Of a stretch of 64,000 bases of DNA, positions 1-64,000 are shown one piece after another. A program made the translations under genes and the position numbers. Origin of the DNA: Ricordea florida (taxonomy: Eukaryota > Cnidaria > Anthozoa > Corallimorpharia > Ricordeidae); contig OX453275.1 of the NCBI GenBank assembly GCA_949710005.1, positions 28,524,218 to 28,588,217 of the forward strand, read 5' to 3'. Positions within the stretch are counted from its first letter, which is position 1. Every line of letters begins with the position of its first letter. The notes below the pieces were generated by a model. The model saw nothing but the letters and a program-made list of their open reading frames with translations, was not told where the DNA came from and searched no databases.

Positions 1-1704
1 AACTGTGGATTAATAATTGGTATTTTTGTTGAAAGTCCGAGAGAGAGTAAATTTGGCCAGGGCAAATCGGATGTGGTCCACTGCAGTGCGAGGGCCAAAT
101 TTACAAGCGTGTTCTTGTTCTACTGAAATGTAATATCATAGAGACCAATATCAGTCTCTCACCAAGACAAGTTAAATTTTAAGATTGAAATCGACGTGAG
201 TTGTTTAGAATCTCGCCTTGTGGCACTGAGGTGACATAATTTTGCATTTTCAGTCCCACTCAACTGCTATCACCTTAGGTGAAAATGATTTACTTCAGTC
301 ACAAAATTTGTAAAATTAATTCCTAGGTAGTTTGAGATGAATTTCAGCATGTGACTAAATATTTCCTTTCAATTCAAGCTATAATTTTTTCAAATTGCTA
401 TCCCGTTTTTTTAAACGTCTCAAATTTGTGGCAATGCCAAAAATTTGACGCCGTGACGCTGAGGTGGAGATGTTAGTGGTTTTTTTTTTTATATTCTACG
501 AATGTAGAAACAAGTTCATGTTTTTTAGCAACCATATCTTCTTAAGGCGTCAAGTGAGTCTCTTAGTTGTTTTCGCTACTAATTTGAACACCAATTTTTT
601 TACACAATCGGAGTTAATTTGCTGCAATCAATTGCAAGGAACTCACGGTCTCTTTAATTGCGAATTTTTGATGGGCTCGCTGGCCAGTGCACTTAATTAG
701 TGCAACAAACATCAACTTCAATAACAACAGCTGTCCTTGGTTGGTTGTAATGTACGTACCTAAGTTTCTAAGAGTTGTCCATCTTTAATTTAGCAAATGT
801 CGGTAAGAAAACCAACAGATAATTTCTCAAATTAAAAATTGGGCAATTCCAGTGTTAGGGATTGTCGCTCACCATTTGCAAAACCCATTCCTGTTTGCAG
901 GGAAAATCTAGAATTGACACCAAAAGGTTTTGTTGATGACTTTAAAAGAAATGGAACACGACTTGAAATTCACGTTTGAAGCTGATTTCTATCGGAAATC
1001 AGGATTACCTTTTCTACCGTTCCATTTCTCCCGGAAAGTTTACCCCGGAAAAACCAGAGAACATCCATGTACTCTCCAACCAGAAAGTTTTATGTGAATG
1101 GTAAATACCCATTCCCTAGTTCCTGTTGGATTAAGTTGTTCTTGATAGAAATTTTCTTGATTCACGGCCAAGAACATAGAACCTGGGAATCTGCTAAGTG
1201 CTAAATTCTGCTAAGAATCGCTCGTTTTTTTTTTCGTCTGAATCAAATTTCTAACTAGCTAAGCGGCCAAACTTCCATAACAACACCAATATTCTACTGA
1301 GCCGCTGATCACAGTATGTAATGTTTTCAAGCCTATCATTTTGTTTCTGACCTTCTCGTTACAAATTTACTGCGGTTTTAATCCGAAAGTTCACCTAAGC
1401 CCTGGAGGTTGAGCTTCTTGTAGTGATATGTGCCGCCTTGTCCGCGTTCAGCCGTCTCCTGTAGCAAGTGTGACGATGGAACTAAGGCACTATTGGCAGT
1501 CTAGGGCCGCCTTCCTATGCTTTTGAGCTAGAGTGGAATATCTTTTAGGCAGGCATTCAAGCACAACATTACAAGGCGTAAAGACTGGCCTTTCCATTTG
1601 AAACGCGTAACTGTAATTACCAACCACTAACTGACATAAGTGGATATTTACTGATATTGCTTTCAAGCTACAGCAAGTTGCAAAAGCACTCCTTCTTCAC
1701 TTAA
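1..1704. other. Intergenic, no gene seen
   Basis: AT-rich sequence with short T-runs. No frame here shows conserved residues, splice-flanked exons or a recognisable domain; the small open frame at about 464-700 is a Phe/Leu-rich low-complexity frame. It may hold distal regulatory sequence of the gene at 2926, but nothing specific is visible. Confidence 0.5.
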
Positions 1705-2001
1705 GGGACGGACCATTAGAAAAGTGATGGGGGGGGGGGGGGGGAATTTTCAGCTTGCACGAATTTTTTTTTTCGCTCACTGCTTTTGCAGGAATTTTTT
1801 TTTCAGGTGAACCTCTCTGCACGATTTTTTTTTACTACGTGTGAAAAAGTCACAATTGGACCTTCCTTCTTCATGAATTTTTTTTTTTACCTTCTTCTTT
1901 GCATGAAATTTTTTTTTGGCATTTTGCCTTGCATGAATTTTTTTTTGGTTTTTTCCCCACCCCCCCCCCCCCCCCCCATCACTTTTCTAATGGTCCGTCC
2001 C
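1705..2001 (+). mobile_element. Harbinger-type MITE, copy 1
   Basis: A 297-bp non-autonomous element. Terminal inverted repeats begin GGGACGGACCATTAG and continue through GTGATGG into a long G-run on one side and the matching C-run on the other. It is flanked by TAA on both sides (1702-1704 and 2002-2004), the 3-bp TWA-type duplication expected of PIF/Harbinger elements. The inside consists of repeated TTTTTTTTT tracts next to TTCATGCA or TGCACGA-like words. A second copy lies inverted at 50056-50337. Confidence 0.8.
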
Positions 2002-2004
2002 TAA

Positions 2005-2925
2005 CTCATCACCGGCAAAAAGTCTTGGTGATATTTCAACTTTTCCCCTCTCTCTCCCCTTGCCAATGTTTTTTCTCTTTAAGTTTTCAGCATGGTTTTG
2101 AATTGCAACCTCGTTTTCAGGACATTTTCCCTGAGTTTGGGGTTGAGCGGCAAAACGCCCCTTTTTCCCACCCAGCCCCAAACTCAGGCAAAAGGTCCTG
2201 TGAACAAGGTTGTTTAAATTGGTGGGCAAAATTGATAAGGCAGGGGCGTAAAATTGTCGAAAGTGAAAAAAAAAAAAAATAGTTCGTCAACGAACCGAAA
2301 CAGGCGACAAAATATTTTACGACCTAGTTGTTATTTCATATACGGTAAAAACGCTCCGCTTACAACGTAACCTCGCCTTTAATCAAGTCACCTGAAAAAG
2401 ATTTGGGACTTGGGGGTGGGGGAGTCGGGGCATTTGGAAAATTGAGCGTATCTTTGTAAAAATCCTGGCTTTTCCCTGTAAGGGAGGGTGGAGAGAGTGC
2501 AGTGTCTCAAGTAACTTTGTACATGGTTGTAGCGACCACCAATCACATCGTGCATATCACCGGGGACCCGTTTGTGGAACGGCTCGGTAAACTATCGAGC
2601 CCAGATGGCTATTTTTAATTTATGACCGCGATATATATGCAACGGGAACTGCAGTTTTGTTGGTTTTCAAGGTTAAACAATACAATCCTAGCTAGGTACA
2701 CGTTAGGATTGTAGTGTATGCAAAGAACAACAAAAACATTCGGTAGCCGATCCAGACAAAAAGCTCTGGAGCTGTAAAGTTATGTGAAACGGACACCTGA
2801 GCTCGGCTTGGTTGATTCAAGTGCAAATCTTCTGTGGTGGATTAGCGACTTGGCAAATGGATTTACGTACTCACCGTGTATTCATTTCAAATACAAACAG
2901 AGTTTGCCTCAGTTTTGTCATAAAG
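2005..2925. promoter_or_regulatory. Upstream region of the apple/EGF gene
   Basis: Non-coding. It contains an A-run at about 2266-2280 and a TATATATGC stretch at about 2632-2640. The sequence from about 2770 to 2925 is probably the 5' UTR of the gene that starts at 2926. No motif fixes the transcription start. Confidence 0.35.
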
Positions 2926-5900
2926 ATGAACGGGTACAAGTTACTGGTGTTGCTCGCAACAAATTTCGCACTCCAAACTACGATGGCTGACGAAAACAAA
3001 GAACCCTGTGCCACAGTTTTCGAGCGACATGAAGGTTAGAAAGATTTTTATATAAAAACAGAAAAAAGTAGATGCATGTAGCGGTTATTGATTATTCATT
3101 TTGCGTTAGCAGGGGTTCCTTGTTACCTTGCGCTTGTGTTCTGTGGTTCCGCCTCATTAAATGTTACTTGTGTTGATTTGTTGTTTCAGAAAACCATGTT
3201 GATTTTGTTGCCGTTTTGACATTTTCATGAAATTAGCTGTTTCGTGAGTTTTTTTTTTTTTTTTGGAATCGAACTGTACTTCATCTTGCACTGTTTTCCG
3301 CCTTTGTGCGCTGTCTGTCGCATATATTTTTTCTCTCACGTTTTAATAATTAATTAAAAAATACTCCAGGTAAAAAAAGACATGGTTTCAGCTGTTTATT
3401 AATGAACAAACTGTTATGTTGATCCACCAGCCTCCGCACTGATCAATAGCGTAATCAATTCCTCTCATGTTTTTAACGAGATGGAATGTGGGATAAAATG
3501 CATGAAGAATGACACCTGCCAATCGTTTAATTGCCAAACTGGTGGTTACCACGGCAACCGGCTTTGTGAATTGAACAATCAGACCCGGCATTCGAAACCA
3601 GAAGATTTAAAGAAAAGGGATGGCTTCACATATTTTGGTATAGTACCGGTAAGAATATTATACAATGCTATTACAGGTTATCCAGTCCATTTTGAAAGTG
3701 TTAAGCAAATCAGTTGCAGTATTGAACTGAAATGTAATTTTGATATTGATCGACTGGGGCTCATTCCTGCGATCGATTAGTGTAGGTAATGAAATAGTTT
3801 CGAGTGCAATTTGGAATAAATGAACACAAGCAAATTTGAAAAATTTACATGTGCTCATATTTGATTACCTATACAAATTAAGACATGGAAATGAAATTAA
3901 GATCGAAACAAAAGAAAAGGATGTATCTTATGTATCTTGCAGGGCGCTTCGATCGACAGATAGTATTGGCGATATGTCGGTCGTTACCCAATTGAGACTT
4001 GACCGACAAGTCGATTGACTATTGACCGATAGCCAACTGACATATGTCGTCGACTGTCGATTGACGGTCGATGGTCTCTATCAGTAGACCAGCGATGGAC
4101 AGTGGCTTATTTAACTTTGTCACGTGTTTCATATAGAAAAGATGGGTGGGACCTCCGTGATAGCTGTGACCATGACACGTCATAGAACGATATAGCCAAT
4201 AGCGAGAGAGGTTCTATTTCAGCGCATAGGCTGTGATGAAATACCATGGAATATAACAGCTCTTTCCATTGGCCAATGATAATAGGTCTTTCCTCTCGGA
4301 GAGGTCACAAGTATCACGCTACATACGTTTCCCTAGTCTGAAAGGACACAACACGTTTTGTCAACAACAACAACAACAACAACTTTATTTATACACCACA
4401 CTGAAATACACACAAATAATAAAGAAATAGTACAAGCGGAGGGTATAACCCTGTCCAGAAATAACCATAAAAGCTAATGTATATAGATAGACAGCAGATA
4501 CTGAAGTAAGTTCTTTTAAGCTTAAAGTAATTAGGAGAAGCACAAGTATAAAATAAACAGAGGCAGAGAGAACTGAGACAAAAATGTTAGACACTACAGC
4601 ATCCAACAGAAATCAAGAGAGAAGGATCAAGAGAGGAAAGGGAGGAGACTAGTGTGAAATAAGAACAGTACTCTTGATTGAACGATTGAACGCTTGAACT
4701 TGAAGGGAGGAGACTAGTGTGAAATAAGAACAGTACTTTTGATTGAACGCTTGAACTTGTTTAGGGAAAGATTTTTTATTGATTCGTCAACAAAGAGGCT
4801 CCAGTGAAGTAAATACTAAAACTACCACAATTAGTACGTGCGGAAGGAAGACAATATGAAGATTTCGAGGACAGTCTAGTTTTGTACAGATGTAAAAAAG
4901 TCATAAAAAAGTGGTGGCAGTAAATTTGACTGATATTTGAACATAAAAATGCAATTTAAATAATATAGTATACCTGGAAATTGAAAATCTTTGAAAATAG
5001 GGGATGTACGTTCCTTAAAGAAAAAAATATCGACTGTCGATTGTCTTTTGATGGGCTCTCGCTTTCGATCGATTTGTGAGTTTTGTTAATACGTTTTGCT
5101 GTAGGTGTCTTGTTTGCGAAGATCTGGAACTACTGAAGAAAGCTATAACTGTCACCCTGGGTACATAGGTCCGCGCTGTTTGATTGGTAGGTGTGGGATT
5201 TTTAATCTGAGAATAAATGATAAATAGATAAATAAATAAATGCAAAAATGAACAAATTTATGTTTCCGTTGAGTTTCCTTTTTGTCGTTTTAGAAACAGC
5301 TAACATTTAGTTCTTTTTTGGTACGCTGCCCACTTTATTATTACATCCATTTTGAAATCACTGGTGATCGTTGCCATCTGATAGACACTCAGCAGAGCGC
5401 ATTATTCACTAATCGCATTGGCTACTGATCGCATCTTTTTCCCAGATAATGACAGTGGAACATGATTTCAGGCCAAATTGCACTCCACTCAGTTCAAGTA
5501 CCATTATAAGCCACCAATGTGTGTGTGCATTCTATGTTTTTATTCTTTTTGAATGTCCACTGTGCTGATTAAATTCGCGGCGTGACCAAACTCCCGCGCG
5601 TGGTTCAGAGCCTTAAAACTATCAACCTTTGTTTAATGATTGTGAGGTATCCTAAGTTATTTCGAAACCAACATGTTGCGCAAGGCAGGGCGAAATGGAA
5701 AGAAATTGTAGTTGCCTTATGTCCCACAGGGGACGAAGAGCTAGGATTAAGTTAAGTAAGAGACGTAAAACTGTATTCTTTGGATTCGATGGCGGACATT
5801 TGAGAAGTAAAGAAGTAACACCAACAAAGGGGAGGGGGGGGGGAGAGGCGATAGTTGCATCAGGGGAGGGACGTTTGGCTCGTCACTAGCAAAACGAAAG

Positions 5901-6994
5901 CCATTAACAAAACACACATTGAGTATGAGACCCTTACGTTTTATGGGTTTTTGGTGCGAATCGGTAGTTTCCCTGTATTGGTAGTCTCAGTTCTTATGTT
6001 TGTCTGTGTCTGCTCTTTGTTTCAGCCAAGTTGGGTCATTTTATATGGAAACCTGGCCATTCGTGTAAGGACATCCGAGACTCAGGCGACGCAACAGGAG
6101 ACGGAGAGTACTGGATCGATCCGGAACGAAATGGGAACCCACTGAAGGTGTTCTGTGACATGACAACTGATGAAGGTAATATGAAGGTGTGATTCGCATT
6201 CAGTCTCGTGGTCCAGAATCCCATGCGCGCGTTTCAACGCTTCAGAAAAGCAGGCGTGTTTCTTTTCTCATGTGTTGGAATGTTTTTCAAAGAATTTTTC
6301 TATTTGTTTGTTAACGTTGTGATAGATCCATAGATAGTTAGAGAAATAGAATAAAAGAAAAGAAAAGACAAAAAAAAAAAAAAACAGAAAAAACCGGTCT
6401 TTGTAATTGTTGTAAACAATAACGTTGTAAAATATGTTTGATGGTTTCATTCCAGGAGGATGGCTTCTTGTTGCCAACTTTGTAATGAGCAGCTCTATTC
6501 TTCCACCAGACTGGTCCGCTGAGACATCATACCGCGGCATCAGCAATTATAACAACAACAGAATGGGCGTCTCAAACAGCGCAATGAATCAGCTGCGAAC
6601 ACACATATCTTTCTCCCAACTGAGATTCTACTGCAGCAAACAAAAGGGATACACTTTCCACGTGACCACAGCAAACAACGGCACAGGTGAAGCTGTAGTC
6701 CAGTACTTCAGTGGTCAAACAAATACCTTACCCTACTCCTGTCAGTCGTTTGTCAAAATGACGGACGACAACTCCCGGCTTGCAACAAAGTGTGCTAAGT
6801 GGGGAAATGATAGAGGGCATTATGTTGGTAAATGGGGGCATTACAATGTAAACAAAGAAAGAAGGATGTATGACCACGCCGCCTTTGTTGCCAACCAGCA
6901 TCACTGGGTGATTGTTCGGGGCAGTTGGAAATGCGATGACGGGGCAACTATTTCTTTATCTCCGGGAGATTCTTGGAAAATTTATGTGCGTTAA
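2926..6994 (+). CDS. Secreted apple/PAN - EGF - fibrinogen-like protein
   Basis: Five exons form one frame of 365 aa: 2926-3034, 3431-3648, 5105-5186, 6026-6175 and 6456-6994, all with GT donors and AG acceptors in matching phase. The first exon carries a hydrophobic signal peptide (YKLLVLLATNFAL). Exon 2 is a PAN/apple domain with Cys-spaced pairs (MECGIKCMKNDTCQSFNC). Exon 3 is a short EGF-like module ending YNCHPGYIGPRCL. Exons 4-5 begin with the fibrinogen/collagen-C type motif SCKDIRDSG ... GEYWIDP ... VFCDM and GGWLLVANF, followed by a Cys-poor domain ending at a TAA. Such proteins are a large secreted family in corals and anemones, likely extracellular adhesion or recognition molecules. 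Family type is clear from the motifs; the ligand is unknown. Confidence 0.85.
3035..6455 (+). other. Introns of the apple/EGF gene with repeats
   Basis: Intron 2 (3649-5104) holds a tandem duplication of about 65 bp around 4637-4760, built on the word GGGAGGAGACTAGTGTGAA. It also holds a CAA-repeat followed by CTTTATTTA at 4361-4390, the reverse complement of a retroposon tail ending AATAAAG(TTG)n. A TCGAC/GTCGA-rich stretch lies near 3950-4080. Intron 3 (5187-6025) and intron 4 (6176-6455) show nothing distinctive apart from A- and G-runs. Confidence 0.5.
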
Positions 6995-7792
6995 TGTAAC
7001 GTAGATTGAAAAAACGATAAAAAGAAGAAATATGTGTGTTAAGCATTTACACAAAATCTCCGGAAATTCCGCTTGTAAACTGAACACGACCAGTTCCTCG
7101 ATGTTCCGATGGAATTTGTCCGGGAGAAACGGAAGGCCTATTTTGGTAGTCCTGTTTTTCCAAACGGCATTTTGTGTTCCATTTCCTTTTAAGTCAGCAG
7201 TGATACCTTTTGATGACAGTTCTAGATTCTCCGTACAAACAGGAGAGGGTTTTGTAAATAGTGAACTACAACCTCTATCAGATATTTCCCAATTTTGAGT
7301 GCATTGTTTTTTTTTGTCAATGTGTTATGCTATCTTATCCTTTCGATTCTTAGGCCATTCGAAGCGAGTTAATACTTTTTTAGGTTTTCTAATGTTACTC
7401 GTCATACAACTCTTTCAAATCAGGAGCTTGGGCCGCCTGTGACAGGGATAGATCCCTCCCAAGGCCTCATATATGAACCTGCTAATTAAGTGCTCCAAGC
7501 CGGTTAACGACTATTTATTATAAATACTCAGGTGATTATACAAAATCGCGCGCTCTAATTGGTTCGCTAGCTCGGATTATTAGCTGATAATCACCTCGAC
7601 GAGCAAAATGGCTGCCAGTCGTTCGCGCGCTTTTGATGAAATAAACTTTTTTCGTGTTATATTTTCTTTTTTTTTTGGGACTTCGTCTCTGTGAATATTC
7701 ACTGATAATCACTTAGCCTTCGGCAAATAATTGTTAAATAGTTCAGCTGGTAGAGCATCGCACCGGTATTTACGAGGCTAGTCCCTTTGAAG
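6995..7792. other. 3' flank of apple/EGF gene
   Basis: No gene. The open frame at 7032-7298 has no recognisable domain. A repeat-like stretch at about 7520-7700 (GATTATCAGCTAATAATCC-like words on one strand, GCTGATAATCAC on the other) looks like a decayed mobile-element end. Confidence 0.35.
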
Positions 7793-8057
7793 AGGGTCTT
7801 AACGGGCTGGAGACTTAACCGCTATAAACGGCTCAGGCTTTTTTTTTTCGGCTAACGGTTGATTTATTTACAAATTAATTTCGATTATTTTAAGAATTTA
7901 ATAATTGATTTTCATTGTTTAAAAAAGTTAAAAATTTATTTTCATGGCTAGATATTTTTTGAACGGTTAACATTTTTTTACGGCTAACCGTTTAAATTTT
8001 TTATACCGCTAAATCTTTGGCCCGTTTTCGGCTAACGGTTAACCCCATTGAGACCCT
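7793..8057. mobile_element. hAT-like non-autonomous element, copy 1
   Basis: Ends are AGGGTCT and AGACCCT. Inner ends are related to GGTTAACCGTTAGCCG on one side and CGGCTAACGGTTAACC on the other. Flanking 8-mers CTTTGAAG (7785-7792) and CTTTGAAC (8058-8065) match at 7 of 8 positions, as for an 8-bp hAT-type target duplication. Inside are degenerate repeats of the CGGCTAACGGTT word separated by T-runs. The second copy is at 44464-44658. Confidence 0.7.
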
Positions 8058-8634
8058 CTTTGAACTTTGTTTCTGCATCGCTAACAATTTCCCTCTGGTG
8101 GTTATAATATGGACTGCCATAACTCCTTTACTGGGTGACCGACAAGTTCAGCTATTCCTTTTGTATTTCGAATTTCTAAAAAATCTTTCATTGCGATAGA
8201 TGAAAAGTCACTGTTACAGCCGGCAAATGATTGTCGAGTCAGCACAGGAGTGTAGCGTGAGATTTTGAAGGTTTACGCACGGGAAGAAAAGTAGAACTTT
8301 TCTTGCCATCCTTTTATGGAATAATAAAACGATAAAGACACCAATCAACCTCGTTCCTAGTCTAGTACCCAGACCTCTTACGGCCAAGCGCGAGGAAGAT
8401 CTGGCAAAGTGCGAGTTTCGGTACCGAAATACGGGACTTCCCATAGTCCTTTGTCCACCGTACTGTCAATATGACCGCCGTCTGTCATTTAGAAGGCACC
8501 GGAATACTGCTAACCTGCGAACCGGCGCAGACGTTTTTCCGGTAGAATCGAGTAACGGTAAAACGTCTGCGTTCGCAGGCTAGAACACTGCCGGTAGATC
8601 AAATGGATTTTTTTTGAGGGTGTTCTTGAGAGAG

Positions 8635-8790
8635 TTCTCGAGTCCAGAGGACAAAAACACTTCAAACTGGAGCCGAAACAAAGGGAAGCGTTGCAGGAAA
8701 TTAATGTTAAAAAATCGGGATTGCTTGGTTATACTTCCAACTGGATATGGTAAATCGCTAATATATCAGTTTCTGCCTTCAATTGCTGAT
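8635..8790 (+). pseudogene. RecQ-like helicase N-terminal remnant
   Basis: One frame reads FKLEPKQREALQEI and, after a frame change near 8710, another reads NRDCLVILPTGYGKSLIYQF, the typical motif I (Walker A, TGYGKS) of a RecQ-family helicase. The frame break and the absence of any later helicase motif downstream show a broken fragment. It sits beside other repeat-derived sequence, so it may have been carried by a mobile element or be part of a dispersed coral RecQ-like family. Confidence 0.55.
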
Positions 8791-8932
8791 CTGCGGTGGC
8801 CCATAACTGTCACGGCAAAATCAATTTGGCCACGTGACTTGTATGACGTCATGTTAGTTTGCAAGGTGCTATTGGAGTTGATCCAATATGGAAGTCAGTA
8901 ACTGGAGAAGGTGATCAAAGCAGAGGTTGACA

Positions 8933-9151
8933 ATGTTTTGTGCAAGCTGCGGAGCTGCTGTCTCCGAAGAAGCTAACTTCTGCGTGCAGTGTGGAAGAGG
9001 CAAGTTTTTATCGGCTTATGAAATCATAAACTGCAGATTGAACTATTTTTTCAGTCAATTCGTAAGCCAGGTGGATAGACTTCAGGGTTTTGTCCTCGTG
9101 TACCGGTACACAAGAGCCGATACAAAAGACCAAACAATACATTACAGCTAA
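8933..9151 (+). CDS. Zinc-ribbon leader peptide, probably a captured exon
   Basis: From the second Met (8933) the frame begins MFCASCGAAVSEEANFCVQC, a four-Cys treble-clef zinc ribbon like those opening many eukaryotic multi-domain proteins. Immediately after CGRG comes GCAAGT and AT-rich sequence, so the real exon may end near 9000. The rest of the frame shows no domain and runs into the nested inverted repeat. It may be a captured exon or a fragment rather than a gene. Confidence 0.3.
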   Translation: MFCASCGAAVSEEANFCVQCGRGKFLSAYEIINCRLNYFFSQFVSQVDRLQGFVLVYRYTRADTKDQTIHYS

Positions 9152-9214
9152 ACAATGACTCCTAAACAAAGAAAATACAATGGTTATTCCGTGGTGTGCC
9201 GGTACACGAGGACA
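9089..9214. mobile_element. Small inverted-repeat MITE
   Basis: The ends share GTCCTCGTGTACCGGTACAC (left) and its near-perfect reverse complement (right, around 9195-9214). ACTTCAGG occurs just outside both ends, consistent with an 8-bp target duplication. The interior is about 80 bp and non-coding. Confidence 0.6.
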
Positions 9215-10047
9215 GAACCGACTTCAGGAGTTCAGAGTATGCCAATATTAAATAACCAGTTACACACAGTCTTGTTTTATGTATCAATGATATTTCTCTA
9301 TCCTCTTCACCTTGCCAGATTTTCCCTTCGTCTGACATTTGACTTTCCCATCTACTGAGCACAAATGTGCTACGTGCGATTTTCATCAATACATCCTCCT
9401 CGACCTCTGCTTCGATCAGCTTCTTCAGTTACTGACCGTCATGTTGGATCAACTCCCATAGCATCTTTCAAATGACGTCATGCAAGTCACTCAGCCAAAT
9501 TGATTTTGCCTTTGCAATTGTGGGGCACCATATTTTTCTCCCTTGTTAACAAAAGATAATCTTAGATATTATGCAAAATTTTCAGTGACCATTATTTGAA
9601 ATGTAATAAAAGTAATGTCACACATGTACAGCATTCTAGCTAAACTTCCATAGAAATGGTCTGTTCTAATGTATTTGTCTTGTTATAGAGTTACATTTAC
9701 ACACTGCAACAGGTGACACATCCGAAACAGTGGATATATGGTTAAACATGAAATCGAGGCTGTGACCCCGCCACCATTTCTAGAGTCTTCATTAAGACAA
9801 TTTGCTTTTACTTGCTTTTCATTTTGTCAGATTGGCTTTTTCATCAATTTACGGTTCTACAACAGATTATAGATTAGTTACGTGTCTTATTTTGTAAACC
9901 GCCTTTAAAATAAGACAGGGTGGCCTGTTTCATTGTAGCCGTTCATTGTACAAAACAGGCAGTACTCATAAGAAACGAGGCTCGACAAATAAAATCACAT
10001 TAATTTGCAATAAGTTCATCCAGGAGCCAACTGCTATAGGTTCATGC

Positions 10048-10342
10048 AACGGCGTTTTCACAAGTAAGGGTATTTTTAGAGCGGCTTTTCCCGCGAAAAA
10101 AAGTTGTTTCCGCTGTCTCAGTTATCGCATCGGAGCTACTATTCACCGTGTAAATACCTTGACTTTCGTCAGAAATGCTGTCCGAACACTCCGATGAAGA
10201 CTCGTGTATGTCGGCTATGTTCTTTGTCGCTACAGGCGGTTATCATGCTACATATCAATCATGCACTAGCTTGTGATTGGCTCTCCCACACCAATTCGCG
10301 GGAGAGACGATCTAAAAATAACCTTACTTGTGAAAACGCCGT
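10048..10342. mobile_element. MITE in the CXC pseudogene region
   Basis: Inverted terminal repeats of about 45-50 bp start AACGGCGTTTTCACAAGTAA (10048) and return as the reverse complement ending at about 10342, inner parts reading ATTTTTAGA and CCCGCGAA on both sides. The interior is about 200 bp without coding signal. It abuts the 3' end of the CXC-family pseudogene at 10344. Confidence 0.65.
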
Positions 10343-10343
10343 T

Positions 10344-11347
10344 TCACAGACCCAGTATGGGAGTTGCTCGCTCCGGGTAATGGGCTCCTGGTTCATCTCG
10401 GTTGCAATTTCCTCCACACGTGCACAATCCCGTGCATTCAAGATTGGCTTTAATACATTTGCATCGGCCTTTGTAGCCTTTCTTGCAGCCACAGTGGATG
10501 AGCTCATAACAAGAGTCCTTGGCTTGTAAAGAGTGGTCCACTTTGGTCTCCAGAAATTTTCTAGTCTCTCCCAGCCTAAGGCAGAAGGAGATGGAACAAC
10601 GAGCTACTCGAAAAGTGATTGACGCCATATGAATGCTCCTTGAAAAACTGTGCAAGTGCAGGTGGCCATGGTTGATTCTCAAACTTGAAAAATTCATCAA
10701 GATTTCCATCTCTGCACTGGCAAGAAAAATAGAGCCAAAAAAAGTGCACGGTCATTCTTCAATGTCAAGACCTGGGACTTTTTCTTTGCCATGGACTTCT
10801 TGTTTGAGTCGCTGAACAGAGACAGATTGATCTTCTTGATGGTGTCTGTGACGGGCTTGGATCTATCAATTAACCCTTCCTACACAAACTTATCATACTT
10901 AAACTTTCCAACTTGGGTGATAGTCCCTACTGTTTCAACAACTTCACTGTTGATGACATCTTTGGCAATCAGTTCCTCTCCCTCGTCCTCAAACGGGTCA
11001 CCAAGCTGCTCAAACTCGGATACATCGTTTTTGAAGGAAATTTGAACACTCGGTGTCTGTTCATGATGTCCAAGACTTCTGGTAGAAGGAACCACCTGCT
11101 CAAACTCTTCAATCACCCTAACTGTTTCAGCATGCGCCCAGAAATCATCCATCCCCTCAAGGCGGCAGGATTTTCGGTTAAACCTGCAGCACCTCTATTT
11201 CCTTTGATTGCTGCAGTTTCTTGCTCATGGGCCTGGTCCAAGGCAATAGAGAAAAACGTGTTAGTTAATATGATCGAGGGCAAGTAACCACGGGGCAAAC
11301 TGTGTCATCGATTCTACATAAAGCGCAAAGTTGGCTTCTTGCAAGGC
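10344..11347 (-). pseudogene. CXC-family gene, 3' half (split by the Polinton)
   Basis: Degenerate, frameshifted continuation of the pseudogene at 34637-34981. Reading the minus strand downwards, recognisable pieces are EANFALYVESMTQF, ALDQAHEQETAAIKGN, GLTENPAALRGWM, IEEFEQVVPSTRSLGHHEQ, NDVSEFEQLGDPFEDEGE and DEFFKFENQPWPPALAQF. It finally reaches a Cys-rich CXC-like (tesmin/TSO1-type) module, CGCKKGYKGRCKCIKANLEC. I recall the order and wording of these blocks from a multicopy gene family in coral genomes of unknown function, possibly mobile. The middle part expected before the CXC module is missing here, so the copy also has an internal deletion. Confidence 0.7.
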
Positions 11348-11353
11348 CCTGAC
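11348..11353. repeat. Polinton target site duplication, left copy
   Basis: CCTGAC directly precedes the AGTAGTAAGG terminus and is repeated immediately after the opposite terminus at 34631-34636. A 6-bp duplication is the known signature of Polinton/Maverick integrase. Confidence 0.95.
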
Positions 11354-11589
11354 AGTAGTAAGGGGGGCCACTACGGCACAAATACTGTCTCCTGATTGGT
11401 CGAGAACATGTTGCGAATGAGCTGAATGGAGCTGAATGGGAATGTTGGAGGTGGTGGCACACGCGACAGAGGTGGTGGCACACGCGAATTGTTGCGAATT
11501 GTGTTTTGGCGGGAAAAAAGGCGCGTGGGCGCGCGCGCGTGGGCGTCAGCGGTTGTTTTGGGGTGGGGGTGCGCGCGCGGATGAGAAAA
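11354..11589. repeat. Left terminal inverted repeat
   Basis: 236 bp, beginning AGTAGTAAGGGGGGCC. It contains the doubled word GGTGGTGGCACACGCGA, the doubled word TTGCGAATTG and a GCGCGC-rich inner stretch ending near GATGAGAAAA. It matches the reverse complement of 34390-34630 except for one 5-nt gap near 11440. The subterminal doublets could be terminal-protein or replication-initiation sites; this is inference. Confidence 0.93.
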
Positions 11590-11667
11590 CACAACCGTTT
11601 TTTTCAATGTGTCAACTTTAATTTCTTTTCTCAACATGGTTTAATAACAACAACAACTAACTTTTTT

Positions 11668-12570
11668 TTAAGCAGCAAACTTGTCCAACATGTTAAGAAA
11701 ATGTTCCGTATCGTCTACGCTGTTCATTTGATTTGATTGCAGGAGAACAGGAGTAGGTTTTTCTTCTTCTTCCTCTTCTTCTTCTATCTTGTTCGTGTTA
11801 ACGTGGGGGCCAACCACGATGACATCCGATTTGAAGGCTAAGAATTCTGGGGTGATGAATTTTTCGGGAATCATCCAGTCGTTGTAGAAGAATCGGGTGT
11901 TGTCGTTGACCTGTCGTGTCACCAATTCGTGTCTGTTGTAACGAGCCACTTTCCCGGGTTTGCATCGTTTGGGTTTTCTTTTTTCATGTTCTTTGGGTAG
12001 CATGAGATTCCCATCAAACCGTCTGGGTTCGCCATCGACTTCCATGACAACGATTTTGTTGGAGCAGGATAATGCAGTCTGGCGTGCTTTTCTTTTTCTT
12101 TCTTGTGGTGCTGGTGTCACTGATCTGGCTGGTGATTTGTCGATGTTTCTACCGGCATTGTATTGGATCGTTTTGGAGTTGGGATGTTCGTCAGCCCACT
12201 GGAAGTAGTTGCATGGACCATCTTTTATTTGGCGGTTGGCACATTTGAAGAAAGGTCTGTTGAAGTTGTTTTCCGTGCCAGCCAACACCATGGTGGAGAG
12301 ATCTCCGTGTTCGCATAAGGGTGGCAGAGCTTTGTACAATGGTTGTACTTTGTACAACAAGACGCTGCAGTAGTCATCCAATTTGTCCGTTCGTGTGAAG
12401 AAAGGACATCCGGTGGAACATTTGGTGTAGCGGTCAAAGGGGAACTTCTTGGCATTGAATGTGGTCAGATTGTTTTGGCAAAAACCACAAAGTTGATGTG
12501 GTTGATGCGGTTCTACAGGTCCGTAGGAATACAATTGACAAGAAGTGGGAGATTCAACAAAGATGCACAT
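11668..12570 (-). CDS. GRF zinc-finger protein
   Basis: 300 aa. Residues 86-125 form a GRF-type zinc finger: CEHG ... NRPFFKC ... GPCNYFQWAD (C86, H88, C110, C120, with the family F123 and W125). A second possible zinc site precedes it (C28/C31 and C51/C55). The rest is basic and ends in an acidic Glu-run and a helical C-terminus. GRF fingers bind single-stranded DNA or RNA in topoisomerase 3 alpha, APEX2 and NEIL3, so a role in element DNA replication, repair or nucleic-acid packaging is plausible. ATG at 12570 sits about 50 nt downstream of a TATAAAAAAG box. It is the gene nearest the left terminus. Confidence 0.7.
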   Translation of the reverse strand: MCIFVESPTSCQLYSYGPVEPHQPHQLCGFCQNNLTTFNAKKFPFDRYTKCSTGCPFFTRTDKLDDYCSVLLYKVQPLYKALPPLCEHGDLSTMVLAGTENNFNRPFFKCANRQIKDGPCNYFQWADEHPNSKTIQYNAGRNIDKSPARSVTPAPQERKRKARQTALSCSNKIVVMEVDGEPRRFDGNLMLPKEHEKRKPKRCKPGKVARYNRHELVTRQVNDNTRFFYNDWMIPEKFITPEFLAFKSDVIVVGPHVNTNKIEEEEEEEEKPTPVLLQSNQMNSVDDTEHFLNMLDKFAA

Positions 12571-12617
12571 CGTTCGTGTTGTGGAGGAGAAATGATAATC
12601 CGATGGATTCGTTGCTT

Positions 12618-12627
12618 CTTTTTTATA
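12618..12627 (-). promoter_or_regulatory. TATA box of the GRF gene
   Basis: TATAAAAAAG on the minus strand, 48 nt before the ATG at 12570. Confidence 0.6.
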
Positions 12628-12658
12628 CGTTTGAAAAGAAAACCAGTTGTTTTCCTGT

Positions 12659-12761
12659 TTTCATTAACCTGTATAAACCGGTTCCTGTTTCCTGTTTTCC
12701 TTGGTTTCTTTTTTTAGTAGCGAATCCAACGTCGTTTCATTAACCTGTATAAACCGGTTCC
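12659..12761. repeat. Direct repeat spanning the end of the 12.7-13.3 kb gene
   Basis: The words TTTCATTAACCTG and TATAAACCGGTTCC occur at 12659-12685 and again at 12735-12761. The second copy is coding (it encodes GTGLYRLMK near the C-terminus of the neighbouring gene). The first is downstream of that gene's stop. A local duplication of about 76 bp explains it. Confidence 0.7.
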
Positions 12762-13289
12762 TTCCTGTTCTTTTTTCTTTTTGGATCTTGTCATAACAGG
12801 ACTGAAAATCCGCCTGGATCGGGGTAATCTTGAAATAGCCTGTTTTCTTGGAGTGACGGTGGTGGGCGGAGTCGGTGGCATGACAAACGTTTCCAAATCA
12901 TCTTGTTGTTGTTCCACCACAGGCGTGATGGGTAATGCTGCATCGTCTATGGTTGTTGTGATGGCGTCAGGAAGGGTCGCTGTACCCACGGGTGTGGCAA
13001 ACGGAAGACGTCCTCTTCGCGGTTTCTTTTGGGGTCTGGGTCTGATAATGCGTACTGCAGGTATCTGTGTTCGGTATTGTGCCAACACAGCTTTGTAACG
13101 GTTCATGATGTTATCGTAAAGGGCCAGTTTTCTATCCAACGGAATGCTAGGATCATCGAGGATAGCTTTTATTTCGATGTCCATGTTGGCCAAGGAACGG
13201 ATGAAAGGAGATGTGTTGATTTTTTTTTCTTGTGACATAGTCGAGAGAACATCCTCTGGTACGAGGGCCATACGTCTTGCACGAGCCAT
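12714..13289 (-). CDS. Basic Polinton protein, candidate virion/core component
   Basis: 191 aa. The N-terminal ~85 residues are predicted helical (SPFIRSLANMDIEIKAILDD, then DRKLALYDNIMNRYKAVLAQ). A Pro/Arg-rich linker (RPRPQKKPRRGRLP), a Pro/Thr-rich stretch and a strongly basic tail ending RLMKRRWIRY follow. Proteins with this plan sit near the capsid genes of other Polintons, but I cannot name the family. A TATAAAC word at about 13322-13328 lies 33 nt before the ATG at 13289. Role as DNA-binding or capsid-associated protein is inference. Confidence 0.6.
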   Translation of the reverse strand: MARARRMALVPEDVLSTMSQEKKINTSPFIRSLANMDIEIKAILDDPSIPLDRKLALYDNIMNRYKAVLAQYRTQIPAVRIIRPRPQKKPRRGRLPFATPVGTATLPDAITTTIDDAALPITPVVEQQQDDLETFVMPPTPPTTVTPRKQAISRLPRSRRIFSPVMTRSKKKKEQEGTGLYRLMKRRWIRY

Positions 13290-13331
13290 GGTGTTGTGGA
13301 AAATGTTACCAATATGTCTACGTTTATACTT

Positions 13332-13682
13332 TTATTCTCCTCGGGAATGTCTCACCGCTTCTTCGGCTGCTAAACCTACCAGGACCGGGGTTAGAACGGA
13401 AGCCAGTGTGATTAAAAATCCACCACGTTGATTTAAGATGCGTTTCCTTTGTTTGACGGATGCTTTCTTCTTGGCCAAGGATCTGATCTTTTTGGCTTCG
13501 CGTTTCAATTTCAAAAATACTGGACGTTTCAACGGAATGACTCCTTTTAACAAGTTCAAAGAGATTTCGCTCAACATATCAATTTGACCTTTGGTCGCTT
13601 TTTGGACGAGACGCTTACGTGCTGGCGCTTTGGCACGTATAAAGCGCTGTAAAAAATCCGCGTTTCTTCCTAAACGTTCCAT
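13332..13682 (-). CDS. Small basic protein with C-terminal hydrophobic segment
   Basis: 116 aa, rich in Lys/Arg (RAKAPARKRLVQKATKGQ, KLKREAKKIRSLAKKKASVK), then RILNQRGGF and a hydrophobic helix (LITLASVLTPVLVGLAAEE). The combination of a helical basic body, an L-QRGGF junction and a short hydrophobic end recurs in Polinton gene sets next to the capsid genes. By position and composition it resembles a virion core or membrane-active protein; that is inference, and no catalytic motif is present. Confidence 0.65.
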   Translation of the reverse strand: MERLGRNADFLQRFIRAKAPARKRLVQKATKGQIDMLSEISLNLLKGVIPLKRPVFLKLKREAKKIRSLAKKKASVKQRKRILNQRGGFLITLASVLTPVLVGLAAEEAVRHSRGE

Positions 13683-13698
13683 GCTTGAATGGTTGCAA

Positions 13699-14130
13699 TC
13701 AAGGTGTGCTTGTTGTTTTTGAACTCTCTGTTTTCTTGTTCTGGCTTGTTTTCTTCTTCTTCTTGGTAGTCGTGGTGGCAGAGGAGGTTTTACGTTTTTT
13801 GACTGGTGGTCGTGCTGGTGGCGGTGGTGGTAGTGGTGTAGCTACGGAGGAAGAGAATTCTTCGTCATCGTCTTCTTCTTGCTGACCTTTCAGGTATTCC
13901 CAGTAGAGGAGTTCCTTGTACTTGCAAATGCTATCAGCCATGCGAGTTTCTAATCCGAAGATGGTGGTTAGAAGATTGATGCAGGAATTGGAGATGACAT
14001 CCAATTCATCGAGAGTTGCCATTTTCAACAGCTCGAGTTGCTCGCTTTGACTGGGTAGCGTCAATAACGTGGTGAGCAACACGTTTTTAACCTGACAGCT
14101 CTTATCGTCGTTGTTCTCTACTTGACACAT
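13699..14130 (-). CDS. Unknown Polinton protein with Lys/Ser/Thr-rich tail
   Basis: 143 aa. The first ~85 residues look helical (LLTTLLTLPSQSEQLELLKM, ETRMADSICKYKELLYWEY), followed by an acidic patch (QQEEDDDEEF), a Pro-run and a basic low-complexity tail rich in Lys, Ser and Thr. I do not recognise the family. ATG at 14130; it lies 16 nt from the preceding small basic gene, suggesting one transcription unit with it. Confidence 0.55.
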   Translation of the reverse strand: MCQVENNDDKSCQVKNVLLTTLLTLPSQSEQLELLKMATLDELDVISNSCINLLTTIFGLETRMADSICKYKELLYWEYLKGQQEEDDDEEFSSSVATPLPPPPPARPPVKKRKTSSATTTTKKKKKTSQNKKTESSKTTSTP

Positions 14131-14168
14131 CGTTGCGACTGATGCAAACGATCAAACCGTTTTTTGAT

Positions 14169-15164
14169 TTATTGCGTTTGACGTGTAGAGACTCGAGTGA
14201 CTCGAGGCTGTTGATTGGCTCCTTTGTAGGTGGTTGTGACGGTTCTTGTTTCGGTCACTGCAGCAATACGTCTTCCTCTGACTGCGTCGTCGGCTTGTTG
14301 TTGTAGATTTTGTACGGTTTGTTGAGTTCGTGGAGTAGCACGTACTCGTCGTACACGTGTCCTGGCTGAACTTGTGGCGTCACGTCGCGCTCCTGTTTCA
14401 CTGGCTGACCTTGCGGCGCTACGTCGCGCTCCTGTTTCAGTTGGAGGAGGAGGACGTGTTTGACGACGAATTCTTCGAATACGACGTTGTTGTCGTTGTT
14501 GTTGTATTCGCTGTCCTCGTAGTCGTCTTGGCGTTGTTCTTCTTGGAGCGATAGGTGTGGATGTTCTGAGAGGTGTAGCAGGTCGAGGTCCTGTTGGACC
14601 GGGTGAAATGGGAGTGATGGGTGATGAAAAGCCTACACCTACCTCTCCAATGGAACGTGTTGGCGATAGCTGAACTGGCGGAACACCGGTCCGGGTGACA
14701 AAGGACGTGGTGCGTGATGTGACTCCTACTCCTACCTCTCCAATATTACGTGGGGGTGTTCGTAATGTTGTCAATCGGGGTGAACGAAGCGGTCCCGTTG
14801 GCGGTGTTCCTTTGCGCCCGACCCTACTTGGTTGTTGAGGTCTTGTAGGTGCTGAAGCTAACCCTACACCGGTGGAAGAAATGTTTCTCAAGTGGGGCGG
14901 TGTTCCGGCAGGGGCTCCAAATCCAAAGGTGCTCGCGACAGAAGCTGTCAAAGGATCAAAACCTAGAGGTGCAGATGCTTCTTGTTGTAGAGAACGGTTG
15001 ACTGCCGAATCTCCAAAGCTGTCACGAAAATATCGATTGGCATCAAACTCGTCACTGGCAGCGCTACTTGCTGCCCGTATTTCCTCGAAAATTTCTTGGG
15101 TAGCTAAATCGTCCACGCCTAAGGTCAGTAAACGCCCTTCTTCATCGGTAGGCCACGTTGCCAT
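14169..15164 (-). CDS. Arg/Pro/Thr-rich low-complexity Polinton protein
   Basis: 331 aa. The first ~75 residues are acidic and ordered-looking (MATWPTDEEGRLLTLGVDDL). The rest is disordered, with duplicated blocks: the words IGEVGVG and PLRTSTP-like repeats, and ARRSAARSASETGARRDAT-like repeats around residues 245-270. A long Arg-rich region precedes a short C-terminus (TRTVTTTYKGANQQPRVTRV). Such composition suits a scaffold, core or DNA-condensing virion protein, but function is not shown. ATG at 15164, between the ATPase gene and the unknown basic gene. Confidence 0.6.
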   Translation of the reverse strand: MATWPTDEEGRLLTLGVDDLATQEIFEEIRAASSAASDEFDANRYFRDSFGDSAVNRSLQQEASAPLGFDPLTASVASTFGFGAPAGTPPHLRNISSTGVGLASAPTRPQQPSRVGRKGTPPTGPLRSPRLTTLRTPPRNIGEVGVGVTSRTTSFVTRTGVPPVQLSPTRSIGEVGVGFSSPITPISPGPTGPRPATPLRTSTPIAPRRTTPRRLRGQRIQQQRQQRRIRRIRRQTRPPPPTETGARRSAARSASETGARRDATSSARTRVRRVRATPRTQQTVQNLQQQADDAVRGRRIAAVTETRTVTTTYKGANQQPRVTRVSTRQTQ

Positions 15165-15208
15165 GATGACACAGTGGAAACAAATGATATTGATTAGTCT
15201 AACGTGAC

Positions 15209-15871
15209 TTATTTATTTTCTTTGTAAATAATGGTTGGTCCTTCTAAAATGTCGGTGCGAAGACGTAGATCATCGGGAGACGATGGATGAAGATCAAACA
15301 AGAGGTAACCGTACGGTTGACTCGTCGCATCGTGAAAACATTCCATGATAAAAGGGACACGCCCAGGATAAGCTTGTTGTGCCAAGTTGCGAACACCCAC
15401 CGCATCTCTTGGATTCTTGAAGGCCACCACATAATGCGTGTTGAGAGAAATGGTGCGCGCGTATTTGCCTGGTGGAAATAGATTTTGCGTCAAATAGATA
15501 CAAGTCACATCGTTGTGATGAGATCCTCTAGTGAAGAGATCCAGAATGTGTTGATCCTCCCCGCAATCGCGCATCAAATCATCCAACACCAAAATACCAG
15601 GTCTTTGATGACGAGGAAATAACATGTGGATGTTTGAAGGGATGCCTTTATGAAAGTGAATCCCTTCTCGTTGCATTTCCTGAAAACACGGTTGAGGTTC
15701 TCCGTAACAGTAGACGATGCGTTTAGGGGCTCGGTCAAAAATCTGTCCGGCATGCCGTAATAATTGTCTAGTGAACGTGGTTTTTCCGCATTGGCTGGGT
15801 CCCGCAATGATCATGCTGCATGGTGTTTTAAACATGGGTTCGTCGTAAACGGATGACATGGTTGCACACAT
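15209..15871 (-). CDS. FtsK/HerA-type genome-packaging ATPase
   Basis: 220 aa from ATG 15871 (an in-frame ATG at 15859 is also possible; the frame is open further up to a GTG). Walker A is GPSQCGKTT at about residues 24-32. Walker B is GILVLDDL at about residue 100, followed by a sensor-like stretch THNDVTCIYLTQNLF-type (here SHHNDVTCIYLTQNLF). This is the A32-like packaging ATPase of Polintons, virophages and related double-jelly-roll viruses, which pumps the element DNA into the capsid. It is adjacent to the protease and capsid genes, as usual. Length is normal for the family. Confidence 0.93.
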   Translation of the reverse strand: MCATMSSVYDEPMFKTPCSMIIAGPSQCGKTTFTRQLLRHAGQIFDRAPKRIVYCYGEPQPCFQEMQREGIHFHKGIPSNIHMLFPRHQRPGILVLDDLMRDCGEDQHILDLFTRGSHHNDVTCIYLTQNLFPPGKYARTISLNTHYVVAFKNPRDAVGVRNLAQQAYPGRVPFIMECFHDATSQPYGYLLFDLHPSSPDDLRLRTDILEGPTIIYKENK

Positions 15872-15904
15872 ACAAATGAATCTTGGGTTCACCTTCCACT
15901 TTTT

Positions 15905-16471
15905 TTATTTTCTACAACGATTACTACAACATTGTTTTCTTGACACATTACATTGATTACAAGCCATGTCACGCATGGTTTGACGGCAACAACGACGACG
16001 ACGACGACGTGACAAATGATGTTTGATAAACGCTTCCACGTGCTTGTCGTTGGCTTGCTTATTGCTCGGGGTGAAACATTGTTCGATGGTTTTTAAACTC
16101 TTGCCTCTGGTTCGAAAATACAAATAATAAAGGCAATAATAACCACACACGGACGAATTGAGGGACTGCAGGGTTTTCTTGCTGCGTATGGTTCTTTTGT
16201 TTCCTTTGGCCAAGTACTTGGTGAAAGCATCCGTGTAAAAAGTGGGCGGCAGTCCGTAGCTATCAAAAAATTCGTTTTGGGTCTTGTCTGGGAAATACAT
16301 GGCAATCCAATGCTGTCCTGGTTGACTGGCAGGATCTGTATTGGCAATGAGGGAAGCGGGATACGTGCGGATTCGTTTGGGTAATCGATCGCTTGGAAAC
16401 ACACCCAAAAATGTCGAAGCAATGCACGGATCGCGCATACTTAATATCTTCAATTCGTTAGTGTGCAACAT
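15905..16471 (-). CDS. Adenain-like capsid-maturation cysteine protease
   Basis: 188 aa. The family triad is visible: GQHWIAMYF (His54, with the following Trp), EFFDSYG (Asp70) and the oxyanion Gln/nucleophile block LQSLNSSVCGYYC (Q102, Cys109). This is the C48/C5 (Ulp1/adenain) fold used by adenoviruses, Polintons and virophages to cleave capsid precursors. The C-terminus is basic and Cys-rich (RRRRRRCC ... CNQCNVSRKQCC), perhaps DNA-binding like adenain, which is activated by DNA. It lies 12 nt upstream of the ATPase frame and 5 nt downstream of the major capsid gene. Confidence 0.92.
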   Translation of the reverse strand: MLHTNELKILSMRDPCIASTFLGVFPSDRLPKRIRTYPASLIANTDPASQPGQHWIAMYFPDKTQNEFFDSYGLPPTFYTDAFTKYLAKGNKRTIRSKKTLQSLNSSVCGYYCLYYLYFRTRGKSLKTIEQCFTPSNKQANDKHVEAFIKHHLSRRRRRRCCRQTMRDMACNQCNVSRKQCCSNRCRK

Positions 16472-16476
16472 GGTGT

Positions 16477-17817
16477 TCAGGCCAGGTCATAGGTCACGTT
16501 CTTGTTCGCATCAATTTCCATGATGTCCACATACTCTCCGTAGACAATCAACGTGAACACTGCGCCGGTGGGTTCTACGAACACACCTTTTATGGTGATT
16601 TGTCCTCTGTACTCTGGATGCATGTGAAAGGCAGCCCCGCTTCCGTCTGGAGTTAAGTCCCACATGAACAGGGCAAATCCTTCAGACCAATCATTTCGTT
16701 TTATTTGCAGACCAGGGCCTCGGTGCATGGTGCCACCTCCTAACAGCAGTGAATTGTAACCATTCACATTACCATTGTCATCCAATTCAATAGCAGGGCT
16801 TGGATATTCTTCTCCATTGACTAACAGCTTCAATGATTTCAGACCATACAGCTGGAAATTAAAGGGGTTGCGATCTTTTTTACCCACGTAGGCATCGTTT
16901 CGTACCAACCCCACCACCACACGTCGGGGTATTTTGCCCAAGAACAGATCATTCTTCTGGAAGCTGGCTTGTCCTGAAGCAATGTTGTAGGCTTGCACAT
17001 CTCCTCTTTCCAAATGGTACAGAGCGGGTAAGGGTCGTGATACTCCTCTTCCTGTCATGATGTTCAGGTGCCTCAGACGCACGGAATCACTGATTTTCAC
17101 ATAACGTACCATGAATTCACAATCCACGATTTTCAGTTTTTCTGTACCAGCTGCTGACATGAGACAAAAGGCTTCCGAGTTGATGTCAATGCGTATGTTC
17201 ATGTCTACATTTCCCACCAGGTACTTGTCTGTGTGGAACAGAGCATGGGCAGGAGTGCCTTGCATTTGCACGATCTTGCTTGTATCAATGAACAGTTGTC
17301 TTGCTTTCAAGTTATCAACCTCCGCACCAGCAGTAGTGGGGGTTGTTTCTGTTAGCTCAAATTTTCCTGCTTCATCAAGGTACCACAACACACAGGTCAT
17401 GTACGATTCAGCGCTGTCGCTCGGATAACTCAGCAAATTTTCAATGTAAGCTTTGTAGGCATAGGTGTCATTTTGTTGAGTGACCAGCGTGTTGTTGAGC
17501 TTGATGGACATCTGCTTGATGATGCTGTGCATGAAATTGTTGACTGGGATGCATTTCTTGTCATCAAGACTATCGCCATTTTCTTTGGTGACTTTGACCT
17601 TGAATTTAATGTAACACTTGGACAGGTCAATGTAGTCGGGCGTTGTTTCAATGTTGAATTCAATGGGACTCCCACGCTGAATTCTTGCTTCGGGATGATA
17701 CGGTTGCCAACGAGCACTTAGGACCGATGTGTCAGTAGGCGGTAACTCGAACAATTCCAAAGCAGAATTTCCACCATACTCTGAGGCATAGTGTTTAGTA
17801 GTTTGCTCTAAAATCAT
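16477..17817 (-). CDS. Major capsid protein, double jelly-roll type
   Basis: 446 aa from the ATG at 17817 (the frame is open a little further up, but without ATG). The start region EYGGNSALELFELPPTDTSVL and the blocks PIEFNIETTPDYIDLSKCYI, VNNFMHSIIKQMSIKLNNTL and AYIENLLSYPSDS are those of the Polinton/Maverick hexon family, often labelled F54H12.2-like in animal genomes. Secondary structure looks all-beta. It would build the icosahedral shell with the minor proteins nearby. A TATAAAAA box on the minus strand at 17859-17868 lies 45 nt before the ATG. Placement next to protease and ATPase supports the call. Confidence 0.92.
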   Translation of the reverse strand: MILEQTTKHYASEYGGNSALELFELPPTDTSVLSARWQPYHPEARIQRGSPIEFNIETTPDYIDLSKCYIKFKVKVTKENGDSLDDKKCIPVNNFMHSIIKQMSIKLNNTLVTQQNDTYAYKAYIENLLSYPSDSAESYMTCVLWYLDEAGKFELTETTPTTAGAEVDNLKARQLFIDTSKIVQMQGTPAHALFHTDKYLVGNVDMNIRIDINSEAFCLMSAAGTEKLKIVDCEFMVRYVKISDSVRLRHLNIMTGRGVSRPLPALYHLERGDVQAYNIASGQASFQKNDLFLGKIPRRVVVGLVRNDAYVGKKDRNPFNFQLYGLKSLKLLVNGEEYPSPAIELDDNGNVNGYNSLLLGGGTMHRGPGLQIKRNDWSEGFALFMWDLTPDGSGAAFHMHPEYRGQITIKGVFVEPTGAVFTLIVYGEYVDIMEIDANKNVTYDLA

Positions 17818-17858
17818 GATGATGTTGTCGTCGTCGTTTCCTGATCTCAAATGATAGG

Positions 17859-17868
17859 TTTTTATAGC
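17859..17868 (-). promoter_or_regulatory. TATA box of the major capsid gene
   Basis: GCTATAAAAA on the minus strand, 42-51 nt before the chosen ATG at 17817. It supports that start over the upstream non-ATG part of the frame. Confidence 0.65.
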
Positions 17869-17879
17869 TAGAAGTCAAT

Positions 17880-18461
17880 TTATCCGAAAATGTCTCTTTG
17901 TCGAGGACGACGTCGCGTTTGGCGTCGCATCATTCGTAGTTGACGCATGAACCGTCTTGCTTGGGGTGTTCCTTTCATCATTCTTCTTGCTCTTACACGT
18001 CTTCCTCCTGTTTGCAATGTTTTGCGCTTTGGTTTCCTCCTTCCGGCAACTCGTCGGCGCTTACTAGGTGGGGGTGCCAAAACCGATTTTGCTTTGGCCA
18101 TCAAAGCCGATTTTGCTTTGGCCGTCAACTCTTGTTTGCTTTTTTGCAAGGTTTCTTTGGTTCTTTGTTTGGCCGCTGTCTTTAACCTTTTTCCTGAAAG
18201 AACATCGCCAGCAACAGCAACACCGGTTTTCAGTGCTTTTTTCGCCGCTTGTTTGGCTACTCTTTTAGCCGTTCTCTTAGCGACGGGTGCCAGTTTCGAG
18301 GCCGCTTTCGAGGCCAAGGGTCTGACAGCCCGACCAATGCTACGGAATACAGCTCCTAAACCATGCCCGCGTTGAGTACGCGGTACAGGGGCACCTCTGA
18401 ATACGGTGATCGGTCCTCCTCCTGCTTGTCTCATGGGAATGACGTAAGGTGGGGGATTCAT
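17880..18461 (-). CDS. Basic pVI/pX-like virion protein
   Basis: 193 aa. The N-terminus MNPPPYVIPMRQAGGGPI and the QRGHGLGAVFRSIGRAVRPL block match the Gly-rich start and amphipathic helix of a protein conserved in Polintons and compared with adenovirus minor proteins VI/X. Ala/Lys-rich helices follow (ASKAASKLAPVAKRTAKRVA; LTAKAKSALMAKAKSVLA, an internal repeat), then a very basic tail (RRRVAGRRKPKRK, RRQTRRRPRQRD). Likely a capsid-internal, DNA- and membrane-interacting component. ATG at 18461, just upstream of the major capsid gene. Confidence 0.75.
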   Translation of the reverse strand: MNPPPYVIPMRQAGGGPITVFRGAPVPRTQRGHGLGAVFRSIGRAVRPLASKAASKLAPVAKRTAKRVAKQAAKKALKTGVAVAGDVLSGKRLKTAAKQRTKETLQKSKQELTAKAKSALMAKAKSVLAPPPSKRRRVAGRRKPKRKTLQTGGRRVRARRMMKGTPQARRFMRQLRMMRRQTRRRPRQRDIFG

Positions 18462-18538
18462 AAAGTCGTCTTCTGAAGCGTAACGTGACCTGTCTACAAA
18501 TGGTATGACCTGTCCTGGGGCAACCGTTATAAGGACAC

Positions 18539-19435
18539 TTAATGAGGTAGTCGGTCTCTTCTGAAATGTAACGTGACTTGGATAGCAGAGTCTACAAATG
18601 GAATTTCTTGTCCTGCGTCATCTGCTATGAGGATACTGATAGAATTAATGTGTGTTTGAGACAAGTTGAAATACATGGGTATCACAAAATCTTGATTCAC
18701 CACCGGTTCTTTGGAAATCGCCGGAACGACTCTCAGTAGATTCGCATTGATGTTGCCCACAGGATGAGGTTCCACGATATCCGTATACACAAATAGGTTG
18801 CGAGGTTTGTACCGTGCCGTTTCACTCAAATTCACTTTGTGTTCAGGCATGAAGTGCGCGGTTGCATCCATTCGTTCGGGTAACATGAGACGGTCTTGGG
18901 TCAAAAGGGCTCTGCTATTCCCATTTTTGCCTTCAATGTATTGGTAACTTCTGAGACTCAGTTGGGGTGAAAGGAATCCAAGCACTTTAGCTAGAGGGAT
19001 ACTGAATCCCAATCTTGTTTTCTTCTTCAATTCAATCATGGACACTGTTTCTGTTTCCGGATTATTTTCGATGGTCACGTAGTCGTCAAGGTTCACGCGG
19101 ATTAGATTCGCAATCATGCTGAGTTCATCGTGAATGATCTGGAAAATGGCCCCAGTCGTCGTGGCACCCTTTCTCCCTAGATGAAAATGATCGTCGTATA
19201 GGGGGTCATCATCATCATCATCTTGTATCACCACGTAGACAATGTAGGCACCCTCGTCTTCGGCATAGTGATTGACATAAATAAGATTGACGAGTGCCAC
19301 GCTCCAGGATGCATCCATATAAAGTCTTTCGGGAAGTTCGATAGTATAGTTCCCCGGTCTGTTGGTTTGATTATTGGTTGTCGCGGTATTGCTCGGTAAA
19401 ATCATGTAAAAGCTACCTTCGGTCACGGCGGTCAT
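18539..19435 (-). CDS. Capsid-associated paralogue 1 (candidate penton/minor capsid)
   Basis: 298 aa, first of four related tandem genes. It opens SFYMILPSNTA and NRPGNYTIELPERL ... DASWSVALVNLIYVN, the shared N-terminal module of the family (aromatic-LPSN, then a beta-strand, then WxVAL). It ends GQEIPFVDSAIQVTLHFRR, the shared C-terminal block. Beta-rich, no enzyme motifs. The family is common in Polintons beside the capsid genes, which suggests a vertex or minor capsid role; this is inference. Its ATG overlaps the stop of the next paralogue (ATGA). Confidence 0.75.
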   Translation of the reverse strand: MTAVTEGSFYMILPSNTATTNNQTNRPGNYTIELPERLYMDASWSVALVNLIYVNHYAEDEGAYIVYVVIQDDDDDDPLYDDHFHLGRKGATTTGAIFQIIHDELSMIANLIRVNLDDYVTIENNPETETVSMIELKKKTRLGFSIPLAKVLGFLSPQLSLRSYQYIEGKNGNSRALLTQDRLMLPERMDATAHFMPEHKVNLSETARYKPRNLFVYTDIVEPHPVGNINANLLRVVPAISKEPVVNQDFVIPMYFNLSQTHINSISILIADDAGQEIPFVDSAIQVTLHFRRDRLPH

Positions 19436-20361
19436 CGTTTTTTCCGGAAATGCAATGTCACTTGTACCACACCATGCAAAAATGGAATCGGATTGCCCGT
19501 GTCTCCTCTTAAAAAGATCGTAATCGTGTTGAAGGATTTTAAACGGACGTCATGGTAGAAAAGATTGAAAAAATTCTCGTGAATGATTTGTCCCGGTTCA
19601 CCTCGGGGTGCCACCACACGTAAGATATTGGCACGCACATCTCCAACGACTTGGGAAGCCACTATATCCGAATAAATGTAGATGGTTTGAAAAGAGATGG
19701 TCGTCAAAAACCATGCAAGCGGTTTATCGAGGGTGGTAGCCATCCAAAATTCGTCCGTACCGTCGCGGTATTCTTCCTTTGTTTCGTCCGCTCCCAAGAC
19801 CAGAAACGTACTATCAAACTTATCTGTATCGTAACCGCTTTGAGGGAAATGACGCCTTGTCCAAGAAAGATCGGGGAAGGTCTGTTGAATTTCTAATTTC
19901 CTCATGAGATAGGGATTAATAGCCAGAACGGAAGGTCTCCGTATGGTAATGGCTGGATGATTATCTTCGTACGTAAAGGCGAACTCTCGATCTGACAATT
20001 CTTTGCCAAACTTGAATCTCAACGCCCTTTCCATACCTTCAAACACATCTTTGACATTTCGGTAGTGTCCCTCGCCCACGTGAAGAGGAACCCACTTTTC
20101 ATCACCATAAATATCAAGATTAAATCTTTTAGGTCTTCTCGGACTACCAATTCTAGCAAAGAATAGACTCTCCGGTGTGTACCCTTCACCCATATTTATC
20201 CATGTATGTGGGTAAACAATACTAGCCAAGGCCACTTGCCAATCATCTCCGTGCAAATCGTAGGTGTTGGGTAAAACAATTTCAAAACTGGATGGATTGT
20301 TCTGCGGATAAATATCAGTACTTGCGTTGCTCGGGAGAAACAAGTAAAAATCGTCATTCAT
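19432..20361 (-). CDS. Capsid-associated paralogue 2 (candidate penton/minor capsid)
   Basis: 309 aa from the ATG at 20361, chosen because the family motif DDFYLFLPSNASTDIYP starts at once, and because this places the ATG 8 nt inside the end of paralogue 3. The frame is open 24 codons further but reads unlike the family there. It shows PSSFEIVLPNTYDL, DWQVALASIVYPHTWINMG and the C-terminal TGNPIPFLHGVVQVTLHFR. The middle contains the block FQTIYIYSDIVASQVVGDVR shared with paralogue 3. It is transcribed with its neighbours. Confidence 0.75.
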   Translation of the reverse strand: MNDDFYLFLPSNASTDIYPQNNPSSFEIVLPNTYDLHGDDWQVALASIVYPHTWINMGEGYTPESLFFARIGSPRRPKRFNLDIYGDEKWVPLHVGEGHYRNVKDVFEGMERALRFKFGKELSDREFAFTYEDNHPAITIRRPSVLAINPYLMRKLEIQQTFPDLSWTRRHFPQSGYDTDKFDSTFLVLGADETKEEYRDGTDEFWMATTLDKPLAWFLTTISFQTIYIYSDIVASQVVGDVRANILRVVAPRGEPGQIIHENFFNLFYHDVRLKSFNTITIFLRGDTGNPIPFLHGVVQVTLHFRKKR

Positions 20362-21364
20362 TCTTTTTTTTCCGAAAATGTAACGTGATCGTGACGACGC
20401 CTCCTTTAAATGCGATGGGTTCTCCTGTGTCACCTCTTAAAAGGACTTCGATGGTGTTCAAACGGGTTAATCGAACAGGGCTGTAATATAGATTGCTAAA
20501 ATTTTCATGAACAATCTCGTTCGGTTCTCCTCTTGGGGCAATCACACGAAGCACGTTGGCTCGTACATCTCCCACGATCTGTGTTTGCACCACATCCGAG
20601 TAAATGTACATGGTTTGAAAACTGAGACCTCCAGCTCTACCATCTTTTGCACCGATAAACCAATGAACGATGTCATTCGAGTTGCTTTTAAATCTATAAT
20701 CCGCATAGTCAGGCTCATCAGGTAGATCAGCAGGAGTGTAAGTGTTATCCCATCCAAAAATGGCATAATTGTAACCATCATAAGCCCGCGTTGAAAAATC
20801 ACCATCAAGACCACCATATAAAGGAGACGTGTCGACATAACCAGGTCGTGTGAAATGTTCAAGTTCGAGAGCTTTGTACAGATATCTGTTAAAGGCCAAT
20901 CCTGACATTTTTTTTATCTTCACTTCTGTATGCCCATCCAGGTCTTTGATTTGCCATTCTTCCCTGGCCACATCATCTCCAAATTCTTTTCGTAAGGCAT
21001 AATCGACTCCTCTCATGACATCCCTTATCGTTTGGTAGTTACCTTCAGCCAAATAGACTGGTACATAACCATTGAAGTACCCGGGTTTATCCCGGTAGTT
21101 ATCAGGTCTGCGCTCCACACTAAGTAAAGCCATAATTTTTCCCACGTGATTGGGTTGAATCTTAGTCTTGTCATCCGCGGGTCCAATGTTGACCCACGAA
21201 TGAGGGTAGACGATACCGGCTAAGGCCACTTCCCATTCACCGTTCAATTCCAGCGTGTTGGGTAGGTTGATTGTAAATCCAGTGGGACCATTGTCGGGAT
21301 ACGTGTCTATGCTTGTATTACTCGGTAAATAGAGATAGAAATCCGATGGAGACGTTTCAGTCAT
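20354..21364 (-). CDS. Capsid-associated paralogue 3 (candidate penton/minor capsid)
   Basis: 336 aa; ATG at 21364 overlaps the stop of paralogue 4 (ATGA). Family blocks: DFYLYLPSNTSIDTYP, GFTINLPNTLELNGEWEVAL, YPHSWVNIG, FQTMYIYSDVVQTQIVGDVR and GEPIAFKGGVVTITLHFR. It is closest to paralogue 2, so these two look like the most recent duplication. No enzymatic residues recognised. Confidence 0.75.
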   Translation of the reverse strand: MTETSPSDFYLYLPSNTSIDTYPDNGPTGFTINLPNTLELNGEWEVALAGIVYPHSWVNIGPADDKTKIQPNHVGKIMALLSVERRPDNYRDKPGYFNGYVPVYLAEGNYQTIRDVMRGVDYALRKEFGDDVAREEWQIKDLDGHTEVKIKKMSGLAFNRYLYKALELEHFTRPGYVDTSPLYGGLDGDFSTRAYDGYNYAIFGWDNTYTPADLPDEPDYADYRFKSNSNDIVHWFIGAKDGRAGGLSFQTMYIYSDVVQTQIVGDVRANVLRVIAPRGEPNEIVHENFSNLYYSPVRLTRLNTIEVLLRGDTGEPIAFKGGVVTITLHFRKKKNE

Positions 21365-22674
21365 GTTGGTACAAATTGCGCCTTGTTTCTGAAGTGAAGT
21401 GTTACCGTCACGGTTCCTGAATAGAATGGAACTTCACTATCCGTTTCAGTCTTTAAAACAATTTCTAGTTCTCGTAAACGCTGTTGATGAAGCTTGTGGT
21501 ACTGAATGCGGGGAAATATTTGACGTTCATAGTCCCCTTCTTGAACACTTGACTCCGGCGTAATCCAGTGTATCACGCGCGATTTTTTACCCCCGTCAAA
21601 CCACGGTTCAATGGCGAGATTCGATTCGATATAAAAAGACTCGATGGGTCGATAAGCCACAGGGATGTATTTCCTTAATCCGTGCGGTGGATCAATATAG
21701 AACGACCAAGCTTCTTCTTGAGGTAAACACACAAACATCAAGTAGGGAAGAGAAGAATCGATTCGAAATCGTCCATCTCTGTAAGGTGTGCTAATGGTGT
21801 CATTGGTATCGAGAAATCCAAGCATACGTGCAAACGGTAACGATATTCTGAATGTAGCTCCCGGTTGAAGATTAAAACGGTATCTTCCTTGATCGTAGAC
21901 CATAACAATACCAAACATTTGATCAAAGATTGAATTGTTGGATAGATTCCTCAAAATGACACGAAACCGATGAGTATAGTAATCAACCATATTAATAGGA
22001 CTTGATAACCATATGTTTTGCGTCTTTATATTGTTGACGCAAAAGTCCATATCACTCTCAGTTGCTTCTACAAAAGGACGAAGATTCACATCCATTCCTT
22101 CATCCATATCACTGCTGATCTCAAACCAAATATCACCTGGAAGTATTTTAAAATTATCCGGTTTGTTCAAGAAAGGTGGAATCACCGTATACTTGCGTTC
22201 TAATTCTGGAAGCTCAGCATGTGTCAAAGCAATAAAACCTAATAACCTGGCCAGGGATAGATGAAGTCGAATAGTTCGATTGGCTGGAAAAGTCCATCGA
22301 ATCCTTCTTGACACTGGATCGTAATTGGTTGTGATTTGAACCTCTGCTAAATCATTGGTCATGGTATCAGTCACATATTCAAACACCTCGTAGTAACCAG
22401 GATACGGTTCATGAGGAAGTTGTTTTGCCACAAAAGGAGGATTTTTATCTTGGTCAACGAGTTGCCAAATCCTGTCTTCTTCGCTCAACGGTATTTTTTG
22501 GGTGTGACGCCACGTTTTGGGAAATACCACTTCGGTCAGTCCAACTTCCCAATCTCCTTGTAACACGATTTCTTGAGGTAAGTCGATTTTGTAGTGATGG
22601 GGTCTGTTGTCTATGAAACGAGCACTTCTCGTGTTACTTGGAAGAATCAAGTAGAAATCCTCTTGCGCCAACAT
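21361..22674 (-). CDS. Capsid-associated paralogue 4, extended form
   Basis: 437 aa from ATG 22674 (frame open to a GTG at 22698, without ATG). It shares EDFYLILPSNTRSARF, HYKIDLPQEIVLQGDWEVGL, VFPKTWR and the C-terminal DSEVPFYSGTVTVTLHFR. It has about 100 extra residues in the middle, with two similar halves (SLARLLGFIALTH at about 145 and PFARMLGFLDTND at about 290), as if the beta domain were doubled. First gene of the four-gene overlapping block. Confidence 0.75.
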   Translation of the reverse strand: MLAQEDFYLILPSNTRSARFIDNRPHHYKIDLPQEIVLQGDWEVGLTEVVFPKTWRHTQKIPLSEEDRIWQLVDQDKNPPFVAKQLPHEPYPGYYEVFEYVTDTMTNDLAEVQITTNYDPVSRRIRWTFPANRTIRLHLSLARLLGFIALTHAELPELERKYTVIPPFLNKPDNFKILPGDIWFEISSDMDEGMDVNLRPFVEATESDMDFCVNNIKTQNIWLSSPINMVDYYTHRFRVILRNLSNNSIFDQMFGIVMVYDQGRYRFNLQPGATFRISLPFARMLGFLDTNDTISTPYRDGRFRIDSSLPYLMFVCLPQEEAWSFYIDPPHGLRKYIPVAYRPIESFYIESNLAIEPWFDGGKKSRVIHWITPESSVQEGDYERQIFPRIQYHKLHQQRLRELEIVLKTETDSEVPFYSGTVTVTLHFRNKAQFVPT

Positions 22675-22714
22675 GTTGATGATCAATGATGGAATCACCC
22701 GTGGAAACGTCTCT

Positions 22715-23839
22715 TTATGCTTTCTTCATGTAAGCGGCTGGGATCCATTGATCGTACTTGCTCGGCCAACCTCTCCAACGTACCAAGTATTCTTTCTTCC
22801 GTCCTACCCCTTTCGTTTTCAGGATTTTTTCCACTTTAAAAAAATCATCTTCTTTCACCCGAACTCGTTCCAGTTCTTGTTCGTAGAATGTTCCTTTTAT
22901 TTTTGAACCGTCATACTCCTTTATTCGATACACGGGGGGTATTCTACGCAATCGTTGAGCCACCGTAAACACTTCTTCTGTCCAATTAGGTGTATACCCT
23001 TTTTTGAAAATACCTTTCTTTTTCGAGATGCGTACTTGATCGCCGACTTTAAACTTGTACCGGATTCGTTTCGTTCGCTTTACAAAATCGTCACCGTACA
23101 AACGACGCCAGACGTCTTGAGCATTTGCAGGGGTTACTAAGTTCGGTGCAGTCCCAATACTGCGATGTCTCGAACTATTGTAACTATCCACTAAATCGTC
23201 CAAATCGTCCAGGTAACGGTAACTATTTACCTGTGTAAAAAACCGCCACATGCGTGTCTTCAACGTTCTATTAAAACGTTCCACGATTTGGGCTTTGGTT
23301 TCGTTATACGTGACAAAATGTTGCACCCCTTTGGATTGCAAGAACTTTTGAAACTGTTGATTTGTAAATTCCGTCCCTTCATCCGTCTGCAATCGATCAG
23401 GGATGCGTTCATCTTGTTCAAAGATGCTATCAAACGCCTTCACTAAATTTTTACCCGTCTTGTCTTTCAAAGGCACCACCCAGGCATATTTGGACAGAAC
23501 GTCAATGACGGTCAAGAGGTAACGAAACCCATCATTTTCGTCTTTTAATGCTTGCACGTCCACAAGATCCGCTTGCCATTGTTCGTCCATTCCGTTCACC
23601 ACCACACGATTACGTTTAAAGCGTTTTCGGACAGGTTTGTGCAATGTATACGGTACTTGGGATTCGAGCCATTTTCTTGTTATGGATGGCTTGATTCCTT
23701 TTGCGCGAGCAGCATCGACTAATCGCTTGACGCCAACAAAAGCAGCAGGTTCTCCTGGGCTGTAGTACACTTTGCGAAGTACCGGTAATGATTGTCTTTC
23801 CGTCTTCCATTTCTTCTTCTTCACACTCGTCGTGGCCAT
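22715..23839 (-). CDS. Retrovirus-like integrase with chromodomain
   Basis: 374 aa from the ATG at 23839. The catalytic core has D91 (QWQADLVDVQ), D153 (LQTDEGTEF) and E187 (KAQIVERFNRT), the DDE triad of the Polinton/Ginger/retroviral integrase fold. A C-terminal SH3-like part (RYKFKVGDQVRISKKKG) is followed by a chromodomain (FKVEKILKTKG ... EYLVRWRGWPSKYDQWIP). It cuts and joins the element termini into host DNA with a 6-bp stagger, matching the CCTGAC duplication. The N-terminus lacks a clear HHCC finger. The frame is open upstream without ATG. Confidence 0.93.
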   Translation of the reverse strand: MATTSVKKKKWKTERQSLPVLRKVYYSPGEPAAFVGVKRLVDAARAKGIKPSITRKWLESQVPYTLHKPVRKRFKRNRVVVNGMDEQWQADLVDVQALKDENDGFRYLLTVIDVLSKYAWVVPLKDKTGKNLVKAFDSIFEQDERIPDRLQTDEGTEFTNQQFQKFLQSKGVQHFVTYNETKAQIVERFNRTLKTRMWRFFTQVNSYRYLDDLDDLVDSYNSSRHRSIGTAPNLVTPANAQDVWRRLYGDDFVKRTKRIRYKFKVGDQVRISKKKGIFKKGYTPNWTEEVFTVAQRLRRIPPVYRIKEYDGSKIKGTFYEQELERVRVKEDDFFKVEKILKTKGVGRKKEYLVRWRGWPSKYDQWIPAAYMKKA

Positions 23840-24112
23840 CGGAAATTTCAATGACAACCCCTTGACAACAGGCAACGTGACACCGAATACGTTTAAACAA
23901 GTTTTTCAACAAAATGGATGGTAGAGATCCACGTCCTAAGCAAGGCATTGTACAACTAAATAAAGTTGATCCTCTGAACTGTGTTTTATTACATTCTCAT
24001 GTAATTATAAAAATACATCATCACCAACCATGGTAAACTGGGAAGTGTCATATCTTGGTCTATCAATCACTCCAGTATGACATGTTTTCGTTTCACAGGT
24101 AATGTTAGAAAG

Positions 24113-24439
24113 TCAAGCATCCGCATAAAAACTGCCACATGACCCCAACATACGGGTTGTCTTTCTTCCACTCTTCTCCAACATTTCTGTAAATCCGTTA
24201 CTGTACATGGGAAGCAACAAGGAGGAATGTTCAACACGTCGGTTTTGATTGAACGGGTCAGCTCTGCATCCATCCTTGCAATGGCACGAATAATAAATAG
24301 TTTTGTCCTCTTCATCTTGGAGACAAAAAATAGGGAAGTAAAATATGGCACGTACGAAACAAACTGCACGTAAATCATCCAGTGGAGGACGAGGAGAAGA
24401 ATACTGCCAAGAATCACCTTCACAGCACATGTTGAACAT
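24113..24439 (-). CDS. Small unknown open frame between integrase and polymerase
   Basis: 108 aa from an ATG. It is Cys-rich in places (MFNMCCEGDSW; YYSCHCKDGC) and has no recognised domain. A competing 131-codon frame overlaps at 24067-24462, and nothing decides clearly between them; this one has the more natural amino-acid mix. It could also be the 3' UTR of the polymerase gene. Confidence 0.3.
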   Translation of the reverse strand: MFNMCCEGDSWQYSSPRPPLDDLRAVCFVRAIFYFPIFCLQDEEDKTIYYSCHCKDGCRADPFNQNRRVEHSSLLLPMYSNGFTEMLEKSGRKTTRMLGSCGSFYADA

Positions 24440-24505
24440 ATTCGAACTGACTGGGTTACCATTGAAGGAGAAGAAAAAAAGTACCTGCTTTTTTTTTATT
24501 CCTTC

Positions 24506-27500
24506 TCAATATCCGTAGGGTAATGTGTCAAAATCGTTTTTGATCACACGCTTATCGTACACCAATTTATATTTCTTGTCTTGGGATTGCGTCACCAATT
24601 GTTTGTTTTTCGTATCACGTACAATCTTGTGAGGGTTATGAACAGTGACAGGTTCACAGTCATTGGCCCGTACCATGGTTGCCATGGTACGAAAGTTCAC
24701 TTTCTCGGTAGTACGAACATTTAACGTGAATCCACGCACTTTACACACAACGTTTCCCTTGTGTGTTTTGTAGGCATAATTCTTAGGACCTGCCGAAACA
24801 AAGGCGGCAATGTAATCATCGTCACTCAGTTCATTGGTAAGTTCACCCAAATAATCACCCAATGAGGGTTCCCACTGTCCTTCTTCCGATACATAAACAA
24901 GACTGTCTGTATCGTAATAACACACTCTTTGACCCAGTTTGGCCATCACACGGTACAATTTAATTCTAGCTTGAGCTGTCGTGAAGGCTGCCAAAACAAC
25001 ATTAGTTCTGTCCGAAGCTTCCACAAAATCATTTTCTAACGCATAACACACTTCCACCATGTCCTCGGAAACAAGATGAACATCTTTCACATTCACGCTA
25101 GCACTAGTGAACAACTCAAAATAGCGTTTTGGTTCATTCACCACTTCCAACTTGGGTCTGTTGGGGCGTTGTCCTAATTTTCCCCACATGTTGTTGAGTA
25201 TTTGTTTCCACACACTTCTGGCTCCTGCGTTATACTGAATCTTGTCCTTGTCCAGTAGAATCCCTTCGTGCTGACGATACTCTTCAATGTACTTGGCTTT
25301 GTCTTGATCGCTCTCACACCAGGAAGGCCACCCAGAGGCTTCCTGTTTCTTCTTTAGAAACATATCGATATAGTCTTTAAACAAAGTTTGACTTTTTTGA
25401 TCAAAATGCCATACTTCATGTAATCGCACCACCCGGTATCCCATCTCTCGTGCCAAATCCAGTTCTAGACTCACCCACGTCCCCGTAAAGGTTCTTTCTT
25501 GATCCGTATGTTCACAGGGGGTTTTTTGTAGTGTTTCTGCACAGGTTCGACACAATGCAAACATGAGTTTGTTGTTACACTTGAAGGGTAACACAGGGTG
25601 ATACAGTCCCCGGGGTGCAAGCACATCACATTTGATGACACCAAAATAGTCTCCAACCTGGGTAGGATTCAAATTGTCCGTGATTATCTGAGGATGTCCC
25701 ACAGGATACACTCCGTTTTTATTAATATCCGGATACAAACTTGTAAAGTCCACATACTTGATCTTCTTTCCTTCCACCAGCAATTTCGTGGCATTGGTAC
25801 GCCCCCCATAAAAGGCATCACGCGGGTTCAGGGGAGACACAAAGTTTAACCCATCCACAAATGCTTTCACGTCTTGGTTCTTTTTTAGGAGCTCTCGCCA
25901 CTGACATTCCCACATCTCCACGACACCAAACCCTTGCTTCTTCAAATAGTCAGTTCTTTCCAAGGTATGTTGATACAATTCATGCATCGAACAATTGTTC
26001 ACGGGGTTCACAGTGGTACCGGGAAAACATTTGATACAACCATGATAAAAGCAACCATGAAACTCATAAGCTGTGTTGGTAGCTTCACAATATCCATCCA
26101 ACAAATACGGTCCCACACGCTTCTCGCCTTCATTTCTACCGTGCCGAATCACTACATTATCTTGATGCGCCACATGCGCCAGCCATTGATAAGCGCAATG
26201 CGATTGATTAGCTGTCTTTCTGTACCCCAAATGAGGAATAATGGCAATGGTGTTCTCCTTCAAAAACATGGTACGAAAAATTAAATTGCATAAAGAGGCA
26301 ATGGTCATGCTTTCTTTGAAAGGGTGAATATGACATAACCCTTTCACCGTGTCTATAAAATGACAGCAACATCGCCGCAAAATGTCCACATCAGATCGAC
26401 AATAAGCCACAAGTTCTTCTTGCATATTAAACACCACCTTCTTTGTCTGTTGTTCTTGGTACCAGGTCAGGAACGCATCACGAGCTTCTGGTTTCATACC
26501 GTCAGGGTCATAGTGCTCAACATCCGGTATGGGTCCCACATAATGTTGGTTTTCTTCTGTATTGAAGAAATGGGGGAAATAGCCTTTCTTGAGTTCTTTC
26601 ATGCCAAATGTTTTGGGTAACTTTGACAGCGGCATAGGAAAAAAATTTAAACTGTCAATAAAACGCACATTCACATCCGGTACTCGCATTTCCATGATCT
26701 TGGCACCATTCATGATGAGGGTTGGTTTCACATTGTTCTTATACAAATAATCCAAAATAAAATAAGAATCATAACCCTTAAAGTTATGGGCTATGCAGGT
26801 TGCTCCTGGCATCTCGTCAAACAGCCAGGAACAAAATGCCTCGCACGTTTTAAACACCCACTCCTTCCCGTGTTGATCTTGCACCACCACCAGATTAGGG
26901 ACATGGATTCCAGTGTCTTGGGTGCATTCAAAATCAAAAAATAAATAAGTGTCCTCATGTTCATCATCCTCTCTCTTTCTTTTCTTGCCTTGTTTGGGTA
27001 CTTGCATGAAACACTGATGATCCTTGTCGACAAACTTGTCACATATACGACACATCACTTCTCCACATTTATGTAAGTTGACATCCCGTCGAGTCCGGTC
27101 CAGCATTTTACCGCAATCTTTACACTTGAGATACTGTTTGCAAACAGAAATTCCACCCTGAGGTCCCATTCGACGATGATTCTCAAAACATCCAGGTCCC
27201 TGAAAGGATCTTCGGCAATAAGCGCAATAGATCCATGAGGATATATCACCACGACATCCTTCTTGAAAACAAGACAAACACTTCTTCTTACATCGATGAT
27301 GCCTTCCCTCTTCTGTGTTATATCCCTTTTCACATTCCAAACAATAATAATTGCGTCCCATGAATCCGGACATGGAGGTGATGAGATCATAATGACCATG
27401 ATGTAAATATAAATAAATCACTTTCTCCTGGGTGGGACCTTTGAAAATAATACTGTCAAAATGTTCCGCACTGACAATCACCAGCTGATAGTCGGTTAAT

Positions 27501-28150
27501 ACGGCTTGAAACTTCTTCGCCTCTTCAATACCACATGATTGTAGGGGGACGCCTGCTTTACGATGCAATTCCAAGGCTCTTGTTCTTTGAACAGGTCTAC
27601 CCTGATAGATCACATTATATTGGGGATCGTTCTCCAGTTTGGCCATGCCTACTACAATGGCTCTGGCCATACATAATTCATCGGGGTTCTTGATTCGAAT
27701 AAAACAGTGTTTGTCCTTCAAACGCTTGTTCATATTGATGACTTTCTTTCTTCCACTTCCGCTTGGAAGACGTACATGGACCAAGTTGATGTCAAACCTT
27801 TGATTGATGTACAATTCTTCATACGATTGTAATACCCGCTCCACTTCAAACATAAGCCTTTGATGAGTGAGTTCTTCCACAGGCATAAACGGTAAACTAA
27901 TGGGCGACTTCAAATCACGACTTTGCATAACAAAACGAATCTGATCTCGTTTATTCATACCACGCGTCACATCTTGAATCATCTTTTCCAACACATTGTT
28001 TAAATTGGTGATTCCTTCTTGGATATTCTTAGCACGTGGTGTGTCTATCGTCAAACTATAATCAATCCCAGAGGTATCGAATTTGGGAATGCGCCGCCGA
28101 CTTTGTTCTTTTAACTTATAGACTGCCCTTTGTTGTCCCCCAACTTGTTC
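24506..28150 (-). CDS. Protein-primed family B DNA polymerase
   Basis: About 1,214 codons after a likely 3' splice acceptor. Counting from the Leu/Thr at 28054, the exonuclease motifs are FFDFE (about 374), NFKGYD (about 424-429) and YCRSDVD (about 551-557). Polymerase motif A is DFTSLYP (about 769), B is the KQILNNMWGKLGQ block, and C is YYDTDSLVY (about 1060). A Cys/His-rich zinc region sits at about 237-350, and the YEFHGCFYHGC insertion typical of Polinton PolBs at about 663. It replicates the element from its termini by protein priming. There is no ATG upstream in frame before a stop; instead CTTTTTATTTCAG precedes 28151, so the first exon is elsewhere and was not found. Confidence 0.95.
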   Translation of the reverse strand, partial: EQVGGQQRAVYKLKEQSRRRIPKFDTSGIDYSLTIDTPRAKNIQEGITNLNNVLEKMIQDVTRGMNKRDQIRFVMQSRDLKSPISLPFMPVEELTHQRLMFEVERVLQSYEELYINQRFDINLVHVRLPSGSGRKKVINMNKRLKDKHCFIRIKNPDELCMARAIVVGMAKLENDPQYNVIYQGRPVQRTRALELHRKAGVPLQSCGIEEAKKFQAVLTDYQLVIVSAEHFDSIIFKGPTQEKVIYLYLHHGHYDLITSMSGFMGRNYYCLECEKGYNTEEGRHHRCKKKCLSCFQEGCRGDISSWIYCAYCRRSFQGPGCFENHRRMGPQGGISVCKQYLKCKDCGKMLDRTRRDVNLHKCGEVMCRICDKFVDKDHQCFMQVPKQGKKRKREDDEHEDTYLFFDFECTQDTGIHVPNLVVVQDQHGKEWVFKTCEAFCSWLFDEMPGATCIAHNFKGYDSYFILDYLYKNNVKPTLIMNGAKIMEMRVPDVNVRFIDSLNFFPMPLSKLPKTFGMKELKKGYFPHFFNTEENQHYVGPIPDVEHYDPDGMKPEARDAFLTWYQEQQTKKVVFNMQEELVAYCRSDVDILRRCCCHFIDTVKGLCHIHPFKESMTIASLCNLIFRTMFLKENTIAIIPHLGYRKTANQSHCAYQWLAHVAHQDNVVIRHGRNEGEKRVGPYLLDGYCEATNTAYEFHGCFYHGCIKCFPGTTVNPVNNCSMHELYQHTLERTDYLKKQGFGVVEMWECQWRELLKKNQDVKAFVDGLNFVSPLNPRDAFYGGRTNATKLLVEGKKIKYVDFTSLYPDINKNGVYPVGHPQIITDNLNPTQVGDYFGVIKCDVLAPRGLYHPVLPFKCNNKLMFALCRTCAETLQKTPCEHTDQERTFTGTWVSLELDLAREMGYRVVRLHEVWHFDQKSQTLFKDYIDMFLKKKQEASGWPSWCESDQDKAKYIEEYRQHEGILLDKDKIQYNAGARSVWKQILNNMWGKLGQRPNRPKLEVVNEPKRYFELFTSASVNVKDVHLVSEDMVEVCYALENDFVEASDRTNVVLAAFTTAQARIKLYRVMAKLGQRVCYYDTDSLVYVSEEGQWEPSLGDYLGELTNELSDDDYIAAFVSAGPKNYAYKTHKGNVVCKVRGFTLNVRTTEKVNFRTMATMVRANDCEPVTVHNPHKIVRDTKNKQLVTQSQDKKYKLVYDKRVIKNDFDTLPYGY

Positions 28151-28163
28151 ACTGAAATAAAAA
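28151..28163 (-). promoter_or_regulatory. Probable 3' splice acceptor of the polymerase exon
   Basis: On the minus strand CTTTTTATTTCAG lies immediately before the open polymerase frame. The conserved-looking N-terminal stretch (GGQQRAVYKLKEQSRRRIPK) lies between this site and any downstream start codon, so splicing is more likely than an internal start. Confidence 0.5.
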
Positions 28164-28166
28164 GAT

Positions 28167-28718
28167 TCACATTAAGTCTTCGAGCAACTTATCCACATCA
28201 AAAGTAACAGGATCAACTTGCCCTTGTAAAGCGTTATCATCATCATCATCATCATCTATAACAACAGTTGTAACACCATGATCGTCTGGTTCCTGTTGTG
28301 CTTCCATTTGAGTGACCGCTTGTAACAACTCATCGTCATTCACGGCAGGTGTAATCATCTCTCCATCAACCATTAACCCCAGTAAAATCTCTCGTCTGTC
28401 AGAACGACAAAACTGGCGAATCACCCATCTCGAATCGAAACAAGTGAATTGATGAAGTGTAAATCCCAATGCTACACAAGACTGCATCCAAGGTTGAATC
28501 ACATCACCTGGTTTTACACATTCCAAAGCCTTGGTCATAAACATCGTGATCATTTCTTCATCGGCTAGTTGACACGTCCGATGATCCTCCATGTATGGGG
28601 TCCTATGGGAACACCCATAACACGCTTCATTTGCCAAACACTTGACTCTGTTCCACACATGCTCACAATACACACGCCAGAACTGGGCTTCCATAGTCTC
28701 TTTACTTTCTTGATCCAT
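28167..28718 (-). CDS. Cys/His small protein, acidic C-terminus
   Basis: 183 aa from the ATG at 28718 (MDQESKETMEAQFW). A compact block, VWNRVKCLANEACYGCS ... DHRTCQLADEE, has the spaced Cys/His pattern (CxxC-type, then H..C) found in a short protein recurring in Polintons; it may bind zinc. The C-terminus has a seven-Asp run and ends DVDKLLEDLM. Function unknown. A TATAAAAAG box (28772-28780) sits 54 nt upstream of the ATG, and the gene is divergent from the RING gene. Confidence 0.65.
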   Translation of the reverse strand: MDQESKETMEAQFWRVYCEHVWNRVKCLANEACYGCSHRTPYMEDHRTCQLADEEMITMFMTKALECVKPGDVIQPWMQSCVALGFTLHQFTCFDSRWVIRQFCRSDRREILLGLMVDGEMITPAVNDDELLQAVTQMEAQQEPDDHGVTTVVIDDDDDDDNALQGQVDPVTFDVDKLLEDLM

Positions 28719-28771
28719 GTTGTTCTCAAAATGAAATTTCAAAATGATATCGAAAAACGCCAAAGCTCGCT

Positions 28772-28780
28772 CTTTTTATA
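28772..28780 (-). promoter_or_regulatory. TATA box, minus-strand arm of the divergent promoter
   Basis: TATAAAAAG on the minus strand, 54 nt before the ATG at 28718. It supports the start chosen there. Confidence 0.65.
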
Positions 28781-28834
28781 CACTTCCTTTAGGTGCCACG
28801 CCCTTCTTTGTCATACCATCTTTTTTTAAAAAAC

Positions 28835-28911
28835 AGCCCAAAAGAGGGGGGTGGGGGGTACCCCCTATTAAAAAACAGGCAAACCAGTCAAACCGGTTTT
28901 AAAACCGGTTT
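28835..28911. promoter_or_regulatory. Divergent promoter core with palindrome
   Basis: Between the two opposed TATA boxes lie a G-rich run (about 28845-28858), a short C-run, and a perfect palindrome centred at 28900/28901: AAACCGGTTT followed by TAAAACCGGTTT-like sequence, 22 bp in all (28890-28911), i.e. two ACCGGT sites. It may bind a dimeric regulator controlling both directions. Confidence 0.5.
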
Positions 28912-28922
28912 TTTCAAAAACG

Positions 28923-28930
28923 TATATAAG
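28923..28930 (+). promoter_or_regulatory. TATA box of the RING gene
   Basis: TATATAAG, about 104 nt upstream of the ATG at 29034; the likely start of transcription is about 28955, leaving a short leader. Confidence 0.6.
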
Positions 28931-29033
28931 GGATGACCCTGCTTCCAGTCGGTGTCTTTTCGTTCATCTCTTTGTAGGGTGAAGGTGATACAGGGTGGAA
29001 TTTGTTCCAGTGTTTTTTGTATTCAAAGTCAAG

Positions 29034-29337
29034 ATGCCCAAACGCAGATTGCAGAACCAAAGAGGTGTTGCCAAAAGACCAGCAACGTCTTCCAGCGACC
29101 CTGTATCGCCTTCGCCTTCTGAATCGGACATTGTGATCAATGCAATTAACGAAGCCGGCCCATCAACCAGTGTTGAACCTGTGACATCATCATCAACCAG
29201 TGCTGAACCTGTGACATCGTCATCAACCAGTGTTGAACCTGCGGCATCATCAACCAGTGTTGAACCATCCAGCGATGAACCCATGGTATCACGCGATGCT
29301 ATGACACCTCCTTCGAGTCCTGCCCCTGTCAATGATG

Positions 29338-29369
<32 letters not shown>

Positions 29370-29645
29370 GATAATAATAATAATGATGCTCCACAACCAC
29401 CACCACTTCGGAGAGAAGATCCTATTCCGGGAGAATGTTGCGTATGTTTCGAAGGTGAAGCAAGCCCACCAACACCCTGCTGTCGCAAACCGCTTTGTAA
29501 CCCATGCCTACAAAGATGGCTTCGTAACCGAAGGTTTGATTGTCCGCATTGTAGGGCTCGGTTCCCCAATGACTATTTGATCTCGTCGGAAGAGGCAACT
29601 GATGCCCTATTGCAAGATCCGGAATTCCAGAGAAGGATCCGACTT
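29034..29645 (+). CDS. RING-finger constant exon of the tail-array gene
   Basis: 204 codons, ATG at 29034. The N-terminus is basic (MPKRRLQNQRG). Four imperfect repeats of about 10 residues follow (TSVEPVTSSS, TSAEPVTSSS, TSVEPAASS, TSVEPSSDE), then an Asp/Asn run, then a RING at about residues 135-180: CCVCFEGEASPPTPCCRK, PLCNPCLQRWL, FDCPHCRARF. RING domains recruit ubiquitin-conjugating enzymes, so this is a likely viral E3 ligase. The exon ends exactly after a Leu codon at a strong donor (CTT|GTAAGT, phase 0). Without splicing the frame would run only 17 more codons. Downstream lie at least 15 phase-0 acceptors leading to different C-termini. Confidence 0.85.
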
Positions 29646-29739
29646 GTAAGTACATTCATTCTTACAGATCGTTTATCAATTGTATACGGTGATACATGAA
29701 CTTCGAGATCATCGCTGATATCTATATATTTTTGTTTAG

Positions 29740-29928
29740 ACATATAGCGAAATGTGTCGCTATGCATTAGACAAACAAAGAAGAAGAATGAAGACTTCAG
29801 ACATTGAATTGGGTGTGATGTTGTTATTATGTCGGGTTTTACATATTGGTCCAGTTCGCCGTTTATTTGCGCCTCCTAAATTAACTTGGTTTGAAAGAGC
29901 TTTTTTATTTGATTCTTTGATTGTTTGA
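29740..29928 (+). CDS. Tail exon T1 (62 aa)
   Basis: Acceptor TTTTTGTTTAG. Begins TYSEMCRYALDKQRRRMK; basic start, then a hydrophobic helix (GVMLLLCRVLHIG) and an aromatic end. With the donor at 29646 the intron is 94 nt. Stop TGA. No homologue recognised. Confidence 0.7.
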   Translation, partial: TYSEMCRYALDKQRRRMKTSDIELGVMLLLCRVLHIGPVRRLFAPPKLTWFERAFLFDSLIV

Positions 29929-29964
29929 TTTTGTACATAAGAAACGTTCGTTTTTTCTTTATAG

Positions 29965-30171
29965 GCATTGATTAAACTGAAAGCTGCAAAAGCAACACTT
30001 AACTATCAGCATAACTATCAACCACGCAATGTTCACCCTTATAGATTTTTTTTCAACTATTATGTAATTAAAGATCTTTTACAAGGTGTTTCGTCATGCA
30101 ATGAAGTTAGACGATATTCTTATGATGCCATGGTACTCGTATATAAGACGCTAAGAAAGTTTCATTGTTAA
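29965..30171 (+). CDS. Tail exon T2 (68 aa)
   Basis: Acceptor TTCTTTATAG. Begins ALIKLKAAKATLNYQHNYQP; Tyr/Phe-rich, basic, helical. Stop TAA, followed 17 nt later by AATAAA (30189), so transcripts choosing T2 may end here. Confidence 0.7.
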   Translation, partial: ALIKLKAAKATLNYQHNYQPRNVHPYRFFFNYYVIKDLLQGVSSCNEVRRYSYDAMVLVYKTLRKFHC

Positions 30172-30194
30172 TTATTATTATTATTTTTAAATAA

Positions 30195-30291
30195 AGAAAA
30201 GCAAAGTCATTTTTTTTGCATGTTGTGAGGTTAGGGGTGGCTGTAAGGGGAGGTTGGAGGCCACTCATAAAATGACTTTGCTTTTTTTTAC
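30195..30291. repeat. Hairpin-forming inverted repeat between T2 and T3
   Basis: Arms AAAAGCAAAGTCATTTT and AAAATGACTTTGCTTTT enclose a GA/GT-rich loop of about 60 nt (GGTTAGGGGTGGCTG and GGGGAGGTTGGAGGCC). It follows the T2 poly(A) signal and makes this the second-longest gap in the array. It may act as a transcription-pausing, insulating or small-RNA structure; only the geometry is seen. Confidence 0.6.
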
Positions 30292-30309
30292 TTTTATTTT
30301 TTATTTTAG

Positions 30310-30534
30310 GCACTGGATCATGTCATGGAAGCTCAAATGCGATTTAATTCTAAGATATACATACAAAAGGATCAAGAAACTATTTTAAGAATAACAGAAA
30401 CTATATTATGGCTAACAAGATTAAACTATTTACTTGTCAAAGCAAGTCAATATAGAATTGCGAGTCAATCTTTATTTGGAATACCTGAACCTTTTGATAC
30501 CGTCGAACTGAAAACATTGTTAGATATTGTATAA
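30310..30534 (+). CDS. Tail exon T3 (74 aa)
   Basis: Acceptor TTTTATTTTAG. Begins ALDHVMEAQMRFNSKIYIQK; amphipathic helices, then GIPEPFDTVELKTLLDIV at the end. Stop TAA. It opens like T2 (AL.. after the splice). Confidence 0.72.
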   Translation, partial: ALDHVMEAQMRFNSKIYIQKDQETILRITETILWLTRLNYLLVKASQYRIASQSLFGIPEPFDTVELKTLLDIV

Positions 30535-30559
30535 TTCAGTTTTTTCTATCTCTACACAG

Positions 30560-30658
30560 ATGATTCGTAACCTGGATGATTATTATTATAATAACCCGGA
30601 TTATGAACATTATTATTATGTACATGAAACGTTATCCAAATTACTCGTTTTCGAATGA
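30560..30658 (+). CDS. Tail exon T4 (32 aa)
   Basis: Acceptor TCTCTACACAG. Short and Tyr-rich: MIRNLDDYYYNNPDYEH, ending LSKLLVFE and TGA. The gap after T3 is only 25 nt. Shortest tail, so the least certain. Confidence 0.55.
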   Translation: MIRNLDDYYYNNPDYEHYYYVHETLSKLLVFE

Positions 30659-30681
30659 TAATCTTTTTTTCTTTTTTTTAG

Positions 30682-30855
30682 GCCTGTAGTCGTATGATAC
30701 ATGGAGGTTTAGTTACATACCATGTTTGTCCTGTATGTACGACAATTGACACGATTTATTCACTAAAACGCGGTTTTCATCGTTCATTAAATCTAGAAGA
30801 ATGGGATGCGTATATGATGTTTCTGCACAATGCACAACACATGTCTGACAATTAG
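30682..30855 (+). CDS. Tail exon T5 (57 aa)
   Basis: Acceptor CTTTTTTTTAG. Begins ACSRMIHGGLVTYHVCPVCT; a CPVC pair with an upstream Cys and several His (GFHRSL, FLHNAQHM) could form a zinc site. Stop TAG. Confidence 0.68.
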   Translation, partial: ACSRMIHGGLVTYHVCPVCTTIDTIYSLKRGFHRSLNLEEWDAYMMFLHNAQHMSDN

Positions 30856-30867
30856 TTTATTCTACAG

Positions 30868-31095
30868 ACTTATTTCAACCTTCGAAGCCAGGATAGACTC
30901 AGAGCCATCCGCTTCAACAAGGCAAAACAAGATCTACATAACTGTAACAGCATGCTCGAAATATTAACCTCAAGATTACAATATCACGAACAATTTCAAC
31001 ATCGTAACGTGTTTAGCTTTTCTAGTAAAATTCTTTTTTATTCTGTCAAAGCGTATCGTCGATCTCTCGTTAAACAAATTGTTAAGTTCCTCTAG
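30868..31095 (+). CDS. Tail exon T6 (75 aa)
   Basis: Acceptor TTTATTCTACAG, only 12 nt after the T5 stop. Begins TYFNLRSQDRLRAIRFNKAK; strongly basic and helical (SVKAYRRSLVKQIVKFL end). Stop TAG. Confidence 0.7.
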   Translation, partial: TYFNLRSQDRLRAIRFNKAKQDLHNCNSMLEILTSRLQYHEQFQHRNVFSFSSKILFYSVKAYRRSLVKQIVKFL

Positions 31096-31164
31096 TTAAC
31101 TACGTAAACGATGATCGATTTCCACATTGCATAATAATATTTTTCTCTCTTTTTTTATTTTCAG

Positions 31165-31440
31165 CTAATACAAGCTGTTGAACGATTTAGCTTAAACATG
31201 AGATCACCCCGCTTCAGACATAATGTAATCGCAACAGCTACAAATTTAATCAGTATATTCACGTCTGTTATCGTTAATCGTGACGTTGGAAATTACGATC
31301 AAGCCATCGACAGTATTGACGAACATTGCGATCAAGTACACATATTACCAAACGATGTATGTTCTCTTTGTCAAATGGCCAAGAATTTGTTATGCCTTAT
31401 GGAAATCGATCCCCGTCTATTAATGTTTATTGATGAATAG
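31165..31440 (+). CDS. Tail exon T7 (91 aa)
   Basis: Acceptor TTTTTATTTTCAG. Begins LIQAVERFSLNMRSPRFRHN; helical, with CDQVHILPNDVCSLCQ in the second half and ending DPRLLMFIDE, TAG. One of the longest tails. LIQ- start resembles the IIQ-/ITQ- starts of T9-T11. Confidence 0.72.
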   Translation, partial: LIQAVERFSLNMRSPRFRHNVIATATNLISIFTSVIVNRDVGNYDQAIDSIDEHCDQVHILPNDVCSLCQMAKNLLCLMEIDPRLLMFIDE

Positions 31441-31482
31441 TCATCATCATCATCATTAATCATCGTTGTCTTTTTTTCATAG

Positions 31483-31596
31483 ACTATTATTCGTATAAAC
31501 GAAGAAATCATAGTTGCCAATGCAAGAAAAAAGAAGATATTAATTATGGCATCGTCTCTCTACGGTCCAGACTTTATTCGCTTTCTATACTATTAG
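31483..31596 (+). CDS. Tail exon T8 (37 aa)
   Basis: Acceptor TTTTTTTCATAG. Begins TIIRINEEIIVANARKKKIL; short helical tail ending FIRFLYY and TAG. Confidence 0.58.
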   Translation, partial: TIIRINEEIIVANARKKKILIMASSLYGPDFIRFLYY

Positions 31597-31682
31597 TTTT
31601 TTATTTTCTTTACGGTCATTTCAAGCAAATGCAAGAGCGCGAACAGAAAGACTCAACAATGAAGAGACATATATTCTTATTA

Positions 31683-31713
<31 letters not shown>

Positions 31714-31799
31714 AATATATACATTTTATTTATTTACAGTCAAATGCAAGAGTGTGTGCAGATGAAAATTCGTTTTTTTCGTTTTCTCATTTTTTACAG
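31597..31799 (+). other. Degraded segment in the tail array
   Basis: Contains a partial copy of CAAATGCAAGAG (about 31627) that returns at 31741, plus an (ATT)n microsatellite of about 40 bp at 31676-31712. It looks like a tail copy ruined by repeat expansion. T9 could also start earlier, at 31740, after TTATTTACAG, in the same frame. Confidence 0.45.
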
Positions 31800-31982
31800 A
31801 TAATCCAATCAATTGAAGCATGTACAAGTTTGTGTGTAGACAGATTCAACGAACCTAACGTAGAGGAATATATTCTATTCGACATTCTAGACATCTACGA
31901 TGATCTTTTAACTGCGAAACGAACGTTTCAAAACATGCTTCTTCCATCTTTGACAGATTCGTTTTCTTCGTTTTACAGATAA
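31800..31982 (+). CDS. Tail exon T9 (60 aa), duplicated family
   Basis: Acceptor CTCATTTTTTACAG. Begins IIQSIEACTSLCVDRFNEPN and continues with an acidic block (DILDIYDDLLTAKRTFQNML). First member of a four-member family (T9-T12) sharing QSI-(E/D)-x-C-x-S. Its stop TAA overlaps the first bases of T10, so one acceptor doubles as the end of this tail. Confidence 0.75.
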   Translation: MIQSIEACTSLCVDRFNEPNVEEYILFDILDIYDDLLTAKRTFQNMLLPSLTDSFSSFYR

Positions 31983-32122
31983 TCCAATCAATTGAAGATT
32001 GTGCAAGCTTTCTTTCGGCTAGATACGATTTAGAATATTTTTTAAATGTATCTGATAGAGTAAATAATACCTACGATGATCTAATGTCTCCGATAAGAAC
32101 GTTTCAAAACATGCTTCTTTGA
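31979..32122 (+). CDS. Tail exon T10 (47 aa), duplicated family
   Basis: Acceptor CTTCGTTTTACAG. Begins IIQSIEDCASFLSARYDLEY and ends SPIRTFQNMLL, TGA; clearly a sibling of T9 (same start and the same RTFQNML end). Confidence 0.75.
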   Translation: MIQSIEDCASFLSARYDLEYFLNVSDRVNNTYDDLMSPIRTFQNMLL

Positions 32123-32149
32123 CGGATTCGTTTTTTTCATTTTTTACAG

Positions 32150-32329
32150 ATAACCCAATCAATCGATGATTGTACAAGCTTTCTTTCGGATAGATACAAC
32201 GCACCACCTATTTTACATGAATCTGATATAGTAAACATTGAACGCATTCACAGTGACTTGAGTTTGTATCGTTCTTTAAGAATATTTGACATAGACTACT
32301 TCCACTTTTCTTCTAGACCCGTGATTTGA
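32150..32329 (+). CDS. Tail exon T11 (59 aa), duplicated family
   Basis: Acceptor TTTTTCATTTTTTACAG. Begins ITQSIDDCTSFLSDRYNAPP; shares ESDIVNIE and DLSLYRSL with T12. Ends FHFSSRPVI, TGA. Confidence 0.75.
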   Translation: MTQSIDDCTSFLSDRYNAPPILHESDIVNIERIHSDLSLYRSLRIFDIDYFHFSSRPVI

Positions 32330-32349
32330 GATTTCGTTTTTTTCTGCAG

Positions 32350-32520
32350 ATGCTTCGGTCAATTGATGACTGTAAAAGTTTTCTTATGGACAGATACCAC
32401 AATCCCAATGTCACTGAATCTGATTTTATAGAGATTGAATTATTTTACGGTGACTTGATGTTGTATCGTTCGTTACACACGTTTCAATTTTTAATTCCTT
32501 TACCAGACGAGGATGATTAA
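32350..32520 (+). CDS. Tail exon T12 (56 aa), duplicated family
   Basis: Acceptor CGTTTTTTTCTGCAG. Begins MLRSIDDCKSFLMDRYHNPN, with ESDFIEIELFYGDLMLYRSL and an acidic end (PLPDEDD). Sibling of T11. Stop TAA. Confidence 0.75.
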   Translation: MLRSIDDCKSFLMDRYHNPNVTESDFIEIELFYGDLMLYRSLHTFQFLIPLPDEDD

Positions 32521-32546
32521 AAAAAATCACTATATATTTTTTTCAG

Positions 32547-32798
32547 GATGATGATAGTGATGGAGACAGTGTCTTTGACGAAGTCTCTTCATTGTCCTCC
32601 GAATTCTCTTTCGAGTCTTTCGAGGTAGATTCTATGTGTGATTGCGATCTTTGTGACGATTTGAATGATGTTGATCACCATTACCATTGTGGTTGTGATT
32701 GTGATTATTGTTACCACATGTACGATGAATTAGGTCATTGCGATTGCAAAGAATGTATTGATGTGTTCTGGTACATAGGTTCTATACCCCTAGAGTAA
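32547..32798 (+). CDS. Tail exon T13 (83 aa), Asp-start and Cys-rich
   Basis: Acceptor ATTTTTTTCAG. Begins DDDSDGDSVFDEVSSLSS; then a dense Cys/His region (MCDCDLC, HHYHCGCDCDYCYH, HCDCKEC) that could bind several metal ions. Stop TAA. Confidence 0.7.
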   Translation, partial: DDDSDGDSVFDEVSSLSSEFSFESFEVDSMCDCDLCDDLNDVDHHYHCGCDCDYCYHMYDELGHCDCKECIDVFWYIGSIPLE

Positions 32799-32819
32799 AT
32801 TTTTTACTCTTTTTTTTAG

Positions 32820-32948
32820 GACATTAGTGATGATGATGATGATGATGATTATACACATATCAGCGAAGAAAGTTGGGAAGTGGAAATGTCCCTTCCAGAA
32901 CTAGAACAATGGGAACTAATCATAAAAATCAAACCACCCCAATCCTAG
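32820..32948 (+). CDS. Tail exon T14 (42 aa), Asp-start
   Basis: Acceptor CTTTTTTTTAG. Begins DISDDDDDDDYTHISEESWE; acidic, ends IIKIKPPQS, TAG. The Asp-start links it with T13 and T15. Confidence 0.65.
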   Translation, partial: DISDDDDDDDYTHISEESWEVEMSLPELEQWELIIKIKPPQS

Positions 32949-32974
32949 TATGAATATTATATTACTTTTTTTAG

Positions 32975-33292
32975 GACAATGATGATGACAATGATGATGA
33001 TGACTGTGATGATGATGATGAAGGGTACATGGTACCTTTTTTACGAGAACTTTGTCAATGTCCTTTTCAATGTACCCTATGTGAAATGCCAGAAGTTTGC
33101 ACGCATCAATGCATTCATTGTAGAGATTATCAAGTATATATTAGTTCCATGCATAGTTATTGCAGATGCAAGTTTTGCATCGCTTATCAAGCTTTCGAAC
33201 CGCCGAATCTTCCATTTTTCTTGTCGAGGCGTAAGTTCAAATCGTTATTCTATACGTTTAGTAAAATTCCATCCATGTATGTTAATTATTAG
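32975..33292 (+). CDS. Tail exon T15 (105 aa), Asp-start and Cys-rich
   Basis: Acceptor ATTACTTTTTTTAG. Begins DNDDDNDDDDCDDDDEGYM, then LCQCPFQCTLCEMPEVC, THQCIHC and CRCKFC, a Cys/His pattern suggestive of two zinc sites, and a basic end (FLSRRKFKSLFYTFSK). Longest and last tail; followed by AATAAA at 33361. Confidence 0.72.
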   Translation, partial: DNDDDNDDDDCDDDDEGYMVPFLRELCQCPFQCTLCEMPEVCTHQCIHCRDYQVYISSMHSYCRCKFCIAYQAFEPPNLPFFLSRRKFKSLFYTFSKIPSMYVNY

Positions 33293-33355
33293 TTGTTATT
33301 GACTCATTAAAAAAAGTTTGGTTTTTTCACCTTCCATTTGTGTGTGCGTGTCTTT

Positions 33356-33366
33356 TATAAAATAAA
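33356..33366 (+). promoter_or_regulatory. TATA box of mini-gene 1, overlapping a poly(A)-type signal
   Basis: TATAAAATAAA: a TATA box 44-51 nt before the ATG at 33407, and also an AATAAA (33361-33366) that could end the tail-array transcripts. Both readings may apply. Confidence 0.5.
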
Positions 33367-33406
33367 TAAGGGTAACCCCATCCGATTCATTTCACATCCG
33401 AACATC

Positions 33407-33601
33407 ATGGTTAGAACACCACAAAGACGACTTCTTCAACGACGACGATCGCGATTCCCTCTTATCAGACACATAAGAAAACAATACGGAGAGGGACGAG
33501 TTGCTGCTAGACAACGAGGAGGAAGAAGAAGAAGAGTCAACTACAGACCCCCACCCTATCTTCAACCCTTTATTGGATCTTGGCGGCAACCTCGTTTCTA
33601 A
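33407..33601 (+). CDS. Arg-rich mini-protein 1 (64 aa)
   Basis: ATG at 33407; MVRTPQRRLLQRRRSRFP, RHIRKQYGEGR, RQRGGRRRRVNYRPPP, ending FIGSWRQPRF. About a third Arg. Twin of the next gene, including the leader (TTCATTTCACATCC before the ATG in both). Protamine- or core-protein-like composition suggests condensation of element DNA in particles; this is inference. A few Arg-rich peptides of adenovirus cores are a loose comparison. Confidence 0.65.
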   Translation: MVRTPQRRLLQRRRSRFPLIRHIRKQYGEGRVAARQRGGRRRRVNYRPPPYLQPFIGSWRQPRF

Positions 33602-33603
33602 AA

Positions 33604-33613
33604 TATAAAAAGG
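33604..33613 (+). promoter_or_regulatory. TATA box of mini-gene 2
   Basis: TATAAAAAGG begins 3 nt after the stop of mini-gene 1 and 47 nt before the ATG at 33651. Confidence 0.6.
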
Positions 33614-33650
33614 AAAAAACCTCATCCAATTCATTTCACATCCAAACACC

Positions 33651-33848
33651 ATGGCTACAAGAGCACAAAGACTTGGACGACGAAGACGATTCCCTCCTAT
33701 CAGACACAAAAGAAAACAATACGGAGGAAGAAGAATCAACTACAGACGACAACGAGGAGGAAGAAGAAGAACCAGAGCCAGTCTCGTCAACTTAGGACCC
33801 TTAAAACCCCCACCCTTTCTTGGATCTTGGCAACAACCCTATTATTAG
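33651..33848 (+). CDS. Arg-rich mini-protein 2 (65 aa)
   Basis: MATRAQRLGRRRRFPPIRHK, KQYGGRRINYRRQRGGRRR, ending PPPFLGSWQQPYY. Clear tandem duplicate of the preceding mini-gene: same RHxRKQYG, NYR, RQRGGRRR and GSW-Q-P words. It has its own TATA box. Candidate DNA-condensing core peptide. Confidence 0.65.
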   Translation: MATRAQRLGRRRRFPPIRHKRKQYGGRRINYRRQRGGRRRTRASLVNLGPLKPPPFLGSWQQPYY

Positions 33849-33914
33849 TTTTGATGAAAGAAAGAAAAAATGTACACAACAATCATGATCATTAAACTCT
33901 TGTTTATTTTTTTA

Positions 33915-34352
33915 TTACTCATAGTCCATTGATGTGTCTTCTTCTTCTTCGTCTATTTCCAACAGCATTTCGTTGCCACTCGCTACAACATCGGGTATAA
34001 AATTGTCACAGCAATATTCCACGACTATACACCACATGTGCTCCCATCTCAATTCGCGTTTCGTCTTGTTTGGGCTGCATTCCATACGGTAATTGTGCTC
34101 CTTGAAATTCCACCACGTTTTATCCAATCGCCACTCCAGGTTCAACCAACGTTTTCCGTCGCGCTTCAACGACACATCATTAACGGCTCGGTACACGCCA
34201 CACATCTCCTTCACTTTTCGATTGTCTAATCGCTTTCCACCTTCCAAAAACAACTTGAGATGATCCTCCAATCCATCTTTTTCCACATGCTCCAATTTCA
34301 ACGTCTGAAGCGAGTCCGCCAACACATCCACTCCTTTGTCAAGCACATCCAT
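33915..34352 (-). CDS. Unknown right-terminal Polinton gene
   Basis: 145 aa, ATG at 34352. Helical start (MDVLDKGVDVLADSLQTLKL), a Trp-rich middle (WLNLEWRLDKTWWNFKEHNY, ELRWEHMWCIVVEYCCDNF) and an acidic end (EIDEEEEDTSMDYE). Not recognised. It faces inward from the right terminal repeat. A TATATAAGG-type box on the minus strand at 34379-34388 is 27-36 nt upstream, partly next to the repeat itself, so the repeat may contribute its promoter. Confidence 0.6.
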   Translation of the reverse strand: MDVLDKGVDVLADSLQTLKLEHVEKDGLEDHLKLFLEGGKRLDNRKVKEMCGVYRAVNDVSLKRDGKRWLNLEWRLDKTWWNFKEHNYRMECSPNKTKRELRWEHMWCIVVEYCCDNFIPDVVASGNEMLLEIDEEEEDTSMDYE

Positions 34353-34378
34353 CGTTTTTTGTTTTTTTTCACTTCACC

Positions 34379-34388
34379 CTTATATATT
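34379..34388 (-). promoter_or_regulatory. TATA box of the right-terminal gene
   Basis: TATATATAAG on the minus strand just inside the right terminal repeat, close upstream of the ATG at 34352. Confidence 0.5.
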
Positions 34389-34389
34389 T

Positions 34390-34630
34390 TTTTCTCATCC
34401 GCGCGCGCACCCCCACCCCAAAACAACCGCTGACGCCCACGCGCGCGCGCCCACGCGCCTTTTTTCCCGCCAAAACACAATTCGCAACAATTCGCGTGTG
34501 CCACCACCTCTGTCGCGTGTGCCACCACCTCCAACACCAAATTCCCATTCAGCTCCATTCAGCTCATTCGCAACATGTTCTCGACCAATCAGGAGACAGT
34601 ATTTGTGCCGTAGTGGCCCCCCTTACTACT
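34390..34630. repeat. Right terminal inverted repeat
   Basis: 241 bp, reverse complement of 11354-11589 with one extra 5-nt segment (near 34540). Ends CCTTACTACT against the host CCTGAC. Confidence 0.93.
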
Positions 34631-34636
34631 CCTGAC
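34631..34636. repeat. Polinton target site duplication, right copy
   Basis: CCTGAC, identical to 11348-11353. Confidence 0.95.
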
Positions 34637-34981
34637 TATCTATAAAGAATAGAGTTCCAAGTCCAACACAAGTGACCGGCAGAACTGAGGACTCTTCTTT
34701 GACATTTCCGATTTCAATTCATTGATTGTCATAAGTCCTCCGATGCTGTTTGAATCTTTGAAATACTTCTCATATCCTCGGGGTTCCAGGAGGTGAAGAG
34801 CAGCTGCAGTTATCTGATGCGCTCGTCTTGTTCTTGTTAAATGGCTTGCGAGAAGGGAAGAATCTGAAACTCTCGGCGTTGCTGCTTCTGCAGTGGCTAG
34901 AACATCTGTCCAGCCATTACCTTTGAGCAACTTGCCCAGAGCTTTATAGGTCGCCATTTCTAGGTGCAGTTCACCAAACAT
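34637..34981 (-). pseudogene. CXC-family gene, 5' half (split by the Polinton)
   Basis: Minus-strand frame starting FGELHLEMATYKALGKLLKG, then GWTDVLATAEAATPRV, SHLTRTRRAHQITAAALHLL and VLDLELYSL. A stop (TAG) lies a few codons before the insertion point. The matching continuation (EANFALYVESM...) begins across the element at 11347. I recall this block order from a multicopy coral gene family of unknown function. The copy was probably already decaying. Confidence 0.7.
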
Positions 34982-36322
34982 GAGGACAAAATAATCTTCT
35001 CAGTTGAGGGAATTCCCATTGAATTTGTTTGGCTATTGCAAACAGTGGCTGATCCAAATCTATAACAGGAACTTGCGTTGGATTGATATGCTTTACTACA
35101 GGTTTGACGACCTTAGTTATGTCACTGTGACTATTCATGCATGTTACACATGTCAGGTGATGTTGAATTTTCTGTTTTCGTTGCTAATTGAAAAGGAACT
35201 TACTTAAATGACCTTGATAAAAACTCGAGAGGCCAGAAATGTGTGCGGTATCAATTCCATGCATAGCCCTTAAAGGCCATATTAGACCTGCGTACTGCGT
35301 GGTTGAGGCACAATCATGCGATGGTCGCATAAGTTTCAACAAGGAAAGGGTCTAACTTTACTTTAATGCGTGTTTCACCCCGTCCCAATAGAAGTGTAGC
35401 AGTTTAAATATGTATTCCCATCCATTTAACAGATGCCTCATCCCTTAGATCAACATAGGTCACGTGACCGATCATGTGACGTATTTTAATTTTCTGATAC
35501 AATGCCAAAATAATTCTAAAAATTCCAAACAAATACAGCGACAGATTACGTTAAAAAAGAACATGCAAAACATCCATAATTTGTGTTAACTTCGTTTCCA
35601 TGCAGAAGCAATGAAGGTAATTTTTCGACATGCGCATTATGCAGTTGCTGGAGGTAATTTCAGCTGGCTCCATGTCAGGAAATGTTCATGCCATATGCTG
35701 GCAAGTTTCATGCTTGTATCATAAAAATAACAATTTCGTTAATGTTTGGCTCTTAACAGCTGGACTAAAAGGGCGAAAAGGCAGGGAAGAGCTCAGTCAG
35801 ATACAGCAAATCAATCAGAAAGCAGATACGATTTTATTCAGGTCAAAAAGGAAAATAAAACAAGAAGTGGATTTAGTGCTCTTAGTTGGGCTGTTCTCGA
35901 TCGGAAACTGACATAAAACAGAGCAATCAAATTGATAAATATTTAACGAGTCTCTATACTCTTATCGATGAAGCTTGTTTAGTCAATGAAAACAGGAATA
36001 GTATTTTTGCTTCAAAAAAAGGCGGGTTTTTCTTCAGTTGTCTTCAACCCGCCCCCAACTCAAACAATTGCTTTTGTCGCCAGTCTCTTCCCTTACCGCT
36101 TTTTACTGCGCTCTGAAATCAAACTGGACAGCGGAATGTCATGACGAAGGTGGTATTTTTAGCAACATGTCCGTAATTGTTTTCGAACTTTTCGTTTTGA
36201 AATTCGGTGATATTGCCAACATTATCCGAGAAATAAGCGTCTCGATGATATAGCTCTAAAAAGAAGGAAAACAGAGTTATCTAGAAGTCCATGGTCTGAT
36301 TTGCTGGTTGTCTCTACTCGCG
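34982..36322. other. Intergenic, 5' flank of TMEM184B
   Basis: No gene supported. The short open frames at 35630-36253 lack conserved features. The last few hundred bases presumably hold the promoter and 5' UTR of the TMEM184B gene; I see no clear TATA box. Confidence 0.4.
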
Positions 36323-43737
<7,415 letters not shown>

Positions 43738-44463
43738 TCGTCGCAATCGCTCGCGGTCTGAAAACACCTTTTGGTGTAAAATAAGCGGCGCAGCGGTACC
43801 GTGTTGTTTTTCAAAGAATGGTCACACTGCACGTTTTTATCCAATTTTGAAACAGTTAGAACCACACTGTACGGTAAAACAAACCGTACCACAGTACAGT
43901 ACTTTTCAGTAGCTTTCTAAAGAATGGTCACACTGCATGATTTGATCCACAGATGAAAAAGTTAGAACCACACTGTAGAGTAAAATAAACAGTACCACAG
44001 GACAGTAATGGCATGATCTGATCCATAGATGAATAAGTTAGAACCACACTTTATAGCAAACAGGATCAGAGTACAGTACTATTCTCTGGCTTTTTAAAGA
44101 CTAGTCACACTGCGTGATCCACAAATGAATTAGTTAGAATCACACTGTATAGTAAAACAAACTGAAGATTGCATCATCAAACCAGGTAATTAGCTCTCAA
44201 GAATTGGGTCACACGTGTCACTCTTTTCCAGAACTACGTGACTTCCTGAGGTTTTCAGTAATTTTATTCCACGTCTATTTTCCACATATTTTAGTCTCCT
44301 CTGCAGATCTCATTTGGCACGTTACAAAACGCCTCTGTCATTGATCCTACAGTTCTGATTGGCCACCCGAGCGTGCCAGATGAGCCTATCTTGCCCGCTC
44401 GGGATTTCCCGTGTTGTCCCGTGAAACAAACCAAACCAAAATGGTCAAGGTGGCTGTATATTG
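43738..44463. other. 3' flank of TMEM184B with short tandem repeats
   Basis: Four or so decayed copies of a ~90-bp unit between 43800 and 44170, each with AATGGTCACACTGC-, GTTAGAACCACACTGTA- and AAAACAAAC-like words. No gene. Confidence 0.5.
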
Positions 44464-44658
44464 AGGGTCTCAATGGGGTTAACCGTTAGCCGTAAAACGG
44501 GCAAAAAAACTAGCCGTTAGGCGTAAATATTGAAAAATGTTAGCTGTAAAAAATATTAACCGTTAGCCGTAAAACAGCCAAAAATATTAACCGTTAGCCG
44601 TAAAACAGTCAAAAATATTAACCGTTGGCCGTAAAAGTCACCACCCCATCGAGACCCA
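44464..44658. mobile_element. hAT-like non-autonomous element, copy 2
   Basis: AGGGTCTCAATGGGG start, GAGACCCA end, inner words AACCGTTAGCCGTAAAAC repeated four times. Flanking 8-mers GTATATTG and CTATATTG match at 7 of 8 positions. Same family as 7793-8057. Confidence 0.7.
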
Positions 44659-46034
44659 CTATATTGTCCTCGTTTTTAGTCAATACACAACCGCCTTGAC
44701 CTCACGCTTGGTCAATAACGCATATGTCGTAAAGAGTGAAACTTTCTTTTTATGTTATTTTTAATAGAAGAAAAGGAAGTCAAATATTTAATTTCCAGTG
44801 TACTAAAGTATTCGTTGAAGTTGGATATTTTTTAACAGTTTCGTTTCAAAGAAACTGAAAGTTGTTAATATTTTTTTTTTACCCAGGAAACAAAAACTTT
44901 TTTCAAGTGTGGTATATATGGAGAGTGTTCGCTCACATGACCAGCAGCCATATTGGTTTACTGAAACAAAAGTAAGAATTTACATAAAAGCAGAGCTCAA
45001 TTCCCCAAAGAATCTTTTTCTCCTCCAATATGGCCGCCGTGATGTCAAGTGAACACACTCTATAAGTCATCCACTCTTTTATTTGTCATTGGTCGGTTTT
45101 ATGCTTTACCATGTAATTCATTTCGAATGCAATGCGCACTACAAATGTAAATATACAATTCACTTATTTATTATTTTGTACGTAACTAGTTTCTGTGGTG
45201 TGAATTTTGTCATATGATAACAGTAATTGCATCAGAAAGAGAATAAACTGGATAAGTACAAACGTGTCTTTGAAACTTTGTTATACAAGCTTCACGATAT
45301 TATATTTTCATGAAGCCGCACTCCCAGGAAATGCCTTATCCTGACGCCAAATAAAAATAATAACTTGCGGATTTCCAACTTCGGTAAAGGTGGATAATGG
45401 CCACCAAAAATTCAAAATAAGGTGAGACATTTTGTGATACATATACTCAAAGGTTATCACAAAATAAGGAGAGACATATATTTTGGTCACGTTACATGGC
45501 AATATCTGTTGACCAGCTTTGCCAGATAAACAAAACTGTTTACGGAGAGAATAACTGCTGGGTTAGACACTGATCTATACTGATTAGGGTTTTAGTGCTG
45601 ACTCGAAATGGTTAGCTTTCATACAAATCATTATGGTGACACCATATCAATGTCTCACCTTATTTTGAGATAACGTTTGTTGTATATGTGTCACGAAATG
45701 TCTCACCATATCTTCAAGTATCCATTCTAGCCAACCCATTTGGAAGCTTGGAGCTTAGACGATGGGAATACAAATGACGACTGACGGGGGTGGGGAGATA
45801 AGGGGGTCCTTTCTCAATGGAAGCAACTCCCGACTCGACATACATTTTACTACCGGCCCACTAAACTTTATAAAGCCTGTTACTACAGCCTTCCTGTAAC
45901 ACTGTTTGTAAGTCCACTTTTAATATAAACCTTTCTTACACAGTATCAAATATGTAAAACAACTTGGGCCGGTTGGAACGATGACCAATTTAGACATTGC
46001 CTGTCAAAGCCAATTAAATCTGCTTCACTTGTCA
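44659..46034. other. Intergenic, no gene seen
   Basis: AT-rich. Two words around 45420-45490 and 45660-45720 (AGGTGAGACATTTTGTGATA and inverted relatives) suggest another decayed inverted repeat. No coding signal. Confidence 0.4.
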
Positions 46035-49000
46035 CTACTGAATGACACATTTGTTACTAGCTCCCAATTCGAACTGACGCTTCAAGTTCCTGAGTTCTAG
46101 ATTGCCAGGATCTATTCTGAGTCCATAGTTACAAATCATGAGCCCCTCAGAGAACTTTTTACAGTTCAGCGTGGAAGTAGCGACGGTCACAAACACTTTG
46201 ATAAGGGTTTCTTTGCCAGGGCAGGAGAAAATTAAATCCAAGGTGGCAATCTCGTGCGTATCCATGGCAACAATGAAATCAAAGCACGCACTTACATTGT
46301 CGTCAACGAGGAGGTGGAGTTTGGCGCGTGCGCAGATGTCGCTAACAAGAGGAGGCCCGGATGTAATGGCTGATGTCATATCTTCAATGGCTTGGGGAAA
46401 AAGCTTAAGACGTTCAAAACACTTAGAACGCATGCGCAATGTCTCTTGCTTTTTGCCATCTGTGGCAACCATAGCGAGAGTTAAATAGCCCAACGCATGT
46501 TCATTTTGACAAGAGTCAGTGAACTCTTTAGCTCTTGCGATTGCCTCTTGAGATAGGCTTCGTTTCTGTGACAGATTCAAAGCTTTCAAAGCAAATTGCA
46601 GGGCTTCTGTATCGCTTTCGGCGACTCGCTTAAACTGCACAACTGCGCTTTGAACTTCGTTTAGTTTCATGCGAACAAGTCCACTTCGGCTAAGGACCGA
46701 AGTATCGTTCGGACACAGTCGCTCAGCGATGTCAAGCTCTTCGGCAGCTCTTCGGTAATCTTCGAAGATGATGAGTCCGTCGGCGTACATGCTATGATAC
46801 GATGCCGATTCACTGTCGGTTTGTACCAGCAAATGGCAGAGTTTAATGATGCACTTGGAACGGAAACCTCGTGAAAGGTAATGGGAAAATAGCATCTGAG
46901 CACAATCTTCCAAAGTACCCATGAGAAGACGTTTGTTATTTTCCGTGCGAGAGAGAATGAAGGTTTCCAGAGCTGGCAAACTTAGCAGCGAAGCCTGCAG
47001 CAAGTCTTGGTAGCTTTCCCTGAGTCTGTTCTTTTTCGAGTACAATAATCCTCGACTGCATAGGGCTTCTAAGCAGTTCGGTTTTTTTTCAAGAACTTTA
47101 TTGTAATCTGTTAAGGCCGCGTCCAATTCTCCTTTCTGGAACTTAATCTTTGCGCGCCAAAGATACGAGTTGAACGCACTGTCTGGGGAAGCGGCGGTGG
47201 ATACAGTAAAGTACTGTTCAGCAGAAGTATCGGAGGGACTGGCGTTGAATTTCTGTACTCCCTCGCAGTAGCCCTCGCGCGATATACGCTCGCGGTCATC
47301 CTCGTTTAATCTAAGAAGCAAACACGCGAGCATAGCCTCTCCAACTGTCTTCAGGAGAGTACAGATTTCCTCCAGCGCGTCCACACTTCCGCCTCTTTTC
47401 ATTTTAAACGCTGCCAAATGCAACCTGGCTAAATTGTCGTCAGGATTGTGTTTTATCAGTCGGACGAGAATGGCTTGCGCTTCATCCATCTTACATAACG
47501 ATTGCAGCACGTCTACGAAGACAAGGTGACAATCGACGTCCGTGGCAAACGCGCGAGTTAAGAGGTCACCGAGGCGGATAAGGGAAGCATTCTCGAGTGG
47601 TTGCTGGCCTTGATGTGGTTTCTGCACGGTGCTGACCAGATACTTATTTAGCTGAACTTTCAAATTCTCTTGTTCGCGGTCGGACAAGTCTAAAATCCAG
47701 GCAACACTTGCGGCAGTGGAGATTGCGCATGCAGACGAAAAGTATGTAGCAGCATTTTCAATCTTCCCATTCATTATACAAACAAACCCACAACCGCACA
47801 GGGCTTGTACAAAACTTGGCTGGATCTCAAGCGTCTTGTTAAAATCTGCAAGCGCACTGGACGCATCACTGATTTTCATGTAACAATACGCACGTGCATA
47901 ATGCGCTTTAGCACACTTTGGGCGGAGAGAGTGTGCCAAGTCAAGTACCCGGATGGCTTCTCTTTCTTTACCCTGCAGCTTCAAGCATTCTGCCGAATTC
48001 AACAACGCGTCAACATTGTTACCGTCCAGAAGATATAACAGACGGTACAACAGAGCGGCCTTATTGAGACTTTGAGCAGTAATTCTCGTGTCCACAGAGC
48101 AAGCGGTTTGCAGTCTGGTTTTTATACGACAGTGCGTGAGCAGTTCCGAGGCAAGACGCTTTGCTGAGTTGGCGATTTTCCCTTGTTGTTGCCGTGGCAA
48201 CAAAAGTACGGTAATGCGTGCTATCTCATCATCGATCGACAAGGCGGTGACGTAATCATTCAAGGCCAATTCCGTCTCCTCGAGAGCCAGGTAGCTGTGT
48301 GCTCTTTGAAGAAGAAGTTGCAGCGACTCTGTTGATACTCCTACCTGGTTGATGCCATCGGACAGAACACTTACTGCTTTCTTGAATTGTTTCAGTTTGA
48401 ACATGTGATCTGCGCAGTCTCTTAGCGTAGCTGAATCGTACGGGTTCAAACCGACTATAACCCGATCAAGTTTGACGAGAAGCTTTCTTTCTTCGTCGCT
48501 AAAGTCGTGTGCTTTACGCGTAAACTTTGCGGCAGTTTGGTACAACGCCTCTAACATAACAGGAATAAACTGCCCTTGAGTTTCTTTAGTGCATGTGACG
48601 CTGGCCTCAAAGTCCTTTTCAAAAGCAGTGATGAGGTCCTTAATGGCGTGCTTTCTTTCATTCAACAAGAGATACGCTACAGAGCGCTGGAGGAGCAGCA
48701 ATATCTCGTCTTGTAGATACGAAAATATCTTTAAGGCTTCCGAGCAACTCGTAACTACATCTAAGTAACTTTTCCTTCGCATTTGTAGTCTCAATCTTGC
48801 GGACCACGCTACCCGACTCTCAGGACGAAATCCAGGAGACGTAATAAGGTCGCAGATTTGTTCTAAAGATAACGCGATACCTGTCCGCTGTGAAAAGTCC
48901 ACTAAATCGCTGGCACATACACACCAGTCTTCGAGCGTGTTGAATACGATGTTCAAACTGTGCCGAGGGAGCCTGGCCATTTGGTCTTTCACAAGGCCAG

Positions 49001-49124
49001 GCTGTAAAGCATAAGCCTTGCAAAACAAAGTTACAGCTTCGTCAAAGAGTTGCTTTTCAAGCTTCTTATTGGCAGCAGCCATGAAAGTGAGAGCTTGTCC
49101 GATGTTATCACTCAAATTCGTCAT
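46035..49124 (-). CDS. TPR protein, TTC34-like
   Basis: One long exon, 1,029 aa from the ATG at 49124 (MTNLSDNIGQALTFMAAANK). The frame is open further upstream, but an acceptor-like TCTTTACAACAG just before it (49144) suggests that the ATG lies at the start of the last exon, with a 5' leader exon elsewhere. Many tetratricopeptide repeats are visible as A/G-Y-(x)-A-(x)-D/P spaced helices, for example AKAHYARAYCYMKISDASSA followed by DFNKTLEIQPSFVQALCGCG, and WRAKIKFQKGELDAALTDYN with VLEKKPNCLEALCSRGLLYS. Length and repeat layout fit TTC34, a ciliated-animal TPR protein of uncertain role. TPR scaffolds mediate protein-protein contacts. The orthology call is from general resemblance only. Confidence 0.7.
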   Translation of the reverse strand: MTNLSDNIGQALTFMAAANKKLEKQLFDEAVTLFCKAYALQPGLVKDQMARLPRHSLNIVFNTLEDWCVCASDLVDFSQRTGIALSLEQICDLITSPGFRPESRVAWSARLRLQMRRKSYLDVVTSCSEALKIFSYLQDEILLLLQRSVAYLLLNERKHAIKDLITAFEKDFEASVTCTKETQGQFIPVMLEALYQTAAKFTRKAHDFSDEERKLLVKLDRVIVGLNPYDSATLRDCADHMFKLKQFKKAVSVLSDGINQVGVSTESLQLLLQRAHSYLALEETELALNDYVTALSIDDEIARITVLLLPRQQQGKIANSAKRLASELLTHCRIKTRLQTACSVDTRITAQSLNKAALLYRLLYLLDGNNVDALLNSAECLKLQGKEREAIRVLDLAHSLRPKCAKAHYARAYCYMKISDASSALADFNKTLEIQPSFVQALCGCGFVCIMNGKIENAATYFSSACAISTAASVAWILDLSDREQENLKVQLNKYLVSTVQKPHQGQQPLENASLIRLGDLLTRAFATDVDCHLVFVDVLQSLCKMDEAQAILVRLIKHNPDDNLARLHLAAFKMKRGGSVDALEEICTLLKTVGEAMLACLLLRLNEDDRERISREGYCEGVQKFNASPSDTSAEQYFTVSTAASPDSAFNSYLWRAKIKFQKGELDAALTDYNKVLEKKPNCLEALCSRGLLYSKKNRLRESYQDLLQASLLSLPALETFILSRTENNKRLLMGTLEDCAQMLFSHYLSRGFRSKCIIKLCHLLVQTDSESASYHSMYADGLIIFEDYRRAAEELDIAERLCPNDTSVLSRSGLVRMKLNEVQSAVVQFKRVAESDTEALQFALKALNLSQKRSLSQEAIARAKEFTDSCQNEHALGYLTLAMVATDGKKQETLRMRSKCFERLKLFPQAIEDMTSAITSGPPLVSDICARAKLHLLVDDNVSACFDFIVAMDTHEIATLDLIFSCPGKETLIKVFVTVATSTLNCKKFSEGLMICNYGLRIDPGNLELRNLKRQFELGASNKCVIQ

Positions 49125-49143
49125 ATCACAGACAGCAGTTTCT

Positions 49144-50052
49144 CTGTTGTAAAGAGGAAAACAACAAAACAAACAAACAATGAAATTATCGTTTGCAATT
49201 ATTGGACTTAATGCGGATTCCGGTTTTTTTTCCTGTGAAATGTTATACCACTGTAAAGATTTTTTTACTCTCCAGCGCGTTCGAAGTCCCCACGAGTATA
49301 ACCTGTGATCAAGCGTTCTATTTTTGGTGAGCTCCAAGAATGCCTGATTGTAAGATAGAGCAGCTGCTGATTCAAATCCAGGCAACTGATATCACTATTG
49401 GAGGGTTCTTTATAACTCTGATACGGTAGGTTCTGCCGAACTCAGCGTATATCAGTTTAAAATAAATCACAGTAATTTGGAGGCTGTTTGCCTGCCACCG
49501 ACCGCCTGATCCTTAGTCTTTATCTCTCTTATGTTTCTTTGGCCCATCAGTTTACGACTGGTTCACAATCTACGGAAAAGAACGGTAGTCTCTCGACGAT
49601 CCAATCAAGGATCGGGCAGTCGGGAATTTTCCCGCGAACGATCCAGTGGCACTGTCTTAATCCCAAACGCTACACCGTAAAATTATGGGTACTCATTCTA
49701 ATCAAATGCATATTAAGACTTCCGCTCATGGACTTTTTCCTTACCGATTCACCATTTCAGTTTGGCACTTCAGGGTAGCAGGAAAGTTTTAAGAGAAAGT
49801 AGCAAAAGTGTCTCTAACTTTTCTTGAAAGGAAAAGGGCCTAATTTTCATCAACAACTTACATGTTACTAAACTGACTAACCACATGGGAACAAAAACGT
49901 TGTCTGCGCTAGTGTTCCTTCGTTCCATGGACTCCGGATTATGCAAAACGACCTTCGATTCATAGTCTGAGTAAGGCGTGGATAGCACATGAGGTGTGGA
50001 GAATACCGCCAGACCGAAAACGGAGGGGGAATTAGGCGTCTAGAATTCCAGT
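49144..50052. other. Upstream region of the TPR gene
   Basis: No supported gene; may hold the 5' exon and promoter of the TPR gene on the minus strand. The short frames here lack domains. Confidence 0.35.
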
Positions 50053-50055
50053 TAA

Positions 50056-50337
50056 GGGACGGACCATTAGAAAAGGGATGGGGGGGGTGGGGAAAAAAAA
50101 AAACAAAAAAAATTCATGCAAGGGAAAATGCCAAGAAAAAAATTCATGCAAAGGTAAAAAAAAAATTCATGCAGAAGGAAGGTCCAATTGTGACTTTTTC
50201 ACAAGTAGTAAAAAAAATTCGTGCAGAGGGATTCACCTGAAAAAAATTCCTGCACAAGCAGTGAGCGAAAAAAAAAATTCGTGCAAGCTGAAAATTCCCC
50301 ACCCCCCCCCCCAATCACTTTTCTAATGGTCCGTCCC
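50056..50337 (-). mobile_element. Harbinger-type MITE, copy 2 (inverted)
   Basis: Ends GGGACGGACCATTAG and, inverted, CTAATGGTCCGTCCC; TAA on both sides (50053-50055 and 50338-50340). Interior words TTCATGCA and A-runs are the reverse complement of copy 1 at 1705-2001. Confidence 0.8.
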
Positions 50338-50388
50338 TAATCTCTTCCAGGCGTATAGAGAATTTCAGATAATATTTAAGAAATAGAA

Positions 50389-50465
50389 AACATGTACCGT
50401 GTTTCTATCGAGTTATAGAAACACGAGTGAAAGTTTGGGAGAAAGAGAAATGCTGTGGGAACACG

Positions 50466-50496
<31 letters not shown>

Positions 50497-50575
50497 GAGT
50501 TCTCCCAAACTTTCACGAGTGTTTCTGTAACTCAATAGAAACACGAAGAACATGTTTTCTATTTCTTTTAGAAAA
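50389..50575. repeat. Long hairpin repeat
   Basis: Arms of about 85 bp: GTTTCTATCGAGTTATAGAAACACG, then AGTGAAAGTTTGGGAGAA, then inverted TTCTCCCAAACTTTCACGAG and a second form of the first word. The first word itself is a small palindrome and recurs at 50679-50705. Confidence 0.65.
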
Positions 50576-50710
50576 CACCGCGACGAAAAAAAGAAAAGCA
50601 ACTTGTTAGCTTTGATTATCAAAATGTAAATTCTCTTTGCTCGCGTCATCATTACGTCAACAGCTCGTGCTAGTTCTGTGTTTCTATCGAGTTATAGAAA
50701 CACGATTTCT

Positions 50711-53700
50711 AACCAATCAGCGCGCGTACTTTCTTAGGATTGTTTTCTAATGTTCAATAAAGTTCTTAAAGATTCAAAATATGCTACTATGAGTTACTCT
50801 AGATTTCTCAAATTGTTAATACTACGAAGACTCCGTTGAGATCTGTTTCTTTTTGTCATGGCGCATTTTTTATTTCACGTTCCAATCACGTGCTAGAGCC
50901 TAGTCCATGACCTTTTGCAACAAGCGTTCATTTCCAGGAGCGACACGCGAAAAAATGCGCGACGTTTCACTTCTTCCCGCCACGTCGCTCGAGATTTTTT
51001 TTTGAGCCGACCTCATATCAAGGCGCCTTACACAAGAGTTTGTACAGACCAATCAAAAACAAAATGGGTCTAGTAAGGGTGGTTCGCAAATGCAGCGTGT
51101 GCTATCTGGGTGGTCACCGAAGGGAACCCGTGATAAGGCACATGTGATTGACATGCTCCAGTGTCTTAAAGCGGCTCAAATTCGCTGCGCCGTGTTTGTT
51201 GATTAAAAACTGATAGTTTTTCTGGCTAAAACTCTGATAAATTGTTTTGTATTTAAAACTTTGAGAAATATGGCTGTATAGCGGTTATTATTCGCAAGAT
51301 ATGTCAAAATTAATGCGACTTTAAGCTACACTGGCGAATCATCTATAATTAAACAATTTGAGGAATGGAACTCTGCCTGACACAGCGCCGGAATCGACGG
51401 AGAAAAGTACTTATTTACCACTCTCTTACCGCCGACGATTATCAATCCTAACTACAGTACATGTATACCACTTCTGTATGCATGTAAAATGCTACTGTAA
51501 TCTTAAGTGCTTATCGATTTGCACAGCCGGATGTACAAAAAACAAGGCAACTGCTTAAGGACAGTCCAGTCGGTCATGAGTTTTGAACACGATGATACTA
51601 AAAACACACAGATGTGACATTTAACTGTGTATTTGTACTTAGGGAAACAGTCACAGAACAAAATCCATTACACGTGCATAAACAATAATAAAATTGCACA
51701 AACCATTCGCGTGTAAGGAACACAAAACAGTCTTTTACGTAGCACTCCAAGCAGATAATTGAATATAAATGGTCTTGTTTTGGGATTTATTCAAGGATTT
51801 ACGATAATAACGAAATAAAGGAAAGTAAACGAATGCGTTACTCAAGGTATTAAGAAAGAAATATATCTATTTAGCGGATTGAATTGGTTTTCAGGTTATC
51901 TATCTCGATAAATAAACAACAAAGTAACGAGAGTGACTTACCTTCACTATATCAGATCTTCAAAGTTTCTTTGACCAAAAATCTTAATTTTACAGCGATA
52001 AAAGGTCATACAATCACGTGAATTCTTGCGCCTAATTCTTGGATCTTCAAAACCAAATAAAATTGTTGTGAACGTCTGGACTATCACGAGTACAGTCCAG
52101 AAAAAGAGTTCGGCTCGACAGAATGCTCTTGTACGACTTCCCCGGAAAATGAAAGGCGAGTTTTACCACGATGAATGCGAACTCTTTCCTGTCGATTATG
52201 ACAGGGCCAATAAGTGTTTGAATAAAGTTTCTACCGGTCAATCAAAATTGACAAGGCGTGGGAATGCCGAGACCTAATTGGCTATCACGCTATGGGAAGA
52301 AACGAGAATTTCATTATCTAGACGCTCTATCTTCGCGGGAAAACCGACGCGAATAGGGATTTCCGCGGGAATCGCCCACACTAGTGAACTTCAGCGAAAG
52401 TCATCTGCTTCTACAGAATTTTCGTTCGGAACAATCGAATCGTATCGTTAAGTAATTTTCATCAGCCTTCGAATGTTTACAAATTTGCTGACACTTAGCG
52501 AGACGGAGCAAAGCGTTCGGATGGTCGCACAAACACTGATCCATTAAACATGGTGTTAAATTACGCCATTGGACAAGGATTGCCTTTCTCGGGAGGGGGG
52601 AGGTGCTTTGCTTTTGGGCAGAGAACGGTGTTTGAGGTTGTTGAACTTTTAATACGGTTTGATTTATGCCTTATTGGCATTAGGTTTGCGATGGGAAACT
52701 AAGATAGGTTATCTACCTTATATCAACTAACAGCGCAAAGCGCAAATGCCCAGCTTAAAGTATAACAATATAATGACGTGGGAACCTGTATTTGCAAGAT
52801 TGTACAGTGTGTTTTATCGTCCGTGGTTCGGTTAACCGATGTTTCTAAGGGTTCGTTTTTAGTTTATGTTTTTCCCTTGGCTACGGTATCACTTTTACAA
52901 TTTAGGCCCTTCATAGGGTATCCGTTGTAGTCTACTGTACCTTTGAAAAGAGGCAGGGTTTAACTGCACCTCACGCCACTCGATTGTCCAGGATGCGAAA
53001 TCTAAAAGGGGTGCCCCCCGGAATTTTAAAGACATAACATATAATGAACAATGAAATGATCAATTATTCGTCGGAAAATAATGACATTCCTATATTTCGA
53101 AAAGTGTCTAATAGTGAATAACTCCTTTCCCGCAGTTTGTAGAAGACGTCTTTCAATCATTCTATAAAACACACCTATGGCATGCTAATAAACAATTGTA
53201 AAGTTCGCAAACAATTAAATTGAAATGAAACAGTTGGCATGATTCGCGCATGACACTCGTCTATTCAGGGTCATCGAGGTTTGGTAGACTGAGGTGAGAA
53301 GCTACCCGCTTAGAATGGACGGAACCATTAAAGGTTTACCAGATCTCCCTCAAAACTCCGCCCTGAGATGACTTTGTAGAACATAATAACGTACAACGAA
53401 AATATGCGCTGATGTCACTGACTCAACAAAGCTTTGCTCCTAACCCCGCCAATCAGTGAGCTCTTAACCAAGAGAATAGAGAGTCCATTCCTTCTTCCTT
53501 AGGTTTAACCCAATTACTCCCAAGATCTTAATAGCAATTCTCCTTAGACAGTCTCGTATAATCACTTCTTTATTAGTCTGGAGAAACAAATTTTAGTTAG
53601 ACTCGTTATCTTTGTGTTGAAGATTTTCTCCATTCTCACATCTGTTTGCTTGCCAATGGCTGAGATCACACTCGTGCATTTTTTACCATAGCAAGAGCCC

Positions 53701-55900
53701 ATCAGCTGACCATAGTCAAGTGAACTTTACTAAGATAAAAACACTGATCATTGTGAGCGGTTTATCTCCCTTTGGCCATGATAACCGTTCATTTGATTTG
53801 TCGCGATGAAAACGGCGGCAGGATGAAAGTAAAATTGCCTGCTGTAAGCGGACCTAAAAAAGCATGGTTTACCAGGCGCTTATTTAAACTTTTTATTTTT
53901 ATTTAAGTGGCAGCTTGTCTACTCGTTTGATATGAAATATTTTGATCTCCACAAAATTTTCATGGGCATTGAAGTTTGCGCATTTCAATAATACTAGTTC
54001 TGTTAGAGACTGGACATTATAATATTTTTAAATCGTTAATTAAGTGACGTAAACTTGTTATTGTTGTAATTTAAATCGATGATTAAAATAACAATTCGAA
54101 ACCCAATCAGGGAGAGTCTTCTGACAGAAACCGGAGATTGTTATTTGACCCTTGAGTAATACAAGAAGTAGTTTTTAGCGTGTGAAAAAGAGAGAGTTGA
54201 GAGAAAGAGAGAGGTAAGAGACCGAGAAGCGAGATCGAGGGGATCGAGAGCGTGTGATTGAGACACATTAAAATAAACAACCAAGACAAGGTGAAAACAG
54301 CCTTGATGCAAAGTATGTCAAACTTAATCAGGAGTGCAACAGAATTATTGTCTACCATAGTTAGGACAAAGAATGTGACACAAGAAGTTCGGGGCACTGT
54401 AGTATGTATATATCCAGGAGCTCCTGATATCCCATTGCAGGACTAATATAAGAAAGTTTTCTATCTGTTTCCAAAGTCCTAAATTTTCGTATTCTCTTAG
54501 TTTTGAAATTCAAAATGCAACAAGTGTCACCTCTTTTAACTGTTAACTGAAAGCGTTCCATTCTTATCGTGAACATTTTTTCTTTGCCTTTTCTTTCATT
54601 GTTTTCCCTTTTCGCTTTGTGTTTTTAGCCTAACTATGCTTAAAACAAATTTCTAATACATTAGAAACTTTGCCATTGATTCGACTCAATGTTCCGTGTA
54701 TAGTTTGTTAAAGATAATAATTGAGGGAGCGTATTACTTATAAACCCAGTGGTTTCCCATGGGCTTCCTCGCCACTAGGTTTTATATTTTGTATATTCAC
54801 AGTTTTAAACCTGATTGCAAACAATAAACTTGAACTTAAAATAAACTTGGACATTTTTTACCTCAACCAATGCACTGATTTAATGTGGGAAGAAGCTGCA
54901 TAATCACTTTTGAGAGCTGAGGGTTGAGAGTTGCTGTGACTGCATAGTTTTTTCTTTTTTCCTTAAGTTCGACGCAGAACGCAAACCTAATCTTGTGTTG
55001 GTGCCCTGAGCTCACGCCGGCTGTCGTTAGAAATACAAGCGACATTCTTTGTGTTTGTTTCTCTTGTTCGACGAGACTTTAGCCCCACCCAGCTTCTGCT
55101 TCACTTACTCCCATGCACGTACTCAGTCTTTTCCCTTCTTAATCCAGTCTGAGGAAAGTGAGGTAAAAGGGGGTGGGTGATTAAAAGGGATTTATAAAGG
55201 GTTACAGTTTAGGGGTCCACGGTCTTTGCAGTCACAATCCAAAACCCTACCCACCATTCTTTCTAACCCAGATTTTGCAATCGAACACATAATCCGAAAT
55301 CAGATTTAGCCTCGCAAAAATCCTTACCGGGCATGAATTTCAATTAAGAAATCCGGAATAGAATTTCATCGATTTGCACCGTTGCGTTCGTTTGGGACGA
55401 TCCGAAAATGGCTTGGCAAAAGGGTTGTTGTGAGCAGCGGTCCTATGCGCGCGCACTTTCAGTAGATATGAGACCGATGCTCACAAGAACCGTTTTGCGA
55501 TCCGTTTTCGAATTTTGCCAAACGAACCCAAAGGTGGCAAACCTATGAAATGACTTACTCCGTTTTTATAGCGGAGCTCCACAGCGGCTCGAAGAGCCGC
55601 AGAGCGGAGCCCCATAACTACCGTGCGAGGATAGAAATTGAGAAAACCATGCGTTTGAGTTTTCATGGTCATCGTGGCTAGCGGCATGGCTCGCGGGCGC
55701 GTGCGCCTAGCGACGACGACGATTTTGCCCCAACATGGCGGCCATAGTCATCCGGGATATTTAGGTCTTAAACCGAAATGAGGCTTTGTTTTTCGCGCGC
55801 TTTTCGCGGCTTGCCGCGGCTACACAACCTACAGCCAGCAGTCTACAATGTTTTGCTGAAGAAACGGATAATTCATAGCGGTTTTGGAGGAAAAATTTTC
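50711..55900. other. Long intergenic region, no gene seen
   Basis: About 5 kb without coding signal. Features are only simple: a GA-rich stretch at about 54190-54250, AT-rich spans, and a GC-rich patch with CGGAGCTCC/GGAGCCCC-type inverted words at about 55560-55620. The short open frames at 52026-52277, 54258-54446 and 54721-54903 show no domain. Confidence 0.45.
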
Positions 55901-56003
55901 TTCTTACAAGTTTTCAAGCGTTTTTGGAGGGACATAAGCATAAAGCTGAGTTCTTCCTACAAGTTTTCAAGCATTTTTGGAGGGACATAAGCATAAAGCT
56001 GAG
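55901..56003 (+). repeat. Tandem duplication of about 50 bp
   Basis: The unit TTCTTACAAGTTTTCAAGCG with GGAGGGACATAAGCATAAAG appears at 55901-55950 and again at 55954-56003, 96 percent identical by eye (differences CTT/CCT and GCG/GCA). Confidence 0.75.
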
Positions 56004-57007
56004 TGTCTATTTTTCATTTGTTAAAGAGCTGCCTTGCTGCTTTTGGTGTTGCTTTAAAACTATTATAATTTTGCTGACCAGGTAATGGTTCTTCCGTTGA
56101 CTCGCGAGCTAGATGTTTTTTTTTTTGACGATTCAATTCAGCTATCGAATCTTCTTTAAGTAGTTGCGTACACCAGGCGTATTTAATAACTTTAGTGACA
56201 GCATTTTCAATGTGTGAGGGTCTGTGTGAGGAGCTCCGCTTTTAGGCTTGCCTAAATCTATTTAATATTGCGTTCGACTTCAAAATCTGGGTGTGGGTTT
56301 TTAAAATCTAAATCCGAATCTTCCAATCGAATGCACCCTTAGTTATTAAACATTAACTAGTACATAACGAGAAATGCAACCTCTTTCTGGCTGCTGTTGT
56401 CTCCAATAATAATCTGGTTACGGACAATGCGTACATGAGCAGCTTAAAAGACCACGTGACAGGCGCTCGACTCTCGTGAACAAATAAGAAAATCCAATGG
56501 TGCCATGTGGCTACACACTTCGTGTAAGCCATACAAAAATCGCTTTCTTTACTAGGTAGCGCGAATGTAACTCAACCGGCAGCTTTACTAGAATAGTTAC
56601 TTTTTATTCATAAACGTGACATGACTAGCATGTCAAAGCCACAGCGTTAAATGAAAAAAGAAAAAATAGCATTGCCATAGGAAAGATACTACGTTCTCCT
56701 GAATCCACTCTTACATGAGATTTCCTCGCGAAACGCTAAAACTGATTATAAAATGAGAACCATAAGGTTGGCCAAGATTGATGGTAACGATTTACGAATT
56801 TCATACTACATGCATTAAACACAGACAGCCAACGATGGCAAAAAATTCGGCACATTTATTATTTTGCTGACATCAATGCCTTATCAGTTTGAACTCACAG
56901 AAATTAGAAATCAGAATAAATTACAGACGCTTTAAAAAGTCAACCCTATTCTACGGTAACAATACAATACAAAACAAACATATTGATATTTAGACAAAGA
57001 TGCAAAA
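56004..57007. other. Downstream of RhoGDI, no gene seen
   Basis: No coding signal. The last part (about 56880-57007) is probably the 3' UTR of the RhoGDI gene, which is on the minus strand. Confidence 0.4.
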
Positions 57008-60000
57008 TTACTGCCAGTCTTTTTTGATGTCAAATGCCCATTCCCATTCAAGGTAAATGTTCTTGTCATCATCTATAAACTTGCTCTTGGCAGTATAATT
57101 CCCTCTGGCAATCATTCCCTTCGGTGCCTCTTCAGAAGGTGTCACGTATGTCTGGGGTTCATCCTTAGGGCCATAGCTTCCAACCATAACAGACGACTTC
57201 TCAACTAAAACAGAATAAAATCATCATCAGACAAACCCGGGGAGAGTTTTTAAATGGACATGCATACTGATGCACGTATACAGGCAATCAATGAGTTTCC
57301 TCTGGCAAACAATTGAAGGATTTGTATGGGAATGTATGACAAACATAATAATTTAAAAGAAATGGCTGTAAATATCCTTTACACGAACTTGAACTACCTA
57401 AAATTGAAGAATTTTGCCATGCATCAGGCTATAAATGGCGAATATTTGAAATTTAAAGGTTGTGGGATCATCTCTTCCACCCCACTATTACACTGAAGTA
57501 TGCCACAGGAAACCAACAAATTTCTTGGGCAGCCTGTGGCTTAGCTTTAACGGTCTAGAAATGATGTTTGCATTTATGCTAAACACCACAACACACCTAT
57601 GTTCTTGCCACTTTGCCCAGACGTCTGTGAATTAACATTTTCATTTTAACATAATTAATTCATTACTAAAAGATCATTCATATTTGAAACTCTCAAGATT
57701 CCAGACCCTCTTGAAGAGATTTTCAACTAAATTAACATAGTCATGCAAATGGCACTTTCATGCACTTGGTACTCATAGATTCCAGGTTGTAGGGAGAGGC
57801 TTGCTGGAGATTTAATGGAGTGCCTAATCCGAGCGAGCCCGAAGGCGCGAGGATTTGAACGAGCGCCAGAGGCGCAAACTTTTCTAGTGGTGTCCAGGGC
57901 ATGCCGCTCCCCCACCCGGGAAAATTTTTAAATCTGAGTTCTCCTAGATCACTTTTCCTGCATTCTGAGGTGATTTAATGACACATTTTACCATGTTACA
58001 ATGACAAATTTCAAGGTAATAAATTGCTGAAAACATGAACTAGTTAGATTGTTACACAACAAATCTCAAAAAAAATTCATGCAAGTCACAATCCTCTCAA
58101 TTAGTAGAATTCAAACAGATTTCTTGTCAAAATCAAGTAATCCAACAAGTTTCTTACCATGTGAAACCTGAACTGATATCGGAAGTTAATGTTTTGGAAC
58201 TGTTCAGAATCACTTTGTGCTTGTAGCACTGGAATGAAGCTTGTTATAGTCCAAAGCGATAAATCTCAGTCAGCGATATATCCCTAACAATGTAACATTG
58301 GAAAACTACAGAAAACGTCTGCATTTTATGACCGGTGCCAGCCTTCAGCTGGGCCCCCATAATTAAAAATATTTTTCAGTGGCTGAACACTGCCACATTG
58401 ATGAGGGCTATCACTCCATCGCAGAATAAGTGGCGAGTCTATGTCAACAAGTGCTCAGCATGAAGGACTCCACATGGAAGCAGAAACTCATAAAACTTGA
58501 AGCGTATAACTCACATTTATGGCTTGCCCGGATTCAACATTTCCAAAGTATCATATTTGGAAACTGCTTGCCCCTGTCTTTGAGCTTGTTGGCACTGTCC
58601 CATATCCATGGTGCATTACAGACAACATGCATTTTACATCAACAGCATATCCGCCATGGTGGATGTTTCCTGATAATTACATCATGCTACTAAAGCCAAT
58701 TTGATTGATTTAATTGGTCTCTCTTGATTTTCCACATATAATACTTGGTACATTGAATGTGGACAAGCTGTGTTTGAAGACGATCAAAGGCCGTTACACA
58801 TTTCAATTGTTGTGGGTTTCTGATTATAGATATGTAGCATACTTCTAAAGGCAGGGCAGCCAGTAACATTTGGAAGTACTGAATTTAGAGGTTCCAGGGC
58901 AAACATGAGTAATTTTTTCACACTTAACAAAAACTATTATTACTTTTTAGTGTGAACTACTGAGTGTTGCATGTCAGACCACGACACACTGTGTCTGGCA
59001 TCTGACCACTAACCAAACCCCTGTAACGGTGGTGCTATATTCCTTTGTCTCTCTCTATTCTGGGCTTAACAATAAGATTTGCAGTAGGCGGTTGTGACTA
59101 TTTAGGTGGCCGAAGGCGACCTTTTCTAGGGGGCTCGGAAGCTCGGAAACGCAATTTTCAGCTTTCTTGGCATGAGAAAGTAAAGTTAATGATGAATATT
59201 TATCATTAAAAGAAATATATATTTTTAATTATGAAAGAAAAAAGGTCAAACATGGCCAAGTAGCTGGTGACTCAATGGATTCGTGTCACTTTATAAATAT
59301 CTCCAGATTATCTAACCAGTAATACACCGCCATCTGTGTACCAGCAATTGATAATGAGGCAACATCATACCATAATGAAACTTTTGTCCACTATTGTGGT
59401 TTTAACTACGTCTATGGAGTACAACTGCAGACAACAATACCACTACATCTAAAGAGTATAACTGTAGACAACAATACCACCACATTCACATGTTAAAATC
59501 CTAAAAATTCTGGATTTAGAAGTACTCAGATACAAAATTTCTACTTTGGATTCTAGATTCTAAATAGTTGCATACACTACAAAGGAGAGATACACTCCTT
59601 TTAGAGATTTGTGTGCAATGACAGAAAAATCAATTCAGTATGAAAATGTGCCTGATTTGCCTCTTATACTGAACAATCTCTTCTAGTCAGGGGACATAAT
59701 GTAACTGTTGGCACTGCACGGCTTTCACAGATATGGTCATACCATACATAAAAAGGGTAATACTTGGACTTTGAAGGCTGCAGAAAGTCTCACTTCTAGT
59801 TTCATACCATTAATTCCTTTCCTTTTAATAACATGATGGTATCTCAGGCCAGCCACTATTTCACGCTTCACCTGAGGGATAAAGAAGATTTTGGGATTCA
59901 CTATGGACATATGCATATGAAAAAGTGCACTACCTACTTAGATGCTCCTGTAAAGACCCCACTCTTCACTAATGAGCAGTTACTATGTATATGTATTGAT

Positions 60001-60403
60001 GCAAGCTGGATTATCATAGCTTTCACACTTTAATGTTTTCTTAAATCAAAGACTAGCAAAGAATGTTACCAGGTGTTGGCATATTATCAGGTCAACTTGC
60101 ATTCTGATTTTAATCTTCACATTTCGAATTTCACTCTGATTTTAATCTTCTCTGCCCAAAATAGAAAGGTGGACTGAAGGCGGATGCACTTTCTCAGTTT
60201 CTGCTACCCGCCTCTGGAACACTCTCCCTATCAACGCAAGACAAATCGAACAGTCCAAGCCCTTTAAACATTCTCTCAGGGACAGGATGTTCTCAGAGCA
60301 CCAACTTTTACACCATTTTAGAATATAAGATTATTAGCATTTCACTTTTTTATATTTATTTTTTGTTCAGCAACTTTTTACATGAGCATATTCTCTTTTA
60401 TTT

Positions 60404-60478
<75 letters not shown>

Positions 60479-63015
60479 CACTGCAACTGATGAAGGTCAT
60501 TGACCGAAACGTCTATTTTTATTAAATTTTTAAACTTTTTTTAGATTTTTTACTGTATATATATATATTTTTTTCGCTCGAAGTTGTCCATCCTCGTTTT
60601 CCACAATTGCCTATATATATATATATATTAGTGTACATAGTATTTGTAATAGTTTAACATTTTTATATTAGTATTTCAAGGAGGGCCACAAGTTTATTAG
60701 CTTTGCTACTAGGTGTTACCCTCTTTTAAATAAAGTCTTTATTATAATTAGTCTCACTATGAGTTTACTCTGGTTTTGACTTCTGGCTCTGTACTTAATT
60801 ACAGGTTACCAGTATAAAAAGTTATACCACAGCAATTCACAAGGGAGAGAGTTCAACCCAATACCTATAGTTCAGCAAGAATGTCATTCCAGTATAAAAT
60901 CTTGCATGGAAATTAAGAACTGCCAGTTCTATCAGTAAGAACGCAACACTTCACTGCACAGTACAAGTAGTGCTTGCACAAATTAGAATGTGTTCCTTTG
61001 GGAAGATCCGGGTCAGGATTTGTGACTGGGATCACTTGGATCATGATGCTAAAAAGAAACCAATGAATTCAATCTGGGCAAGAATTTGTTGCTTTTTTGA
61101 TGTGCTGTGGTATCATAAATCCTTATAACTATCTGGATGATAAACAATGGAAGGCACCCTTAGCATCACTCCAATAATCAATGGTCAGCTTAACTTCCAT
61201 ACCACCCATCCTTAAATATGCATGCTGTAGCCGTACTGTTTCCCTATTCAAAAGCAACAAATGTTTCTGTGTACAATACCTCAGACAAAAGAGCTACAGC
61301 ATGCATCATAAAGACAGGAATTATGTGGAAATCAAGCCTGAATAATTGTCTTGTCAATAACGATCATGTGAGTAAAAGAAATAGAGAAGTCACCCTGGTA
61401 TGATATTCCAGGGTGTTAATTAAGTATCAGAGATCAGAGAATTCTCCAGCCAAATTTAGATGGCCTGGGCTAGTTTTAAATTAAGACGTGGAGCACTTTC
61501 AGAATATTCTCCTGTTACTTTACACTATTCTGCTGCTACTACAATTCTTATTGAAAACCCTGATATTTTCATGGGGTGATTTTACTAATGTTAACAGCTC
61601 CTTTCAGGTCAGGAGTCAGTAAATAATTGCATGGCAATAATCATTGCATGGCACACATGTTATACACTCAGTGTACCATGTTCTGATGAAGGCTGAATTG
61701 ATAGCCACACTGTGTATATGGTGGGTAATATTTATCAATGTAGTCACATTTCACTTATACGACATATAAATGCATTATTTTAAAAGAAAAAGTAGCTTTG
61801 TAACCAACCAACAATCAGTAATAGTTTTTATTATCATTTTACAGCAGACTTTTCACCAAAAACAGTTCTTTACTTCCTCAACATGAAACGAATTTTCCAT
61901 CAGTTTCACATTTCGGGAATAAAAAAAAACTTTGGAAAATAATTGTCGGACGCCGCAGACTTTCCACGGAGTGGATACAAGCAGCAACTTCTTAAATATC
62001 ATACTACCGGTAAAGCAACACTTTACAATCATCATTCTCCCTTCGGGAGCCCGTTGTGTTGACTAAATAGAAAATCAAGTGTAAATTCAATACTTTTAAC
62101 AAAGCTTGCTTATGATATGCAAATTAACAACAACTTAATTTTGCCCACACTTATTTAAACTGAAGATAAAGATTGGGAAATTACTGTATTTGTCTGAAAG
62201 TGATAAACTGCTGGATTGTAACTTCAGCCTATCTTATGTAACCAATCACTTGATGTGGTAACATGTTCGATAACCAACCGTAAATTAAAGAAATATCTTT
62301 TAAGTTTTTTCGTTAAAAATTTGCTTTTAAACAACTTAACCACGTAGGTAGCATTTTCATTTACAAACTTACCCTGAAGGTTATTTTGATTCGATAATGA
62401 GAACCTTCCTTTATGACAACTGGAGTCTTTTTTAGGGAAGATAAATCTCCTGAAACAGAGTAGTAAATGGTCTGAACATCAGTGCTGCAACGAGTTCGAT
62501 ATTTCAACAGATGTTCTATCTTATAGGAGGCAAAAAAACATTCGACATTCTTTCTTGAAAGAGGAAAATTAAGAGTAGTCGCAAGAGCTACATTGTCCAA
62601 GATAACTGGAAGAGGTGACCTAAAACGAAATTGCAACTTATAGTCAATATGGATGGCAAGTTGGAAAACGAACCAGTTAAATCCAGTTCCACATCGGGTC
62701 GGTCTGCTACCACAATCGACATCTTTTCGACCTTAACATTACTCCCTCCATTATCTGCCCCTAGAAAGTAATGGTGAGATGAATGAGAATCTTTCAAACC
62801 AATTTATAAGCGAGAGGCACGATACCATTCCTTCACCAACCTTCCGTTCCTCCTCCACCGCCAAGCAACATTTGCTTGTATCTTACTAAAGACTCGTCAT
62901 CCGCATCCAACTGCTGAATTTCGTCCAAAGATTTTGGGGCTGGTGGTTTGTATCCAGGAGTTTCTTCTGGTTCCTCGTCTTCCATAGGTGTTTCTGGTTC
63001 AACTGTTTCAGCCAT
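57008..63015 (-). CDS. Rho GDP-dissociation inhibitor (RhoGDI)
   Basis: Exons recognised on the minus strand: 62841-63015 (MAETVEPETP... GYKPPAPKSLDEIQQLDADD ... RYKQMLLGGGGG), 62674-62760 (VKVEKMSIVVADRPDVELDL), 62373-62449 (KTPVVIKEGSHYRIKITFR) and 57008-57204 (SSVMVGSYGPKDEPQTYVTP, EEAPKGMIARGNYTAKSKF, LEWEWAFDIKKDWQ, TAA). The phases show that one further short exon (about 60-70 nt, 3n+1, the E-I-V-S-G region of the family) must lie between 57204 and 62373; I could not find it. RhoGDIs extract prenylated Rho GTPases from membranes and hold them inactive in the cytosol. The C-terminal immunoglobulin-like fold ending WxxD is typical. Confidence 0.88.
60182..60328 (+). pseudogene. LINE reverse transcriptase C-terminus, truncated
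   Basis: 48 codons read GCTFSVSATRLWNTLPINAR and QSKPFKHSLRDRMFSEHQLL, then TAA. The F-S-V-(S/A)-A-x-x-L-W-N-(x)-L-P pattern is the usual last block of CR1/L2-type LINE proteins. Only the 3' end remains. Confidence 0.65.
60407..60476. repeat. (TA)n microsatellite
   Basis: About 35 uninterrupted TA units; shorter TA tracts follow near 60556 and 60612. Confidence 0.95.
60487..60513 (+). ncRNA. Hammerhead-like core next to the TA tract
   Basis: CTGATGA, then GGTC-ATT-GACC (a 4-bp stem II), then GAAA and CGTC: the full conserved order in 27 nt. No convincing stem I is visible. It is probably a Penelope-like element remnant. Confidence 0.45.
61411..61555. mobile_element. Partial copy of the intron-1 inverted-repeat element
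   Basis: Begins GGGTGTTAATTAAGTATCAG and continues with CCAAATTTAGATGGCCTG, GACGTGGAGC and ATTCTCCTGTTACT, close to 36952-37125. Only one end is present. Confidence 0.6.
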
Positions 63016-64000
63016 ATCGAAATGTTCATAAGGCAATTTCGTTGAATATTTCCTTACCTTCGAAAGAGGATTGCGGCACGAGAACCACCCCATGACGTCA
63101 TAGCCATGGAACCGTAGCCCCATTCAACCAATTAAAAATACTAATAGATCGCCATCATTTGAGGACCAATGAAATAAGGGTTTTCTATTTTTCCAATCAG
63201 TTGAGGAAGGCACTAAGTCCACCAGGATGAACAGATGGTCCATCTACCGTGATAACGAAACGTGACGGTGTTCAACCTTTTTTGCTGTTAAGGTACGGCT
63301 ACGTTGGTTCCCTGGGTCTAACACGACTCATTGCCTGCGTCCCAATGACAATATTTGGAAATCGTACGTTCGCACACTCGGGACCGTTTCTCTAGAACAT
63401 AGAGCGTTTGCACGTGACGTCATGGCAGCCATGTTGGTGTTCCCAAACAAAGAAAAGGCGGCATTGTTGGTATCCCAAACTGATCCCCCAAGAATCAAAT
63501 ACTATTATTATGCAAACATCTTCTTTGTTTCCGTTAAAAACATAGCTGCTGATCACGTGAGTGAAAAGGCTCTATTCTCCCAAGTGAGATACAACTAAGT
63601 CCGTCTTTATCTGCTTTTAAATCGAAGTTAAAGACTTACGCTGAAATGTCGCAACCTATATTTAACATGACAAGATAACAAACACTTCACATGACCTTGT
63701 CGTCTCACGGTAATAATCAGCTCAGACTCCCAACCCCCCTCTCAACAAATAATGGTAAACTCAGACAGACCAGGGTGATGGGCTCCTGGACAGACCCAAC
63801 AACAACTTTATTGGCTTTTCATTTACATATGCTAGTAGCATTGTCATTTCTGTGTGCCTGAAAGGGAACAATTGCAATGGGACCTTCCACTGCTTACAGA
63901 CACAATACAAAATTTCGCGCCAAATTGTTACGCGATGTTTGCTTCGCGTGACCGTCACACAACGTCCCCCAATAGAAAGTGATTTTCAACACTTAGGATC
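63016..64000. other. Upstream of RhoGDI, no other gene seen
   Basis: Probably holds the RhoGDI promoter near 63016-63300 (no TATA box recognised). A CAACAACAACTTTATTGG tail near 63800 again looks like the reverse of a retroposon end. The 65-codon frame at 63761 has no domain. Confidence 0.4.

Follow-up and report, generated by a model that had tools for sequence, protein, structure and literature searches.

The closest precedents for the locus described here are the E1B region of adenovirus and the fly gene lola. The Drosophila genes lola and mod(mdg4) combine a shared N-terminal BTB part with many alternative 3′ exons; they are host genes extending over far longer DNA, mostly with zinc-finger tails and partly trans-spliced, whereas the array considered here is a viral unit of 4.3 kb with a median gap of 26 nt between its tails. 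For adenovirus E1B-496R, 156R, 93R, and 84R, a single in-exon donor is used with three alternative acceptors, yielding proteins with a common N-terminus and differing C-termini (PMC9663300). The common part comprises 79 residues, 156R rejoins the parental frame, and there are three spliced products, unlike the 15 tails of the present array (PMC9663300). The likeness, namely DNA-virus proteins with a common N-terminus and alternative C-termini, concerns the mode of working only. The open-access literature matches listed include no report of an array of a RING plus tails in Polintons. To our knowledge, adenovirus E1B has neither a RING nor a tandem array of duplicated terminal exons.

The window, that is, the whole 64-kb stretch of DNA that was analysed, contains one Polinton of 23,277 bp:

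11354–34630, no strand assigned: Polinton element with inverted terminal blocks and target duplication, carrying polymerase, integrase, and protease

Its terminal inverted repeats are near-identical, with blocks 11354–11443/34541–34630 and 11443–11589/34390–34536 each 100% complementary and a length difference of ~5 nt between the terminal blocks, and the element is flanked by a 6-bp target-site duplication, CCTGAC (11348–11353 and 34631–34636). Domain searches identified a type B polymerase of the organellar/viral kind (DNA_pol_B_2, 3.6e-47), a retroviral-type integrase (rve, 4.2e-16, and Chromo, 6.2e-9), and an adenovirus-type protease (Peptidase_C5, 2e-5, 24.8 bits with the cut-off at 21.3), and the initial annotation of a Polinton is borne out by these features together with the termini. 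A search for the packaging ATPase gave AAA and Pox_A32 matches at 15209–15901, both under their cut-offs, and no double-jelly-roll capsid protein was matched over the cut-off among the large ORFs scanned. Terminal inverted repeats, a 6-bp duplication, PolB, integrase, and protease are shared with Rhodactis coral adintovirus (Polinton/Maverick, Eupolintoviridae), with which the PolB shares 54% identity across 81% of the query region. The PolB search returned 3283 relatives, and among the best 120 of them the best named matches included those of Rhodactis coral adintovirus (54%), Dendronephthya (50%), and the hemichordate Ptychodera (50%). A coral host is no more than suggested by these matches, since a hemichordate is among them as well. 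Viral contigs were scanned with the RING, with a single PolB, with a 21-row alignment of PolB sequences, and with a DNA pattern degenerate for the RING, and no relative was found; genome contigs compared with the PolB alignment yielded one distant 3.8-kb locus (L001), which was set aside.

Within the element, the array is preceded by a candidate promoter element and a common coding exon:

28923–28929, + strand: TATATAA, a possible promoter element for the RING gene, its role assigned from the sequence
29034–29645, + strand: common exon of 204 codons with S/T/P/E-rich repeats, an acidic run, and a RING, followed by the donor GTAAGT at 29646

The exon ends at CTT|GTAAGT in phase 0, exactly as first annotated, and the RING domain corresponds approximately to its residues 134–177. 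The RING aligns to RNF125 across the RING (8.8e-6); in that alignment a ligand histidine of RNF125 is replaced by lysine, and an extra Cys is located nearby. Two protein searches for RING relatives both gave the same sole near-identical protein (P0001). The match to RNF125 is accompanied by a Pfam score under the gathering cut-off (zf-RING_2, 3e-4, 21.4 against 27.3 bits), and none of the ten tails scanned has a Pfam domain over the cut-off, so that we infer rather than observe that the products of this exon would be E3 ligases with target-binding tails.

Fifteen tails follow, each opening in phase 0 after an AG acceptor, staying open for 32–105 codons, and ending in its own stop, as had been claimed. 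All 15 were delineated by their phase-0 frames, and the roles given for the two poly(A)-type features among them are putative:

29740–29928, + strand: T1, 62 codons
29965–30171, + strand: T2, 68 codons, the earliest ATG at codon 56
30190–30300, + strand: AATAAA (30190) and RNA hairpin in the T2–T3 gap, possibly a regulatory or proximal poly(A) site
30310–30534, + strand: T3, 74 codons
30560–30658, + strand: T4, 32 codons, ATG at its start
30682–30855, + strand: T5, 57 codons
30868–31095, + strand: T6, 75 codons, weak acceptor
31165–31440, + strand: T7, 91 codons, predicted helical bundle
31483–31596, + strand: T8, 37 codons, phase 2 open for 76
31800–31982, + strand: T9, 60 codons, paralogue of T10–T12, second in-frame acceptor at 31740
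31979–32122, + strand: T10, 47 codons, paralogue within T9–T12
32150–32329, + strand: T11, 59 codons, no ATG, paralogue within T9–T12
32350–32520, + strand: T12, 56 codons, paralogue within T9–T12, second in-frame acceptor at 32317, helical hairpin by structure prediction
32547–32798, + strand: T13, 83 codons, acidic start, Cys-rich
32820–32948, + strand: T14, 42 codons, acidic start
32975–33292, + strand: T15, 105 codons, acidic start, Cys-rich, internal GTAAGT at 33231
33306–33355, + strand: ATTAAA and then a GT-rich stretch, possibly a poly(A) site that is shared by the tails and closes the array

The tails occupy 2889 of 3647 nt, and the short spacing noted earlier is real, with 12 of the 14 gaps from a stop to the next exon not exceeding 70 nt (one is a 4-nt overlap). 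Pfam scans of ten tails gave no domain over the cut-off, the only sub-threshold matches being DUF2116 (0.055, T1) and DUF4215 (0.47, T7), and no relatives were found in NCBIfam for T7, T13, and T15 or among PDB sequences for T15.

The consistency of phase exceeds chance, as the initial annotation had proposed. With an acceptor score that was set by hand after the region had been inspected, a threshold of 10.5 selects 17 acceptors, and frames of at least 30 codons are open behind 14, 3, and 2 of them in phases 0, 1, and 2, respectively; the 14 phase-0 acceptors represent 13 distinct tails, since T9 is counted twice (31740 and 31800); T12 is represented by its 32317 site. In 400 dinucleotide shuffles, the phase-0 count averaged 0.47 and never rose above 3, and this stretch carries three acceptors on its minus strand, none of them open for 30 codons. 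The phase-0 frame statistics exceed those of both the shuffles and the remaining window. The acceptor of T1 (10.4) and the T12 site at 32350 (8.8) lie slightly under this threshold, T15 is open for longer in phase 1 (108 against 105 codons), and at a score of at least 9, seven of 22 acceptors (30797, 31052, 31597, 31891, 31957, 32507, and 33229) are followed by fewer than 30 open phase-0 codons. In seven of the 15 tails the frame starts exactly at the acceptor because the acceptor's own TAG is an in-frame stop.

A pattern at the junction is shared by T1–T12. Residue 5 is M, L, V, or I in all 12 (9/9 when T9–T12 are counted once; 12/15 overall), and residues 4 and 7 are hydrophobic in none. For this set and pattern, both picked post hoc with the sequence already inspected, a permutation test reached the observed value in 3 of 20000 trials and random in-frame windows in 0 of 20000; the two remaining phases reach at most 8/12 at any position, and M, L, V, or I is found at residue 5 behind three of 12 other acceptors as well. 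The hydrophobic face of the tails weakly matches the end of the RING exon (V-test, nine tails, p ~0.025). Both tails that were modelled, T7 and T12, come out helical; T7, modelled by itself from its in-frame translation, is predicted to be a helical bundle (pLDDT 79.7, pTM 0.67).

T9–T12 are tandem duplicates that have diverged by ~39% with their frames surviving, and a sequence comparison of T1–T8 with T9–T12 found no detectable homology. Gaps among the four are 3 or 6 nt within the shared first ~45 codons, are not multiples of three just upstream of the acceptor, and measure 2, 7, 18, and 21 nt near the stops. In a neutral simulation over 42 codons, all four frames stayed open in 5–36 of 5000 runs. 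Pairwise dN/dS is 0.35–0.87, and the constraint appears mild, since differences at codon positions 1, 2, and 3 number 114, 88, and 116.

One RING exon with many alternative terminal exons is a well-supported architecture for this locus because the frame statistics, the missing starts, the duplicated tails with surviving frames, and the shared junction pattern all agree with it. Among the three plus frames, phase 0 also scores best in codon usage in 12 of the 15 tails. At the level of the sequence, the locus has what characterises a lola-like system, namely a common coding exon with a donor, acceptors in the same phase, and a stop in every exon. These terminal exons probably give rise to a family of RING proteins with differing C-termini. 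The earlier RING-plus-tails reading thus holds for the architecture, that is, for frames, duplication, and junction pattern, whereas splicing itself, E3 products, target choice by the tails, and the use of the poly(A) sites belong to its conjectural part.

A narrower form of this explanation, in which few acceptors are in use and the others are duplicates in decay or an archived set of tails, which would leave a small working family, is rather unlikely; it overlaps the broader one, and the two likelihoods are not exclusive. Acceptor strength does range from poor in T6 (10 of 17 pyrimidines, an AG within the tract, missed by a scan at a score of at least 7) to very strong in T5 and T7, T9 reads past the place equivalent to the T10 stop and into the T10 acceptor, and T8 is short with a longer frame in phase 2 (76 against 37 codons). 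Against it, all 15 frames are open, and even T6 and T8 retain the residue-5 pattern.

Splicing of a leader, as for the late genes of adenovirus, would also use one donor and many acceptors in a compact array, with each protein made from its own internal ATG and the RING excluded from the products. An ATG does fall within the first six codons of five of the 15 tails (at the start of T4 and T12, at codons 5–6 in T1, T3, and T5), but in nine others the first ATG is at codon 12 or later and T11 has none. The phase of the acceptors should then be irrelevant, whereas phase 0 is favoured, and the pattern involving residues 2 and 5 precedes the first ATG in most of T1–T12; we regard this alternative as improbable.

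That T-rich spacers mimic acceptors and the open frames arose by chance or are decaying, a reading with which the AT-rich composition (GC ~0.32–0.37, with poly-T and GAT runs) and the codon scores (phase 0 ranks first among all six frames in only nine of the 15 tails, a minus frame being higher in T6, T7, T9, and T13) would agree, is highly improbable given the shuffles of the same composition, the frames of T9–T12 that outlast their divergence, and the predicted fold of T7. Independent genes with their own promoters were rejected, the gaps being too short and early ATGs too few, as were silent recombination cassettes, since no long repeats are common to all tails and every tail comes with a separate acceptor and stop.

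Under the preferred reading of alternative terminal exons, the whole locus would be a single transcription unit of the Polinton, with transcription initiated close to the TATA box (28923). The first coding exon, disordered, then acidic, and then RING, would be joined from the donor at 29646 to one of ~15 competing acceptors, each leading to a terminal exon that supplies a separate stop. Every mRNA would then carry the same RING head and a different tail, and candidate poly(A) signals after T2 and after T15 could terminate the transcripts. The common amphipathic start of T1–T12 could prolong a helix with which the RING exon ends, and new tails may arise by local exon duplication, as in T9–T12. 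Most likely, the products would function as related RING E3 ligases whose partners are selected by the tail.

If so, a small virus would build a family of related proteins out of 4 kb of DNA, and a small genome could encode such a family without one promoter per gene; should transcripts confirm it, this would be the densest array of alternative terminal exons known to us in a virus or mobile element. The array would also offer a compact system for studying donor choice among many acceptors and a route to the host proteins targeted by a Polinton, which bears on the question whether Polintons are live viruses. We can tentatively go further and envisage a splice-driven viral adaptor library, in which one RING E3 head would be aimed at many host proteins by at least 15 terminal exons, a set that grows by tandem duplication, and isoform choice might be governed by competition among the acceptors, by two poly(A) sites, and by the T2–T3 hairpin. 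The predicted RNA fold of 30180–30310, which contains this hairpin, has a z of −4.4, and 0 of 200 shuffles were equally stable.

The array begins with a common exon encoding a RING protein:

29034–29645, plus strand, common exon of 204 codons, ending at the phase-0 donor GTAAGT at 29646

It is followed by 15 segments (T1–T15, candidate alternative C-terminal tails), each preceded by an AG acceptor and each open for 32–105 codons in phase 0, the frame that continues the RING exon across the splice. The gaps between the tails are short, 12 of 14 being no longer than 70 nt (median 26). Without splicing at 29646, the frame of the RING exon extends 17 codons further. On the plus strand between 28900 and 33500, GTRAG-type donors are found at 29646, at 30225 and 30243 (both in the gap between T2 and T3), and at 33231 (within T15); 14 of the 15 tails look like terminal exons, since no such donor lies inside them. 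The GTAAGT at 33231 could shorten T15 or turn it into an internal exon. Judged from sequence, the architecture is probably that of one RING exon and approximately 15 alternative terminal exons joined to it by splicing.

A protein search returned P0001, a 222-residue RING protein from a separate 16.5-kb contig with 99% identity to the one described here. This match reveals another copy or allele, its frame likewise continuing past the donor. Within the RING exon, the disordered region contains ~30-nt tandem repeats (29161–29294), followed by an acidic run that is slightly different in P0001.

Open frames behind acceptors were compared with 400 dinucleotide shuffles per threshold, using a simple, hand-set pyrimidine-tract score. 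At a threshold of 9, 15 of 22 acceptors are open for at least 30 codons in phase 0 (shuffle maximum 5); the corresponding counts are 14 of 17 (maximum 3) at 10.5 and 9 of 10 (maximum 2) at 12. The 14 acceptors at 10.5 represent 13 distinct tails, because T9 has two. When 122 equal-length windows on the two strands of the 64 kb are ranked, the top six (5 to 13) all overlap the array, and the next reaches 4. The count of 15 tails is weakest at T6, which falls below the score because its pyrimidine tract is poor, and at T8 and T15, where another phase is open longer than phase 0.

Among the three plus-strand frames, phase 0 has the highest codon score in 12 of 15 tails; among all six, it does so in 9. 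T11 lacks any ATG, and in nine other tails the first one occurs at codon 12 at the earliest. T9–T12 are tandem duplicates with 37–59% identity in local alignments, and their pairwise dN/dS ranges from 0.35 to 0.87. In their alignment, gaps measure 3 or 6 nt over the shared first ~45 codons, 2, 8, and 10 nt immediately 5' of the acceptors, and 2, 7, 18, and 21 nt near the stops, where the tail ends differ. In a neutral simulation (34–40% divergence, 42 codons, 5000 runs), all four frames stay open in 5 to 36 runs. The real tails differ at 318 of 819 positions; constraint is mild, because differences at codon positions 1, 2, and 3 number 114, 88, and 116 (273 codon pairs). AlphaFold2 predicts five helices for the phase-0 translation of T7 from the single sequence (pLDDT 79.7, pTM 0.67) and two for that of T12 with three paralogues (pLDDT 78.2, pTM 0.50).

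Aligned from the first tail residue, all of T1–T12 carry M, L, V, or I at residue 5 (9 of 9 with T9–T12 counted once). Eleven of the 12 have a hydrophobic amino acid at residue 2, and none has one at residue 4 or 7. With T9–T12 counted once, an equally good fit at the best of ten positions arises in 3 residue shuffles out of 20000 and in none of 20000 random in-frame windows. No position exceeds 8 of 12 in the two other phases. Of 12 other acceptors used as decoys, three have M, L, V, or I at residue 5 (31052, 31740, which is an in-frame extension of T9, and 31891), and three more have F or W. T13–T15, of which T13 and T15 are Cys-rich, stand outside the pattern and have acidic runs at their start. 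When the RING exon is extended into the tails on a helical wheel, the last 11 residues of that exon have a hydrophobic direction of 136 degrees, and in most of T1–T12 the first 11 residues point to the same side (V-test p ~0.025, nine tails); T2 does not fit. This match, which is independent of acceptor scoring, would be expected if the tails attach to one upstream helix.

In sequence searches the RING matches RNF125 (8.8e-6) as well as other E3 ligases in the PDB, so that, most simply, the array products might function as several E3 ligases that differ in their partners. Use of most tails as targeting parts of such ligases is a possibility that we hold only tentatively.

The transcript would start from a TATA box at 28923, with the donor at 29646 spliced to one among many acceptors. 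Two poly(A) sites are plausible: one shared by all tails, with ATTAAA at 33306 and a GT-rich stretch behind it, and a second, proximal one, with AATAAA at 30190, which lies 3' of T2 and overlaps a strong hairpin. These signals alone decide little, because ATTAAA also occurs at 29971, 30067, 30420, 30786, and 32516, and AATAAA at 33361. Which acceptor is chosen might be influenced by tract strength, by the proximal poly(A) site, and by time after infection. The RNA hairpin (30180–30310, in the T2–T3 gap) has a 22-bp outer stem (−37.1 kcal/mol, z −4.4), and one 14-base segment of its arm is unique in the window.

The mode resembles that of fly lola and mod(mdg4). Among viruses, adenovirus E1B (PMC9663300) likewise joins one donor to several acceptors, three in number, yielding proteins with 79 N-terminal residues in common. 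The array far exceeds E1B in the number and density of tails. The open-access literature was searched for splicing or RING terms together with Polinton or adintovirus; among the matches listed, one set of which contains no Polinton paper, titles and abstract openings mention no such array. In the passages found in PMC11071296, the sole mention of splicing refers to an iridovirus.

The array sits within a Polinton. Its inverted blocks, 90 and 147 nt long, are each 100% complementary (11354–11589 and 34390–34630, with a ~5-nt difference in length between the blocks). The six bases CCTGAC flank both ends, which sets the bounds at 11354–34630 (23,277 bp), and the element was probably inserted recently. 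It encodes:

24509–28171, minus strand, type B DNA polymerase
22715–23902, minus strand, integrase (rve and chromo)
15905–16483, minus strand, adenovirus-type protease
11668–12657, minus strand, GRF zinc-finger protein

Further large ORFs of the Polinton gave no clear match. Over residues 350–1221 of the polymerase, among the best 120 of 3283 matches, identity reaches 71% and 67% with the top two proteins, 54% with that of Rhodactis coral adintovirus, and 50% each with proteins of Dendronephthya and Ptychodera; the host is likely a cnidarian. Inspection of 33407–33848 by eye shows two small, highly Arg-rich ORFs, adjacent and similar, each 3' of a TATA-like stretch; they perhaps encode DNA-condensing core proteins. 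Host genes lie beside the element:

37625–43734, plus strand, match to organic solute transporter alpha, two exons
46035–49391, minus strand, long TPR-repeat ORF

In the assembly of a Solemya velum symbiont, one 3.8-kb contig (NZ_JRAA01000007.1) encodes a distant relative of the polymerase (28% in the best segment); this contig is perhaps host DNA inside a bacterial assembly.
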